NCBI RefSeq assembly: GCF_910592395.1
Contig: NC_088316.1
Coordinates: forward strand, 19,842,001-19,906,000
DNA length: 64,000 nucleotides
Reading direction: 5' to 3'
Source: Lineus longissimus
Taxonomy: Eukaryota; Nemertea; Pilidiophora; Heteronemertea; Lineidae
The notes beneath the pieces were generated by a model. The model searched no databases. It worked only from the letters and a program-made list of their open reading frames with translations, and had not been told where the DNA came from. Shown one piece after another: positions 1-64,000 of the stretch. The translations under genes were made by a program, and so were the position numbers. The number at the start of each line of letters is the position of its first letter. Within the stretch, counting starts at the first letter, position 1.

Positions 1-83
1 CAAGCTTACCAAATAGCTAGAGGTTTGTCATGGACCATTGTGTTCGATAACTGATACGTCAGGGGAAAGGGGCTACAACTTAC

Positions 84-281
84 CTGTATGGACAGAAATG
101 AGTTTTCCTGCTGGTCTGTCGCCCTTTTGAGGAAGGTTCTTGGCGTTGATCTCAAAGTAACATTTGTTAGCCTTGTCGTTCAGCTTGGCGATGGTGTGGA
201 CACACTTGCCAGGGTAGTTGATCCACTGGCCGTCGTGTGTGTAGAACACGTTCTTTCCCCATGCAAAACATTGGCAGGTCG
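84..281 (-). CDS. VWD domain 4, first exon (domain continues beyond the left edge)
   Basis: The exon enters in phase 1 and encodes about 66 residues: TCQCFAWGKN, then a hydrophobic stretch with INYPGKC and KCYFEI, the usual start of a von Willebrand D domain. It differs from the other three VWD first exons: the donor comes about 14 residues earlier and in phase 1 instead of phase 0, so an extra or shifted intron interrupts this unit. The GDPH motif seen in two other copies is absent here (WGKN). The remainder of the domain lies left of the window. Confidence 0.8.
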
Positions 282-3200
282 CTAAAAAAGACACTAAACG
301 TTAGAGAAAGACAGGGATGGCAATGAAACAATGATGTTGAAAGAAAAGATCTATCGACCATTTTGCTCTCCTGAAGGTATCATTTACTGCAAAGAGAGAA
401 GCTACTGCCTTTATGCATGTGCGCAGTCGATCAGAACCGGCGCTTTGCAAGACCTCGTTCACTTATTCAACCGTGCATGATAGTTGCTACACTTGGGCAC
501 ATCTTCTAATACATTTCATCCTCTAAACACTTTAAAGAATGCCTTGATTGAAGCATTGGGACTATCATCAAACTGGTACACATAATCTTACGTGTTTCTG
601 TTGGTTCGCATTTCTGTGTATTTACATTCCATCTTTCGTTACTCTTGCACTCTGTAACAAAAAACAAATTTTAATGGCATCTACATCGATAGATATCAAT
701 ATACACTTATCATTCTGATTCAATTGATAAATCTTTAGCAGTTTAAAACTGACAGAAACCGAGTCAATATAACGCAAACCAGAAATTACTACATAGGTCT
801 ACTTACTTGGAATACACTTATTATCTACCAGCTTCTTGTCTGATTCACAACCTTTGGACAGAAATGGATTATAGTTAGTTTAAACAAACGCGGTAAAGGA
901 CTTGAGAAAATAATCATGATTATAAACGTAACATCAAGAAACACTTATATGTCAGGGTATTGATCAACCCACTCAAAATGATTCGCGCGTGATTTGTTGA
1001 TAAATCTTATGTTACTTATGTGATTTCGATGGTGAATTCTTACAATCAGCTGACCTTGCTGATGGCTGGTGATTAGGGTGAAACACTTTAAACATATCCG
1101 CTCCAGTCAATGTATGTAACGGGTATACAAGTACAAAGGGTATACAAGTACAAAGGGTATACAAGTACAAAGGGTATACAAGTACAAAGGGTATACAAGT
1201 ACAAAGGGTATACAAGTACAAAGGGTATACAAGTACAAAGGGTACACAAGTACAAAGCCTTGAATTCACTTACGCTTCTCGCACTTTGTCTTGACTTGGT
1301 TCCACACCTGCTTTGGATCGGTGCAACCTGTGTTTTAGAAAAAGACATATTAAAGTAGAGGTATCCAATGCTGCCATTGCCATTTGGTCAGGAGCAGGCT
1401 TGCTGTGCATTGTTCATTCCGAGAAATCTCGTTTTGAAATGTCCGAGTTTAGGGAATATGGGGACTCCATTAAACGCTCCCAAAAAAATCGTAACAGAAA
1501 TAAGTAACTACATACAATCATTTGCCGGATTTATTTGATACCCTTTTTTGCTTGCGGCAATACCTACGATTTTTGCATTTTCCAGTGGGCACATCATACA
1601 CTTGGTCAGGTGTGCATTCTGAAATCAGAGTAATCAGCATTTATTCGAGACTAACACTATAATGTACATGCCTTTCATGATGATGAGAAGGAGAATACAG
1701 TCACTTTTGAAGATCTCATTCTCAAAGTTATATAACTGTCAGCAGTTTCTCCTTTGCACTTAGTTTGAAATCAATGACAGAATGAAAGCGAGGCAACAAG
1801 AAGTTCGTCTCTTTACGAAAAGGAACAGAACCAAATACTGAATTGTCGGACCAGTTCAGTGACGATAAGATTTTCACTTACTGTCAACACATTCCTCTCC
1901 AACGAATAACTTGTCAACAGCACATCCTATAAAACATGAAAGGTAAATATGATGATTCTATAACCAGATGGTCATGCATGGCAAAAGTGGCTATAATAAG
2001 TCGCTATCAGGCAAGAAAATCGACCATTTTTACGTTCACTTCACGAAATACATTTATTTTGGAGCGGCCATTGTGCAGCCCCATTTCATGTTGGAATTTA
2101 TTTTGATACCAACGGGAACCAGACATGCTTGAAACAGTTACACTTACGGAGCTTGCACTTCTTCTCTCCTTCATTCCAAATGCTCTGAGGGTCAGTACAT
2201 CCTGTAATTTATAGATGATAGAAGAAACAAGAGCTGGGGGGGGGGGGGGATATATTTAGTAGGTTGAGGTGAACATGACACAGTTTTGCTTTTTTTGGTC
2301 TTTTGTCACAGAAAAGTAGAATTTAGTTTTTGCATCTTCAAAGTCATGAGTATTTCTATTGCGGGAGGAATTAAATGATGGTGAGATCAGTGTTACTCTT
2401 TCAGCAGGGTATAGTATATCATGATAATGTTTTTCTGATACAATGTTTTTAAATACTACTCACTCTGGTCGCACTTCTCCGTAACTTTGTTCCATTTCGT
2501 TGCGACATCTCCACACACTGGTGACGAAAAAAGAGGCAAAACGTGAAATTTCATCAATCAAATCTTTGACGCAAAACAAACTTCATTGTGCGGAACAGAT
2601 GAAATTCAATTAGTTTTAGATATTTTCGTAGAGTCTACACGAATGAGCACATGTATAACAAGCTCTCTGTACTCTAGTCACTGGTCATTCTGCACCAGAG
2701 CGCAGTACCAAAATAATGCTGCTTGACAAAAAAGGCCAGTGTTCCCAGCTTGACAGAACAATTATGCACACTTAGGTAACGAAATACAGAGTACTTACAT
2801 TTAATACACTTGCCATTTTCAAGTTTTTCATCCTCTTTGCATACTGAATGGATAACAGAATACGTTAAGCTCAGAGAAGAATGATTTACTAAGCAGTAAA
2901 CATTTCGATCAAAAGGAAGATATTCGTTTTCTTGACTTACAGGTGAAGCTCAGCTTCATGCCAATTTATCATGGTTATGCCAGCTCAGCCCAAGTCTCTC
3001 CTACTCTTTAGGAGTAATCACAGACAAGTGACGGATCACCGAGGTTTCAACTTTCACAAACTGATATGGTCATCTCCCAACTGCGGCAAGAAAATACCCT
3101 AATTTCATGAAAATTGGTCACAATACGGTACTCACCAACAAGAGGTACACACTTCTGTAACTTAGGATCCCACTTCTCTTTGCCTTCGATGCACGACAGT

Positions 3201-6200
3201 TCCGGACCTAAACATAATAACATAAACGTCAACTAACTGATTCGTAATTGTTCGGCAAAATCAAGACTCGTGAAAGAACAACTTTAGATCGTCTATGTGC
3301 ATCTCACGAAACGGGACGACCTTCGTGGCGTCTGCTGGCGAGTTAATAGTAGTCACGAGGGGATATATCAAGTTCGTTTCGACAGGTGAGGTGTCAATCA
3401 TAACGGCTCCCATACTTGCTGCACTTACGTTTCTCGCATTTGAATCCATCTCCTTGGTATCCTTTCTTGCAGCCACAGGTATATATCCCTTTGTCTCCAG
3501 GTCTGCATTCAGCATCCTGGCCACAAGGTTTAAGCTCACTGGACCCTAGCTTGGCGACTGATCCTACTTTGATACACTTGTAGAGTGTCGTGCAGTCGGA
3601 GCTTATGCGCTCATCACCAATCTGATAGGAAAAAGAAACGTTCACAATATCAGCGTATGCAGTTCAATGAAAAGCCCCACAACATGCTCTGGTCTCTGCG
3701 ATCCTGATGAGATTACGTCATACCGAAAAAGAGAAGAAGAAAAGACCGTATAGTTTTTTCCTCATAAGAGTAGCAATATAAGCAGAAGTACTTATCAAAT
3801 GGTTGATGGTAACATTGTCTTAGACGGCGAGGGGGTGGGGCGGGGGCGATTTCTTCGTTTATGCACCTGCGGCTTAGCAGTTAGACACGATCTGACTCAG
3901 TGGGGTTCTACTCATTACCCACCGTGTAATAGTTTTTGTCTGCATCCCAACAGCCACATGACCGCTCGGGGACACACGAATCACCATCTCGGATGAAGCC
4001 TTTATTACACTTGCAGCCTTCCATCAACTCATCCTCACAGAAGATTGGTTCGGGCTTGATACACGTCGGTTGGCATGGACGCATCTTGGACTCATATACG
4101 CTGTTAGCAGGGCACTTCATTGCTGGAAAATGACATTGATATTAATCGTATATTAACAGTAAAAAGAGAACAAGGCAGAGACCATTCGATAATGAAGTGA
4201 AAACTGTGATGACAGTTTTAACGTCTACATACTTGTTTTAAGGATGTCCGGAAAGGTCTCATCAATACAATGGGCTCACATCAGAGCCACTGCCCCAACA
4301 CTAGAATCACACAACACGAGTCAATGGATGCTGGCGCTGACCAAACACAAGATCCCCAAGATCGAAGAGCCAATTTACTCGGGTTGAAACCAGACGCTCT
4401 TGGCATTTACCAGATCCTAGAGCCAATGGACCCACTCCAGATGCACTGGAACAACGCCAGCACCACTGGCTCCACACCGAAGCCAAATGGTTCTTGATTT
4501 ACGAACTTCTTCGACCAGTTGCCTTAGGCATAGCGTGACCTCAGGAATATTCCCCAATCAAATTGAGGATTACAAGGCTAGAACTTCATTGGTTCCATTT
4601 TGATATTCAACAAGCAATCGGAAGGCCATTATTGTAGATTTGAAGCCAAAGCATCTTTTTGTAAAGCAGAATGAGTCAAACTTACGACAGAATGTGGTTG
4701 TTCTCCAAACCTTCGAAGGTTGGTAACCATTCAGCTGACATTCGCTGGCGAATTCTCCCACATCAGCGCATATCACTTCTTTCATGGACTCGGCTTTGTC
4801 CACAAAAGCGCAAACATCCATCTGGCAAGCAGCATAGGCTGACTTCCAATCTACCTTTCCGCTCTTGATGCACTCTGCGAATGGTCCAGTGGTTGACTTG
4901 ATGTAACCGCAGTACGTGTCTGATGCAATGAGGGCATTGTTCTTATCCGAACATTTGATGACTGGTTCCTCGCTCTTCTTACAGCTAAAGTATTAACACT
5001 ATTAAATTCGACTTCTATTTGGAATGAATACAAAACTCTGATGTATGGTAAGACTTCCAACGTCATCCTACCTCTCTGCACGAAGTGTTCGAAAGGATAT
5101 AATGAATTAGCTGTCCCCCACCTGTCTTATTTGAATGTGACGGTACTCATGACCGCAAGTAAAGGCTATCTGTTCGTATTCAACAAAGGGCGAATACTAT
5201 TCTAAACCTTTCGATGTATTTCTGACCGTTGGTTGAACATTGCAGGATACGGATTCAGATAGGACATAGTATGGTTTGTGATACATGTTATCAAGTAGGT
5301 AAAAAGCCTACTTGATGTTATCAAGCATAGACCTTATTATTTTCAAGGTATACAACCGATTTCTCTTGTTTTATTCGATCATATTTCAAGCGTCTTGCGT
5401 ACACACTTACTTATGTGATGGCACATCAGAGTCATCTGGAACCTGATAATCATTGAAGCTAGTCGAGGTGTCAGCCGTTCCATCGCAGTCCCCACACATT
5501 CCAGTAAGCTTTCCAGCACCTCCATACTGCCAGTGGCCGAGAGATGTCACAATACTTCCCCATGGACCACCGAATGACAAAGTGAAGGAACAGGTTGGCA
5601 CTGATATCTTAAAGTTGTTGGTTCCACATTTTGAGACACTAAGTGTATGTCCGCCTTCGAGTTCGAGGTTAAAGGGCATTTTTTTGGCGAGGCCACTGAC
5701 CTGCAGAACAAAGTTGTGGTGACTTGCTAGAGAGTAATGCCATATCCGATATATCTGGCTACCATAAGTTGTGAGATTAGTCGATGGGTGTATCGCAAGT
5801 TATGTTTGGCAAAAATAACATAACACTTCAGTATATTAAATGAACAATGCTTTTTTGATTCTGCCTACCACATGCACATAACGCGAAAAAAGACCAATAA
5901 GAAATAAGGCCGGGTCTATTTGGCAAGCCGCTCGCCGAACAGGCATCTTTTTTTTGTCCTGTTTGGAGAGCCGCTTGCCAAACAGCACTAAAAAGCCACC
6001 CTGTTCGGCCAGCCGGGCTTGCAAAGCAGGTAAAAAATCTACCCTGTTTGGCGAGCTGGAGACTTTACTTTAATATTAATGAGTTCGGCTCTCCATTCAG
6101 GACAAGAAAAAGTCGCTGTTTGGTAAGCCGGGCTTGCCAAATAGTCACTTCCAAGAAATTAATGAGATGTAAACGCTCTTGGATCCAAACATCTTATTAG

Positions 6201-9200
6201 AGTGTGCAGATCGAGATTCTGTCTTGATGAAAGAACAATGAACCACCACACCAATATGACAGTTCTAGCAATTTATCAAACAGCTCAAATTCATCAAAAA
6301 GGTGGAGCATATACTAGTATATGAGAACGTACCCTACTCCATCCGTTCTTGTGAAGTCTGACAACGAAACCTCCCATCTTCAGGTCCATCATCCTACCGA
6401 AAGACACCCTTGTATTACCTCTATGTTCATTCTTCACCTCAATCGAGAAGGAACACGCGTCGTCAGAGTTGGTCGTCTTGGAGAAGACGTATTTACAGAC
6501 ACCCATGAAGTTGATCATTCTCTTAAAATCGTCGTAACGATGGTAATGGGGATCTCCCCAAGCCTTGCAGGTGCAGATTTCTAGTGGATAAAACAGACGG
6601 AGAGCTACACTTAGTATACATCAAACATCAATAATCTACATGCATCAATTTGTGCTGAGGAGACACTCAACTTCGCTACATAGTTTGGAATCAAATGAGT
6701 CTAAACACGCCTGATATACAATTTGACTAAACGTTATCATGCACCGATAATTGAATACATGTAGTTTGGATGAACAACTTTCAAGAGCAACACTTTGAGA
6801 ACCAAGATAAAGTTTTAACGCGTTGTATCATTTCTACAGAGGCATTTTTATCACCAATCAATTAGTTCGTTATTGGTTATCCAAACTCAATTCCAAAGAC
6901 GGACTTACTTTCTGTACATCTCCTTAACCTGATATCCCATGATTTCGGTGGAGTACAACCTGAAGTGAAGGAAAACAAGAAAATGTGTATTTAGCCTCGA
7001 GGATTAGAACGAACACCTCTTGATGAGTGATCGAAATTAGAATGTCATGTAACATCTCCAAGCAAAGCTGAATGTAGATAGACAGTAGTGACTACGTGGC
7101 TTCGGTAATGTTAACAACTGCTTGCCTTGAACCAGACTTTTCCCTTCAGTGTTTTGTCTATTCTATCATCGTCTCTGAACAGCGTACAGGCTACACTACA
7201 TCTGACAAACTATTTAATGTATCAACAAATCATTTGATGTACGAGCACTTTTTCAGATTGAACATCTTGGATTCCATAGTTTGAAATTTGATGCATTGGG
7301 AATCAAATTAAGGCTTCGGTGTATCATATCTTTTTGGAAGTGACTACTTGGCAAGCCCGGCTTACCAAACAGCGACTTTTTCTTGTCCTGAATGGAGAGC
7401 CGAACTCATTAACATTAAAGTAAAGTCTCCAGCTCGCCAAACAGGGTAGATTTTTTACCTGTTTGGCAAGCCCGGCTGGCCGAACAGGGTGGCTTTTTAG
7501 TGCTGTTTGGCAAGCGGCTCTCCAAACAGGACAAAAAAAAGATGCCTGTTCGGCGAGCGGCTTGCCAAATAGACCCGGCCTATCTTTTTACATTCAATGC
7601 CCTCCAATATAATGAACGTTACTTACGAGCAACACAGCCTTCATTCTCCCACTTGTCAACAGGTTTACACCCTGAAGTAAAATTTGAACGGAATAAATTC
7701 TAAACTCGGGCTTTTCAAAATATATCCCCAAAAGGATATATGAACTTTATTGATATATGATTATTCGTTAATCAGGTCGGAGTATACATTCTAACATTAA
7801 AACCTAACCACCGTCACATTCACAATCACGAATATCTTAATGGCTGCCACCAACGGCCCTTGGATTTCGAGGCCAAGGACCACGGCACTAGTATCTCCCA
7901 GGCTTCATCATCAGTAATCGTAATCATGCGTTTGTTATTATACAGTTATTGAGATAAGACATACATACTGTCTACACATCGGTTGGTCGGGATGTTCCAT
8001 AACTGAGACTCGGTGCACCCTAGAGAAAAAGGTAAAGCATTAAACGACAACTGATGGTTACGAAACTTCATTCAGCTTAGAATGGATTCTATTTTGAATC
8101 CACCTAGTGTTTGCGTATTAGTCGAGCTGACTTAAGAGGATGAACTACAGAAAGACAGATAGATTTAAAATGATAAATGCTATGTTATAAGCTAATCCTG
8201 TGATGTCTCATACTCACTCGATTTGCAGATCTTCTTGCTGTTATCCCAGATATCCTCTGGTGGGCAGCGGTTGACACATTCATCCCCTGTCCATCTCTGT
8301 GCAACATTTCTGCATTCTTGAAGAAAAAGGAAATTAATTACTGGCAGTGAAAAACCTCTTCTTCTCCCAAGTTAATGTTTGCTCCTTCAACAGACAAACG
8401 CTTGAAACAGGTAAACTTAAGTGCGCCCTTTCGGTCGTGTGGATGGAGATGCGTTTGCAATATCGTTTATGAAGCAAAATGAAACCAGTTTAAGAAGACA
8501 CGCAAAGGGATGGCATATTTGGCAAAATTGGCCATTGTACGGATAAACAAAATGACTTTCTGATAGCAAAAGACTTACTCGATGTACAATATTGACCAGA
8601 TCCAGTGAATCCATAGTTGCAGACACAGACATGGACACCCTCTTTTGTTTGACATGTCGCCTCAGCATGGCAACGGGTAACACTCACCACCACCATCTTG
8701 CCGTTGGTTCGACACTGTTTGATGGTACTACAGTCTGCAGAACTCTGTTTCTCATAAAGCTGCAATGACGAGAACAAGTGATAGACGTTCGATGACCATC
8801 GAATCGAGGAGTTAGATTTTTTTTCATGTTTGTATTAGTCGCATAGGAGACTGCTTTGGCTGTGGCTGTTCGTCTTGGTAGCGGTTTCTGGTTCGGAAGA
8901 CACAACCTCGACAAACTACCATCCACGGCTAAGGTGCACGATCTTTCTGGACATGTTTTAGAACAGGGTCTTCCTCAAACCAGATACCCAGCGCCGTTTA
9001 TGGAGCACCTGCTCGGATTTCTATCAGTATAGCAGCCGTAGTCAAAATGCTTACGTTTACATGGCTGCCATCAGGGAGGTAACAACCACAGTGGTTTGGA
9101 TGTACACACTTCGTTCCCAGACGAAAGTAGCCGCCCCGACAAATGCATCCTTCCTCGGGTTCTACCTTACAGGGATTAACAGGCTTCCTGCTCTTACAGT

Positions 9201-12200
9201 CAGACTCACAACCAGGGTACGTCTTGCCGGAGAACACCTCTCCTTGTTCACACTTCAGGGCTGAAAATTACACAATTTACGTTGAGCAAAGTATGGGTAC
9301 GACCATTGAAGAGTCGACCGCTTGAGTTGAGGTGTATTGTTCATTAGCACTGCAATAACCAGTTGATAGGCCTCAAAGACATCAATAGCTACAACCAAGG
9401 CTAGTTGATATACTTGCTACAACTCACGAGCACATGTCCGTTGTTGGAATACCATAGCGTTTTAACATGAACTTCCGCAAACTGAACACCAGGCAGGCAC
9501 TATAAGAAGGCTTGGTAGATTTCTGTTCTACCTCATCATTTGTACTACTACGCAGCTACTACAATGTTCGATGCAATATGGAGAAAATCACCAACCGTAC
9601 TTGCTTAAAACGATGTGGATTTGTTCTCTAGGGCAAATTGAGTGCTCAATCAACTTACGGCAGAAAGTCACGCTCCTCCAGTTTGATCCGAATCCCTGTT
9701 TGGTACATTCTCCAGCAAATGCAGCAATGTTAGCACAAACCACTTCTTTCGTCCTTATCGCCCAATCTTTAGCACGCGAGTAGAAACAGACATCATATGA
9801 GCAGTCATCGAAGTAAGCCTTTGTATCAAGTTCCCCGCTAGCGATACAATCCTTGAAAGGACCATTCTTATTAACGATCTTGCCGCAGTATGCATCCGTT
9901 TTTACCTTGGCGGCCCAGCTGACAGTGCAGTCTCCCTTTACATCAGTTGATTTGCATGTACTAAATCATACAAAAATAATGATAATCAATAAAGGGAGTT
10001 TCATATAATGTACAAGCGTCAGCAATCTAAAGGTAACCCTCGAGAATGGAAAATGCCACCCCGAAGTAAGGGCCAGGAGGGGGTTAGATGAAGAACGGCT
10101 GTCGACGCCTTCTGATTACAGGGGTCAAGTTCAATAGAAATGAGCTCTTACATCATCGTTGTTGTTATTTGAGAGACTGGCCTTCACAGAGTTGTCACGA
10201 TTAAGGGCAGTACAACGATCTTTGGGCTAACATACGCAAGCAGGGAAACGAGTCGGTGACATTGAGCACCACTGTACAGTTAACATCATACGTACGCCTG
10301 TGGGTGCATGCCACTGTCATCAGGCACTGAGAAACTGGTCCAGAAATTCTTATCTGAGCTGCCCTCTTTCGGTAAGAAGTCGTCAGTATGGTCACCATTA
10401 CAGGTTCCACACAATCCCTCGACCTTTGAACCGACGGCGCCATTGATGTAAACCTGGAGCCAGTAGCTCCAGAAATGGACCATGATGCCGCAGAATCCAG
10501 CCGAAACTGTGTATCCATCCAATTTCCTCGTGATTGTGATGGTTCCTCCCTTGGTTTGTACTGAGAGTGGGACATTACTAGCCTCGTTGACGCCATTAAC
10601 CTGAAAGTCGAGTAAAATTCTGCAGAGAACTGCCTTCTCCAAGCCGCGACTAAGGCACACAATAAGGGTTACATCTTTCAGTACGCCATTATGCGCCGGT
10701 GCAACACACGATTACAACTCCCCAGAACTGCTCTGTCTAGAAATGTCATGAGACTTGAGACTCAGCACCAACAGTGTACTTTGTACCAGTTAGCCAAGGT
10801 CCAAACCAGCTGCAAACACAAGGCCGAACACAACATAATATCTTGTCCTTGTTCTTGTTCTTTGGACCTATATTTCTAACATGTTTGTTGATAATCTGAA
10901 CGGCGCCCCGCTCAACTGGTACAAAGTTAAGTATGATATCATCTACTGCAAACGACATAAAAATGCAGAAGAGTCATATCATAAACCATCACAAGTAAAG
11001 ACCGCGAAATACTACATACCTGCAGGATACCTTTGTATTGAATACGAATCTTGATATCTTGAATCTGTACGTCAACCAACCTGACAAGAGTGGCGCCACT
11101 TCCAACATTCTTCTCCGAAACATCGAAGTAGCACGTATTATTTTTGTACTTGTCCTTGATCTTGGTGAAGGTGTACTTGCAATGACCTTGGTAGTTAAAT
11201 CGTTTTCCATCGAAGTTAGTGTAGTGAGGATCGCCAATTCCACTGCAAGTGCAGGTCTCTGCAATGAAGGACAGATTTATGCAGCGGTTTATGAAAGAAT
11301 AGAACCCTCCGTCAGGTATCCTATGTATTCCTCCAGCTCCGAGAATGCCAGTGGAAATTCCCGCATTGAACAACTTCAGTAAGATTTGGACATACATGTA
11401 GGCCTACTTTTGCTTCATGACTGAAGTCAAAGTGCAGATATCCTGATCTAACTAATGATTGTTGGATGGAGACCTTGCTGAAGATATGTCTGTAATATCT
11501 TGCTCAGATATTTATTGAGAGTTGCACGTCTAGGAAAGATTGATGATAATCGTGTTTGAAACAACTAATGTGCACTTGTGCTCAAAATCAGGACTGTAGC
11601 ACACACTACATGTATCTTCTTCATTATTACTTATACGAGTCATCATTCCTCGTAAGCATTTGCATCAAAAATATCTCCAGAACTAGACCGTACTCAGTGA
11701 AGAATACCTACTGTGTACACAGGATTGGAATTCAACGCTCCATTTCAATGATCCCGAGCAGCCTGCAAGGAAGACAAAATGTACATCAGTTTGGGTCAGC
11801 ATGTCTTTAATTCCATTCAATTCACGGCATTTGAAAATTTAAATAAGAACTGATTTCCCTACAGCGGGAAACCAGCCCGGTTTGCCATTTCAGCAAATAT
11901 TGAATACAAAAAAAACCCAACTCGGGTGGAAAACGGCCCCGGTTTTAAACGAAACCGCACTTGTAGTTGAATCGGTCCTCAAAAGTTAGGTCACCAGCAG
12001 CACAACGTTCTTGTGTAAACATCGATGAACAGTATATTTATACTCACGTGCAGTGCATTTTGAGCCTTCCCACTTATAAGCTGGTCTGCACCCTGAAATG
12101 TTAAGTAGGGTTCCAGTTATTACTTTAACTAACAGAAGCTAGACACCAGAAATTTATTTCTCATCACCAAGAATTACAAAATGGTGAACTATTCACCACC

Positions 12201-15200
12201 TCATGACTGGATTTTCAATCATGTAACTGCGAGATATTCGTCAGGAAAGAAGTCGGGAGAAGAAGGAGCATTCTGGGTCGACACAGATTACAGTTGTAGA
12301 GTTGTAGAACCATCTCAAGCTATGAGCAGACAATACTAACACTCCAATAGGTAGACTGAGGTATGATGATGATGATGAAACTACACATATACAAAGCGGT
12401 TGAATGCTTCTGTGCAATTGATCGTTTTGCCGTTTTGCTTGCTCCATTGACATATTTGTTAGGAAGTCACTGTTTGGCAAGCCCGGCTTACCAAACAGTG
12501 ACTTTTTCTTGTCCTGAATGGAGAGCCGAACTCATTAATATTAAAGTAAAGTCTCCAGCTCGCCAAACAGGGTAGATTTTTTACCTGTTTGGTAAGCCCG
12601 GCTGGCCGAACAGGGTGGCTTTTTAGTGCTCTTTGGCAAGCGGCTCTCCAAACAGGACAAAAAAAGATGCCTGTTCGGCGAGCGGCTTGCCAAATAGACC
12701 CGGCCTATTAGTTAACCCTGGCCGTAACATAACATAACATGCGATTTTATATCAGGCGCCTTTTCACCGACCCCAAGACACCAACCCCCCCAAAAGTGTT
12801 TCTAAAACAGCATTGTCTTGAGCAACCTCTTAACGAAATTATGCCATCTTTTATCGTGATAAGGGCCGAAAACTGGTTCTAAAGAAATGCCAAACTCGCA
12901 GAAAAACTTTTGCCAGTAACATACTAACTCTGTACACATTTTCTACCGTCCCATTTTTCTTGGAAGCTTGGGCATGCTGAAAAGATAAGAGAAACTGATG
13001 ATGCACGTCTTGCCAAAGCTTGTATAGAATAATCACTCACCTTTACTACATGTTTTTTGAACATTTGGTTCCAGAATGATCTGTGAAATGTCTTTGAAGC
13101 GAATGTTTATAATGAACTTCGTATCAATTAAAACTGACAGGAAAATGGCCGCACGACTTGAATGGAATATTTATTTTTTCAAAGAAGAATGTTTTCAAAA
13201 AAACAGGACACTTACGATCGGTGCAAATTTCCTTGCCAGTGTCCCACAACAAGCCGCCACTGCATCCTGTAAAGAAAGAACTGCATGACTAAAGGTATCA
13301 GGTAAATGAAATCTTACTCCAGCTAACCTGGACAATCATTCCTCAAAACGTATTTTAGTCAATATCTTACTAAAACGTAGTAAAGGGTTAATGTGCAAAG
13401 CTCAATTTATCTTTTTCCCGTTCACGCTTATCATAATTGACATTTCGTCAGGGTTTGTCAGAGGATCATATTCTAAATGTCAGCGAGGTATGTTATCCCT
13501 TGCAATTCCGAGAAGTCGATATGAAACACTTGACTTACGGTTGACACAGATTTTACCATCCCAGCCTTGCTGCCGATTTGTACAAACTGAAGAGAAATGC
13601 ACGTGTAGTTGTGGATAACTGACTGTACAGAAAGAGTATTTCATCCATTAGATATAACTGTTGAGCTGTGAAGGGTAAAATAGCTACTAAAACAGGAACT
13701 GAAACCCACGCTTTACAAATATGAACTTCTTCAAATCACAACTGACCTATTCACTTAGGACTGCACCATCATGAAGGTTTGGAGGTTCCATCCACTCAAG
13801 CGCCCCAGGGTATATAAGCAGCTCAGAAGGACTTATTGAGAGGCCAATAGGGGGGTTGAGGGGCCTTCCCCCCAATGCACTAGCTAAAACATGTCAGAAG
13901 GACGGGGGTGGGGGGGGGGGGGGGGGGTGGGGGCTCTCCATGTCGACAGTTGTGTGAGTTCAATAGAGCTTGCACTTTACATTAGAATCTGCCAGAGTGC
14001 CAGACTATCTAGTCCGGACACCTTTCGGGGGGGGGGGACATTTTCCATTTCTTTGCCGGCTATTAATGATGATGGAGTTGAGTTAATGCTAAAGAGATAG
14101 ACGGAGAAAACTGTCTATCAAAACCAAAAAATTGGCAGAAGGAACTATAGCAGGGTCCCAACCAGGGGGTTTGGGGGGTTTCCCCCAACCTAAAGGCGCT
14201 GCGCGCTTACTAGGGCACTGCACTGATAATATTATTGTTGAGACCAAGTCAATCAAACTCCCAGTATATTAAAGATTTAATTCATAAGCTGAAATATAAG
14301 AGACAGAGTATACTTACTCAAGTTACAGCTTGCACCGGTTCCCCTGTAGCCGAAATTGCATACACATTTGTGTACTCCATTCTCTTTCATGCATTTAGCT
14401 TGCGCATGGCAGGCTGGAGATGTTCCCTCCGTTATTTTTCCGGCATTGCAGTAGATCCTCTTTGCACAGCCTTCTAGCACCTGCCAGGTACCATGCTGCA
14501 GAGATGTTGACAATATTGTAAAATAGCCAAAATCAAATCCCACACAAAATGTTTCACGAAGTGATGAAATACAACGAGAGGTATATAAAATCTCAAGTGG
14601 TGTTAGTTTTCTCTCCCGGCATGCTTCTTAAGTTGCTATTTGACTACACTCAAACTAGAACCTAATAAGACCAAGTAACACTGTGGAAAATCTGCTTCGT
14701 CTTTTGAACAAGAGTTGAACGTACCTTAAGCCTGCAGCACACTAGCCGCCAACTTCGGCGTTCACAGGCGTTTTTTTGCCGCAAGAGCCCTGAACGCCTG
14801 AAAAATCCCTAGTCTGCTACGAACGGCGTCGGCGAACGCGACTTGATGCCACTTGCCACAACTAAACGCCAAATATCTAACATGTTTGATTTTTGACGCG
14901 TGTCGCCGTGCTTGAACGCAAGAAAAAGCCAGGTTTGCTACGGATAGCCGCCAACTTTGGCGACAAGAAGCGTTCAGCTGACGCCTCACGACGCCAAATT
15001 TGGCGGCCAGTGGATCCTGGTCAGAGCCCCCAGCCCAGAATTGGCGTCCAGTAGCGTCTTTTCCGCCACTTTAGGCTGCCATTTTGAAATCATGTGACAT
15101 CAAGACGCAAGCTGATTGGCCACAACCTCGCCGCCGACGCCAAGTCAGGCGGCCATCCGTAGCACACCGGGCTTTTTCTTGCGTTCAAGCGCGGCGAACC

Positions 15201-18200
15201 GCGTCAAAAATCAAACATGTTAGATATTTGGCGTTTAGTTGCGGCAAGTGGCGTCAAGTCGCGTTCGCCGACGCCGTTCGTAGCAGACGAGGGATTTTTC
15301 AGGCGTTTAGGACTCTTGCGGCAAAAAACACCTGTGAACGCCGAAGTGTGCGGCTAGTGTGCTGCAGGCTTTACCCACTGCTGTTTAGTTGTGCATCAAA
15401 GACAAACTTATTGAGACAGTAATTCGCATAATGAACGGTGTCCCTGGATCCGAAGAATAAGTTACTCTGTCTGAAGGTACAATGTAAATCTTACCTTGTA
15501 CGTCCTTCCATCCTTGAAGCACCCGCAATAGGTTTTATGAGAACACCCTAATTGAAACTGTCTGTAAGTTACCACGTTACATTCACAGCCTTCCACTCGG
15601 TCCATATTGCAGTTTTTAGTCGGCCTGTCCTGACAATGTAGTTGGCAGGGGTGGAGGTTTTGTTTGTATACACTCTGAGATGGGCAAGTCGAAGCTGCAT
15701 GGTGACAAAGAAACTGAAGCTGTAAATCGCATCAGGTAAACACCGCAAAGCATAGTGCCATTAAGAGTAAAAGAGAAAATAAGCTTTCGATACACACATT
15801 CCACAACAAGCGCAGGGAAATTACGAAGGGTGTAACTCTCACTTGAGGACGGGTTAATCAAAGATAAAATATGAATTTAACTATGCTTTGTAGGTAGTCG
15901 CAACTAAGTTTATAAAACTGACGCCTCTTATACTTACGACAGAACGCGCTGGTCCTCCATAATGTCTGAGCAAGATATCCCTGCTCCGTGCATTCCTGAG
16001 CAAAGGCCGTAATAACCCTGCACTTGGAAAACCTTTCGTGATTTGTATCACAGACATCAATCTCACAACTCGCAAAATAGTTCTTGTTGTTGACCAGGCC
16101 ACTCTTGATGCAGTTTCCAAAGGGACCGTTCACGTCCAGAAGGTAGTTGCAGTAGCTGTTTTGCTTCATGTTCCTCTCATGTGTCTGGCTACAAGGCTTT
16201 GGTTCAGGTCCGTTACAGCTAGAACGAAAAAGCTAGATATTAAAGTTACTGAGTTATACATATGGTGGTACACTTGATGGGTGAATTGTTTTTAACCAAC
16301 TAAATCGGTCGTGCTCTGTTGCGAAAAACGTATACAGACATTCTGTAGGCGAGCATAATTAGATCAGAAGAATAAATAGGATGCAGTGAGGATTGACGAT
16401 GATGACAGAAACTCTGACTTGAGACAGGCTTCTCTTCACTCGGAAATCCACTCAACACAAATGAAGGATGAAGTTCACATTCAAATAGCATACTTTGCAG
16501 GCAAGGCAGCTTCGTCGTCTTCATCATCATCAATCCAGCTGTTTCCAATGATATAATCCCTCTTGTCTCCAGCAACCTGACCACCGTCACTGCTCCTGTA
16601 GTCATCCTCCTCACCGTTACAGTCACCACAAAGACCCTCGAGTTTCCCGCCGAACCTGTCACCACCGACCACTATGTAAGCCGCATAGTTATCAATTCCA
16701 AAGGCCCTGCTTTCATAGGTCACCAAGATGTCACACGCTGGGACAGCGACTTCCACTAGTTCACCTTTGACCTCAACATTGACCTCTTGACCTGCCTGGG
16801 TTTTCAGGTAGAAGGGCACCGCATAGTCGATTCTGTTGACCTGTATGTCAAACAAAAGCGCATGAGAATCGGCATGGTCCGATATTGCTATATAGAGACT
16901 GTATTAGGACATAAATTGATACTTGGACGTTTCGATTTCGATTTCTTGGAGCATAGTACAGTAACAGTGAATACATACATAAACGTCGTGCAGGAACGCT
17001 AAATGATGCATTCGCTTCCTTCAGACTACGCACGGAACATGGAGTCACAGACGAGTATACAGAAGACGAAAGTAAAAAGTCTTCGTAATCATGTTTTCAT
17101 AACATTAAAGAACTTACCCACACACGCCTATTTGGCCTGAGATGAAGGGTGTACTCTCCGATAGTCACTTGGACCGTCCTGACTCTAACATTATTCACGA
17201 GCACATGCTTCACTACAGCATTGAAGTAGCATTTGTCATCGGTAAAATCTGACTTCAGTTTAGAGAGAGTGTAAGAACAAATTCCACGGAAATTGATTAG
17301 TTGGCCATCATAGGTATTGTAGTGTCCGGATTGTCCGTATGAGGTACAGCGGCAAACACCTGCAATGCAAACAAGTGGTAATGTGCCGTTCTGGAGTACG
17401 TTTGATAAACATAAAGGATTGCGTCCATTGATATATCATCAATGCAACAGCTTAAGGCAATGAAAAGGGGCAGCATCAAATAAAGTTCTTTTCACGATTA
17501 ACTAAACTGTGTTTTAGTGGTTTTAGTCAACGAAATAAAGGACTGTTTCATGAGGCTTTGAGTGTAATTATACTTGCTACATTCCAGAATCCAAACGGCT
17601 TAGTTTTGAAGTTATATATACCATGCCAACAAAAAGAGAATGCAGGCACTTTTTAGTGGCCATTGCTAAGGCTTTGAGTTATACGTACGTGTTGAAGCGC
17701 ATTTCTGGAGTCTGTTGTCCCACACACTTTCACCTTGACATCCTAGAAAATGAGTTAGATAAGGTAGCACATATCAGCACTAAACAAATAGCATATTGCT
17801 TTTCTATCGGAAATATTGTTCATAGTTATTAATCAATACTATATTTGAATTGACTCAAAAAACTCAACACAATTTGAGACACCTGTTCCAAGTCAATAAT
17901 TCCTCCATACTGATTTTGGACAGACGTGGACAAAATCATCACAATATGAGACATACATGTCCAAAGACAGCCCTATGACTGTTAGAATCATACTTACTTG
18001 GAACACACTTCTTTTCCAAATTGTTCCATATCATTGAACGTGGAAGACATCCTGAAAAAATTCGATTGGATCAAGAGTACCATGAAAACATGACACCCCT
18101 TACACTCACCATGAATCAAACTCAGTAAATCACATGCATAGTGCAAACAAATGTCCTTTAATAGCTTTTTCATTCTGATTACATACTGTGTACATAATGA

Positions 18201-21200
18201 GGGAAAGAAAGGACCCAAGATGAATAAAAAAACGCTGTCCGTTTCAGTTTCATCTGGGCTATCAGTTTCAAATAAGATAGTGAAGACGATGATGATTATG
18301 ATAATGAAATATAGAAATCTACTCACGGTATTCACATCTCTTTGTTTCACGATTCCATCGTTCCGCTGGATTCGGGCAGTCTAGAATAAAATGTTGTTGC
18401 ACTGTACTGTAAAATGTCTTGTTATTCCTCAGTTTTATGATAGTTACTTTATATTGCGCAACATGACGTAGTGATAAAAGACCCAAGGGAGAAGTACCAC
18501 ACAAGACCTCGCAGTACGGTCAGAACATCTGTCATCATTGCGGAAACGTTTCTTTTAATTACTAGTAGGTAATCGGGTTCTCGATTTTATCAACAGCCAC
18601 CAATTCCAAGGATTGGAGATTCAAAGGACACGAGTTCAAACAAGCTATGTTGATTTGGCTTGATGTCTTAAGATTTCAGGGTAGAGCCAGGTTACATAGA
18701 CAGTCATGTATCATGAGAGACCACAAAGCTGACAATACCCTCAACCTCTTGTTTGGTTGATATCAGCTTAAGACAGAAGCTGTTGCTGGACATGATATGA
18801 CCTTGAGGATATCATGGTCAAAGGGTAATCCCACATCTGGGTCTTACCTGGTCTTGGCATACACTCATCTGAAAGGTAGATGGGACAGTTGCTAAACAAC
18901 GGTATTATCATGACCTAATCGGATTTGACAAACTTTAGATGTACAGTTACTTTCCATGTCATAAAATACATTGTATAATTTATCATGTTACAAGTTATTA
19001 AGTTGTTAGCCGGAATGTCTGATAACAAGTTAGACTAACCTTTCTTGTAGTATTGCCGGCGTAGTCTATTACCCCTGTATGTATTTTTAATCTCTGCCTC
19101 AGTACAGTATCCCTTTTTAAGGTAGCACTGGCCAGAGTAGTACTGGAATCCCCAACAATCCTTCCTGGTGTTACACTCGACCATACACGTATCCAAATGG
19201 ACAGCTCCAACCGTGACGAGCGCGTATTGAGAGCAATATGCAAACCTTAAATCATATTCACAATCGCCCTCTGAAACAAGAGAAATGACATGTCAGAACT
19301 AGCAAACTGATGGCCAGCCAGCAGGTATGAGAGCATTAGTTACGTATCCACTTTTGATAATCTATATCACGAAAATCAGGTGCATGACTTGTACAGCAAG
19401 GTAAAAACACATATACTTACTTGGAACCTTTCCAGTGCAGTGAGCTGTAACAGAAGAGTACCACAAATATATATATTTTCTTACTGATTAATATCATTTT
19501 AGAACTGATTTCACTTCACGAGATATGTTTATTTATACTAACATAACGATTTCTGTTCAAAACAAAGTACATTGCTGTATACGTTTGACTCTTATTCATC
19601 TGGCTTAGTCACAATACTCATTTTCAGGAATGACTTATTGGCTGAAAAGTCTCCTGAATAGGAGTAACAAAAATTGCTCATATTCAGGAATAACTCCAAT
19701 AGAAGCTACAGTGGAACCCTGGTCTGCGACCTCCCCGGTAACGCGACCACCCCCTTATGACGACCAAGAATCGCTGGTCCCTCTCTAATTACCATTACGA
19801 GGCCCCCGGTAACACGAAATTTTTCAGAATTTCGAACTTATGAAAAATTCAACACTGAAACATGAAAAAATTTCTAAGTCCAAATATTTTTTTTTCGCTT
19901 CACTTTTTTCTGCTCAAAATGAAAAAACATCATCAGCCCCAAAACATCTTGGCTTTGAAAATTTGTCAGAATTTTGAACTTTAAAAAAACCTCATCTTTG
20001 AAGAAAGATGACATCATTTCTGAGTCCAAATATGTTTTTCACTTCTTTTTTTCCGGCTCAAAATGAAGAAACATCATCAGCCCACAAAAATATTCCGTTT
20101 TGCTCTGAAGGAAGGATGAAAAAATTTCTAAGTGCAAATATTTTTTTTTACTTGTTTTTTTCTGCTCACCCCCGTAACGTGACCATTCAACCTCGGTCCC
20201 ATGAGTGGTCGTGTTACCGGGGTTCCTCGGTATTTCAAAAAGGCAGGATCAACTCTTGCATTTCATTTGAAGAAAGTGCAAACGCAAGGCAAATTATAGT
20301 GCCTGTAATATCTCTTCCGTAAGGAAATACTTTAGTAACTCAATGTGACCCCTCTTTGCCAAAACCTCCAAACTGCACTTCACTCACTTGATAATCTGTT
20401 GTACTGGCTGTACGCTGCCTTTCCCCTATATGCGGCTGTCGACTTGCTCTCCTCACAGAATACTTTTTGAAGATAGCAGCGCTTGGAACTGTAGTGAATG
20501 CTAAGGCAGTCTCCAACATGCGAGCACTCAACCTGACAGGCTTCTGGTGTTGACAGGAAATGTTTGATCACATTAGCGCCACAATGTCCGTTGAAGTGGG
20601 CGAATTCACACATCTCAACTGAAAGAAAAGGCGGACTATTTTATGACTGTTAAAGACATCTATACCGCAGGATGACTGTAGAACATAAAACCACTACTTC
20701 TCAGTGGACACTGATTATGCTAACAAGGGTCATGGTAAGGCTCTCAGAATACACTTTATACTTCCAGTATGCTACCCTGCAGGGGCTATTGTAACAGTAA
20801 CCTTTAGAAGTTAGTCATGAAAACTACAAATTTATCAAGAAGAGTTTTGTAGTTATGCGCAGGCATAGCAGCATCAGCTTACCTCGTGGTCGTGGGCAGG
20901 ATTCTGCAAATACAATACAATCACCAGTGAAATAAAAATCAATTAGCTAATTGTAAAATGGTGTCGCAATTGCGCATGGTCTGTCACTCATTGCGCTCTG
21001 GCTGTATATCTAATTTCATCTCACTCATTGCGCTCTGGCTGTATATCTAATTTCATCTCACTTATGTCTCCTGTATATTTCTAATTCATCATCACATTAT
21101 CTTGACATTAACTTTGCTAATTCTATATTCAACATTAATGCGATTGAATCAATACAAATTAATAAAGATTTCATCGTGGTAATGGGAATTTAAGAAACGT

Positions 21201-24200
21201 ACCCGACTTAACATATTGGTTATAGGTCCACGGCTTATCTTGGTATAGAAGTTTCGTTGGATCCTCACACACGGCATTTACAGCGTACAGATAACAGTTC
21301 CGGTCTTTTGCATTGTACCAGAAGCCACCACAGTCAAGTTCTGAATCGCATTGAATCTTACACACGTCCAGCTCAACTTTAACATAGGTCCTGTAACCAT
21401 TTCCTGCCGTGTTGCATTTGCCCGGTTGCATGGTATATTCACAGGTCTTAGCTAAACAAAACAAGAGTTAGGCCGAAATAAGTGCAAGGGCGAGGTTTAC
21501 AATGATAGAGTAACGAAATGTAGAACTATCATCAGCATATTCTCAAATCTCGCGATTACCGTCATCATGCTCATGCGATTAACTATTCCCATTCACTGCA
21601 TCTTATTGAGGGTAATCTCAATTTTAGCAAGCATTTGTAATTGTTACGCTTTGCTGGATTGTCAAAAAAGCTACTGGGGCTTCCTAAGCAAAACACCACC
21701 CAATGCGCTTCGTAGTTACTTACTAGGTTCTGGAACATTGCATGTCTTGTCTGAAAACAACAAGTATAGAAATAGTACAAAAAAGTGGTTGAGAAAGACT
21801 TGCTATCGTATGACTTTTCCCTGATTTGTCATGTTTGTTGAAACGAGCAGTGATCGTTCAGATAACACAAAGATTATTTGTTCACGTATATTTATGTGTA
21901 CACTTAACATCTTAATAGATTTGATTAGGAACATCTATCTTTGATGTCAGATGACCAAGTTGTATGGTCTGATTCTAATTATCTAATGATAATTAGATCT
22001 TTTTAAATGCGAGTGTTCTCGGTGTTACCCACTCCTCTACCACAAGGAAGAGCAACTAGTTGCACCCTTTGCCGGTTTCTTCTAGCCTGTTGGGAAAGAC
22101 CTAATCGTTCTTGGTTACCAACTGAAGAACAGGATGAATTGATGGCTAGTGGGCCACTTCTGGAACATGAGGCTTTGTAAATTACAAGTAACTTACCATC
22201 TTTGTAATACTCTCTGTATAATTTATTTCCTATTCCTGAGAGTTTCACGTCTTTGATATGCTGCATGTAACAGATATTGGTGGTGTAGCGGAAGCTCAGA
22301 ACACTTGGTATGAGAGATGCCTGTGTTTTGCAAGCAGTGTAATCTATCGTGTTGAGTTGCTGATGTACATAGCTGGCGAAATAACCGTATTGTAAAGAAA
22401 ACGTGCAGATCTTCGCTGAAAAACGATATGGATTACGCCCATTAGTTGTTTGACCCTTAGAATGAATGAGGTGATAAATGTTTAAATGAGAGTTCAGGCA
22501 ACACAATTTGCCATACTATGAAGCAAATGGATGTGGTAATGACACATTCAGCTGCACGTAGTACCTAATTGATATTCGTGAATACTGATTTGAAGTGAGC
22601 ATTCTACGTATACTTCATAATCCATATTGGAGACGAGCCTAAACTCATTGTGTAAGACAATGCAAGAGACTTATTTGGCCTACACGAAGAAAGTGTACAG
22701 CTACGAATCGGGGCATGTGGAACAACTGAAGATGATTAGCTCGCTCAATTACACCAAGATGCCACTCTTTTTGACTCTTTGTAATAGGCCTGTCACACCT
22801 TGACGATTTAGCCAGCGTATGCGGACGTATCAACATTTCTCTAAAACGCTGGCATACGCTGAACTAGCGATGTTTTCTTAAATTTTGGGCGTAAACATAG
22901 CGTATTCATAACGAGTTGGACGTATACATAGCGTATTCATAACGAGTTGGGCGTATACATAGCGTATTCATAACGAGTTGGACGTATACATAGCGTATTC
23001 ATAACGAGTTGGACGTATACATAGTGTATTCATAACGAGTTGGACGTATACATAACGTATTCATAACGAGTTGGACGTATACATAGCGTATTCATAACGA
23101 GTTGGACGTATACATAACGTATTCATAACGAGTTGGACGTATACATAACGTATGAGTAACTTATATAAGCGTTTCGATGACTTATAGATAACTTATACCA
23201 ACGAATGCTTAGCGTGTTGCCGGCGTTCACAACTTATGCCCAATGATAGTCTAACTTATGCATAGCGCGCGGCAGTGCACTCGCCGACGATCACGTGTCG
23301 TAGCCTATAAAAAGGCTGCTGCTCGACAATTCAAATCAATACCGCACAAGACATCGCAGTATCCCCCATCTCTCGGATGAAATGGACATCTGCTCACCAT
23401 GGAGTATGACGGGTTCCTCCTGTGAACCCCATTTTTATATACCGATTCCCCTAAACGCTGCCAATACGCCATTATATGTAGATGTAAGTTAGAAACACGT
23501 CCAGTAAGTTCTTTGGTCGTCCGGAACACGTCAAATACGTCTACATACGTCAATATGCGTTGGAGATAAGTTTCACATAGGTTCAAAGCACGTTACTCAT
23601 AGGTTAGAAATAAGTTTTGGGTACGCTAGACATTGGCTAATATTTATAAAGACTAGTAAATGCTTTTATCTAAAACTCCATGTACATTTACACTTGGCCT
23701 TTGTGTACAAAATTGAAGTAAAAGCATTTGCTAGCCTTTATTCATATCACCCATTATCTCGACGTATTTCGACTTATGAGTAACTAATACAAGTAACGTG
23801 TGTGAACGTGTGTCAACGATCGCATAACTTATGGCGCGCGTATGCGGGACGTATGAGCCATACGCTAGCATAAGTTTTTCGACGACCTCGCCGTACTACG
23901 ACGTATACCAGCGCGCTTCAGCGTGCTCTTAACTTATACAAAACTTACCCCAAACTTATTTGACGTACGCCAGCGTATTCGCCAATTTTTTCAGACGTCG
24001 GTATACGCTGGCTATATCGGCAAGGTGTGACAGGACCATAAGGTATGAAGAACTAATAGAGGCTAACTCTGAATGGTTGTTGAAAAATCTAGTAATTTAT
24101 ATGATCTTGAGACTACTAACCTTCGGGGCAGTTACCTGAAAGTAAACCTAACAGCAATTAGGGGATTTTGAACAGACATGAATTAACTCTAAGATGAAAA

Positions 24201-27200
24201 TGCCTAAGGTTTCAAACCTGTATAAATACAAAATGTACAATCAGATTTGAATATGGCATATGCTATGAATTCGTCGGAATCTAAGTAAAATTGAAGTTAT
24301 CAGTTGTACCAAACAACGATATTCACACAAACATCAATGACCTACCCTTCTTTCTAAACTGGTGATATGTGAGATCCGTTTTCGGGACTAGCTCCTTTGG
24401 GTCACAAACAGCATCTTGGAGATAACATGTCGTCCCCCTGAATTGGAAGCCCTTGCAGATAGAGAAGCGCGAACACTCGACTATACATGCCAGGAGGGTC
24501 ACGGTGATGGTTTGGTAGACATGGCCTGGGCACTCGGCTGTGGCGTGGTCAAAATCACACACTTTCACTGGAAAGGAGGCGAAGCTGTATCAGATAACTG
24601 ACTAAAAAAATTGAAACTATATAGCTGCATTGGACTCAACTATGAGGGAGGGGAACACAAACTATAAAAAAGCCCACATTGTCCATACCTTCTGTGTTGC
24701 TATGTTTGGCGCACAGATGATTTAATTCATCTCAGCAATGCCTTCATGAAGCTTTTTGGAATGGTGTCATTCTAAAACAATGTTCGGTTCTAGATATTCT
24801 GAAGATGTGAATGGGGCATTATACACAAATACGTTCAAGAACCAGTATGGCATTTTCTTACCGGCTTTGATGGGGCAATTTTGGCCATCTGAAATACATA
24901 GAAAGATATATCATTCCTTGAAGTAGAAAAAATGACGGATTGTGTCCAGAAACATGAACAGGTATCTTGTTTCTCTCTTTAGTCTTACTCCACTACATGT
25001 TCCCACGATTCCTTGCAGCCTTCTCAGATAAAGATATCGTACTGCCAGAACAGCTAAGGCCGACCTTTAGCTTTGTACAGCTCAAGGCGACGATTTCAGA
25101 CATTGCCTATTGTGTGAAGATATTGAGTTACCGTTTATTTAGTTGGCGCAGAAAGTTGAAGTTAATGAGGTTTTCAGAAACGGGATAGTTCTCTATCCTT
25201 ATTCTAATTATTGTGGTATTAAGTGGTGTTAAGTATTATTATTAATCAGGAAGATGAACAATCACCCCAGTATGATCGCTTAACGAAATAGCACATGAAT
25301 TTTATTTTCGCCTTTTTTTGTTTTGCATGCCCTTGCCATGCTGTCATAAAACAATATGCATATAACTCAACCTACCCTTCTTGGTATACATGTTGAACCG
25401 ACTGTCACCCGCGTATGAGAATTGGGTAGCAGTACACTGCTCTCCGTGGATATAGCAGCCTCTTTGGTAGATGGTGTAGGCCAAGCACTTCCTACTGTTG
25501 TCACACAGCACCTTACACGCATCTTCGCCGACCCTTGCCAGGTAAGAGGCACTTCGTGAGCAATACCGGTTTGCATGGGTATATTCGCATTGTCTTCCTG
25601 TTCTTGGGTCAAGCGTAGCTTAAAACATAAAAAGGCGAATATTTCAGTGATAAGAAGAGCTCAAATTAAGGCTTACCCTTTGCAATTGGGGTACATACGT
25701 AGCTTGTGATTGAATAAAACTACTATACTGGTATACAAATGCTGTCTGTGATACCCTTTCAGCAGGGTAAGTGTCGCCTCGGCAATTTACCATATAATTT
25801 ATATCGCATCAATAGCCGAATGGAGGACTGCGGGAATGCGCAATTTTAGATTTCTAAGATACTCCTTCAACAATGATGATGATGATGCAGTTGCAGGCCA
25901 TTAAGAGATTAACAAAATTGACTCTACTGAGCTTAAATCATCAATAAGAGCTAAAGACTTACGCGTTTTAATGTACTGCATGTACAACCAAGGTTGATTC
26001 GTGTATCTCAGATTCCCTTCAGCACAAAGGACATTCCTGAGGTAACAATTCCTGTCTCTGGCGTTGTACTCGAATGCTACACAGTCAATGTAGTCTTTAC
26101 AAAGTGACTTGCAGGTTTCTAGGCAGACATCACTATCAACTCTAAAATTCTTAGCAACACAATTTCCAGGGATTTCCTTAAAGGTTGAAACTTCGTCTGA
26201 AAGAAAAGTCTTGTTAAACTATCTACTTTAAAAAAACACGAACAGCGAGTGGGCAACGTCTGTATTGGAACTCTGCGATTTAATTTGACGTTTTATATAA
26301 TTTTAAACACGCGATTCAGCGCGTATGATATAAGGAAGCATTTCGAAATGGGATAGTACCGGAGAGACTGACCACACAAATATCACGAGATCTCGCAGTG
26401 AGGCACTTGGTTTACGGGACTGAGAATAACTTACCATTGGAGAGTGTTCCTGGGCCTGAAGAAGAGAAAATATCGTACTTGAATCTCAGCGTTTTTGTAC
26501 TTTTTTGAATTAATGTTCTAGCTTTCCACGGTGCACAATCCTTACAGAGCGTAATACTTTCAGAAGGTTCCTTCGTTCAGGCAGTTGTGTTTTCGTGCAG
26601 TTTTATTCACCGCCATTTGTCATCAAATTCATGCATGCTGCAAATAAATGTGCGGCTAATTTTTTAGTCACTACTTTGGTGTTGAAAGGCACAAGATGAC
26701 CACATCGTATTGTGTTTTTGTAAAAAAAAATTTAAACCTACCTTCCTTGGTGAACCATTGGTAGCGCGCATCATTTTTTTGTGTGAATTCCTTCTCTAAG
26801 CATCTACGCGTCCTCATGTAACAATTGCCTGCATGCAGCAAAAAGCCAAGACAGCGCGTCCTTGACAGGCATTCTGCTTTGCAAGTTTCAATGGACGCGG
26901 TAGCAATTGTTTTGAGGGCAGGGGGACAGTTGCCAAACTTTGGGTAAGGCTTGAAAAGGCCGAGTGCATCTGTAAAGGAAGAAAATCATATATGGTGATT
27001 TTGGAACAAAAACCTTGACCATGGACATATGCAAAGGACTGCTCATAGCAAACAACGGTATCACAGCTATAAAACCAGACAACTCGTCTAAGAAGATCCC
27101 GCCGCGTTCCATTACATTTGCCTGTTTGGTATATGGCCATCTTTAAAAAACAAATTTGCGGGAAAGAATTACGGAATGATTACAGTGATTAACATTTTTG

Positions 27201-30200
27201 TCATCCTTTCTTAGAGGTCGGGACTTTCGGACCTAAACCATCTTGGAATGAGGTGCCAAATAGTGTTCCTGGCCAGAGTACCCTGGGTCGTTTTAAAACT
27301 GCACTTATTTCATCATGTATTAATGTTTTATTGTTTTATCATAAATTGTAAAGCGCTTAGAAGTTTTAACAACGTTAAGCGCTATAAAAATGTTTTTAAT
27401 AATAATAATAATTTAATAATAATCTTGAGGCTTCAAGGGTTAAACATTTAGAGAAGTTCCGATGTACTCTTGTTTGGAAATAAGTAAATCAATTCGTATA
27501 TGTTAACGATAGATGAGTCAATATGTATCTAAACTCGTTTATCTCATTAACCACATCTATAAACAAGGATTCCTGGTGTTCAATCAATAATCACGAAGCT
27601 GTGTCGATGGGGTAGATTGAAACGGTTGATCAACTTACTTTGAGGACAGGATCCACCCTCTGAAAAAGAATAAAATGAATTGCGGTGTTAAAGAATTACA
27701 CCTGCTGATGTAAGGGGGTGTCGATATACAAATTAAAAAATAAGCAACTTGATCATAAGAGTCAAGCTTTCGTGTTGGAACGATTGCTAACAAATCCCTT
27801 GACTTCTTCCTTTCCCCTCTTTATTGCAAAGTATTAGTGATGCCGAATACGCTGATTGGTGAAGGATTTTCAAGAACTGTGGCATAGAAAGTTCGCATAC
27901 CTTTCTTGGTAAACTGATGGTAGAAGAAATCTGTGGGTGTCTTCGTCAATTCTGCTTCGCTACAGACGTAGTCTTGCAGGTAGCACTTATTTCTATTGTA
28001 GACGAACCCTTTGCAGTTTCTTGCTTGCGAACATTCGACCATGCAGGTCCAGACAGAAGAAACCAAGATGTAGGCATTCGGTAGGAGGTGCTTGCTGCAG
28101 TAGGCCAGTTCAGTGTGTTTGAAATCGCAGAGTGCGGCTGAAGAGCAAGATAGAAGTTAAAGTCTAAGCAGGTATCAAGGTACTTATTCAAATAGATGTT
28201 TGCTCATATGGATATTTATTACGATCATTCTGATGACCGCATTGCTAAGGGTCACCAATATTATGGTAATCTCAGAGTCAAAAGAATTTAAACATACTTA
28301 CTTGGTCAAAAGCGGCAAAGCAACCATGAACAAGCAAGCTGAAGGAAATACTGATAGCTTTTCCCAACCATTTTACTGTAGGGGTTTTGCGTGCACTGCC
28401 AAGACATTTTTTTGTGTAACTTACATGCGTTCGTTTGTAGATGAAACACCTGATTATAGCTGCGAGTATCATTACTACATTACCTGTCAACAGTTAAATA
28501 CAATGATAGGATACCCGACCTTTGGTCTATGAAATTCAATTGATAAAAATTGTACAACAGATATACACCCCTTTTTGCTGATCACACCTTAGAAGATTTA
28601 CAGTTCTTTAAGAATAACATCTCAAAGTCAGAGCGACTTAGGAAGAAGACGACCAATTACATCATGTAACATGTACTCACACTGTTGCCGTATTGCACAT
28701 GGCTCTGAAATAAAAAAAGAAAACCAGCACATTAATGTATGCTCTGCATCTGGCCACAAGGCTGTTACCTCCTTTCGCATCTCCTGTGAGACAGTTTGGG
28801 GCTACACACCTAGAATTTATCAAATGCTGAACAATGGCCGATCAACTTCTGTTGGAATAGTTCGTGTCTATGTAATTTAATGTGTGGTGTATTGATTGTG
28901 AAGGTCTTTTTACGTGTGCTTTCCTTAGGTTACATTAAGGGTCAAATGAGAATGAGGGAAGCAAATTGTTTTTAGAATGATTAGCATTGCTCACCTAACT
29001 GTTTGATTGATCAGATACTGTTTGATTGATCAGATGCAACGATTTCATTTTTGAAGAAAAAAAGATTTTTGGAAGTTTTCCAACACTCCCACCATAAGCT
29101 AAAGGAAAATGAATTGGAGTATTTTTAAAGTATACTTACGAGTATCTGTCTTTACGTAATAGTTCTGTTCCGCCTCTCCCCACTTGGAGGTCTTCAACTT
29201 CGATTCAACCGTGATAGTATTCTGAATATAGCATTTTCGGTCATTGTGTTGGAAGGCAGCGCAGTCTGGATCATTGCTGCATTCAGTTTTACATGCCTCC
29301 AATCCAATATCGGTGATAGCTCTCACATTATATCCGCCGTTGTAACCATTTGCGTTGAAGTACTTGTAGGTGCAAACACGAGCTAGAAATAACAAGAAGG
29401 GTGGTTTCCCCTCAGCTGATTAGTGCAGTTCATGAAGTGAATTCATGTTAGTTAAGGGAATAGAAATGGGTAGGCCAAAATATCATAGATTCCATCAGTC
29501 TGTTAGGGCGGTTGGGTTGTGATGATGGTGGGGTTGAATGGTATAGCAGCTTCGACTGATGAATTGTTCTGCTTAGTTGATGGTTTTCCTATTATTCCTA
29601 CAGGCAGGATTGTATGGAAATCACGATCCACCAGCATTTGAGACTGACATTGTACCATGTAACTCAGTGAAAAGTACCTCAGGATACTAATACCTAGAAC
29701 CAACAGGCTCATTTCGGCTCATTCTGGCAAAAAAAAAAAAAAAAAATGTATGTGATGTATTAATATTATAGGTCAATTAATTGTAAAGGAGCATGGTGGT
29801 GTAATTTGCCGGCATGTTCCTAGCAAAAGTTCCATGTAATGACATACGTTTGATTAAATAATAAAACAAAAAAAAACACACCTCATTTCGGCATGGGGAT
29901 GACCAAAACAAAACAGGCAACTGGTTTTGGTCATGTTTACACAACTTGTACTTACATAAGGGAAGCTTTAGGGAGGCTGCAAATGAACGAAAACACAAAT
30001 TATGTTATTTGGAATTGAATAATATTCCTTTTTTTGTTGACACTGAGTGCTGCTCTTTAGCACTTTCTTATCATCGGAGGCAATTTGATATTACTGTATA
30101 AATGTGTACATGCACGTGAGGAAAACTCAGAGCCATGAAAATTACGATAGCTACGACAATATCACAATAAAAAGTACTTCTCATCTGAGCCTTACGAAAT

Positions 30201-33200
30201 CTATAGTACTATGTTATAATTGACATTACCACGAAAATGAGCAGCATATGTTGGAAAACAACAATCGGTCCGCTTTTATCTTGACAGGAAATGAGTTCCT
30301 TCATTTCATGATAATGAATTATACAGAAGTTTTGCATTCCCACAAATATTTTCAACCATGTCTACAGGCAGCCGTCCTTTTTATCATATCAATAGCTTAC
30401 GTGATCTTAAGTATTGAAAAAAGGTCCAGTATTTGTCCGGGTACTTCACGTCCTTTTCTGCGCATGCTCTATACTGGAGATCACATTGGAGAGTTGAGCC
30501 GGTATACTTGAATGTTCGACAGTCTAATTCTTTCTGACATTGAACCTTGCAGGCCTCCAGGGTCAATTTAGTATATACTTTAAGTCGGTAGTTGTGAGGA
30601 CACTGGCCCTTCTGCTTTATAAAGGTATCTTCAACGACTGTAACGAAAGACACATGAATCAGCAAAGAGATATATTTTTGCATTTAACTAAGTTTTAGTT
30701 GGTCTCACATTTAGTGTTAGTCAGATTTCCGAGTGTCGTTCAATTGGTGGATTGCTAAAAAGGATTCGGAGCTTATCTACCTGTTGTATGGGAAAGTCAT
30801 ATGTGAGAGGAATTGGTGCACTCAATAAAGTTTTCCTGAGCAGTTCAACGAGCTAGGAATGGGCGGCCCAGGTACCGGATCGGATAAGAGCAAATGTATC
30901 TAGCCCTGACCCTTTCCCACTGATAATAAAGGTGGAATCAAGACCAATGCACTTGAAGGGTTCGATTGATCAACACTCGTCAGGTCCGTCCTATAGTACT
31001 TACATTTTGGCACAAACCCATTATCTGAAAAACAAGATTAGATGCGAGATAAAGAAAGCCGAAGTAATGCCGTCCAGTAAAGAGATCAGCTTTGTTTTAA
31101 CCATTGGCCATGAAGGTGTGCATAAACATGATAAAGTCGAGGACGGTTGAATAGTGAATGTCAGTTCAGTTATCGGTGTTCACTTGATAGACACAGCATA
31201 TATCATTTCACCAAATGTATCATTCCAATGAACCATAAGTGTTCTGGCTGCCAGCCTTGATAAAATGACTAATTTGAGATGTGGCCCTAGATTCTAATGA
31301 GAAACATGCTTACTTTGTCTCCTAAACTGCTTGTACAGTTGTCTATCCCTGTATTTAAGCGCGCTATCTACACAGATGTGGTACTTGATCCAACACTTCA
31401 GCGAGTTGTGTTGGAAAGAAAGGCAATCTTTTCTCTTTGTACATTCTGTCTCACAGGCCTCGTATGCGATACTTGAATATGAGGTGAGGTCGAACCCTAC
31501 ACAATTGCCTATGACTTCAATTGCTTTCATACCTTCATCTGCAAAATATACATCGGCACTTTAAATATATAATCCGTTTCATCAACATCATTTTCAACAA
31601 CCACAGCAGAAGCTGCGTTACATTACACTGTAAAGTGCACTACAAACCTAGCTTATGTTTCATACGTTAACAAAATCTATAAGAAAGGAAGATGTTCGGG
31701 TGTGAGCAGTTAGGTAGACTTCATAGAACAATGATCCTCTTCAGGGTAACTTTTATTATGAGGCTGCATTCATCACTCGATGAGGTATTACCCATCGATG
31801 GTTCTTGTCGATTCCCTGCGGGAGTAGATTCTGGTCAGGAGTCTTTGCAAGTTGACTATTTTCGGTTAAATTCGGCGAGAGGCTTACCCTTCAAACAATT
31901 GCCTGTAAATTAAAACAGAAATGGTGAATAACACAATTAAGACACGGCATACCGACTGCGATGGTATTCAAAATAAAATTCTTGCCAAAATATTGGACAC
32001 TAGTTGGTCATAACCTCCAGTCTTCGTGAAGAGTAAGAACTTCCTGATAGTGAAATTTGTGTCACATTGGTTTATATTGGAGACAGATTTTATGCATTTT
32101 AAGATTTCACCAAATTAGTCGCAGTCAAAAGCTTTAAATATCTCTATCTTACCTTTCTTTTTGAAGAAGAATCTCTTAGGATTGTCCACGTAGGTCAGCT
32201 CTCCTTGTTCACAGTTACCAAACAGAAGCACGCAATGGTTGAGTTCATAGTAATTGAATCCTGTGCATGCCCCGTCATTAGAACATGCCTTCCTACATGC
32301 ATTGATGTCCATGTTTGGCATGATTCCTCCGCTGTATCGCTGTTTGATGATCCGACCAGGGCAGTATCCGAGCTGTATGTCATATTTGCACTCGTCAATA
32401 TCTGAAGGTGGAAATAACAAGTCTATTGCCAAGTAATATCACTGTAAATCATCGAAAACAGTGGTAGTCATGATCAGAACAAGGCTTCTTTGTTGGAGAT
32501 GAGGGGATGAACAGCTCCAAACAAATAAATTCCAAGATACAAATATCAATGGTTTATTATCATTTACGCCATTGCAGCGTATGTAGAACAAATAGATGTC
32601 TAAATAAGTTCACACTGTTTCCAAGAGTTACTGACAGTGTCGACGCTATTTAGCCGGTCCTGTGTATGTTTCACATTTGTCTTTTGCACGTAAGATAGGA
32701 CTTTGGTACAGGCGCCCCTCAAGCGGTTAAATGCTTTTAACACTGTACCTCTTTACCCAAATAAAAATAATTGTAAATTGGACTAATTGAAACATGCCAT
32801 AATTGGCTCCTTGTTTTACCACTGAAACATTTCTGTATGCTATTGAAATAAGATTATCTGCTTAGAACGTTCATACTGACCGGGAACCTTTCTACATGAT
32901 TCTGGAAGGAAAAGAGAGAAATGGGTCATCAACGACATCAAGGCAGAGGGCGACAGTGAGTGCAACAGTGCATTCTAACTATAATACAGGAGTAAGTTAG
33001 ATGTACATGTATTTCACTCAGAGCCATTATAGGCATGTGGCGCAGGTTTCAAACATAACTCAGTCCAACAAGCCAAGCCGTTAATTTGACATCACCAAAT
33101 TTCGCAAGCAATACTCACCGAAACTTTTTTTGGTATACTGGTTCATCTTGTAATCGCTTCTTTGCTTTATCGCAGTTGTTATACAGGCTTGATTATTTAA

Positions 33201-36200
33201 CTTGCAATCTCTGTCATAGTAATAAAAACCTAGGCAATCGTCAAAGCTGTCACAGGCCATCTTGCACACATCAAGGTCGATACCGTAGAAGGTCTTGTAG
33301 ACACCTATTACACACTGGCCTTCCTTTTTGTCGTAGTCGCACACCCAACCTAGAAGGAAATACAAAACCTGAAAGATCTGAGGCTCTCTGCTCTAAAATG
33401 GTGCACAAGACAACAACGTGTTCTGAAGTGAATGCCAATGTCCCAATAAAGATTGTCCGTTAAGATTTTAACGAAGATTCTCATATCTTACCTTACTTCA
33501 CAAGGAAAGGTAAGAGATAGATGTTTAAAGCTATATTCTGCGTTTAATATAGGAAAATATTAAATGAAAAAGAACGAAATTCTCGTTAAATTGCTCCGAG
33601 AAAATAGTAATGTATGTAAAGCTCTCCTGGGTCGGTTGCAACATTTGATGATGATCATCTTCATAGCCTTGTGAAGTTCACCAACCAAATGATAATGAGA
33701 GTTACTTACGTTTCTTTATGGTTAACCGTTCTGCAATTCAATAAAGATGCAAAACAATAATACATTTTTGAGATGTACTGCATAAACAAAATTGATATGA
33801 TGACATTTGTTGTACAAAGTGAGAATAGGATACAAAATGGTTGGGAATTATCAACGTCAATTGAAACGACCAGTCGTTGTACAATTCCCGCATTATCAAG
33901 TTAGGGTTTGTGATAGAAATATCATCAAGAAATAACAAAGATTGGCTTACGTTTTCTGGTGTAGTAGGTCCACGTGGTTTTCTTGTGTGTGATTGTTGTC
34001 CCTGTACACGTTTTCGACATCAAGTAGCAGTTGCGATTAGCGCTGTTCCTGACAAAACCATTGCAGTCAAGGCGATCTGCACACAGGGCCTTACATGTTT
34101 CCACATACATGTTCCCGTAAGATGCAAGCCAGGAGTCGGCACAGAATCCATCTTCCTCGGTGAATTCTACGTCGGTTTGATCTGGAAGGAGAAGAACGGT
34201 AGCATGGTAAATGATTGAGGAATCAACACCGGACTGGTATAGGTCTCTGTTAAAATAGACAGGGGGTGTGTGGTCAAAGCTTGAGGTGTTTTGGCTGATT
34301 CCATCCAACGGTCACCAATTCAATAACGAGAGTACGTTTTATTTTCAATTCTTTCAATTCTGTCAAACGCACATTCTGATAAGTAAGCCACAAAGAAAAA
34401 TATCCGGACCGGCGAATCCAATACAACACGCGTCGTCCATATCCCGATTGAAACAAAACAGTCTCCTTCAGTAAACTCCTACTTCGAAACTCAGAAAGTT
34501 ACTTACATTTCGATACGGTGCCGTCATCTGGAAAGAAAATGGAACCAATCCATGTTTATTTCTGTTCAATCTTACCCTTTTTCCCAAGGTTTCCTTATAT
34601 AAACTCCTTAACAACATTTATATCTTTCGTTGTGACATCTCCTTTGGCTTGACATGCGATTAGATGAGAGATGTAGATAATTCACACCTTAGTTTTTCAG
34701 TTAACGTACTTAATGTTGATTACTTAAAGAGTGGAAAATTCCCTTATGACAGCCACGATTTGTCGAAATGAAGAACTCATGAGCTCTTGCAATGCTGAAT
34801 GAACTACAAACATTATATTTTTCTGAAAATTGTCGGCCTACTTACTGAGTCTGTAGAAGTACTTGTAGACGGCAGCATTCTGGCCAGTCTTGCCGAGAAG
34901 TGTGCTAGATTCCTTCTGGTAATTATAAATGAAGCAAGTTTTTGTTCTGAAGCCAAAACTTCTGCATATGGGGTTCTGTGCACACTCTACCTCACATGCA
35001 CCAATGGTCATCGAACTCCATGAGTTGATATGAGTTCCGCTGATGTAACCAACATCGAATTTCGTCTTTATCTCCGTCACTGGAAATAACGAGTTTCTGG
35101 TTAAAGCTGATATACATGTATAAAAACCGTAATGGCCAAGTAAGAAAAAACTAACGCCAGTCCGCCATGTTTTGAACGACTGGTCAGCCATGTTTCAAAC
35201 GTCCTCAGATATGATAGACTAGTTCCTGAAATGAAAAACTGAAAAATATGTTTATTTCCAACAACGGCTTTATGGCATAGTGGACAAGACCGTAAGGATC
35301 AAGTGGCGAGGGTGCCGTGTTCGAACCCACTCGAGGAATTTTTTTTTTTTTTTCACGAGAGTCACTCTGTGACCCGTCTCGTCAATGAACTTGTTGTTTG
35401 TGCAGTCAAGTGAGACCTGTCGCTAGGTGTCTATCATGTTTTAAGTGCAGTTGGTCGTTTGGTTGTCGGGCGTTTGTGTTTTCTAACTTGGCCGTTAGGG
35501 TTTTATGCATGCATGTTAGCTTTAAGGTGAAATCGTAGCGCATCACTGTCAATTATAATTGTAGTTTTTATGTTTTCTTAAACTGCAATTCCAAAATGAC
35601 ACATAAGTATGACTCGATCAAAAGGAGCTTTTTCGTCCTTTAAATGCTTACCAACAAACATACAAACTCTCAAGTGTTCAATGGTCATCACTGTATTCAA
35701 AATGCTTTATTACATTGTGACAGTCATAATTTAGCTTTTACTTACACGACGGACAATTGCCTGTGGAATAGAGGAAGAGGTAAGGTTAGGTTAGTTAGAT
35801 AAACAATATGACGCCATCTTTGATACAAATAAACACAGAGGCACATCATGTTTGGCTCAATCAGGTAGAACAAGCTCTACTTGAAACAGGCTTCGATAAA
35901 CATATGACAGTGTCTCCGAAATATGATCAGCATGTTGGATCATGGTCTGCATCCTTGTATTGAAATGCTGCCGAGGGACAACCGAACGAAGGTTATTTAT
36001 TACATTTGTATTTGTTTTTCAACGGTTTTTTCAACCTTACCTTTCTTTGTGTAGATTCTGTATCTCATATCTCCCTTGTACGTTATCTGCGTATCGGGAA
36101 CAGGGGTGTCGAACAACTTACAAGCTGCCCTTGTGAATTCAAATGCCTTGCATGATGTAAACATGGAACACATTCTCCTACAGGAGTAGAAGGATGTAAA

Positions 36201-39200
36201 CACATAAGATCCGATTGTTTTGCCCGCGAATCTACCAAAGACTGGTTCGCTGTATTGACAAGAAGCAGCAGCTGAAAGGTAAAAGACTAAAATCCTGAAG
36301 TCCGTCGAAATCTCTGTGTGACATGTTCATGCAACCAGACCGCGAGATATGTTCCCCACGTTCCTATTGTTGAATATTTGCCGATTTTTATCTGCTTGCT
36401 GCTGTGACACATTCTCATATTACTGAAACAAATTAGGATCAAGAGGAACATGGACCTTCTGGATCACTAAGTAAGCAATGACTATCGAGACGTTATACTC
36501 ACGGGGCTTGTTCCTGACACATGTTTCGGCTAAAAAAAAACACGACCAGTTGAAATCGGTTTTATTTATGCAATGGAGGTTTGTGCTCTTTTACTTAACG
36601 AAAGGAAATAATAAAGTAAAGGCATCCCAATCATTCTATGATTCCATCGAAGTGGCACTAGAGAACCCTTATCGCTTGTTAGACTGGGCCCTGTTAATTC
36701 AGGATGTAGTAAACTGGAGGCACTGAAACAATTAATCACTGTATCCGCAAGGTGCCTCAGAACGATCTCATGCAGACTGTTGATTTATGAATTTTGCACT
36801 TGTTACGGCCGGATGTTTACATCGGGTCATTGGTGGAACCGAACTCTGATACGATTAAATAAACTCACGTTTCTTTGTGTATTGTTGATATCCAGCCGTT
36901 CCTTTGTTAATGAGCTTCGCATCGGTACAGAGTGAAGACTGTATGCTACAAGACATAGTCGACTCACTAAAGAAGACGCCGACACAATTCTCCCAGAAGC
37001 TGCACTCCTCCATACAAACCTCTGCACTGATGGAATTATATGTTTTCAGGTTCGTCCCTGCACATTTAGCATTGACCTTGTCGTAGCTGCAGGTTTTTCC
37101 TAAACAGAAAATAATCGTTTTTGATATTAGAGATCATAGTCAAATAAACTTGAGGTAACTTAATTCAAATATTACAATCCCACCCTGGTATTTCATTCGG
37201 TCTCATTCAGCCCTTTGGTATATACTTAGATACTTCGCAACTCGTTTTGTATGAATCTCGGGTCAGCTTATTCTTGTTCACTGATGGCTGCTTAATTCAA
37301 GACTTTTGAGACAATACTGGTTCATCAGGCGATTTCATGCCAGAAGAACCTGGAGCACATCCACCATCCACCATGTATGCCACTATGTTTTCAAAGACGG
37401 CCCTGCCTTAAATGATACATAGAGCGCCACAGTTTGGATTATCTTAAAAAGTGAGTAAATGAAAAGTGGCAACTCGGTCATTGACAGCTGGCAACTTACC
37501 AGGCATGAACTGAACAGCTGAAAAACAAAACATGATACGTCAGTCTGCTCTGATGTTCTGGTACCCGATAAAGAGGATATCGTCTAATGTCATGGGAGAA
37601 CCTATATTAGGTAATGTCCAGTAGACATTACGGAACTCGCAAATACTTCGTCACGCCGGTTCCGTCGTAACGGAGCTCAATAACGGCCTTAAATTTCCCC
37701 TTCACATACATACATAATTGATCTCTGGACGAATCTAAAGCATTGCAGTTTTCTGGAAGCGTCCCCGGGGCCGATAAAAGCCATGTTCATGGCGTAACTG
37801 ACGGTCACCACTTGCTATCAAGGTGATACAGAAGGACTAAAGTAAGGGATGCAGCAAAATAAATTAAAATGAAATAATAATAAGAATAATGTTCTGGGGG
37901 TGTTTACTTACGATTCTTCGCATACTGGTTATAAGCTGCATTTGTCTTGTGGCTGAGCTGAGCATCAGTACAGATTTTCCACTTCAAGTAACATTTATTG
38001 GCACTGTACCTGAAGCTGTTACATAACGACTCGGATGTACACGAACGTTCGCAACCGCCCTCGGTTAATCCACTGATGGTGCGAATGTCACTACCGCTGC
38101 AGAAGCCTGCAGATTTGACGTACTTGCACGGTTGCGGGTGGCCTAAAATATATATATATATATTTTCACTTATTTTTGATTAAGAATCTTTATGATTTGC
38201 ACATGCATAATGCTGAAGTCGTCACAATGGCTGATATGAATAAAGACTAGCAAATGCTTTTATCTAAAACTCCATGTACATTTACACTAGGCCTTTCTGT
38301 ACAAAATTGAAGTAAAAGCATTTGCTAGTCTTTATTCATATCACCCATTGATACAACACAAGTACTTCGAATGGGAAAAAACAATAGCGGGATTGAACCT
38401 GGGTGCTGTGATGCGTATGTTGAAGTCGAACCGCACATGAACTATACAGCTTGATATATACACAGTCAGTCCAGATAGACTTCATATGGTACGGTGCTCT
38501 TTTATATTTTTATAGTTTGTATTAAAATCAGATTTATATCTAAATCTAAGGTAATCCCATCAAGTTCGTTTTCGCATTTTATTCTTGGCTTCACCTACCT
38601 TCTAGACTACAAACAGCTGAAAAAGAGCAAAGACGATTCAAAGTGATTTTAAAACTAGCAATAAAATGTGCCGAGGGAGGTTGATTTTGCGTGGTGATTG
38701 ATGCGAGCATTTGTACATAGCGATTTGTCCTGAGCTAACCTCTTCTTAGGCTTATATGAGCAAAGAAAAGATGACCGATGTAGCCAAACGTTTTTGGATA
38801 TTCCTCATACCTCTTTCGATACAATAGACAGCTGGACAGATCATGACTTTTCAATATGGCGGGACAGAGAGAAACTGGTCAATTGGTTTGTCGCGTTTCC
38901 TACATATTGAGAAAAAAGGTCAAATATGGAAACACTCAAAATCGCAACATAACTTAAATTCAAGACCACAGTAGGTCGAATGTGTATCGTATAGTGTATA
39001 TACAATTACCAAATGGAAAAAATCTTACCAGTTGAACCGGCACCTCCCACTGAAAAATGGATCGAATGTTGTAATAAAAACCGTGTTGAATATAAACCTG
39101 TTTCATATTTCTACTTTTACACCTATCGTCTTCGTTATCGAGGTCACTTTCTCATGCTGTCGCATCAGTGCGCATCTGAATACGTTTCAGTCTTCTGTAT

Positions 39201-42200
39201 CAGCAGTAAATAACGAACACGATCTCATTCCAATGATAAGTATAAGAAAACAATAATGGTAAGAACAATAGAACATCCCACTACAATCTTTTGAAACAAA
39301 CAACTTAACTTAAGTAATAAACAAGTCGTCATAAAAACATTACCCCCTTGCGAAGTCCCCCGCCAGGTCATGAATTTTGATATCATCATACCTTGCTTGT
39401 TCCAAGTGCGGTAGATGAGGGATGGGGTGAAAACATTTGCCATATTTATATTCTGTGCGGCCCCAACAGCTTGAGACTTCAGATAGCAGTAGGAGTGTGA
39501 AGTCCTGTATATGACACCAGCACAGCCAAGTGTCACGGCGCATTCGTACTTGCACACATCTTCGGTGATTAAGGTGAGAGTCTTCACGGCGAATGAGGCA
39601 GTGTATCCATAACCCTCGAACTTAAAGTTGCAGGCAGATGCTGCAAAAGAATACGATGAAAGGATTTGTCCGGCGAAAAAAAATCGACATTTGCTTTCAA
39701 CAATACGTCATAACTGGTCTGTTTACATTTTCGCAATCCCATGGAAATGAGGTATTACCGAGTTTCCGCAAATCTCACGAATATGAATTACGAATTATGA
39801 ACTTATAATTACAAAGGTACTCGTGTTCCATTTTGCAGTCAGCTTTTGTCCAGTTCCGATCTTATTGAAAAACGGACGCTGCGTCAATTCAGACTAATTC
39901 GTAACGACTCGGCCAGTTCATCAGCACGAACTCAAAACTCGCTGCACCAAGAAATTACAGTGGACTGTTAAAAAGAACTTTGGATCCCGAGTGACCCTAC
40001 TAAGGGTAACGGACGTTGATCAGCTGAAAAGCCAATGATCTTGTTGTCTCATTCTCGGATAAATAGCAATTCGTAATTCGTAGTTTGTAATTTGTGAGAT
40101 TTGCGAAAACGAATTAATCATGTCTGGGGTCTGTTTACATTTTCGTCATCGACAGATTTTTCCAAACTACATAAGGTCAAATCAATTCAAATGTTTGAAG
40201 AGAAATCTGATTTTGGATTATAATCGAATATGCCACATGGACGTAAATTTAGATCCAGCTTTAAAGGAGCAGGTCGAAGAAATATGTTCGCCAACAGCTG
40301 TCACTTTTATCAAATTGTGTCAAGCAAAGACTGGTTTACATATGAAGCTCTCATCTCAAATTATAAGAGTCTCGATTAATACTAGTTATTAATACTGGCT
40401 AGTAACCAATTTGGCCATAAGACGTCTATGTGAATATGATGAATGTGTCTCTGGTACACCAACTGGCCTTTCGAAATTCACTTATGAACATATATCAATC
40501 GATTACGTCGACGAAACAAGATCCTTACCACATGAAGCCACTCATGAAACCAAAGAACAAGAGCCCTACGCTCCTGTAACACAACGCCTTTGGGGCAAGT
40601 TTCTCTTTATATAAAACGTGTTGAGAAAAATCTTTTGTGTTTTCAGCACTTCTCAATTTGCCAGCTGTTGCTTATTGTGTTGTGTCGCGCGGGATACAAT
40701 AACAGAACTGAGTCGAATCCGCAGTGTCGCAGGGTGGCCCTAGAAATATTTCAATCAAATTCTTAACTGATCACTTTCAAACAACACACCACATTTATTT
40801 TCAGGCATACTTACGTGGTGTTGGTGACACTGAAAAGACAATTATTATATCATAATTAATTTTTGTGAGCATATCGAAAGACTTGTAATATTATGTCTCA
40901 TCAGCAATGGATCCGAAAGAGAAAAAATCCGTTCTATGAAGTTTTCGTTTTTCTCAAAATGGAAAGTTTTTTTCATCTTTAAAACGAATCAGGAAAGATA
41001 TGAAAGACGAAACGCCTGCATCAGTCCTTCTCTTTACAGAGATGCATACTATACACCCACATCATTGCATGACGTAGGCAGAGAGCTTCCTGCATATTTA
41101 TTTCAAGTAAGCCGTCACAAAATGCTCTCTTTCAAACCTAGCTTCTCGAAATCGTTTCGACTTGTTCTTTAATTAGCTTTTTCCATGAGGGTTTAAACAG
41201 CTTCTACTGAACATCTGAACTCTCGGGAGCGAGATCGCGGCATCATCGTCTCTATGACCTTTGCACCCTGGTTAAGGTGGGAACCAGACTTATCAGGACA
41301 ATATTCCCCACGGCAGCCTCAACTAACATATCTTGACCAACTGAACATCAGATCAAAATGATAAGTGCACTATTTTGTCACAAATGGAGGCCGGCACAAA
41401 ACCTTTCAGTGGTCAGCCAAGGGTTTTACAAATGAAACCACTCGGGACCTAAGCCATTTCTTTGCAAGCTGTGAGGATGGAGAGGTGGTATTTCAGCTGG
41501 TTTCAACTCGAGCGTTTAAGAATAGTAGCTAGTTGAAACAACCATCATCGAATGAATAATACACCAAAAACTAAAATCAATGCTTCTGGTTTAAAACTAT
41601 TTTATTTGTTAACGTATGGTAAATGTTGTCTTAGAGCGCATAAGCTCAAGTGCTATATTATATCGCATGTGATAATCTAGAAACCACCATAGGATCACAG
41701 TATGAAGATAGTAACGAGACATATACAGTTATATCAACAATATAATATACGAGTAAAAACATGATCGTGTCAAGTGTAATCAAGTGTAATCTTCTTTTTG
41801 TCTTAGACCTTAGAGAAAATAACGTTTCACGTTTGGTAAGATGAATTCACAAATGGATATTTCAGACGCGCTACGAATACCCGCACTGATGACGGTCTTC
41901 ATAGGACCTGAAAGCAATCAGTGTGTTTTGAAAAAAGAGTTTAAAAAAAGATCAATTGGTTAATATCTTGGACATGGCTTAATATTTTGGAAATTGGCAA
42001 TCACCATTTATTACCTAATGATGTACTCTTTCTTATGACACCAAGAAATCCAATTTACTGTCACAGATGACTGAGCACGAACCAGTTCAATCAACCATGT
42101 CAGATCTGGTCTTTTTAAACATTTCTACGATATTATCTGTTCGATGACAGTTTTGACATCTTTTTAACCTACTGTAAATAAAATGCATCATTGTTGTAAT

Positions 42201-42577
42201 GATCATCCATTGAAGATAGTGGGGATATCCACATTTGGACATGCGATAGTAGGGACGGGCTAAAGTTGCCATCGCTATTTTTGTAGTTGCTGGTTTAACG
42301 GTATATACTTTATTAGCAGCGGCCCTGCAGAGAGCGATTCGGCTATTCTATTGCAAGTGTCGCTCCCAGGCGACTGCTAGTAACCAGAAAAAAGGGACCG
42401 CGCCGCACCATAGCACAACGCCATCGTAAGAAAATGAACATGGTGGATTCCCCGCTCAATGGAGCCAACTTTCAAAATTTGAGGAATAGAGGATTTCAAA
42501 GTATAACACTTACGTGGTTTGACAGCTGGAGTCCATGATAGGACAGCAACCAGAGCAAGCATCCACGGGAGTAACAT
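84..42577 (-). CDS. Giant secreted PAN x20 / VWD-C8-TIL-EGF multidomain protein (3' end outside window)
   Basis: Assembled by eye from minus-strand exons with GT-AG borders and consistent reading phase: 79 exons, about 10.2 kb coding, about 3,400 residues. Order: signal peptide, linker, twenty PAN/apple-like exons separated by 15-27 nt exons, three two-cysteine mini-modules, VWD-C8-TIL-EGF, five mini-modules, VWD-C8-TIL-EGF, five, VWD-C8-TIL-EGF, nine, then a fourth VWD cut by the left edge. Signal peptide and very high cysteine content imply a secreted disulfide-rich protein. VWD-C8-TIL units are known from gel-forming mucins, zonadhesin, tectorin and otogelin; PAN domains mediate protein or carbohydrate contacts. 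I infer a mucus, extracellular-matrix or coat component. No transmembrane segment was seen. No close homologue is recognised. Exon joins are predicted from splice sites and phase only; alternative isoforms are likely because most exons are phase 1-1. Confidence 0.85.
592..3207 (-). CDS. Nine two-cysteine mini-module exons between VWD units 3 and 4
   Basis: In transcript order the exons are 3136-3207, 2799-2843, 2464-2517, 2148-2201, 1882-1926, 1568-1618, 1274-1327, 807-851 and 592-651. All are multiples of three (45-72 nt) with phase 1-1 borders. Each encodes one unit with two cysteines, e.g. CTDPKQVWNQVKTKCEK, CGDVATKWNKVTEKCDQ, CTDPQSIWNEGEKKCKL. Four are shorter or lack Trp: CKEDEKLENGKCIK, CAVDKLFVGEECVD, CTPDQVYDVPTGKCKN and CESDKKLVDNKCIP. 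The W-forms and the short forms partly alternate. I do not recognise a named domain; they look like tiny disulfide loops strung between VWD units. Confidence 0.75.
1121..1256 (+). repeat. 17-bp tandem repeat, 8 copies, in an intron
   Basis: The unit gggtatacaagtacaaa is repeated eight times almost perfectly; the last copy has tacac for tatac. It lies in the intron between the mini-module exons at 1274-1327 and 807-851. It creates artificial open frames on both strands, which I do not regard as coding. Confidence 0.95.
3429..6580 (-). CDS. VWD-C8-TIL-EGF unit 3 (five exons)
   Basis: Exons in transcript order: VWD first half 6333-6580 (CTCKAWGDPHYHRY, carrying a GDPH motif); VWD second half 5411-5700, ending with the MCGDCDG motif region; C8 4686-4984 (CKKSEE..YCGYIK..CQMDVC..ECQLNG..FC); TIL 3923-4122 (MKCPAN..CEDELMEGCKCNKGF..CVPERSCGC); EGF-like 3429-3621 (DCTTLYKCIKVG..CGQDAEC..YTCGCKKGYQGDGFKCE). 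Phases at the joins are 1/0/2/1/0/1, identical to units 1 and 2. The TIL donor is GTGGGT; the more obvious GTAATG 4 nt downstream would put a stop in the next exon. The CxxC in the VWD half is CGDC rather than the CGLC of vertebrate mucins. Confidence 0.88.
5908..6152 (+). mobile_element. 245-bp Mutator-like MITE, copy 1
   Basis: This lies in the intron between the two VWD exons of unit 3. The element is flanked by 9-bp direct repeats aagaaataa (5899-5907) and aagaaatta (6153-6161), one mismatch. Its two ends are imperfect inverted repeats: each reads GG, then about 8 nt, then TTGGCAAGCC on the inward strand. Two further copies in opposite orientation lie at 7336-7580 and 12462-12705. There is no coding capacity. 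A 9-bp duplication is typical of the Mutator superfamily; the assignment is inference. Confidence 0.85.
6909..8316 (-). CDS. Five mini-modules on four exons between VWD units 2 and 3
   Basis: Transcript order: 8218-8316, 7969-8019, 7627-7671, 6909-6959. The first exon (99 nt) is a double module: CRNVAQRWTGDECVN followed by CPPEDIWDNSKKICKS, apparently two modules fused by intron loss or never separated. The others encode CTESQLWNIPTNRCVD, CKPVDKWENEGCVA and CTPPKSWDIRLRRCTE. All are phase 1-1. The conserved Trp is present in all five. Confidence 0.78.
7336..7580 (-). mobile_element. 245-bp Mutator-like MITE, copy 2
   Basis: Same element as 5908-6152 in the opposite orientation, in the intron between mini-module exons 7627-7671 and 6909-6959. 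It is flanked by a perfect 9-bp target-site duplication tatcttttt (7327-7335 and 7581-7589). Confidence 0.9.
8579..11258 (-). CDS. VWD-C8-TIL-EGF unit 2 (five exons)
   Basis: Transcript order: VWD first half 11020-11258 (TCTCSGIGDPHYTNF, GDPH present); VWD second half 10296-10600, with LCGTCNGDHTDD; C8 9659-9960 (CKSTDV..YCGKIV..CSYDVC..ECTKQG..FC); TIL 9055-9260 (LKCEQGEVFSGK..EEGCICRGGYF..CVHPNHCGCY); EGF-like 8579-8759 (DCSTIKQCRTNG..HAEATCQ..HVCVCNYGFTGSGQYC). Splice phases match units 1 and 3. The VWD second-half donor is GTACGT, which restores the frame to the C8 exon through an Ala codon. The domain order matches one mucin-type D assembly with an EGF attached. Confidence 0.88.
12048..13586 (-). 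CDS. Mini-module exons between VWD units 1 and 2 (four clear, one divergent)
   Basis: Transcript order: 13539-13586 (CTNRQQGWDGKICVN), 13216-13266 (CSGGLLWDTGKEICTD), 13041-13091 (divergent, listed separately), 12929-12976 (CPSFQEKWDGRKCVQ), 12048-12092 (CRPAYKWEGSKCTA). The four clear exons are 45-51 nt, phase 1-1, with the C..W..C pattern. MITE copy 3 sits in the intron between the last two. Confidence 0.78.
12462..12705 (-). mobile_element. 244-bp Mutator-like MITE, copy 3
   Basis: Third copy, same orientation as copy 2, close in sequence to both others. The flanking 9-bp duplication is tatttgtta (12453-12461) and tattagtta (12706-12714), one mismatch. Confidence 0.88.
13041..13091 (-). 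other. Divergent or decayed mini-module exon
   Basis: A 51-nt interval with a good donor (GTGAGT) and an AG acceptor keeps phase 1-1. It would encode ISQIILEPNVQKTCSK, which aligns position for position with CTESQLWNIPTNRCVD but has Ile for the first Cys and Glu for Trp; only the last Cys is kept. It may be a degenerate exon, skipped in the mRNA, or used with an unpaired cysteine. Confidence 0.4.
13903..13933 (+). repeat. Poly-G low-complexity tract
   Basis: A run of about 17 consecutive G within a GGGGTGGGGG context, inside a G/C-rich intronic patch (about 13850-14215) that has a second G8 run near 14028-14036 and a run of Gs near 14165. It may be part of an unidentified repeat; no coding signal was seen. 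Another G10-type run lies near 2237-2249. Confidence 0.9.
14318..17359 (-). CDS. VWD-C8-TIL-EGF unit 1 (five exons)
   Basis: Transcript order: VWD first half 17118-17359 (VCRCTSYGQSGHYNTYDG; the GDPH position is replaced by QSGH); VWD second half 16494-16840 (LCGDCNGEEDDY, followed by an acidic WIDDDEDDEAA stretch); C8 15938-16218 (CNGPEPKPC..YCNYLL..CEIDVC..ECTEQG..FC); TIL 15495-15694 (TCPSQSVY..CNMDRVEGCECN..TYCGC); EGF-like 14318-14495 (GCAKRIYCNAG..CHAQAKCM..HKCVCNFGYRGTGASC). Phases 1/0/2/1/0/1. The second VWD exon is longer than in the other units (347 against 290-305 nt), mostly from the acidic insert. A 642-bp foldback transposon separates the TIL and EGF exons. Confidence 0.88.
14729..15370. 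mobile_element. 642-bp foldback MITE, Harbinger-like
   Basis: Long terminal inverted repeats of roughly 230 bp occupy most of the element. It starts AGCCTGCAGCACACTAGCC and ends with the complement. It is flanked by TTA on both sides (14726-14728 and 15371-15373). A 3-bp TWA-type duplication is typical of the PIF/Harbinger superfamily. No transposase is encoded; the open frames inside are by-products of the palindrome. Confidence 0.85.
17689..18380 (-). CDS. Three mini-module exons before VWD unit 1
   Basis: Transcript order: 18327-18380 (CPNPAERWNRETKRCEY), 17998-18051 (CLPRSMIWNNLEKKCVP), 17689-17742 (CQGESVWDNRLQKCAST). Each is 54 nt, phase 1-1, with cysteines about 13 residues apart and a central W-[ND]. 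They form the bridge between the PAN array and the VWD region. Confidence 0.8.
19040..19270 (-). CDS. PAN domain 20 exon (with following micro-exon 18848-18868)
   Basis: 231 nt, phase 1-1. It carries seven cysteines in the PAN pattern: DCEYD, AYC, TCMVEC, DCWGF, QCYL, GYC; it ends RRQYYKKG. The next 21-nt exon encodes ECMPRP and supplies an eighth cysteine. This is the last PAN domain before the mini-modules. Confidence 0.85.
19709..20230. mobile_element. 522-bp non-autonomous pogo/Tigger-like element
   Basis: The ends are inverted: left CAGTGGAACCCTGG, right (complement) CCGAGGAACCCCGG, each abutting TA (19707-19708 and 20231-20232). The subterminal 'gtaacgcgaccac' type sequence recurs inverted at the right end. 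TA duplication and the end sequence suggest a Tc1/mariner-pogo type. The interior is AT-rich with repeated 'aaatatttttttt' blocks and has no transposase frame. Confidence 0.65.
20388..20618 (-). CDS. PAN domain 19 exon (with following micro-exon 19421-19444)
   Basis: 231 nt, phase 1-1. Seven cysteines: MCEFA, GHC, ACQVEC, DCLSI, RCYL, FC; ends YSQYNRLS. The next 24-nt exon encodes HCTGKVP with one cysteine. Confidence 0.85.
20988..21062 (+). repeat. 37-bp tandem duplication in an intron
   Basis: A segment starting cactcattgcgctctggctg occurs twice in direct succession, followed by a degenerate partial third copy. It is intronic and shows no coding signal. Confidence 0.85.
21203..21451 (-). 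CDS. PAN domain 18 exon (with following micro-exon 20883-20903)
   Basis: 249 nt, phase 1-1. Seven cysteines: TCEYT, GKC, VCKIQC, DCGGF, NCYL, VC; ends YNQYVKSG. The next 21-nt exon encodes SCPRPR. Confidence 0.85.
22197..22415 (-). CDS. PAN domain 17 exon, divergent (with following micro-exon 21724-21750)
   Basis: 219 nt, the shortest PAN exon, phase 1-1. It keeps only three cysteines (ICTFS, ACKTQ, ICYM) but retains the ends of the fold: a first C-x-F and a final YREYYKDG. The next 27-nt exon encodes KTCNVPEP, giving four cysteines in total. It has lost two internal disulfides relative to its neighbours. Confidence 0.75.
22886..23151 (+). repeat. 31-bp tandem array, about 8 copies
   Basis: The unit contains gtatacatagcgtattcat followed by aacgagttggac and is repeated about eight times with small changes (tagcg/taacg/tagtg). 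It is internal to the 1.25-kb TIR element. The copies are contiguous with no spacers. Confidence 0.92.
23631..23756. mobile_element. 126-bp MITE, copy A (nested)
   Basis: A small inverted-repeat element, TIR about 38 bp, with sequence aaagactagtaaatgctttta near the left end and its complement near the right. It lies within the 1.25-kb TIR element, so it inserted later or is part of it. A better preserved copy lies at 38224-38350. Confidence 0.8.
24346..24567 (-). CDS. PAN domain 16 exon (with following micro-exon 24121-24135)
   Basis: 222 nt, phase 1-1. Seven cysteines: VCDFD, AEC, ACIVEC, ICKGF, TCYL, VC; ends YHQFRKKG. The next exon is only 15 nt and encodes NCPE. Confidence 0.85.
25376..25618 (-). 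CDS. PAN domain 15 exon (with following micro-exon 24862-24888)
   Basis: 243 nt, phase 1-1. Seven cysteines: QCEYT, RYC, ACKVLC, KCLAY, GCYI, QC; ends FNMYTKKG. It has a longer N-terminal lead (TLDPRTGR). The next 27-nt exon encodes GQNCPIKA. Confidence 0.85.
25963..26196 (-). CDS. PAN domain 14 exon, first cysteine missing
   Basis: 234 nt, phase 1-1. It starts EVSTFKEIPGNC, so the first canonical Cys (C-x-[YF]) is Thr. It has VCLETCKSLC with one extra Cys, then DCVAF, NCYL, LC; ends YMQYIKT. No intact micro-exon was found between it and PAN 15, the only such gap in the array. Confidence 0.82.
26742..26969 (-). CDS. PAN domain 13 exon, first cysteine missing (with following micro-exon 26435-26455)
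   Basis: 228 nt, phase 1-1. It starts ALGLFKPYPKFGNC; six cysteines (GNC, TCKAEC, RCLGF, NCYM, RC). Ends YQWFTKE. The next 21-nt exon encodes PGTLSN without cysteine, as expected if the first Cys of the domain has no partner. Confidence 0.82.
27205..27425 (+). mobile_element. 3' relic of an L2/CR1-like LINE
   Basis: The plus strand encodes SWNEVPNSVPGQSTLGRFK then a stop, matching the C-terminal end of LINE reverse-transcriptase ORFs (compare LWNALPSWLR..FKSKLKT in the 57-60 kb element). It is followed by a GCGCTTAGAA..TTAAGCGC stem and an AATAAT microsatellite. It is a 5'-truncated insertion in the intron between PAN 12 and PAN 13. Confidence 0.75.
27901..28137 (-). CDS. PAN domain 12 exon (with following micro-exon 27639-27659)
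   Basis: 237 nt, phase 1-1. Seven cysteines: LCDFK, AYC, TCMVEC, NCKGF, KCYL, VC; ends YHQFTKKG. TCMVEC and YHQF[TR]KKG link it closely with PAN 16 and PAN 20. The next 21-nt exon encodes GGSCPQ. Confidence 0.85.
29140..29382 (-). CDS. PAN domain 11 exon (with following micro-exon 28681-28704)
   Basis: 243 nt, phase 1-1. It starts RVCTYK; five cysteines (VC, ACKTEC, DCAAF, KCYI); the second and seventh canonical cysteines are both absent, a paired loss. Ends QNYYVKTD. The next 24-nt exon encodes PCAIRQQ with one cysteine. Confidence 0.83.
30401..30637 (-). CDS. PAN domain 10 exon, first cysteine missing (with following micro-exon 29956-29976)
   Basis: 237 nt, phase 1-1. It starts VEDTFIKQKGQC; six cysteines (GQC, ACKVQC, DCRTF, QCDL, AC); ends FFQYLRS. 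The next 21-nt exon encodes SLKLPL without cysteine. Confidence 0.83.
31314..31538 (-). CDS. PAN domain 9 exon, first cysteine missing (with following micro-exon 31004-31024)
   Basis: 225 nt, phase 1-1. It starts EGMKAIEVIGNC; six cysteines (GNC, ACETEC, DCLSF, KCWI, IC); ends YKQFRRQ. The next 21-nt exon encodes NGFVPK without cysteine. Confidence 0.83.
32153..32401 (-). CDS. PAN domain 8 exon (with following micro-exon 31888-31902)
   Basis: 249 nt, phase 1-1. It starts DIDECKYD; seven cysteines (EC, GYC, ACRKAC, ACTGF, HCVL, NC); ends FFFKKKG. DIDEC recalls calcium-binding EGF starts, but the remainder follows the PAN pattern. The next exon is 15 nt and encodes NCLK. Confidence 0.84.
33119..33349 (-). 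CDS. PAN domain 7 exon (with following micro-exon 32881-32901)
   Basis: 231 nt, phase 1-1. Seven cysteines: VCDYD, GQC, VCKMAC, DCLGF, DCKL, AC; ends MNQYTKKS. The next 21-nt exon encodes SCRKVP. Confidence 0.85.
33951..34181 (-). CDS. PAN domain 6 exon, first cysteine missing (with following micro-exon 33710-33730)
   Basis: 231 nt, phase 1-1. It starts QTDVEFTEEDGFC; six cysteines (GFC, TCKALC, DCNGF, NCYL, TC); ends WTYYTRKR. The next 21-nt exon encodes RLTIKK without cysteine. Confidence 0.84.
34846..35079 (-). CDS. PAN domain 5 exon, first cysteine missing (with following micro-exon 34507-34527)
   Basis: 234 nt, phase 1-1. It starts TEIKTKFDVGYIS; only four cysteines (ACEVEC, ICRSF, TCFI). 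The first, second and seventh canonical cysteines are absent. Ends YKYFYRLS. The next 21-nt exon encodes DGTVSK without cysteine. Confidence 0.8.
35266..35353 (+). repeat. tRNA-like sequence, probable head of a tRNA-derived SINE
   Basis: This contains TGGCATAGTGG, a full match to the pol III A-box consensus TRGYNNANNGG, and TGTTCGAACCC, close to the B-box, about 50 nt apart, followed by a T-run (35339-35353). The acceptor stem does not pair and the T-arm is imperfect, so it is not a convincing functional tRNA. It is intronic (between PAN 5 and micro-exon 35746-35760). The SINE body, if any, may continue to about 35580. Confidence 0.5.
36041..36271 (-). CDS. PAN domain 4 exon (with following micro-exon 35746-35760)
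   Basis: 231 nt, phase 1-1. It starts AASCQYSEP; five cysteines (SC, SCRRMC, SCKAF, ACKL); ends YRIYTKKG. The second and seventh cysteines are both lost. The next exon is 15 nt and encodes NCPS. Confidence 0.83.
36869..37099 (-). CDS. PAN domain 3 exon (with following micro-exon 36503-36529)
   Basis: 231 nt, phase 1-1. Seven cysteines: TCSYD, AKC, VCMEEC, NCVGV, SCSI, LC; ends YQQYTKK. The next 27-nt exon encodes ETCVRNKP. Confidence 0.85.
37912..38142 (-). CDS. PAN domain 2 exon (with following micro-exon 37500-37517)
   Basis: 231 nt, phase 1-1. Seven cysteines: PCKYV, GFC, GCERSC, LCNSF, KCYL, IC; ends YNQYAKN. The next 18-nt exon encodes VQFMP without cysteine, the one exception to the pattern in the rest of the array. 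Confidence 0.84.
38224..38350. mobile_element. 127-bp MITE, copy B
   Basis: This has inverted repeats of about 38 bp, perfect over the inner 31 bp (tgatatgaataaagactagc and onward). A degenerate copy lies at 23631-23756. There is no coding capacity. It is intronic, between PAN 2 and micro-exon 38599-38616. Confidence 0.85.
38599..39049 (-). CDS. Two linker micro-exons between PAN 1 and PAN 2
   Basis: Exon 39029-39049 (21 nt, GGAGST) and exon 38599-38616 (18 nt, VCSLE), both phase 1-1 with good donors (GTAAGA and GTAGGT) and pyrimidine-rich acceptors. This is the only inter-PAN gap with two micro-exons; the second carries the cysteine. Confidence 0.65.
39392..39640 (-). CDS. PAN domain 1 exon
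   Basis: 249 nt, phase 1-1. It starts ASACNFKFEG; five cysteines (AC, VCKYEC, GCAGV, YCYL); second and seventh canonical cysteines absent. Ends YRTWNKQG. It is the first PAN domain after the signal peptide and a 15-nt linker exon. Confidence 0.82.
39771..40111. mobile_element. Small foldback-like element
   Basis: The ends are inverted: GTTTCCGCAAATCTCACGAA on the left and, on the complement of the right, GTTTTCGCAAATCTCACAAA, both continuing with 'attacgaatta' motifs. A direct repeat ggtctgtttacattttcg flanks it at a distance (about 39718-39735 and 40126-40143). Intronic. Class not recognised. Confidence 0.5.
40815..40829 (-). CDS. 15-nt linker micro-exon after the signal peptide exon
   Basis: Encodes SPTP in phase 1-1, donor GTAAGT, acceptor TTTTCAG. 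It joins the signal-peptide exon to PAN 1. It has no cysteine, which fits: no PAN domain precedes it. The intron between it and the signal-peptide exon (40830-42513, 1.7 kb) is the longest in the gene and shows nothing coding. Confidence 0.65.
42514..42577 (-). CDS. First coding exon: signal peptide of the giant gene
   Basis: Starts ATG at 42577, encodes MLLPWMLALVAVLSWTPAV then KP, and splices at GTAAGT in phase 1. It has a hydrophobic core and a likely cleavage near the end of the exon. It is similar, in residues and in the bases just upstream of ATG, to the first exon of the neighbouring laminin-G-like gene (45937-46003). Confidence 0.85.
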
Positions 42578-43785
42578 GGCGACTGTTTGCCAGGGCGGTC
42601 ACAGCCAAACTGAGGGTTAGGAGAACCACAAGGGTATTTCAATAAGACCAGTTTTGGAGGTTTCTATCTCAAATGCACTTAATTTTCCTTTGCACCCAGC
42701 AGCTGTCGAGTAAGAGAATCCGATTTCAAGGATCAATAATTTAGGTCGCTCGTCAACAATCAAAGCCGGTCAAGTTCCCTTAAAGGTACATCACTGTCAA
42801 GGAGAGATTATTAACAGGAAACTCATGGATTTCTAAGCTAAGCATCAAACCAGTGAGATGATGCGAATGCATTTAAGGGGTTAGTAAGTTGTAATCTGTC
42901 GGTTCTCTTGGAAACTTCAAGGACAGCAAGTCTAAGCAGTCGCGATGAAACCAAACAAGCGGGCGCCTTTTAATATGATCACGGAACTAATCACATCTTG
43001 GTCATGACGCCATGTCGTGACAGGCTTCGTCTTTTTTAAAAACACATCGCATTTGAACAACTGAATATGTGTTTGAAATTCAAAACACATGTGTCATGAT
43101 CGATCATCAGCAAGTGCAACAGCAACAAGCGCAACAAAAAAAGTACAGTATTGAATTTTGGAGAGATGTTAATTTTGGTCTTTTTTTGCTAGGGTTTCTG
43201 AATCAACTATCTTTTGTGATGAGTGATCAAGGTCTAAACAGGTTAGTTTTTAATCACGGCCTGTCAGAAACACAATGGGTGATCGAAGTGACGCACTAGG
43301 AAATATAGCAGCTGGTCTTGTTAATCAAACGCAAAAGCCATCTAACCTCACTTATTTACAATAGAGGAATGGCATCAGAGAATGGTAACATGATATACCC
43401 AGTTTAAGTACCCATATGGGTATAGTTGTCCTCATATCGATCCCGTTGAAAGTTAGCCAGTCCTGAGCGGAGTATGAAACAATCCAACAATCGATCAACC
43501 ATCTGTTTTACTAGTTCTTGATGTCACATATGTTGGGCGGGGTGGGGTTCGGCAATTACAATATTCAAGCCCGTATTGCGTATCCGTATCGTTGTTACGT
43601 AGGGTGTTTTCACATCTTGCACATTCCCGATGCCTGATATGCGATAGGGAAATGATTTACATGGAAATGATACTTGATTGAGAAGTAACATTGAAGAATT
43701 ATTTTCATTTCAAATTTCAACATTGTACAGGTTGGGAACATGTCATACGTCAATTCGATAGGGATACGTAACACGGGCGTGAATT
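42578..43785. other. Intergenic: 5' flank of the giant gene and 3' flank of the LamG gene
   Basis: About 1.2 kb between the start codon of one minus-strand gene and the predicted stop of the next. I see no coding exon. It should contain the promoter and 5' UTR of the giant gene; no clear TATA box or other core element could be assigned. Confidence 0.6.
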
Positions 43786-46003
43786 TTAAACTTGCCGAAA
43801 GTCCGTCAGACCAACGTACGTCGGTGGTGGATGAAAATCTGAAAAGAGAAGTATGATTAATATAATAATTATCAACATTTGTTAGCATATCGAAACAAGC
43901 GTCAAAATCAAACACTTAGGTAAGTTCTGGAAATAGAAAATGAGCAATGGTAACATTGTTCTATCAAGCCTGGCTAAGTGAAGACGTTTCGATGAGAACT
44001 CACCTCCAGGGGTTCCGTTTAGTTCAACGTCACACATCGTCAGGTAAATCGTTCCGCTCAGGATGATATAGACTTATCTGCCATATCTTGGTGTTGTTCA
44101 TTTCAGGGTGTCAGTCCCTGATGCATGGCATTGTATGTCTCCAGGAGAGCCGACAACGGGCTGACTGTCTATCGTAGATCTCAATTTTCTGAACTCAGAT
44201 AATGACGTCTAACTCCTGCCACACGGTCGTCGTGCTGCTCGACAAATAAGATGCTTGATTTCCTCTTAATAGATCTTGCGAAAGTGTACGCTGAACTGCA
44301 AGCACATGCTTGAAAGGCCAACATGTTCTGTTCCAAATTCTGTTGAGCGCGGAGACATATACATCCACCTATCAGGAGTGACAAGGGTTTTCTAGGCTAC
44401 TCTTACCCGAACCGTCAGAACAATAATTTGATTATCGCTTGGTTAAACGGACAAAATTGGGCGAAGTATGCCTGGTGTATGACAAGACTATGCCTGTGGT
44501 AACTTGGCATACGCCGCCAGATCAAGAACAAAAGCAGTGTTACTTATTACATGCTTGGAAAAATTATCATCACATGATTCATCACATGATGAAATACGAA
44601 ATTTGAATACACACATGTAAAATAAGAATATAATTCATCACATCAAAAGACTGCCGTGAGGGAAAAACTCATTGTCACGTTTGTCAGGTCCACCTTCGTA
44701 TTTTGATGATTTACCCATGCGGAAGAGAGAGCATAGCGTTTAAACTTACCATTGGCTCTACTAATGATCAGCTTCCTAAGTTCCTCGATTTGGGCCTTAC
44801 CACTAACTGCACATCTCATCAGCGTTGTTGCGGCCAGCTTTCCCGTGAATTTGTACCCAGTACTTGTAGGCCTGAGTCCAACGTACAAATCATTCAACAT
44901 GTCTCGGGGTCCTATGGTTCCGACATTCTTGATGAAAACATTACCATCGACCCACATCACCAAATTGCCAGTTTGTTGACTGTAGCTGATCCCTACGAAC
45001 GACCATTTCTTAGTTGGTGGAGCAATATGAAATTGCGAATGGCTGCGTCCAGTACGGGCGACCAGGTTGATGTAAAGCTTGCCTCGATACATCCACATGT
45101 GAGTTCCGGCCGATCCTCGACCTCTCCACTCCACGATTGGCCCGTCTCTAAGCACGTCTTGGTAAAGATAAGTCGCGATTGTGAAACTATCACCCTCAAT
45201 ATCCAGCTTTCCGTCACTGGTTATCTTGACGTAGTTATGCCCGGTGAAAACCCATGCGTTGATACCTTCAGGGCCGGTGGTGAGAGATGTGGCTCCTACG
45301 GTAGATAGGGTTAGGCCACCAAGCCCGCTTGGTTTGGACTCGATGTTAGGTCCGAGAAGAAGCCACGAGCCACAGCTGGACAAGCCAGCTGAAACAGAAA
45401 TCAAACATTTGATCGACTAATACTAAGGCATGAAGGGTGTTTTACAAAAGTAGTCATTGTTTTACGAAGGTAGTCGTCACCAAAATTTGGCGAACACTAA
45501 ACTTTTAGATTCAAATTTTGAAGTCATTTTACAAAAATAATGAATTTATAGGAGAGAGATGGTGCATCGCTCTTGTGAGAACTGTGATTAAAAGTTTGTC
45601 AGATTTCAGCATCTATCGTTCCATCCGAAACAAAACTATTTACTGTTGTCTGGCTCTGCTGGGTGGATTGACGTGTGTTTTATGTATAATATGATACTCC
45701 TCAGCAGCTAAAGACACAATTTTCAAAAATTTCAAATGATTAGATTTTCCACATTTATTCATTGAAGTGTTTAAGTAGAATAGTCGGACGTTATATTCAC
45801 CTTACAAACCCGCCCATTAACGCATTTGAAATTACCGAAATGTATCAAGTATTGACATGGGCTTGGTACCAAAAGGCAACTAAAATTATCAGAAACTGCT
45901 GCCGGGAATTTTGAGGGAAAATTCGACTTAACTTACCGGAGGGAGTGACAACCGGAGCCCATGAAAGGACAAGGACCAAAACTGGCATCCACAGGAGAAA
46001 CAT
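43786..46003 (-). CDS. Secreted laminin-G/concanavalin-like protein, four exons
   Basis: Exons: 45937-46003 (signal peptide MFLLWMPVLVLVLSW), 44750-45388 (213 residues), 44004-44072 and 43786-43838 (terminal, ends FRQV then TAA). All joins are phase 1; total 828 nt, 275 residues. The large exon has the look of a LamG/pentraxin-like jelly roll: FTIATYLYQD, GPIVEWRGRG, MWMYRGKLYINLVA, W-x-FVGISYS, GNLVMWVDGNVF and a late GKLAATTLMRC. This fold usually binds carbohydrate or protein ligands outside the cell. The two small 3' exons are supported only by splice sites and frame; read-through of the large exon would give an alternative C-terminus. The start exon is paralogous to that of the giant gene. 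Confidence 0.78.
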
Positions 46004-49000
46004 GATGATGACTGTGAGGCAGTCGCAGCCAGAATGACGAGTTTATGACAGGGTCAAGATTTTAACCAGGCTCTCTGCAGCTGACATGATATGTCTCCCC
46101 GCCCAAATCAATGACCAGACTCGAATGAACGACAACCACGTTGATATTACATGCAGACATAATCTAATTTTTTCAGGGTTGTTGTGAGAAGTGAACTATT
46201 CAAAATGAAAGCTACATGACTGCACCAGTTGGCTACTCGAACCAGAGAGATCCTGAGAACTCATAACGAGCCAGAGGAAATCGTAGCCCGGCAGTTTTGA
46301 GAAAATCAAGAAGAACAATTCTACAAGGGCTTGCAATGCTTCAATGGGATGGACACCGGGAACTTGATCTTTCCATTCGCTTCACTCCGACAAAATGTTT
46401 TAAGTACCAGCACTGTTACTGGTCCTGGACTTTATAACACATTTGATAGATGAGAAATGATGAATCACTGGACAAGCGGGGTATTGGCGCAATTAGTTGG
46501 GAGCGGGGACTTCGTGATGTTGTAGTACAAATAGTCTGGGCCAAATAGCCTTCGCCCAAAAAACTGAACTAGTGAGCTTTAGTTTTCGGTGCTAAAATTG
46601 CCACCTCCAAATATGTTTAAAAAACCCTACACCCGATATTAGAGTTGGCATCAAGTAACATATCTTTTGTGTTGAGGACTCCAGGGTACGTACAAATCTG
46701 TTTTAGTCTGTGCAACCTTAGATGCCACACATCTGTTTCATTGTTTATAAAGGAATCGTTTTTATCAAGAGGACATTTTTCTATAAATCAGTCATACGAG
46801 TAAATTTCATATCGAGCTGCATCACACCTTTTCACGCTTGTGACAGCAAATCAATCTCATTTGCTTCAGTAACAACATACAGGCCCTCAGTGTCCGAACA
46901 AAACTCGGAAGTAAGTAGAATATCGTGAAAAAAGAAAATAAAACCCATTACAACTTGTTCGATCAGATGCTTTTTCGGCAAGGTCAACGTTCCGATTTCT
47001 TCATATAGATGGCGACATCGTGGTACTGGCATGCCACCTTGTCTACAGGAAGTGTCTATCCTGACAACTGCCGACCAATAGCAACCCTGGTAGCTTCTCA
47101 GCTCAACTGATGAGCTCTTACCGCCACGGTCATCCGTTAGCGCGGCTCGTTTCGTTACCACTAGGACTATGCACGTTAAACTGTGTACGCATGTAACATT
47201 AAAAAGGACCTACTTCCAGATAAAATTTCCGTCCGATCTGGTTCTTGGGCAGGCCATTAGGGGGCAAAATATGATATGAATGGCCGGAATCTTATAAAAT
47301 CAGGATCTTTTCGGGATTTTCGATCCGAGTCGTAAGCCAGATATAAAATGTTGCTTCACTTTGCTGCCACTAGAAGGCGTTTTACCTCAGTGATCCGTTA
47401 CATGTACCGATCCAGCACGACGAAGTCGACCTGATTGTGACGGGATGTGTCTTCAGTTACGTGACCGTCACATTAGCAGACGGCCCGAAGTAACCATTCT
47501 TGCAGAGGTGATCTCATCTTCGCCTCCTCGCCACTCATGCTTTAATTATTACCACGGTTAATAAATCAAGAAACAAGTCAATACAATAATCACAAACATT
47601 TAATTAACAAATAATTGAGTGGCAAATGTACAGCGTCACTTTATATACAGTAGCAAAAGGAGATGGAAACAAGCATTGCTTTAGCTCAAAACAAGTTCGG
47701 TGTCATCTCTAATCTTCCTACATGTGCCCGCTTCGTTGTGCTCCCTAAAGTCTGAAAGTCTCAATCCGTACAAGGTCGGGTGGGGGCCGGGTGGTGGTGC
47801 CGTCGGTTTCCTGCTCTGCCGTCGAATCCATATCACCCACTCTAACGCATGCAACACTAAATTCCTCAATCACGCATTGAACAAGATTGTCGCACACCAG
47901 GCCACATAAAGACTTAACGTTGTGATGGAACTATACTCTTCATGTTGTGATGGAATTAAATCACAGACATGGGAATACATTTAATGTTTTAGTATACCCT
48001 ATCCCTGCTGTGACTGATCCTGTAGGCCTAGATCATCATCACCGACTCAAATTCTGAAGCACACACGAAAAATGCCATAATACACATCTGAAATACACAC
48101 TTCCAAATGCAGCGGAACAACGCTCAGCGGACACACCTTCCTCCGCATGACATGGAAAAGCCGCCTTTGATAAGGTTCAGTGTTCTCTGTTGCCATAGGC
48201 GAACAGAATATATTGACATTGAGTGATGGTGTAACGAACCAGTGGAAAAAACCGATCTGGGAAGAAGTTCTTTGTGATCGACATGAACATTACAAATTTA
48301 GGGAAATCTACCTCTGTTTTGAGGAAAGCCAAGATTTTCACTCAGGCAATAATGACAATAACGAACAGCACACAACGCATGCTGATAGGACATCAGTTTT
48401 CCCTCACTCATCGGTCAAACATCCATATCTGCGCAGTCAACCTGTTATCCGCATCAATTTTTCCCACCATCCACCAATCACCAGTGCCCTATCTGCGGAG
48501 CAGAATCAATCAAGCCGGTCATCAGCAAATATTCCTCCAGTCATTGCATGACATTCATTGTCCGCACAGAGTAACTGCAAACAATCTGCAACCGATTCCA
48601 CACGTATCAGTCACTCACTTTCACGACATCGACGCACAGTCTTATCACACACCAAATATACTTTTGCTTTAAAGCACTCTTCAAACACATACACTACAAT
48701 AATGTGAATTTTGCGAAATCTGAGCTACATTCATAAGATTGGGCAACAACAATCAATGTCCTGCAGGCATGTGGCTTGCCTTAACGAGTCTTCTTATCCT
48801 AATACATGTATACAATCAACAAATAACGTCTTAAGCAAGGGTTATATAGAAAGTCGAAACGTTCAGAGGAAGCCATCTTTCTCAGCAACAGGCGAACATG
48901 CTCACCTCATACACACTTGGCAAGATCTTCGGGATTGTCTTTCGATCAAGCTGACAGAACACATTCACAGGAGACACATTCACAGCTCGCAGAGACACAC

Positions 49001-50175
49001 GAGCATGCCGGTTTCTTTTGATCTACTGTCTCCCTTTGTGGAGGTGGGAGGTATATTTGTGTGTCAAACATAGTTCTTGTTTCCACCTCCCCATGGGAGT
49101 GTAGTGACGATACAAACCTATGATTCCACGACGACTAAAGTAAAGACAGTGACGGAGTACCTTAACCCTGTACAGAATATTATGAAAGGTCATGACTATG
49201 AAATAGGAATTTCATAATCATATACAGATACAGTTTTATCTATGTATATATTTACAAGATCCGCCCTCCAAATGAGACATGCGAGATATAAGGCATCAGT
49301 ACACACAGAAACGATCCACTACATGACTGGTTGGGTGGTTTAGCAACCTATTTCTCATTTAACACCGCCTGTCCATGTAGATTAGACACAGTTATGACAA
49401 TTAGGCACATTATATTAAAACACGCCATATCACGAGTTACATGCATTATGATTTGCTTATGTACAATATCAACAATATAAAACGCCGCAATCTTATACAA
49501 TATATTCGTAATAATTACCGATTGGAATAATTTATATATAACACAAAAAAACTCAACACTTCCCGCCGACGTATCAAAACCTTCATGTATCGGGCGGCAA
49601 TAAAAAAACGTCCCCAACTTTAAGGATTTTAAAAAGACGTGTGGATTTTAATTAGACATTATTAGAGTCATCGTGAACATTTTCATGCAATATTGTGGTG
49701 AGTACCTTTCGAAGTAGAGCCTCTCAAGATGCAGGATATAACCACTAAAACAAGCAAGTAAATGAAGAAAACACTTTGATCCGTGTCGCGTTAACTGGAA
49801 AAGTCATGAAATAGTAGATTACCAAGTACGCATGTACAAACTCTTGTTTCACCGATGTTAGAGCAGTTCTGAACACTCAATTCAAGCTAGATATAATGCA
49901 CATGGTCGTTCTCTGCATATACACATAAACAGTCACCCAGACAAGGGAGTTTTATCCGCACTATTAGTATATCAGACATACATTTTGCACGGATGCGGTG
50001 AACCGAGCGGAAGTTGTGTGGCTTTTCCTGCCTTCACTTTGTTCTGACTTAATGCAACAGTATCTTCTCCAGTAAACCTCAATAGCTGTCTGGAAGGATT
50101 CAACACAGTAAGGCATTGATTGGGTCGCTTACAGCCCAACTGTGGTGAAAACTCAAATCAAGTATCGTTCAATCA
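46004..50175. other. 4.2 kb without supported coding sequence
   Basis: Between the LamG gene start and the stop codon of the channel gene. It probably holds the LamG promoter on the left and the channel 3' UTR on the right. Open frames here (for example on the plus strand near 48180-49073) lack domain features, splice context or codon-like composition. Confidence 0.6.
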
Positions 50176-52654
50176 TCAGTGCTGAGCATCCAAGTATTTT
50201 CTAAACGTTGGGTGCTGGTAAATAGTCCAATACACAGCATTGAAAAGCACAAACAAAGAAGGAAATGCGATCCTGGAAACATAGTCGACGTGTTTGGCTT
50301 TCGTTCGACTTGGAAAGCAGAAAACCCGACCAAGGCATGAGCACATAGACCTTTTCTTATTTTTATTAGCGTTCTTCTTCAAGCCTCGCTTTGACGTTGA
50401 GCTAGCATTGCTATCCACCGGAGTGTAAGAGTTTTTACTTGTCCTGTAGACCGTGTCTAGTTCTATCTCCCCACCTGCTTGATGGGAGCCTTCCCGGCCA
50501 GGCGTACCCATTTTTAAACGCTCCTGAAACAGTACAAATCGCTTAGTTTAGAGCTTCACTATTAAGTCATACAGATGCTGTCATCTAGAAGGCCAAGCTC
50601 ACAACCTGCTACCGACCCATAAATCGATCGGCATTAGGTGTTTAACACAGAATGCACGTTTATCTTTTTACTTTTTGATCATTACATTTATACGGACTGG
50701 TGAGATCTTGCCACTAAAACACCAGCAGTTATGCTTTACTAGTGTTCTCTTTCAGCTGTTGAAAGTTTGGGATGTACTCTACACCGTCAGTCCGTTTTCG
50801 ATACTGGTGTTTTCTGTCGTTGATTTACTCGTCGAAGACATTAGATGCTGCCTTTCCTCTTCCGGGTGTCAGTGATTTATGACGGAAAGGCATGTTGATT
50901 CAACTGATGGTTTGCTTACAACTTAGCTATTCGCACTCACCTGGATTTGTTTTCTCCGCAACTGCTTCCTCCTGAGTGAATTAGCCACTGCAAACTCCAG
51001 CAAAGCCGCAAACACAAACAAAAGGCAAGCGGCATGCCAAACGTCAATGGCTTTGACATAAGATACCTTCGGCGTACTATCGTTGACGTTGGCATTTTGT
51101 GTGGTTACTGTGAGAACCGTGACCACGCCGAGGGAGGTACGAGCAGCAACTGCGTCTGGGCTTAGGAAGAAGGAGACCCAGGAGATGATTACAACCAGCA
51201 TGGAAGGTATGTACACTTGGATGATGTAGTAACCGTATTTTCTGGCCAATGTCAGGCTGAAGGTCAGGCACGTGAAGTTCCCTGGAATTATAACACTGGG
51301 ACTGAATATAGTTCATCACAAGATGACCAGTAGCTGGTGATATCATTTGACCGCCATCTTCGTAGGTGAGACCACAACAGGCAAACCAGAGAAAGAGAAA
51401 TCACGCGGGGAAGCAAGCGCATGAACACTGGGGGTGATCATTGAGTCCTGTTGGTGACAACATGAGAAGAGCTACCCACTGCTCGACATAGAGAGCATAT
51501 GGTGATAATTACCTGTTCTATATTTTCTCACGCATTTTAACTCCACTGCTTCCTCGACGATCTCAAACTTGGGCAATGTCATCTCTTCATTTATCGCCAC
51601 GCCGTCGCCATTTCGGTGCCACTGAAATATGACGTCATCTGTACGCATGGCATCTGAAAAAAGAGTACGAAATTCATGATTAAGTCTTCTGTTGGTCTCA
51701 GTAGATATAGATGACGGAGTTACTGAGCTCTCAACCTGGTATCACAATCCACCTTTCTTTGAGATCTCTGGTTACTTTGATGGTTAATCAATAACTTCAA
51801 GAAGAAAGATATACGACTCAACCTCGCCTCAGGTATTGATGGCGTCATACAATAACTTGATACGAGGTTGTTTTCTCCCTATCGGAAACAGCTCACAACA
51901 ATGAGAACGGGGTTTTGCCTATATTCAGGTTTACACGAGATATTGGAAGACAAAATACACTTACAACTGGTCATTATTATTCTACACTTCTGTGTGTCCA
52001 TTGGGAATAGATAAAGTTTCATCGGACAGTGGAGCTTCACTGATATCCTGGAAGCAACAAAAGGTCAGGGAAGAAATGCGAAGTTACGGTATCTCTTTCA
52101 GACTAACGTTTTCGGTTTAGATATTGAAGGCTGTCCTTTGTACATACGCATATCCAGTGTGCCAGTATTGATGCGGATTTTAAGTTACCCGACGACGTCT
52201 GACTTAAATTTGCAAGAAGGACAAAATGAAGTTAAATTGTTGGCACTACTTTGTAGCTGCTGAATTTGACAGTTAACTCAATTCTCTGCTTTCCTTAATT
52301 AAACATTTCCCCAGTTAAAACCTTGCCACAGCATTGATGCTCCTTACCTTTCTGTTGCATAAATATCTCCTGTCAGCGTTATCACGTGCATTGCCGAGTT
52401 TTTCTTGGTGATTGTGTGATAAAAGGCATACTTTGAATTGAGAAAGAAAAGATCAGGCCGCCATAAACGACGTTTTAGTTCACCTTCAACCTCTACGTTG
52501 AAGGTCGGGTTAGCCACCTGCATGTCCAGATTGATAAGCCTTTGATCTGTCCACCATTGTTGTAAAAATAAGTCCACTTCCATATCCATGGCTATTTCAT
52601 CCACGGAGCTGATGCTGTTTATGTAAACCATTGTCCAAACTTTAGTTGGTCTTT
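50176..52654 (-). CDS. Cys-loop ligand-gated ion channel, GlyR/GluCl-like, last five exons
   Basis: Exons 52348-52654, 51965-52047, 51513-51653, 50941-51281, 50176-50523 join in frame. Seen: beta-strand core with PTKVWTMVYINS and LWRPDLFFLN; a 13-residue Cys-loop CPMKLYLFPMDTQKC; a second cysteine pair C-x10-C (KCVRKYRTGNFTC), as in glycine and glutamate-gated chloride channels; TM1 GYYIIQVYIPSMLVV; TM2 AVAARTSLGVVTVLTVTTQ; TM2-TM3 loop KVSYVKAIDVW; TM3; a short basic intracellular loop (KKNANKNKKRS); TM4 ending in YLDAQH. Established: pentameric plasma-membrane channel for a neurotransmitter. The ligand cannot be read from sequence. The pore lacks the usual Pro at -2' and Arg at 19'. Signal peptide and N-terminal exons are missing. 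Confidence 0.88.
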
Positions 52655-55600
52655 CTGAAAAGACAAATTTGAAAATATTTAGCTTTGATGTCAATGAGGT
52701 GATTCTATGAGTTATGTCTGTTGGGCTTTCCTAAAAACAAATACGAGTATTGGCTATATCACCAGTGGAACTCTGATACTTCGTGATGTGACTATCGCTC
52801 GAGAAGGAGGTCATTACGCCAGCAACGACTTGACATGATAATTGAGGATCAGACAAATACAGTGAAATGGAGTCGAGAATCGGTTTCTGACGTCGAATGC
52901 TGGACCCAAAAAAACTTACAGTAACTGCAGCGTATGAAGAAAGGCGTTGTGACTGAACATCAGTGACAACGTGGCTTTACTTTCGGCAAGTTTGCCAGAT
53001 GTCATTAAGTGACCAGGCATTCCACAGCGTCACCATTCAGCATTGGTGCACTGTGGTAATCTCATTTAGCCTTCGAGATGGGTTTTGTGGTAAAAAAGAA
53101 GGTCCGCCATGACTAATGTTGCTATGTGACAGTAGCCTCTGGCTTGGCTGTTAAAAATTGCAAAAGGCTCATTTCAGAATTTGTTAAGAAAAAGTTTGTT
53201 CATGTAATGCATGTATTTTTTTGACAGGTTGCTGTGACTGAAGGCGGAATTAGCATAAGCTTTTATGTCCTAGCTCGACCTTCGCATTATGAACTGGAAT
53301 ACACAATCAGAGGAACAGAGTTTGCGTCTGGCGGAGCCTGCTCTCCGGCTTATGATAACCGAGCCAGTCGCAAGAGATGTATGGCTGTTATCATAACAGT
53401 ACCTCTGCCATGAGCCATCCATCAATCAGCATCCACAGGTTTCGGCCCCATGACTTCTGCTATAAGGGCAACGCGCTTGCACCCAAAGCGTTTTTAAGCC
53501 TGTCCAGTTTCACCATTAGGACACAAATAATGACAGACTGTATTGACTGATACTACCCGAGTGGCCAGAATCAGCACAGTAATGGCATGGACTTCGGTGG
53601 CGATCGCTTTATAATTAATTATACCCATTCCCGATCCTCGATGAGTCTATAATCATTCGTGGTCCAGCCAGTTAGACCAGGGAGATGCTTTCTTGTCAGC
53701 CTCAAAATTAAGTAGCTTACAAGCTCAGCGTTTGATTGTAAGACTGAGGCTTCAATGTTACCGCTCGTGGGACCAGCTCTGACATGTACAGTGAAGGTAA
53801 ACATAACATGATGCAGAAAGAGGAAAATACTAATACAAAATACGCTGAATTATTTAGGGCAGTTATCATTATGTCTACCTCATACACAAGTTGTTGGCGT
53901 CCGGGACTGCAGCTTTATTCGATCTAGGCAGACAGGTGGATGATGTTTACGTTGGTATAACGGCCACGTCTTCGTAAATAGCATGAATTACTAAAGTTAC
54001 AAATCGACAACAACTACAAAATGCACAATTTACACAGCATTTACACTATGAATGCAGCTTTGGAGCTTGTGTATCTTTTTCAGAATAAGACTTGAGTGTC
54101 TTTTTCAGAATAAGACTCTGACAGCGGCAACGAATTCCAAGCGGGAATCACTAACTCAGAATGTCAGTTGTTTCTGTCGTTACTTGCGCAGCTGACCCGT
54201 AATATAATGCTGAAAGGAGGATTGTCGAGCTGGTACGCCACCATATCGAGATAAGCAGATACCACTCATTAGCATAAACCATCCGGTGTCGAAACTGATC
54301 TATACTTAGTTCGACGAACGCTATTTATGACTTCCAAACGTATATAGATGAATTGAGAGAAGGAATCAGACAGCTTGGTATCTGTACGTCAGCGACGATA
54401 TCATACCACGGTCAGACCGTCAAGATTGGGATATTCATGGTTATACGTATGTCCGACGGGAATGAGTTCACGGCGTATCATTTCATGGGTGAAATCGACC
54501 TGACAGCCCGGGTTGAGACTGTTTTGATAAGTCGTAATGTTCTTTGTCTTGTTCATACAATGGGCTGGCAACACGATTCGATTTCAAGTGACGACGGCAC
54601 GTCGAAATTGTCGCTAACTTGCTATTTTTTTTCTTTCCCGCTCAACCTGCGTAAATGTAACCTCCATGCCTTCCGGCACTACGAAGGAAACCTCACTTCG
54701 CCCTAAGCCTTTCTCACAACAAGGATTTGTCTCCAGATTCTGTTAATTGACATGAGAAATCCAAAATGCATTCGCAGACGAAGAGTTTGTATCTTCCATC
54801 TTCATCTAAAATTCAAATTTGCTTGTTTGCGGGCGCGTTAGCTATTCTTGATTTCATGCAAGCCTTTGAGACATTGACAGAAATCATCATGAGAAGATAG
54901 ACCTTAGTTTTCCGATAAGCGATTCTTCATCGATTTTTTATGTCCTAAAGATTCATACTTTAAGATGCCATAATTCTTCTTATCTCTCATCTGATTATAG
55001 GATATGGGTCGGAAAGTTATGGTTTGGCTGACTTAATCTCTCCATAACCCACTCCATTTTCCTCAACTAATAAACCGGCGAGACACTCTGAGGGAATCGA
55101 CTCTCATATGTCAAAGGGGATGTTATACAGATTTATGGATGAGGAGGGAGATATAATCGGGATTGCCGTCACAACCTGATACAAGAAGACGGGATCAGAG
55201 ATAGCTTGTTGCCGGTTGTGAAATATGCTCTAAGGAACACAGGTTCCAGACTCGGGTGAAGCAATCTAAGGGATACACATTTGAGCTGCTATGGCTTTGA
55301 ATGTCGCGGAGACAAGTAGTTATTTTATTTGCTTTTCATCTCTTAAACGTAGGTTCGTATTGAAGGTCATGAGTTTCAATAAAATTAACATCTTAATACG
55401 TCACCAAACAAATGCCAAAGGGAAGGACGCCTTTTCCAGGGGGACATTTGAGATTGCTACATCGATATGTTTTTGCTATCGTTTGACTGTTCAAAGCAAA
55501 TCCTTAATGTTAAACGGAAACAACATGATTTATGGTTCGTTCACCATCAATATTGTTTAGCAATCCGAAAAATTAAATTACCACTTTTAAATATGGCTTG

Positions 55601-56680
55601 CGTTTATAAAGATGGGAAATACCCGGCGCTTGGTTTTCAAAAGAGATTAGTGATTGTTCAAATGGGGGCAGTCAATCAACCATACTCCTGATAATCATGC
55701 CAGATTCCTTACTCCTCTGTCAAAATAGCTCATTCTTTACATTCAAAGTAAATTTCAGTTCAATGTAGGTTGAGAAATATTACACGAACGTTTAGACGTT
55801 AACTATTTATTCAAGTGTGGGAGGTTCTAGTAAAGGGGATTTGGGATGGACTAAAGGATGCTGTTGAAGATCATGATTGATAGCGAGTAATTGGTAAAAA
55901 GTCTTCGTTAAATTTTCGGCTCATAAATCTGGTTTATAGCAGAGAATGGGTTTAGCTGAGCGACTGAGCCCTGGTACGTAAAGACGGGAATCCAGGGAAG
56001 TAAATTGCCTAAGCTTTCCTTAGTATCTTCTGAATCACTTGAAACCGGGTCATCAATCTCACAGAAGCGGACAATGATTACGCCCTTTATTTTCTCAGAT
56101 ATGTTTGTTTGCGCTGAAAGCTATCTATGTGAAGGAGGTCCATTGAAACATATTGACAGGTTTATCCATCACTTTAGCTCTAATGTGATAACTATTCAAA
56201 GACGCCGTTCATGGCCATGGACATCGCTTGAAGAGGGCGGCGCTAACTTGCTTTCCAAGAATAGCTCAAAGACTGACTCGCCAACACTAAGCTTTCTTTA
56301 GTGAAATAGTTACCATCTGCGGATAAGAGGTCGTGTGCCTAGCGAAACTAAAATTAACAATATCATGTTCTAAACACTAATAAAGAGACCAGATCACAAT
56401 GTGGTTCTTATTGCGGTTATTATTGCTCGAGAATCTTTGACAAACTCTCTAATCGCCGTTGCTTTTTCTGTCCCGATGATGTTCAATTTCTTTACACAAT
56501 CTCATCAAAATCTAATTTTCACATTCTATCATTGAACTCCTTGAATAGGAGGGACGAAGTAACTCAAGCAACTCACCACTGTTGATATTAGAGTCTCCTC
56601 TGCGAAAGCAGTAAGCTATGAACATGACTCAATACCATCATATTGCTAGTTCAGCAAGAGCATTTGTGGTGGCTTTTATT
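52655..56680. other. 4 kb with no exon identified; may hold the channel's N-terminal exons
   Basis: The first found channel exon starts mid-domain, so signal peptide and N-terminal helix exons must lie upstream on the minus strand, here or beyond the LINE. I searched for a YD-x-R-x-RP type motif next to splice sites and did not find one. A 61-residue open frame at 53619-53804 has no channel features. Confidence 0.5.
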
Positions 56681-56906
56681 CCTTGCCAACAGCAACTTCA
56701 AGCTCGGGGCCTGGGATGCTAACGTTGTTCAATCAGAACTTGATCAAGATATCCCAGATCATAGGCTACTATGTGTCTGGTGTCTGGTGTCTGAGTGAGC
56801 GCTGGTTAGCTGCTGCTCCTTGGTCTCTTGATAATTTGTGTTTTTTCATCTGGATTGACAGTTTTTAAAGATCTGTTTCTTGGACTAACTGTTTTGTGAA
56901 TAGACA

Positions 56907-59522
56907 GTGATTCTAGAGATGTCATTCTTGTTGAGAGGAATAACTCTGGCTTTGTGTTACTGTGTTTGTAAATTCTTGGCCCAAGCAGGGCGGGGACAGT
57001 GGCCATATTGCAGTGTGTCTAGCATTATGCATGAACATATACATACAAGTACATACTCAGCCAAACAGCTTCTAGACATGAGGAAATTGAGTACTCGTAC
57101 TGTGCAATGTGAACAAGCGTCAGTTTCATTATTAAAGGACCTTTCCTTGTTCAGGAGAAACTCAACAAGGCGGAACTGTCGTGGGGGCACTCGGATTGTA
57201 AGGAAGATTCCTGTGGTGTGTGGTGGCAGTGCACGTCTGTCTATCAGAAATCGACACCCCGATCTGTTTCTACCGTCTTGGTTAAATTCCACGCTTGACC
57301 CCACTGCTCGGCACAGGAACTTAACGTCAGTGACCTTAGATGCAGGCCATGTTCCTAAATCAGATAGCAAGAACTCCATCGCAAAGTGCTTGATGGTAAA
57401 TGCGCAGTCCGCTCGAAATAAGACCACTGAGATACTTGAACTTATTAACGAGAATCAGCTTGATATTCTCTTTATTACCGAGACATGGATTGTGGCAAAC
57501 CAAACAGACGACCCCATCCTTGCTGCTTTAACACCACCAGGTTACATCTTTCTCAACTTCCCGCGATCAACAGCTGGCGGGGGCTTGGGAATTATCCACC
57601 GTCAGAACATAAGCGTAAAATCTGCGAAAGTTGGGCAGTATCAGACCCTGGAATTGATAGAGCTGTCAATTTCCAATAAAACCAAGGTTTTGTTGGTCTA
57701 TCGCCCTCCTCCGAGCAAAAAGAACAAGCTCAATTTTGGTGGGTTCATGCGGGAAATGGCTGAGTTACTTGACTCGTATGCAACTGAGACCGCCCCTCTA
57801 ACCATAATGGGGGACATCAACGTTAAAGTGAATCGAAAGGATGATCCAGAAGCCATCAAGTATCTCCACCTGTTGGCTACGCATGGGCTCATCCAAATCA
57901 TCGACAAACCGACCCACCGATCAGGCAACACCCTAGACCATATCATCATCCGGCCGTCAGCTGTTCTTGTACCAACCTTCACAGTGGAACCGCTAAAAGC
58001 CATATCCGACCACTTTCCAATTTTCTTTGAACTCTGCGGTGTCTATAAGGACTGTCCCAGTAACCAGGTAGAAAAGAAAGTACGGAAGCTCAGAAAAATC
58101 GACACAGTGACTTTTGCCATGGACATTTGTGAACGGTTGAATAGCCTAAACGGTGAAGAAAATTCTGTGTTGGCCTACAATGATGCCATGTCTTCTTTGC
58201 TTGACAAGCATGCTCCGGTGACCACTGTACGTATCAAGGGTACCTCTCGTAAGTCATGGTACAATGATGATATACATGCTGCTCGTAAGACACGGCGTCA
58301 CCTTGAGCGCCAGTACAAAAAGTCAGGTCTGGAGGTACATCGCCAAATGTTTGCTGAGCAGAGCAAGATAGTGGTGTCATTGATAAATAGGGCAAAGACT
58401 GGCTATCTGCATGAGAGACTTGCAGCATGTAACACTCGTGACATGTTTAAAGAGGTAAATGGGCTCCTTTCCGCTGATCAAGGGGGGAAACTTCCCGACT
58501 CTGATGACAAACAGGAGTTGGCAAATAAGTTGTTTCATGAGAAGATCGAGACCATTCGTGCTGGCTTTGTTAATGAATGTACTAGCCCGACTGTCCCACC
58601 TTTGGAAGATCGTTGTCTGACCAGTTTCAGGCCTGTGTCCTCTGATCAACTGCGAAAGGTGATCAAAGAGAGTCCTCCCAAATCATGCGGTTTGGACCCT
58701 TTGCCTACTTGGCTACTCAGGGATGATGTTGTGCTGGATGCAATTTTGCCACTGTTGGTTCGTTGTGTAAATGAATCGATTGGGACCGGTCAGGTACAGG
58801 ACTGCTTAAAGAATGCCTTTGTGACACCACTGCTAAAGAAGTCAGGTTTGGATTGCAATATCCTCAAAAACTATCGCCCTGTGTCCAATCTTCCTTTTCT
58901 ATCAAAAGTCATTGAAAAGGTGGTGGCGAAGCAGCTCGTGTTGCATATGAAGGTGCATGGCCTGTATGATCCGTTACAATCTGCTTATAGAGTTGGACAC
59001 AGCACGGAGACGGCATTACTGCGTATCAAGGCAGACATCGATGTGGCTCTTGACAGGGGGCAGGGTGTGATTTTGATCCTCCTTGATATGTCTGCTGCTT
59101 TTGATACTATCAGCCATAAGCTTCTGATCTCACAACTTGAGGACAAGCTTGGTATCAGGGGGACAGCCTTGGAGTGGTTTAAATCCTACCTCAGCTCGAG
59201 AACTCAGTCGGTGCTCGTTCAAGGGCAAAAGTCTGACAAAATGCCTCTCCTCTCTGGGGTGCCACAGGGCTCCGTGCTTGGCCCTATACTCTTTTCTATA
59301 TACATCAAACCCCTTGCGGCAATCATTGAAAATCATGACATGTGTCGTCATGGCTTCGCGGACGACATACAATTATATGATACGTTCGATGTCACACCAG
59401 AAGGGCTCCGCCTTGCCATTAAAAAGGCTGAATCATGTGTAGCAGATGTTCGGGAGTGGCTTGGCCCCAATCACTTGAAGGGCAATGATGATAAAACTGA
59501 AGAGAAAGCTGTCAAGACTTGA
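56907..59522 (+). CDS. LINE ORF2: endonuclease and reverse transcriptase (5' part, up to a frame break)
   Basis: 871 residues. After about 165 residues of basic leader, the APE endonuclease shows NAQSARNK, ITETW, GGGLGIIHR, VYRPPP, MGDINVK, NTLDHIIIRPS and ISDHFPI, so the catalytic His/Asp/Glu/Asn positions are present. The reverse transcriptase follows: SCGLDPLPTWLL, LKNYRPVSNLPFLSK, LLDMSAAFDTI, GVPQGSVLGPILF and the catalytic FADDIQLY. Nicks chromosomal DNA and primes reverse transcription in the known family mechanism. The frame ends early just after HLKGNDDKTE, where related proteins read on; the missing part continues in another frame at 59485-60195. The copy is probably inactive because of this small indel. 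Confidence 0.87.
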   Translation: MILEMSFLLRGITLALCYCVCKFLAQAGRGQWPYCSVSSIMHEHIHTSTYSAKQLLDMRKLSTRTVQCEQASVSLLKDLSLFRRNSTRRNCRGGTRIVRKIPVVCGGSARLSIRNRHPDLFLPSWLNSTLDPTARHRNLTSVTLDAGHVPKSDSKNSIAKCLMVNAQSARNKTTEILELINENQLDILFITETWIVANQTDDPILAALTPPGYIFLNFPRSTAGGGLGIIHRQNISVKSAKVGQYQTLELIELSISNKTKVLLVYRPPPSKKNKLNFGGFMREMAELLDSYATETAPLTIMGDINVKVNRKDDPEAIKYLHLLATHGLIQIIDKPTHRSGNTLDHIIIRPSAVLVPTFTVEPLKAISDHFPIFFELCGVYKDCPSNQVEKKVRKLRKIDTVTFAMDICERLNSLNGEENSVLAYNDAMSSLLDKHAPVTTVRIKGTSRKSWYNDDIHAARKTRRHLERQYKKSGLEVHRQMFAEQSKIVVSLINRAKTGYLHERLAACNTRDMFKEVNGLLSADQGGKLPDSDDKQELANKLFHEKIETIRAGFVNECTSPTVPPLEDRCLTSFRPVSSDQLRKVIKESPPKSCGLDPLPTWLLRDDVVLDAILPLLVRCVNESIGTGQVQDCLKNAFVTPLLKKSGLDCNILKNYRPVSNLPFLSKVIEKVVAKQLVLHMKVHGLYDPLQSAYRVGHSTETALLRIKADIDVALDRGQGVILILLDMSAAFDTISHKLLISQLEDKLGIRGTALEWFKSYLSSRTQSVLVQGQKSDKMPLLSGVPQGSVLGPILFSIYIKPLAAIIENHDMCRHGFADDIQLYDTFDVTPEGLRLAIKKAESCVADVREWLGPNHLKGNDDKTEEKAVKT

Positions 59523-60195
59523 GCCACTTCCTTCAATCCAGATCGGATCATCCTCTGTTACTCCCTCATCTCAGGTTCGAAATCTTGGTGCTGTTTTTGA
59601 TGCAAACATGTCTATGTCACAACAGGTGTCCCAAGTGGTGAGGGGGGTTTACTATCAGATCCATAGAATAGCAAAGATCAGACGATACCTGGACAATACC
59701 ACCTGTGCCAGAGTAATAAATGCGCTAATAACATCTCGCCTGGATTTCCAAAACGGTCTTTTGCTCGGATTACCGGGCTGTGAAATCCAGCGCCTTCAAA
59801 AAGCACAAAATGCTAGTGCTCGCCTCTTAACCAGGTCCAAAAAGAGAGAGCACATAACCCCTATTTTAAAATCTCTTCATTGGTTGCCGGTGACATCACG
59901 TATCGACTACAAAGTTCTTCTCACAACCCACAAGGTCATCCATCATGAGGAGAGCCCACAGTATATGAAGGAACTTCTCAGTCTCCGTGCGCCCGGCCGC
60001 AGACTTCGGTCCTCGGATGACCCTTGGCTCCTTGCCATCCCACGTTCAAATGGGGTCTTCGGGGATCGATCTCTGTGTGTCCGGGCCGCGGGGCTGTGGA
60101 ACGCCCTTCCAAGCTGGTTACGTGATGTCACTGTGCTAAACACTTTTAAGAGTAAACTCAAAACTCATCTTTTTATCCTAACATATTCAGAGTAG
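59485..60195 (+). pseudogene. LINE ORF2 C-terminal part, shifted frame
   Basis: 236 residues continuing the reverse-transcriptase ORF: QVRNLGAVFD, then QLQKAQN-type segment (RLQKAQNASARLL), LHWLPVTSRIDYKVLL, RSSDDPWLLAIPRS, LWNALPSWLR and FKSKLKTHLF, the usual thumb and C-terminal region of L2/CR1/Rex-type ORF2. It overlaps the upstream ORF by 38 nt in a different frame. The ATG at its start is incidental; the part belongs to the upstream ORF and was separated by a short indel near 59485-59520. Confidence 0.83.
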
Positions 60196-60369
60196 GCCAT
60201 ACATGTTTTAAATATTGATATTTTCCGGATGTTTTTAAACTGTTTTTTATCCTCATGAAATCACCACTTTTAATGTACTCATTTAATATTATGTACAGTG
60301 CTTAGAAAATGTATGCACCATTATTTTAGCACTTTAAATCAAATAAATTATTATTATTATTATTATTAC

Positions 60370-63300
60370 TGTTATATCCAATAAACCACCATTACCGCTG
60401 ATGAGCCCAAGCTATCCCTCGCCATCGGACAGATCGCTACTGAGAACACGTCGAATGGGCAATTCTTGAGCGCCCAGGCTAATCACTTTAGATGCATCCA
60501 GCATCTACAACCACGTTGGTTTCTCATCTGGGAGCACGCCCGGTCAACATGTCCTTCAAAAAGCAATTTAGAACAACGTCGTCTAATCATTAATAACGCC
60601 GATGGCTATTTCAGCGAGTTGGCTAAACCTTCCTGTACATTGCACATTGCTAAATGTACAACAATGGCAATACCTTTAAAAAATCTTATCAGGTACGAAC
60701 ACAGGGCAAGCGTACAAATACTATTCCGCTAAATCATCTATAACTTATGCCCACTTTACCCTTGTGGTCTTCAGGATAATAAGCCGACCGTAATTATCTA
60801 TTTGCCATAGTCGTTAGTGTGTTCTATTACGAGGGCGGGTATCATGAGATGATCATCTATCTCATCGGTCTCATCATTGACATCTCATTGTAGAAGATAA
60901 TCTCTTTCGGTCAACTTGTTACATGGCAAAGGTTTATTAATGAAAAACACTGTGTTATAAGCACGTTTGAAGGACTTGGAGGCCTTTTACTTCAGTAAGT
61001 TTATTGTTCTCCTGTTTCATTACCAAGCTATACTTCTGAAAGAACATCATTGAACATAAGGAACCCGCTATAAAGATCGAAATCAAATATTGAGCACTTA
61101 TCAGTTTAATTCAGCTTGATCACATCCGTTCAAAACTCAAAAAAGAGCTGCGGATATATTGTCTAATGATCAGTGGATATCCAAGTGGTATCTGAAGTGC
61201 ACTTAATTACTAAGCCTTTTAGCTAATCGAAGTACGATTTAACTCAATTCGATTGCTGAGTCACTGAAATTGCTAATGCTGTTTTCGCAATTTCACACTT
61301 TGCAAGGCTGTATCGTTGTCATTACCTTTGAGATAACACGGTGCTTACATGAAAACACCGATTTGTGATAAAATTTCCCTTGGCCCAACCATGGCCCTCG
61401 GCCAACTTCTAGTGAGTGATCAGGTGCCAGCAACAAGAGCTAAATTGAAAATCACACCAATAGTAAGAAAAGGTCATAAAATTATTGTTCTATTGCCCGA
61501 AATAATAACGAGGGAGGCGAAATAGCATACAAATGTCTGGTAATTAAGTTCGAGGTCCTTACTGAACCTGACCAGACACTTCAAAGTCGTTCGAACAGTG
61601 CCAAATGCATTGGTTTACGGCCCAACGTGACTGCGACCGACCATTTCATTATGTTGGATTGACTTGGAGCTGTATAACGAGAATTTAACTGGAGATGTGG
61701 TAGTTGTGACCCGCGTGATTGGTCCGAATGTTGCCAGGACCATTTCAATTCCGCACCCATCACCAATGCTGCTGATCAACAATGAACATACTCTAGATCT
61801 CGGTCGACGTCAGAACTTCATGAAAAAAGCTATGAGCAATCAATGTCTGTAAAGTAAAAAGCGCAAATATATCTGCAGCGAGCGGCAAAAAACATAGCTT
61901 GTCTGCTGAAAAAAAAGCTTACCACTGGATCTGACATTTATTGCAGATGGCATTCTGATGTTGAATTCTTCTCGCAGGTACCTTCGATGGCTCCCAAAAA
62001 CGAGAGGTTTTTGTCAGATGTGATGTGTTGTCACAATTCGTCGCAACAAAAACTCTCGCTAACGAAGCACTTCAGTCTACGACCCTTCAGAACACGACGC
62101 TTGCGTAGGTTGGTGACTGTCGACAAAATACTTCGGGAAGTTGTATGTTTGAAGGTGTACCCATGTTTGGCACAATCTGGTGTTGTGAGGAGAAATAACC
62201 ATATCCGAATATCGAGACATCCAGCTAATAAATTATGAAGTACAAAAAGTTGGACGACCACGAATATATCATCAGCTCAATGCATTCAAATCATCGTGTC
62301 AGATGATATGCTCAGCAGTTTTTTTCACCTGTCTCTCTAAAACCTTTGAAAGAAGAGAACAGGAGCCGTTGGGAATTTCCCGCGAAAGAATCATTTTATT
62401 TTCCCGGGTAATTTAATGCTTGGAATTGGTGTAGTTACAGTCTCAGCATCAGGAGACCCCTCGGGACGGGGAAAGTAAAGCAGTATCTAATCCATGGGCT
62501 TGTCAATCTTTAGGATCATAATACGATGCTCAGTTTTATTCCTTTGGGGCGTTGTTTGCTTGGAACAACAACACACCCGCACTGCACCGGATGATTTTCC
62601 GATAGAATAAAATGTTGAGGGGCAGATTGTAAATGACGAACATGATGTGTGTTAACTTGCTACTTTTTAAAATCATTGATTCAATCTATGAGGCGGTTGT
62701 TTCTTCTTCCTTTACCCAGGCAAAAAGAAAGCAACTATTGTGAAAAATAGAAGTGGAAGACTGAGTTTAAAGCGGAGCATCGACTGAGACATTAAGCTCT
62801 ATAAACAATATTGGACGATCGTATTGTAAAAGTACGATGAAATCGAAGAACCTCGAGGAAACGTATGCTATCGAAGACAGTCACACTCTCTGTCACATGA
62901 GTATACCTTGCTGGACCAGGAATCGAACACAGGCCCTGAGAGGTGACATGCGTGGGTGTTTCCATATCGCCAATCCCACTGCTTCTCTCTTAGAACATCC
63001 GTCAACGAAAAACGGTTACCATCAGTTTAGACATGTAGCTGTCTTTTGCCTACGTCGCAGCTATTTTTCATTTCTGTCAAATTTTTGACCATTCATCTTT
63101 AATACAAACAATTAGCTAGTCGTTGGTTCTGGATAACTATTCTCAGACATCATTATTGATATTCTCCTTCAACTACATCTGTCTCTTCAAGCCAATTCAT
63201 CACTAGTTGAAAGGAATAATCACAGTGGGTGAGCAGATTACCTTTTTTTTCCATCTCCATTATAATTGATCGAAGTAGCTGCGACAAAACATACTCATGC

Positions 63301-64000
63301 CCTGGGGGTGAGTTTTGCGTTGTCATGGCGAGGACGAAAAGAGATGAATTACCACAAAACACAGGAAATAATTAGGCCAATCAGCTGATATTATCCATAC
63401 ATACGCCACAGATGAAAACACTACTCCTGGAGATATGATTACTTTTTTGTCAGTCTCGGGTATTCGCGGAGAAGCGAATGATTTCCCTGTCAGACTCTTC
63501 GGCTAGCAACAATTGCCTTTAAGGCGCAATAACAAGACGTTACACGCTGATCAATATGAATATCTTTATGTAGTTACAATACTGTCTGGCGCCTTCGTCA
63601 CGGACCAAGCTTCGGACTTTCCACTTCCTTGGAAGTGCTGTTCCAGCGTGGAAGAGAAGAACCTATAACTTTATGAACTTTCATAGCAAGACATTGGTGT
63701 GAGACATAGCAGCTGTTCCCCTTGCCAAGATTGCATGAGATCAACCGATCCTAACTCTGAGGCAGGGCCAGTGGACAACTGTCCAAACCACACGAGTTGT
63801 TCTCTTGTGAATCATTCAATGCTATCAACGCACTAAACGGAATTGCGTGAGAAGATGGGATAAGCAGCTGGAAGTACTTCGTCTTGGTCTTAGGATGTCC
63901 TAGATGATCTTCCGTCATACAGATCACTTGACATTAGATGCAGCTCACACCGGAGTTGTGAGGCGCACGCTCTGTCAACGTTCTCGGCATCTTTGAAAAA
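60370..64000. other. 3.6 kb without recognised features
   Basis: AT-rich sequence on the right edge. Open frames are short (under 90 codons) and show no domain, signal peptide or splice-supported structure. It may be intergenic or a long upstream intron of the channel gene. Confidence 0.5.

Follow-up and report, generated by a model that had tools for sequence, protein, structure and literature searches.

The window analysed in this study, 64,000 nucleotides of the nemertean Lineus longissimus, contains a tandem array of 20 PAN exons, all located on the minus strand, which are 219–249 nt long and in phase 1 at both ends (Table 1). It would hold part of the gene of a large protein in which the PAN array precedes VWD-C8-TIL-EGF modules and where the repeat unit would consist of one PAN exon and one linker micro-exon of 15–27 nt. 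As all of these exons are in phase 1, units can be duplicated and spliced in frame. PAN 3–20 and their linkers are found letter for letter within a single L. longissimus NCBI protein model (P0121), whose downstream part contains VWD, C8, TIL and EGF modules according to its NCBI name (IgGFc-binding-protein-like) and Pfam list. Since this model starts at a Met inside the micro-exon following PAN 2 (VQFMP), PAN 1 and PAN 2, which harbors the one exception to the pattern described below, lie outside of it. In the open reading frames of the window, the Pfam profiles of VWD and C8 score over their cut-offs, whereas TIL with 17.2 remains below its cut-off of 24.5. The joined 20-domain protein matches PAN_1 (PF00024) with 136.1 bits at a cut-off of 21.4, with 11 stretches passing singly. 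Because none of the 141 matches listed in a genome search with PAN_1 is located inside the window, this search under-reports the PAN subfamily of the array, and the joined PAN protein, when compared to a protein database, yielded 1604 candidates with none at an E-value of 0.001.

Table 1. PAN exons and linker micro-exons of the array, in the order of transcription.
Feature	Positions	Strand	Residues and cysteines	Basis
Micro-exon before PAN 1 (15 nt)	40815..40829	-	SPTP, no Cys	splice-candidate scan
PAN 1 exon	39392..39640	-	C1 present	exon scan
Second micro-exon candidate after PAN 1 (21 nt)	39029..39049	-	GGAGST, no Cys	likely counterpart NGRTSS in sister array
Micro-exon after PAN 1	38599..38616	-	VCSLE, Cys is C6	splice ranking
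PAN 2 exon	37912..38142	-	C1 present, 7 Cys	exon scan
Micro-exon after PAN 2	37500..37517	-	VQFMP, no Cys (exception)	splice ranking; Met start of NCBI model
PAN 3 exon	36869..37099	-	C1 present	NCBI model
Micro-exon 3	36503..36529	-	ETCVRNKP	splice ranking, NCBI model
PAN 4 exon	36041..36271	-	C1 present	NCBI model
Micro-exon 4	35746..35760	-	NCPS	splice ranking, NCBI model
PAN 5 exon	34846..35079	-	C1 absent	NCBI model
Micro-exon 5	34507..34527	-	DGTVSK, no Cys	splice ranking, NCBI model
PAN 6 exon	33951..34181	-	C1 absent	NCBI model
Micro-exon 6	33710..33730	-	RLTIKK, no Cys	splice ranking, NCBI model
PAN 7 exon	33119..33349	-	C1 present	NCBI model
Micro-exon 7	32881..32901	-	SCRKVP	splice ranking, NCBI model
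PAN 8 exon	32153..32401	-	C1 present	NCBI model
Micro-exon 8	31888..31902	-	NCLK	splice ranking, NCBI model
PAN 9 exon	31314..31538	-	C1 absent	NCBI model
Micro-exon 9	31004..31024	-	NGFVPK, no Cys	splice ranking, NCBI model
PAN 10 exon	30401..30637	-	C1 absent	NCBI model
Micro-exon 10	29956..29976	-	SLKLPL, no Cys	splice ranking, NCBI model
PAN 11 exon	29140..29382	-	C1 present	NCBI model
Micro-exon 11	28681..28704	-	PCAIRQQ	splice ranking, NCBI model
PAN 12 exon	27901..28137	-	C1 present	NCBI model
Micro-exon 12	27639..27659	-	GGSCPQ	splice ranking, NCBI model
PAN 13 exon	26742..26969	-	C1 absent	NCBI model
Micro-exon 13	26435..26455	-	PGTLSN, no Cys	splice ranking, NCBI model
PAN 14 exon	25963..26196	-	C1 absent, one extra Cys	NCBI model
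Linker 14 (21 nt), fused at 5' end of PAN 15 exon	25598..25618	-	TLDPRT, no Cys	NCBI model; separate exon in sister array
PAN 15 exon including fused linker 14	25376..25618	-	C1 present	NCBI model
Micro-exon 15	24862..24888	-	GQNCPIKA	splice ranking, NCBI model
PAN 16 exon	24346..24567	-	C1 present	folded alone and with micro-exon
Micro-exon 16	24121..24135	-	NCPE, Cys is C6	weak by splice score alone; NCBI model; superposition
PAN 17 exon	22197..22415	-	C1 present, no C3 and C4	NCBI model
Micro-exon 17	21724..21750	-	KTCNVPEP	splice ranking, NCBI model
PAN 18 exon	21203..21451	-	C1 present	NCBI model
Micro-exon 18	20883..20903	-	SCPRPR	splice ranking, NCBI model
PAN 19 exon	20388..20618	-	C1 present	NCBI model
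Micro-exon 19	19421..19444	-	HCTGKVP	splice ranking, NCBI model
PAN 20 exon	19040..19270	-	C1 present	NCBI model
Micro-exon 20	18848..18868	-	ECMPRP	splice ranking, NCBI model

Detection of the linker micro-exons

The micro-exons had been proposed in a sequence-only reading of the window. Splice matrices that were trained on PAN exons only, and that are blind to cysteine, were applied to the 19 introns and to 700 nt past PAN 20. Judged solely by splice score, the proposed micro-exon comes first among in-frame candidates of 12–33 nt in 19 of 20 gaps, the one after PAN 14 containing no such candidate, and if any length is allowed it is first in 17 gaps and second in two (after PAN 10 and PAN 19). 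All 40 dinucleotide shuffles are outscored by 18 of the 19 micro-exons. A cysteine is found in 150 of the 800 top shuffled candidates, and a stricter scan gave no micro-exon candidate after PAN 4, PAN 14 and PAN 18. That the micro-exons would be chance stretches between AG and GT chosen for holding a cysteine is a possibility we consider negligible. Short open stretches of this kind are common and NCPE, following PAN 16, is equalled in 5 of 40 shuffles, but the blind ranking, the presence of the same residues in the NCBI model for PAN 3–20 and the existence of counterparts in a sister array all argue against it. For PAN 3–20 this reading would already be contradicted, provided that the NCBI model is based on transcripts.

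Although the 19 proposed micro-exons were recovered, the initial list was incomplete, as it lacked the second candidate after PAN 1, GGAGST, whose likely sister-array counterpart NGRTSS scores 23.2, and as it described PAN 14 as being devoid of a detectable linker. In the NCBI model, this linker forms the first 21 nt (TLDPRT) of the PAN 15 exon, and a loss of this linker was thus dropped from consideration; its counterpart in the sister array is a separate 21-nt exon (YIDPRV). Similarly discarded was a better, hidden micro-exon with a cysteine in intron 2, where the best candidate of this kind scores 7.8 compared to 20.5 for VQFMP.

Co-occurrence of the terminal cysteines

The distribution of cysteines in the window is as described in the sequence-only reading. 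The first canonical cysteine (C1) is present in 14 of the 20 PAN exons and absent in PAN 5, 6, 9, 10, 13 and 14. A micro-exon with one cysteine follows 13 of the 14 C1-bearing domains, with PAN 2 as exception, whereas no cysteine is found in the five micro-exons following C1-less domains (zero of six if linker 14 is included) and in the exon preceding PAN 1. With the micro-exon counted, both C1 and the last cysteine (C6) are present in 13 of the 20 domains, neither is in six, and C1 alone in PAN 2; in PAN 3–20 the rule is kept in 18 of 18 cases. A Fisher test of this association, which treats domains as independent although they are not, gives p = 1.8e-4; allowing for phylogeny, the window alone provides one independent contrast on well supported branches and three on all branches. 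Of the remaining cysteines, C2 and C5 are found in 20 of 20 domains and C3 and C4 in 19, both missing from PAN 17. An extra pair, Ca/Cb, which is present in most domains of the array, co-varies without exception, its losses affecting other domains than those of C1/C6. Including its own linker, the number of cysteines is even in 18 units and amounts to seven in both PAN 2, which contains C1 without C6, and PAN 14, which carries an additional cysteine.

Together with five sister arrays of the same genome, the comparison comprises 103 domains, with nine of 112 profile hits omitted for starting past profile position 6 (2 of 21 in sister array C9b, 1 of 15 in sister array C1 and 6 of 17 in sister array C11). 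By the blind rule, both cysteines are present in 80 domains of the six arrays, neither in 13, C1 only in nine and C6 only in one. The rule fails in nine of 89 C1-bearing domains, and a second look identified a cysteine for seven of these nine; three of the seven rest on candidates scoring 7–10, a range where a cysteine candidate is also found in 7 of 14 C1-less rows. Two sister arrays together contain 12 domains whose C6 is predicted to lie, by fusion, on a PAN exon rather than on a separate micro-exon. The five sister arrays agree with the co-occurrence of C1 and C6.

The pairing of C1 and C6 is textbook apple-domain chemistry, and the sequence-only reading had assigned the partner of C1 to the micro-exon. 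This assignment is supported by a structure prediction of PAN 16, the only domain that was folded, which shows the PAN fold with a helix packed on a five-stranded sheet. In a superposition with VIA-align, residues 3–78 of the model including the micro-exon match residues 92–177 and 182–267 of the factor XI chain, thereby placing residue 3 (C1) on C92/C182 and residue 76, the cysteine of the micro-exon, on C175/C265, which form the C1–C6 disulfides of factor XI. By its predicted position in the fold, the micro-exon cysteine is thus an ordinary apple-domain C6, from which we infer the C1–C6 bond. Plasminogen and HGF, the structure matches with highest Z-scores, align only to residue 74–75, before the micro-exon cysteine.

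Origin and role of the separate C6 exon

We find it very probable that the described pattern reflects the ordinary joint loss of C1–C6 disulfides in an unusual, genome-wide architecture of PAN domains and micro-exons. The micro-exon would supply the PAN/apple domain before it with its last cysteine and connect it to the domain that follows, and this cysteine would form the standard C1–C6 disulfide that joins the ends of the domain. A few ancestral domains would have lost this bond, both cysteines together, and the duplication of blocks and arrays would then have placed copies of these bond-less domains where they are found today, with the micro-exons most likely being included constitutively. 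The C1-less domains cluster in few lineages, with positions common to the window and the C9b array, in a joint tree that omits 10 of 11 near-identical rows of array C10, and thus appear to reflect few ancestral losses. A grouping of the six C1-less domains of the window into one clade (p-AU 0.22, not rejected) was dropped as needless.

The same clustering and shared positions, and the 21-nt length of most linkers of C1-less domains (six of six in the window), would also be expected if C1-less domains and cysteine-less linkers had merely been duplicated as neighbors, with structurally unlinked cysteines. We regard such an explanation by descent only as quite improbable, since the positions match a known disulfide, since Ca/Cb and C3/C4 were likewise lost pairwise in other domains, and since C6 is kept with C1 across sister arrays irrespective of the exon that carries it. 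There is similarly little likelihood that the micro-exon cysteines bond to one another or to adjacent domains and thereby stiffen or cross-link the chain. Their location in linkers, 5–16 residues ahead of the next cysteine (30 after PAN 4), and the odd counts in PAN 2 and PAN 14 would be compatible with such bonds, which are opposed by the even number in all other units and by the superposition on factor XI.

The sequence-only reading had further proposed that splicing could switch a domain between a state closed by the C1–C6 bond and one that is open, leaving the thiol of C1 free. While a partner of C1 on the micro-exon was upheld, the toggle itself was not and is, in our view, improbable, if marginally less so than the two preceding alternatives. 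Being in phase 1-1 and multiples of three in length, each micro-exon could be skipped in frame; by score, 82 of the 103 domains in the six arrays have a separate micro-exon, and in both sister arrays PAN 1 is followed by a cysteine-bearing and a cysteine-free candidate. However, in-frame symmetry is equally required for the duplication of exon-shuffled repeats, and in the 12 domains with a predicted fused C6 this residue could not be skipped alone. In the single NCBI model found, from a cluster of one sequence, none of the micro-exons is skipped from PAN 3 onward, and no isoform was seen. In addition, the PAN 16 exon without its micro-exon is confidently predicted by AlphaFold to adopt the PAN fold (pLDDT 95.2), which suggests that an open domain would not be the expected outcome of skipping. 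There is only a slight chance that splicing sets terminal disulfides and domain linkage domain by domain via skippable micro-exons, in which case splice choice might for example adjust how stiff or how strongly cross-linked a secreted mucus or adhesive is.

Whereas the cysteine pairing is known, it is unusual to find the closing half-cystine on its own in-frame exon of 12–30 nt, in six arrays of one genome. Our searches, which covered open-licence PMC papers, turned up no publication on PAN micro-exons, and no title on microexons and disulfides concerned PAN domains. The arrays offer a natural series for studying the recognition of micro-exons in bulk, the joint loss of disulfide pairs and the possible skipping of linker exons, and they carry a warning for annotation, as PAN arrays read without micro-exons would appear to lack C6.

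The apple domains of factor XI and plasma kallikrein share the fold and the order of cysteines, with C1–C6 tying the domain ends, and factor XI also combines a tandem array with short linkers, where six residues separate C85 from C92, compared to five between C6 of PAN 16 and C1 of PAN 17. In contrast to both proteins, the array described here contains about 20 domains, the extra Ca/Cb pair in most of them and C6 on a micro-exon; exon borders inside the apple domains of factor XI were not found in the portions of the literature that were searched. The VWD-C8-TIL-EGF modules of the downstream part of the NCBI model are shared with IgGFc-binding-protein-like proteins from the mucus and adhesives of marine invertebrates. 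In limpets, adhesive proteins that contain vWFD and EGF are described as resembling IgGFc-binding protein (PMC7333891), but no long PAN array on their N-terminal side is mentioned in the main text of that paper, where the term 'PAN domain' occurs zero times.

The PAN domain of HGF is described as containing four strictly conserved core cysteines (PMC9249922), and the PAN domains of HGF and plasminogen, whose superposition on PAN 16 stops short of the micro-exon cysteine, would thus resemble the domains of the array that lack C1 and C6. A PAN-like fold is also found in the WSC domain of yeast Wsc1 and human Kremen, with two core disulfides and an additional bond, C27–C86, by which the long loop L5 is tied to the first strand (PMC9024836). 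Unlike the array, WSC contains a further intra-loop bond, and the excerpt of that paper describes no PAN-type C-terminal linker exon. By analogy, the Ca/Cb pair of the array may be the counterpart of C27–C86 in WSC.

Exon anatomy and the protein model P0121

The array comprises 20 tandem PAN exons of 219-249 nt, all 20 of them in phase 1 at both ends, which are separated by micro-exons of 15, 18, 21, 24 or 27 nt. Candidates for the latter were ranked by splice score only, with matrices derived from the PAN exons and cysteine ignored (the last gap being the 700 nt past PAN 20). In 19 of 20 gaps, the top-ranked candidate was the micro-exon proposed in the sequence-only reading, and its score exceeded 40 of 40 shuffles for 18 of these 19, the exception being NCPE. 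The splice-score scan found no separate micro-exon in the gap after PAN 14, and the PAN 15 exon starts with an extra 21 nt coding for TLDPRT, which matches in length the five other cysteine-less linkers that follow domains lacking the cysteine C1. Since the counterpart YIDPRV, after C9b_14 in the sister array C9b, is a separate exon (score 13.8), loss of an intron probably joined TLDPRT to the PAN 15 exon. In C9b, NGRTSS (23.2) precedes ACPIS (21.6), thus suggesting that PAN 1 may also have two linker exons, one without cysteine.

The match to the NCBI protein model P0121, named 'IgGFc-binding protein-like [Lineus longissimus]' (4276 aa), the one close protein found with a padded query, would independently support the anatomy of PAN 3-20 at the level of sequence. 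Its residues 1-1525 are identical throughout to the translation obtained by splicing PAN 3-20 to their micro-exons, linker 14 being read in its fused form, and residues 4-3206 map to the (-) strand of the window in 72 pieces. The model starts with a Met within micro-exon 2, and no signal peptide is recognisable by eye at this start; its 5' end is thus probably incomplete.

Features of the window (window positions)
Feature	Position	Strand	Remarks
PAN 1-20	39640 to 19040	-	
Candidate second micro-exon after PAN 1	39029-39049	-	GGAGST; 21 nt, score 14.5
PAN 2	37912-38142	-	7 cysteines; the odd one is the orphan C1
PAN 14	25963-26196	-	7 cysteines; the odd one is an extra cysteine ahead of the helix
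Possible alternative last exon	40739 downward	-	between the SPTP micro-exon and PAN 1; PPCDTADSTQFCYCIPRDTTQ then stop
Tandem repeat	about 22880-23160		unit ~30 bp, by eye; intron after PAN 16
Further part of P0121	82-18381	-	VWD, C8, TIL and EGF modules; many short exons of 14-19 codons, mostly one two-cysteine repeat each
Laminin-G-like exon, upstream	44643-45416	-	26.9 bits, just below Pfam cut-off 27.6; absent from P0121
Neurotransmitter-gated ion channel ligand-binding domain	52344-52730	-	adjoining (-) ORFs resemble the channel's membrane part (by eye)
LINE-type element	56904-60195	+	endonuclease and reverse transcriptase relatives

Co-occurring cysteines in the window

The aligned domains contain eight recurrent cysteines, of which C1 is present in 14, Ca in 15, C2 in 20, C3 in 19, C4 in 19, C5 in 20 and Cb in 15 of 20 domains, with C6, located in the linker, found in 13/20. 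C1 and C6 are jointly present or absent in all domains but PAN 2 (Fisher p 1.8e-4, counting domains as independent, though they are related by descent), Ca and Cb are jointly absent in exactly PAN 1, 4, 5, 11 and 17 (p 6.4e-5), and C3 and C4 in PAN 17. C1 and Ca show no association in the window domains (p 1). The micro-exon pattern is thus one among three losses by pairs, a mark of disulfide partners; the other two pairs reside wholly inside the PAN exon. The previously described covariation of C1 with the micro-exon cysteine is confirmed. Only two units, PAN 2 and PAN 14, contain an odd number of cysteines.

Sister arrays and the history of cysteine loss

A genome search with PAN 11-13 as query revealed five further arrays, termed C9b (C9:1.684-1.712 Mb), C2, C1, C11 and C10. 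By a fixed rule, which takes the highest splice score of at least 13 as micro-exon and any cysteine in the PAN exon end, micro-exon or start of the next exon as C6, 80 of 103 domains contain both C1 and C6, 13 neither, 9 C1 only and 1 C6 only (67, 7, 8 and 1 with the window excluded; p 1.1e-5), and a separate micro-exon of 12-30 nt passes the score in 82/103. Re-inspection of the C1-only rows, which was not blind, located a cysteine for seven of nine: strong in C9b_01 (ACPIS, 21.6) and C2_27 (GC donor, 15.6), fair in C1_05 (12.6, resembling SCPVPF after C1_09) and in C1_02 (by eye, using a different donor), and weak in C9b_07, C9b_12 and C2_02. It found no cysteine for C2_24, and PAN 2 of the window (WIN_02) is a genuine C1-only domain. 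The lone C6-only row, C2_22, contains a cysteine displaced by one position (KGCSGF). Since an equally lenient control scan (score at least 7) also yields a cysteine candidate in 7 of 14 C1-less rows, the three weak cases count for little; at a cut of at least 12.5, C2_22 is the sole such row, and a strong cysteine-free micro-exon is found in 11 of 13 truly C1-less rows. The C10 array (C10:14.188-14.216 Mb), with eleven near-identical PAN exons and a 12-nt micro-exon HCG after each where scanned, is a recent tandem expansion.

PAN similarity in the window has a period of four (4/5000 permutations). In a window tree built without C1 and linker columns, PAN 6, 10 and 14 (with 18) and PAN 5 and 9 form groups of modest support (64/78, 64/85, 82/86). 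When the arrays are placed in one joint tree, the window domain and its C9b counterpart form a sister pair for 12 of 19 matched positions. The six positions without C1 in the window are also without it in C9b, where the counterpart of PAN 20 lacks C1 as well. The groupings and shared positions suggest that the six C1-less domains originate from few losses, which predate the split of both arrays. Parsimony assigns three changes to C1 and four to C6 on the window tree, and five to C1 on the joint tree. The linker of C9b_02 reads SCVFP versus VQFMP after PAN 2 and thus contains a cysteine, which implies that PAN 2 is an exception probably because the window array lost this C6 subsequently.

Proposed disulfide pairing and splicing

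The earlier proposal that splicing could switch a domain between closed and open forms is unsupported. The sole protein model includes every micro-exon from PAN 3 on, 12 sister-array domains (C2_03, C2_10, C2_16, C2_23 and C1_03, 04, 06, 07, 08, 10, 13, 14) have their predicted C6 either within the PAN exon itself or at the start of the following exon, and the PAN 16 exon modelled without its micro-exon gives a confident predicted fold. Inclusion of the micro-exons is probably constitutive.

Exon anatomy, C1/C6 co-occurrence and, in the PAN 16 model, fold position are shown, and the latter two support the suggested pairing of C1 with the micro-exon cysteine, where C1 and C6 would form a disulfide bond with a structural role in a secreted protein, perhaps of mucus or an adhesive. 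While the C1/C6 covariation is no surprise, the placement of the closing half-cystine on a micro-exon, repeated along the units and in several arrays of one genome, is unusual.
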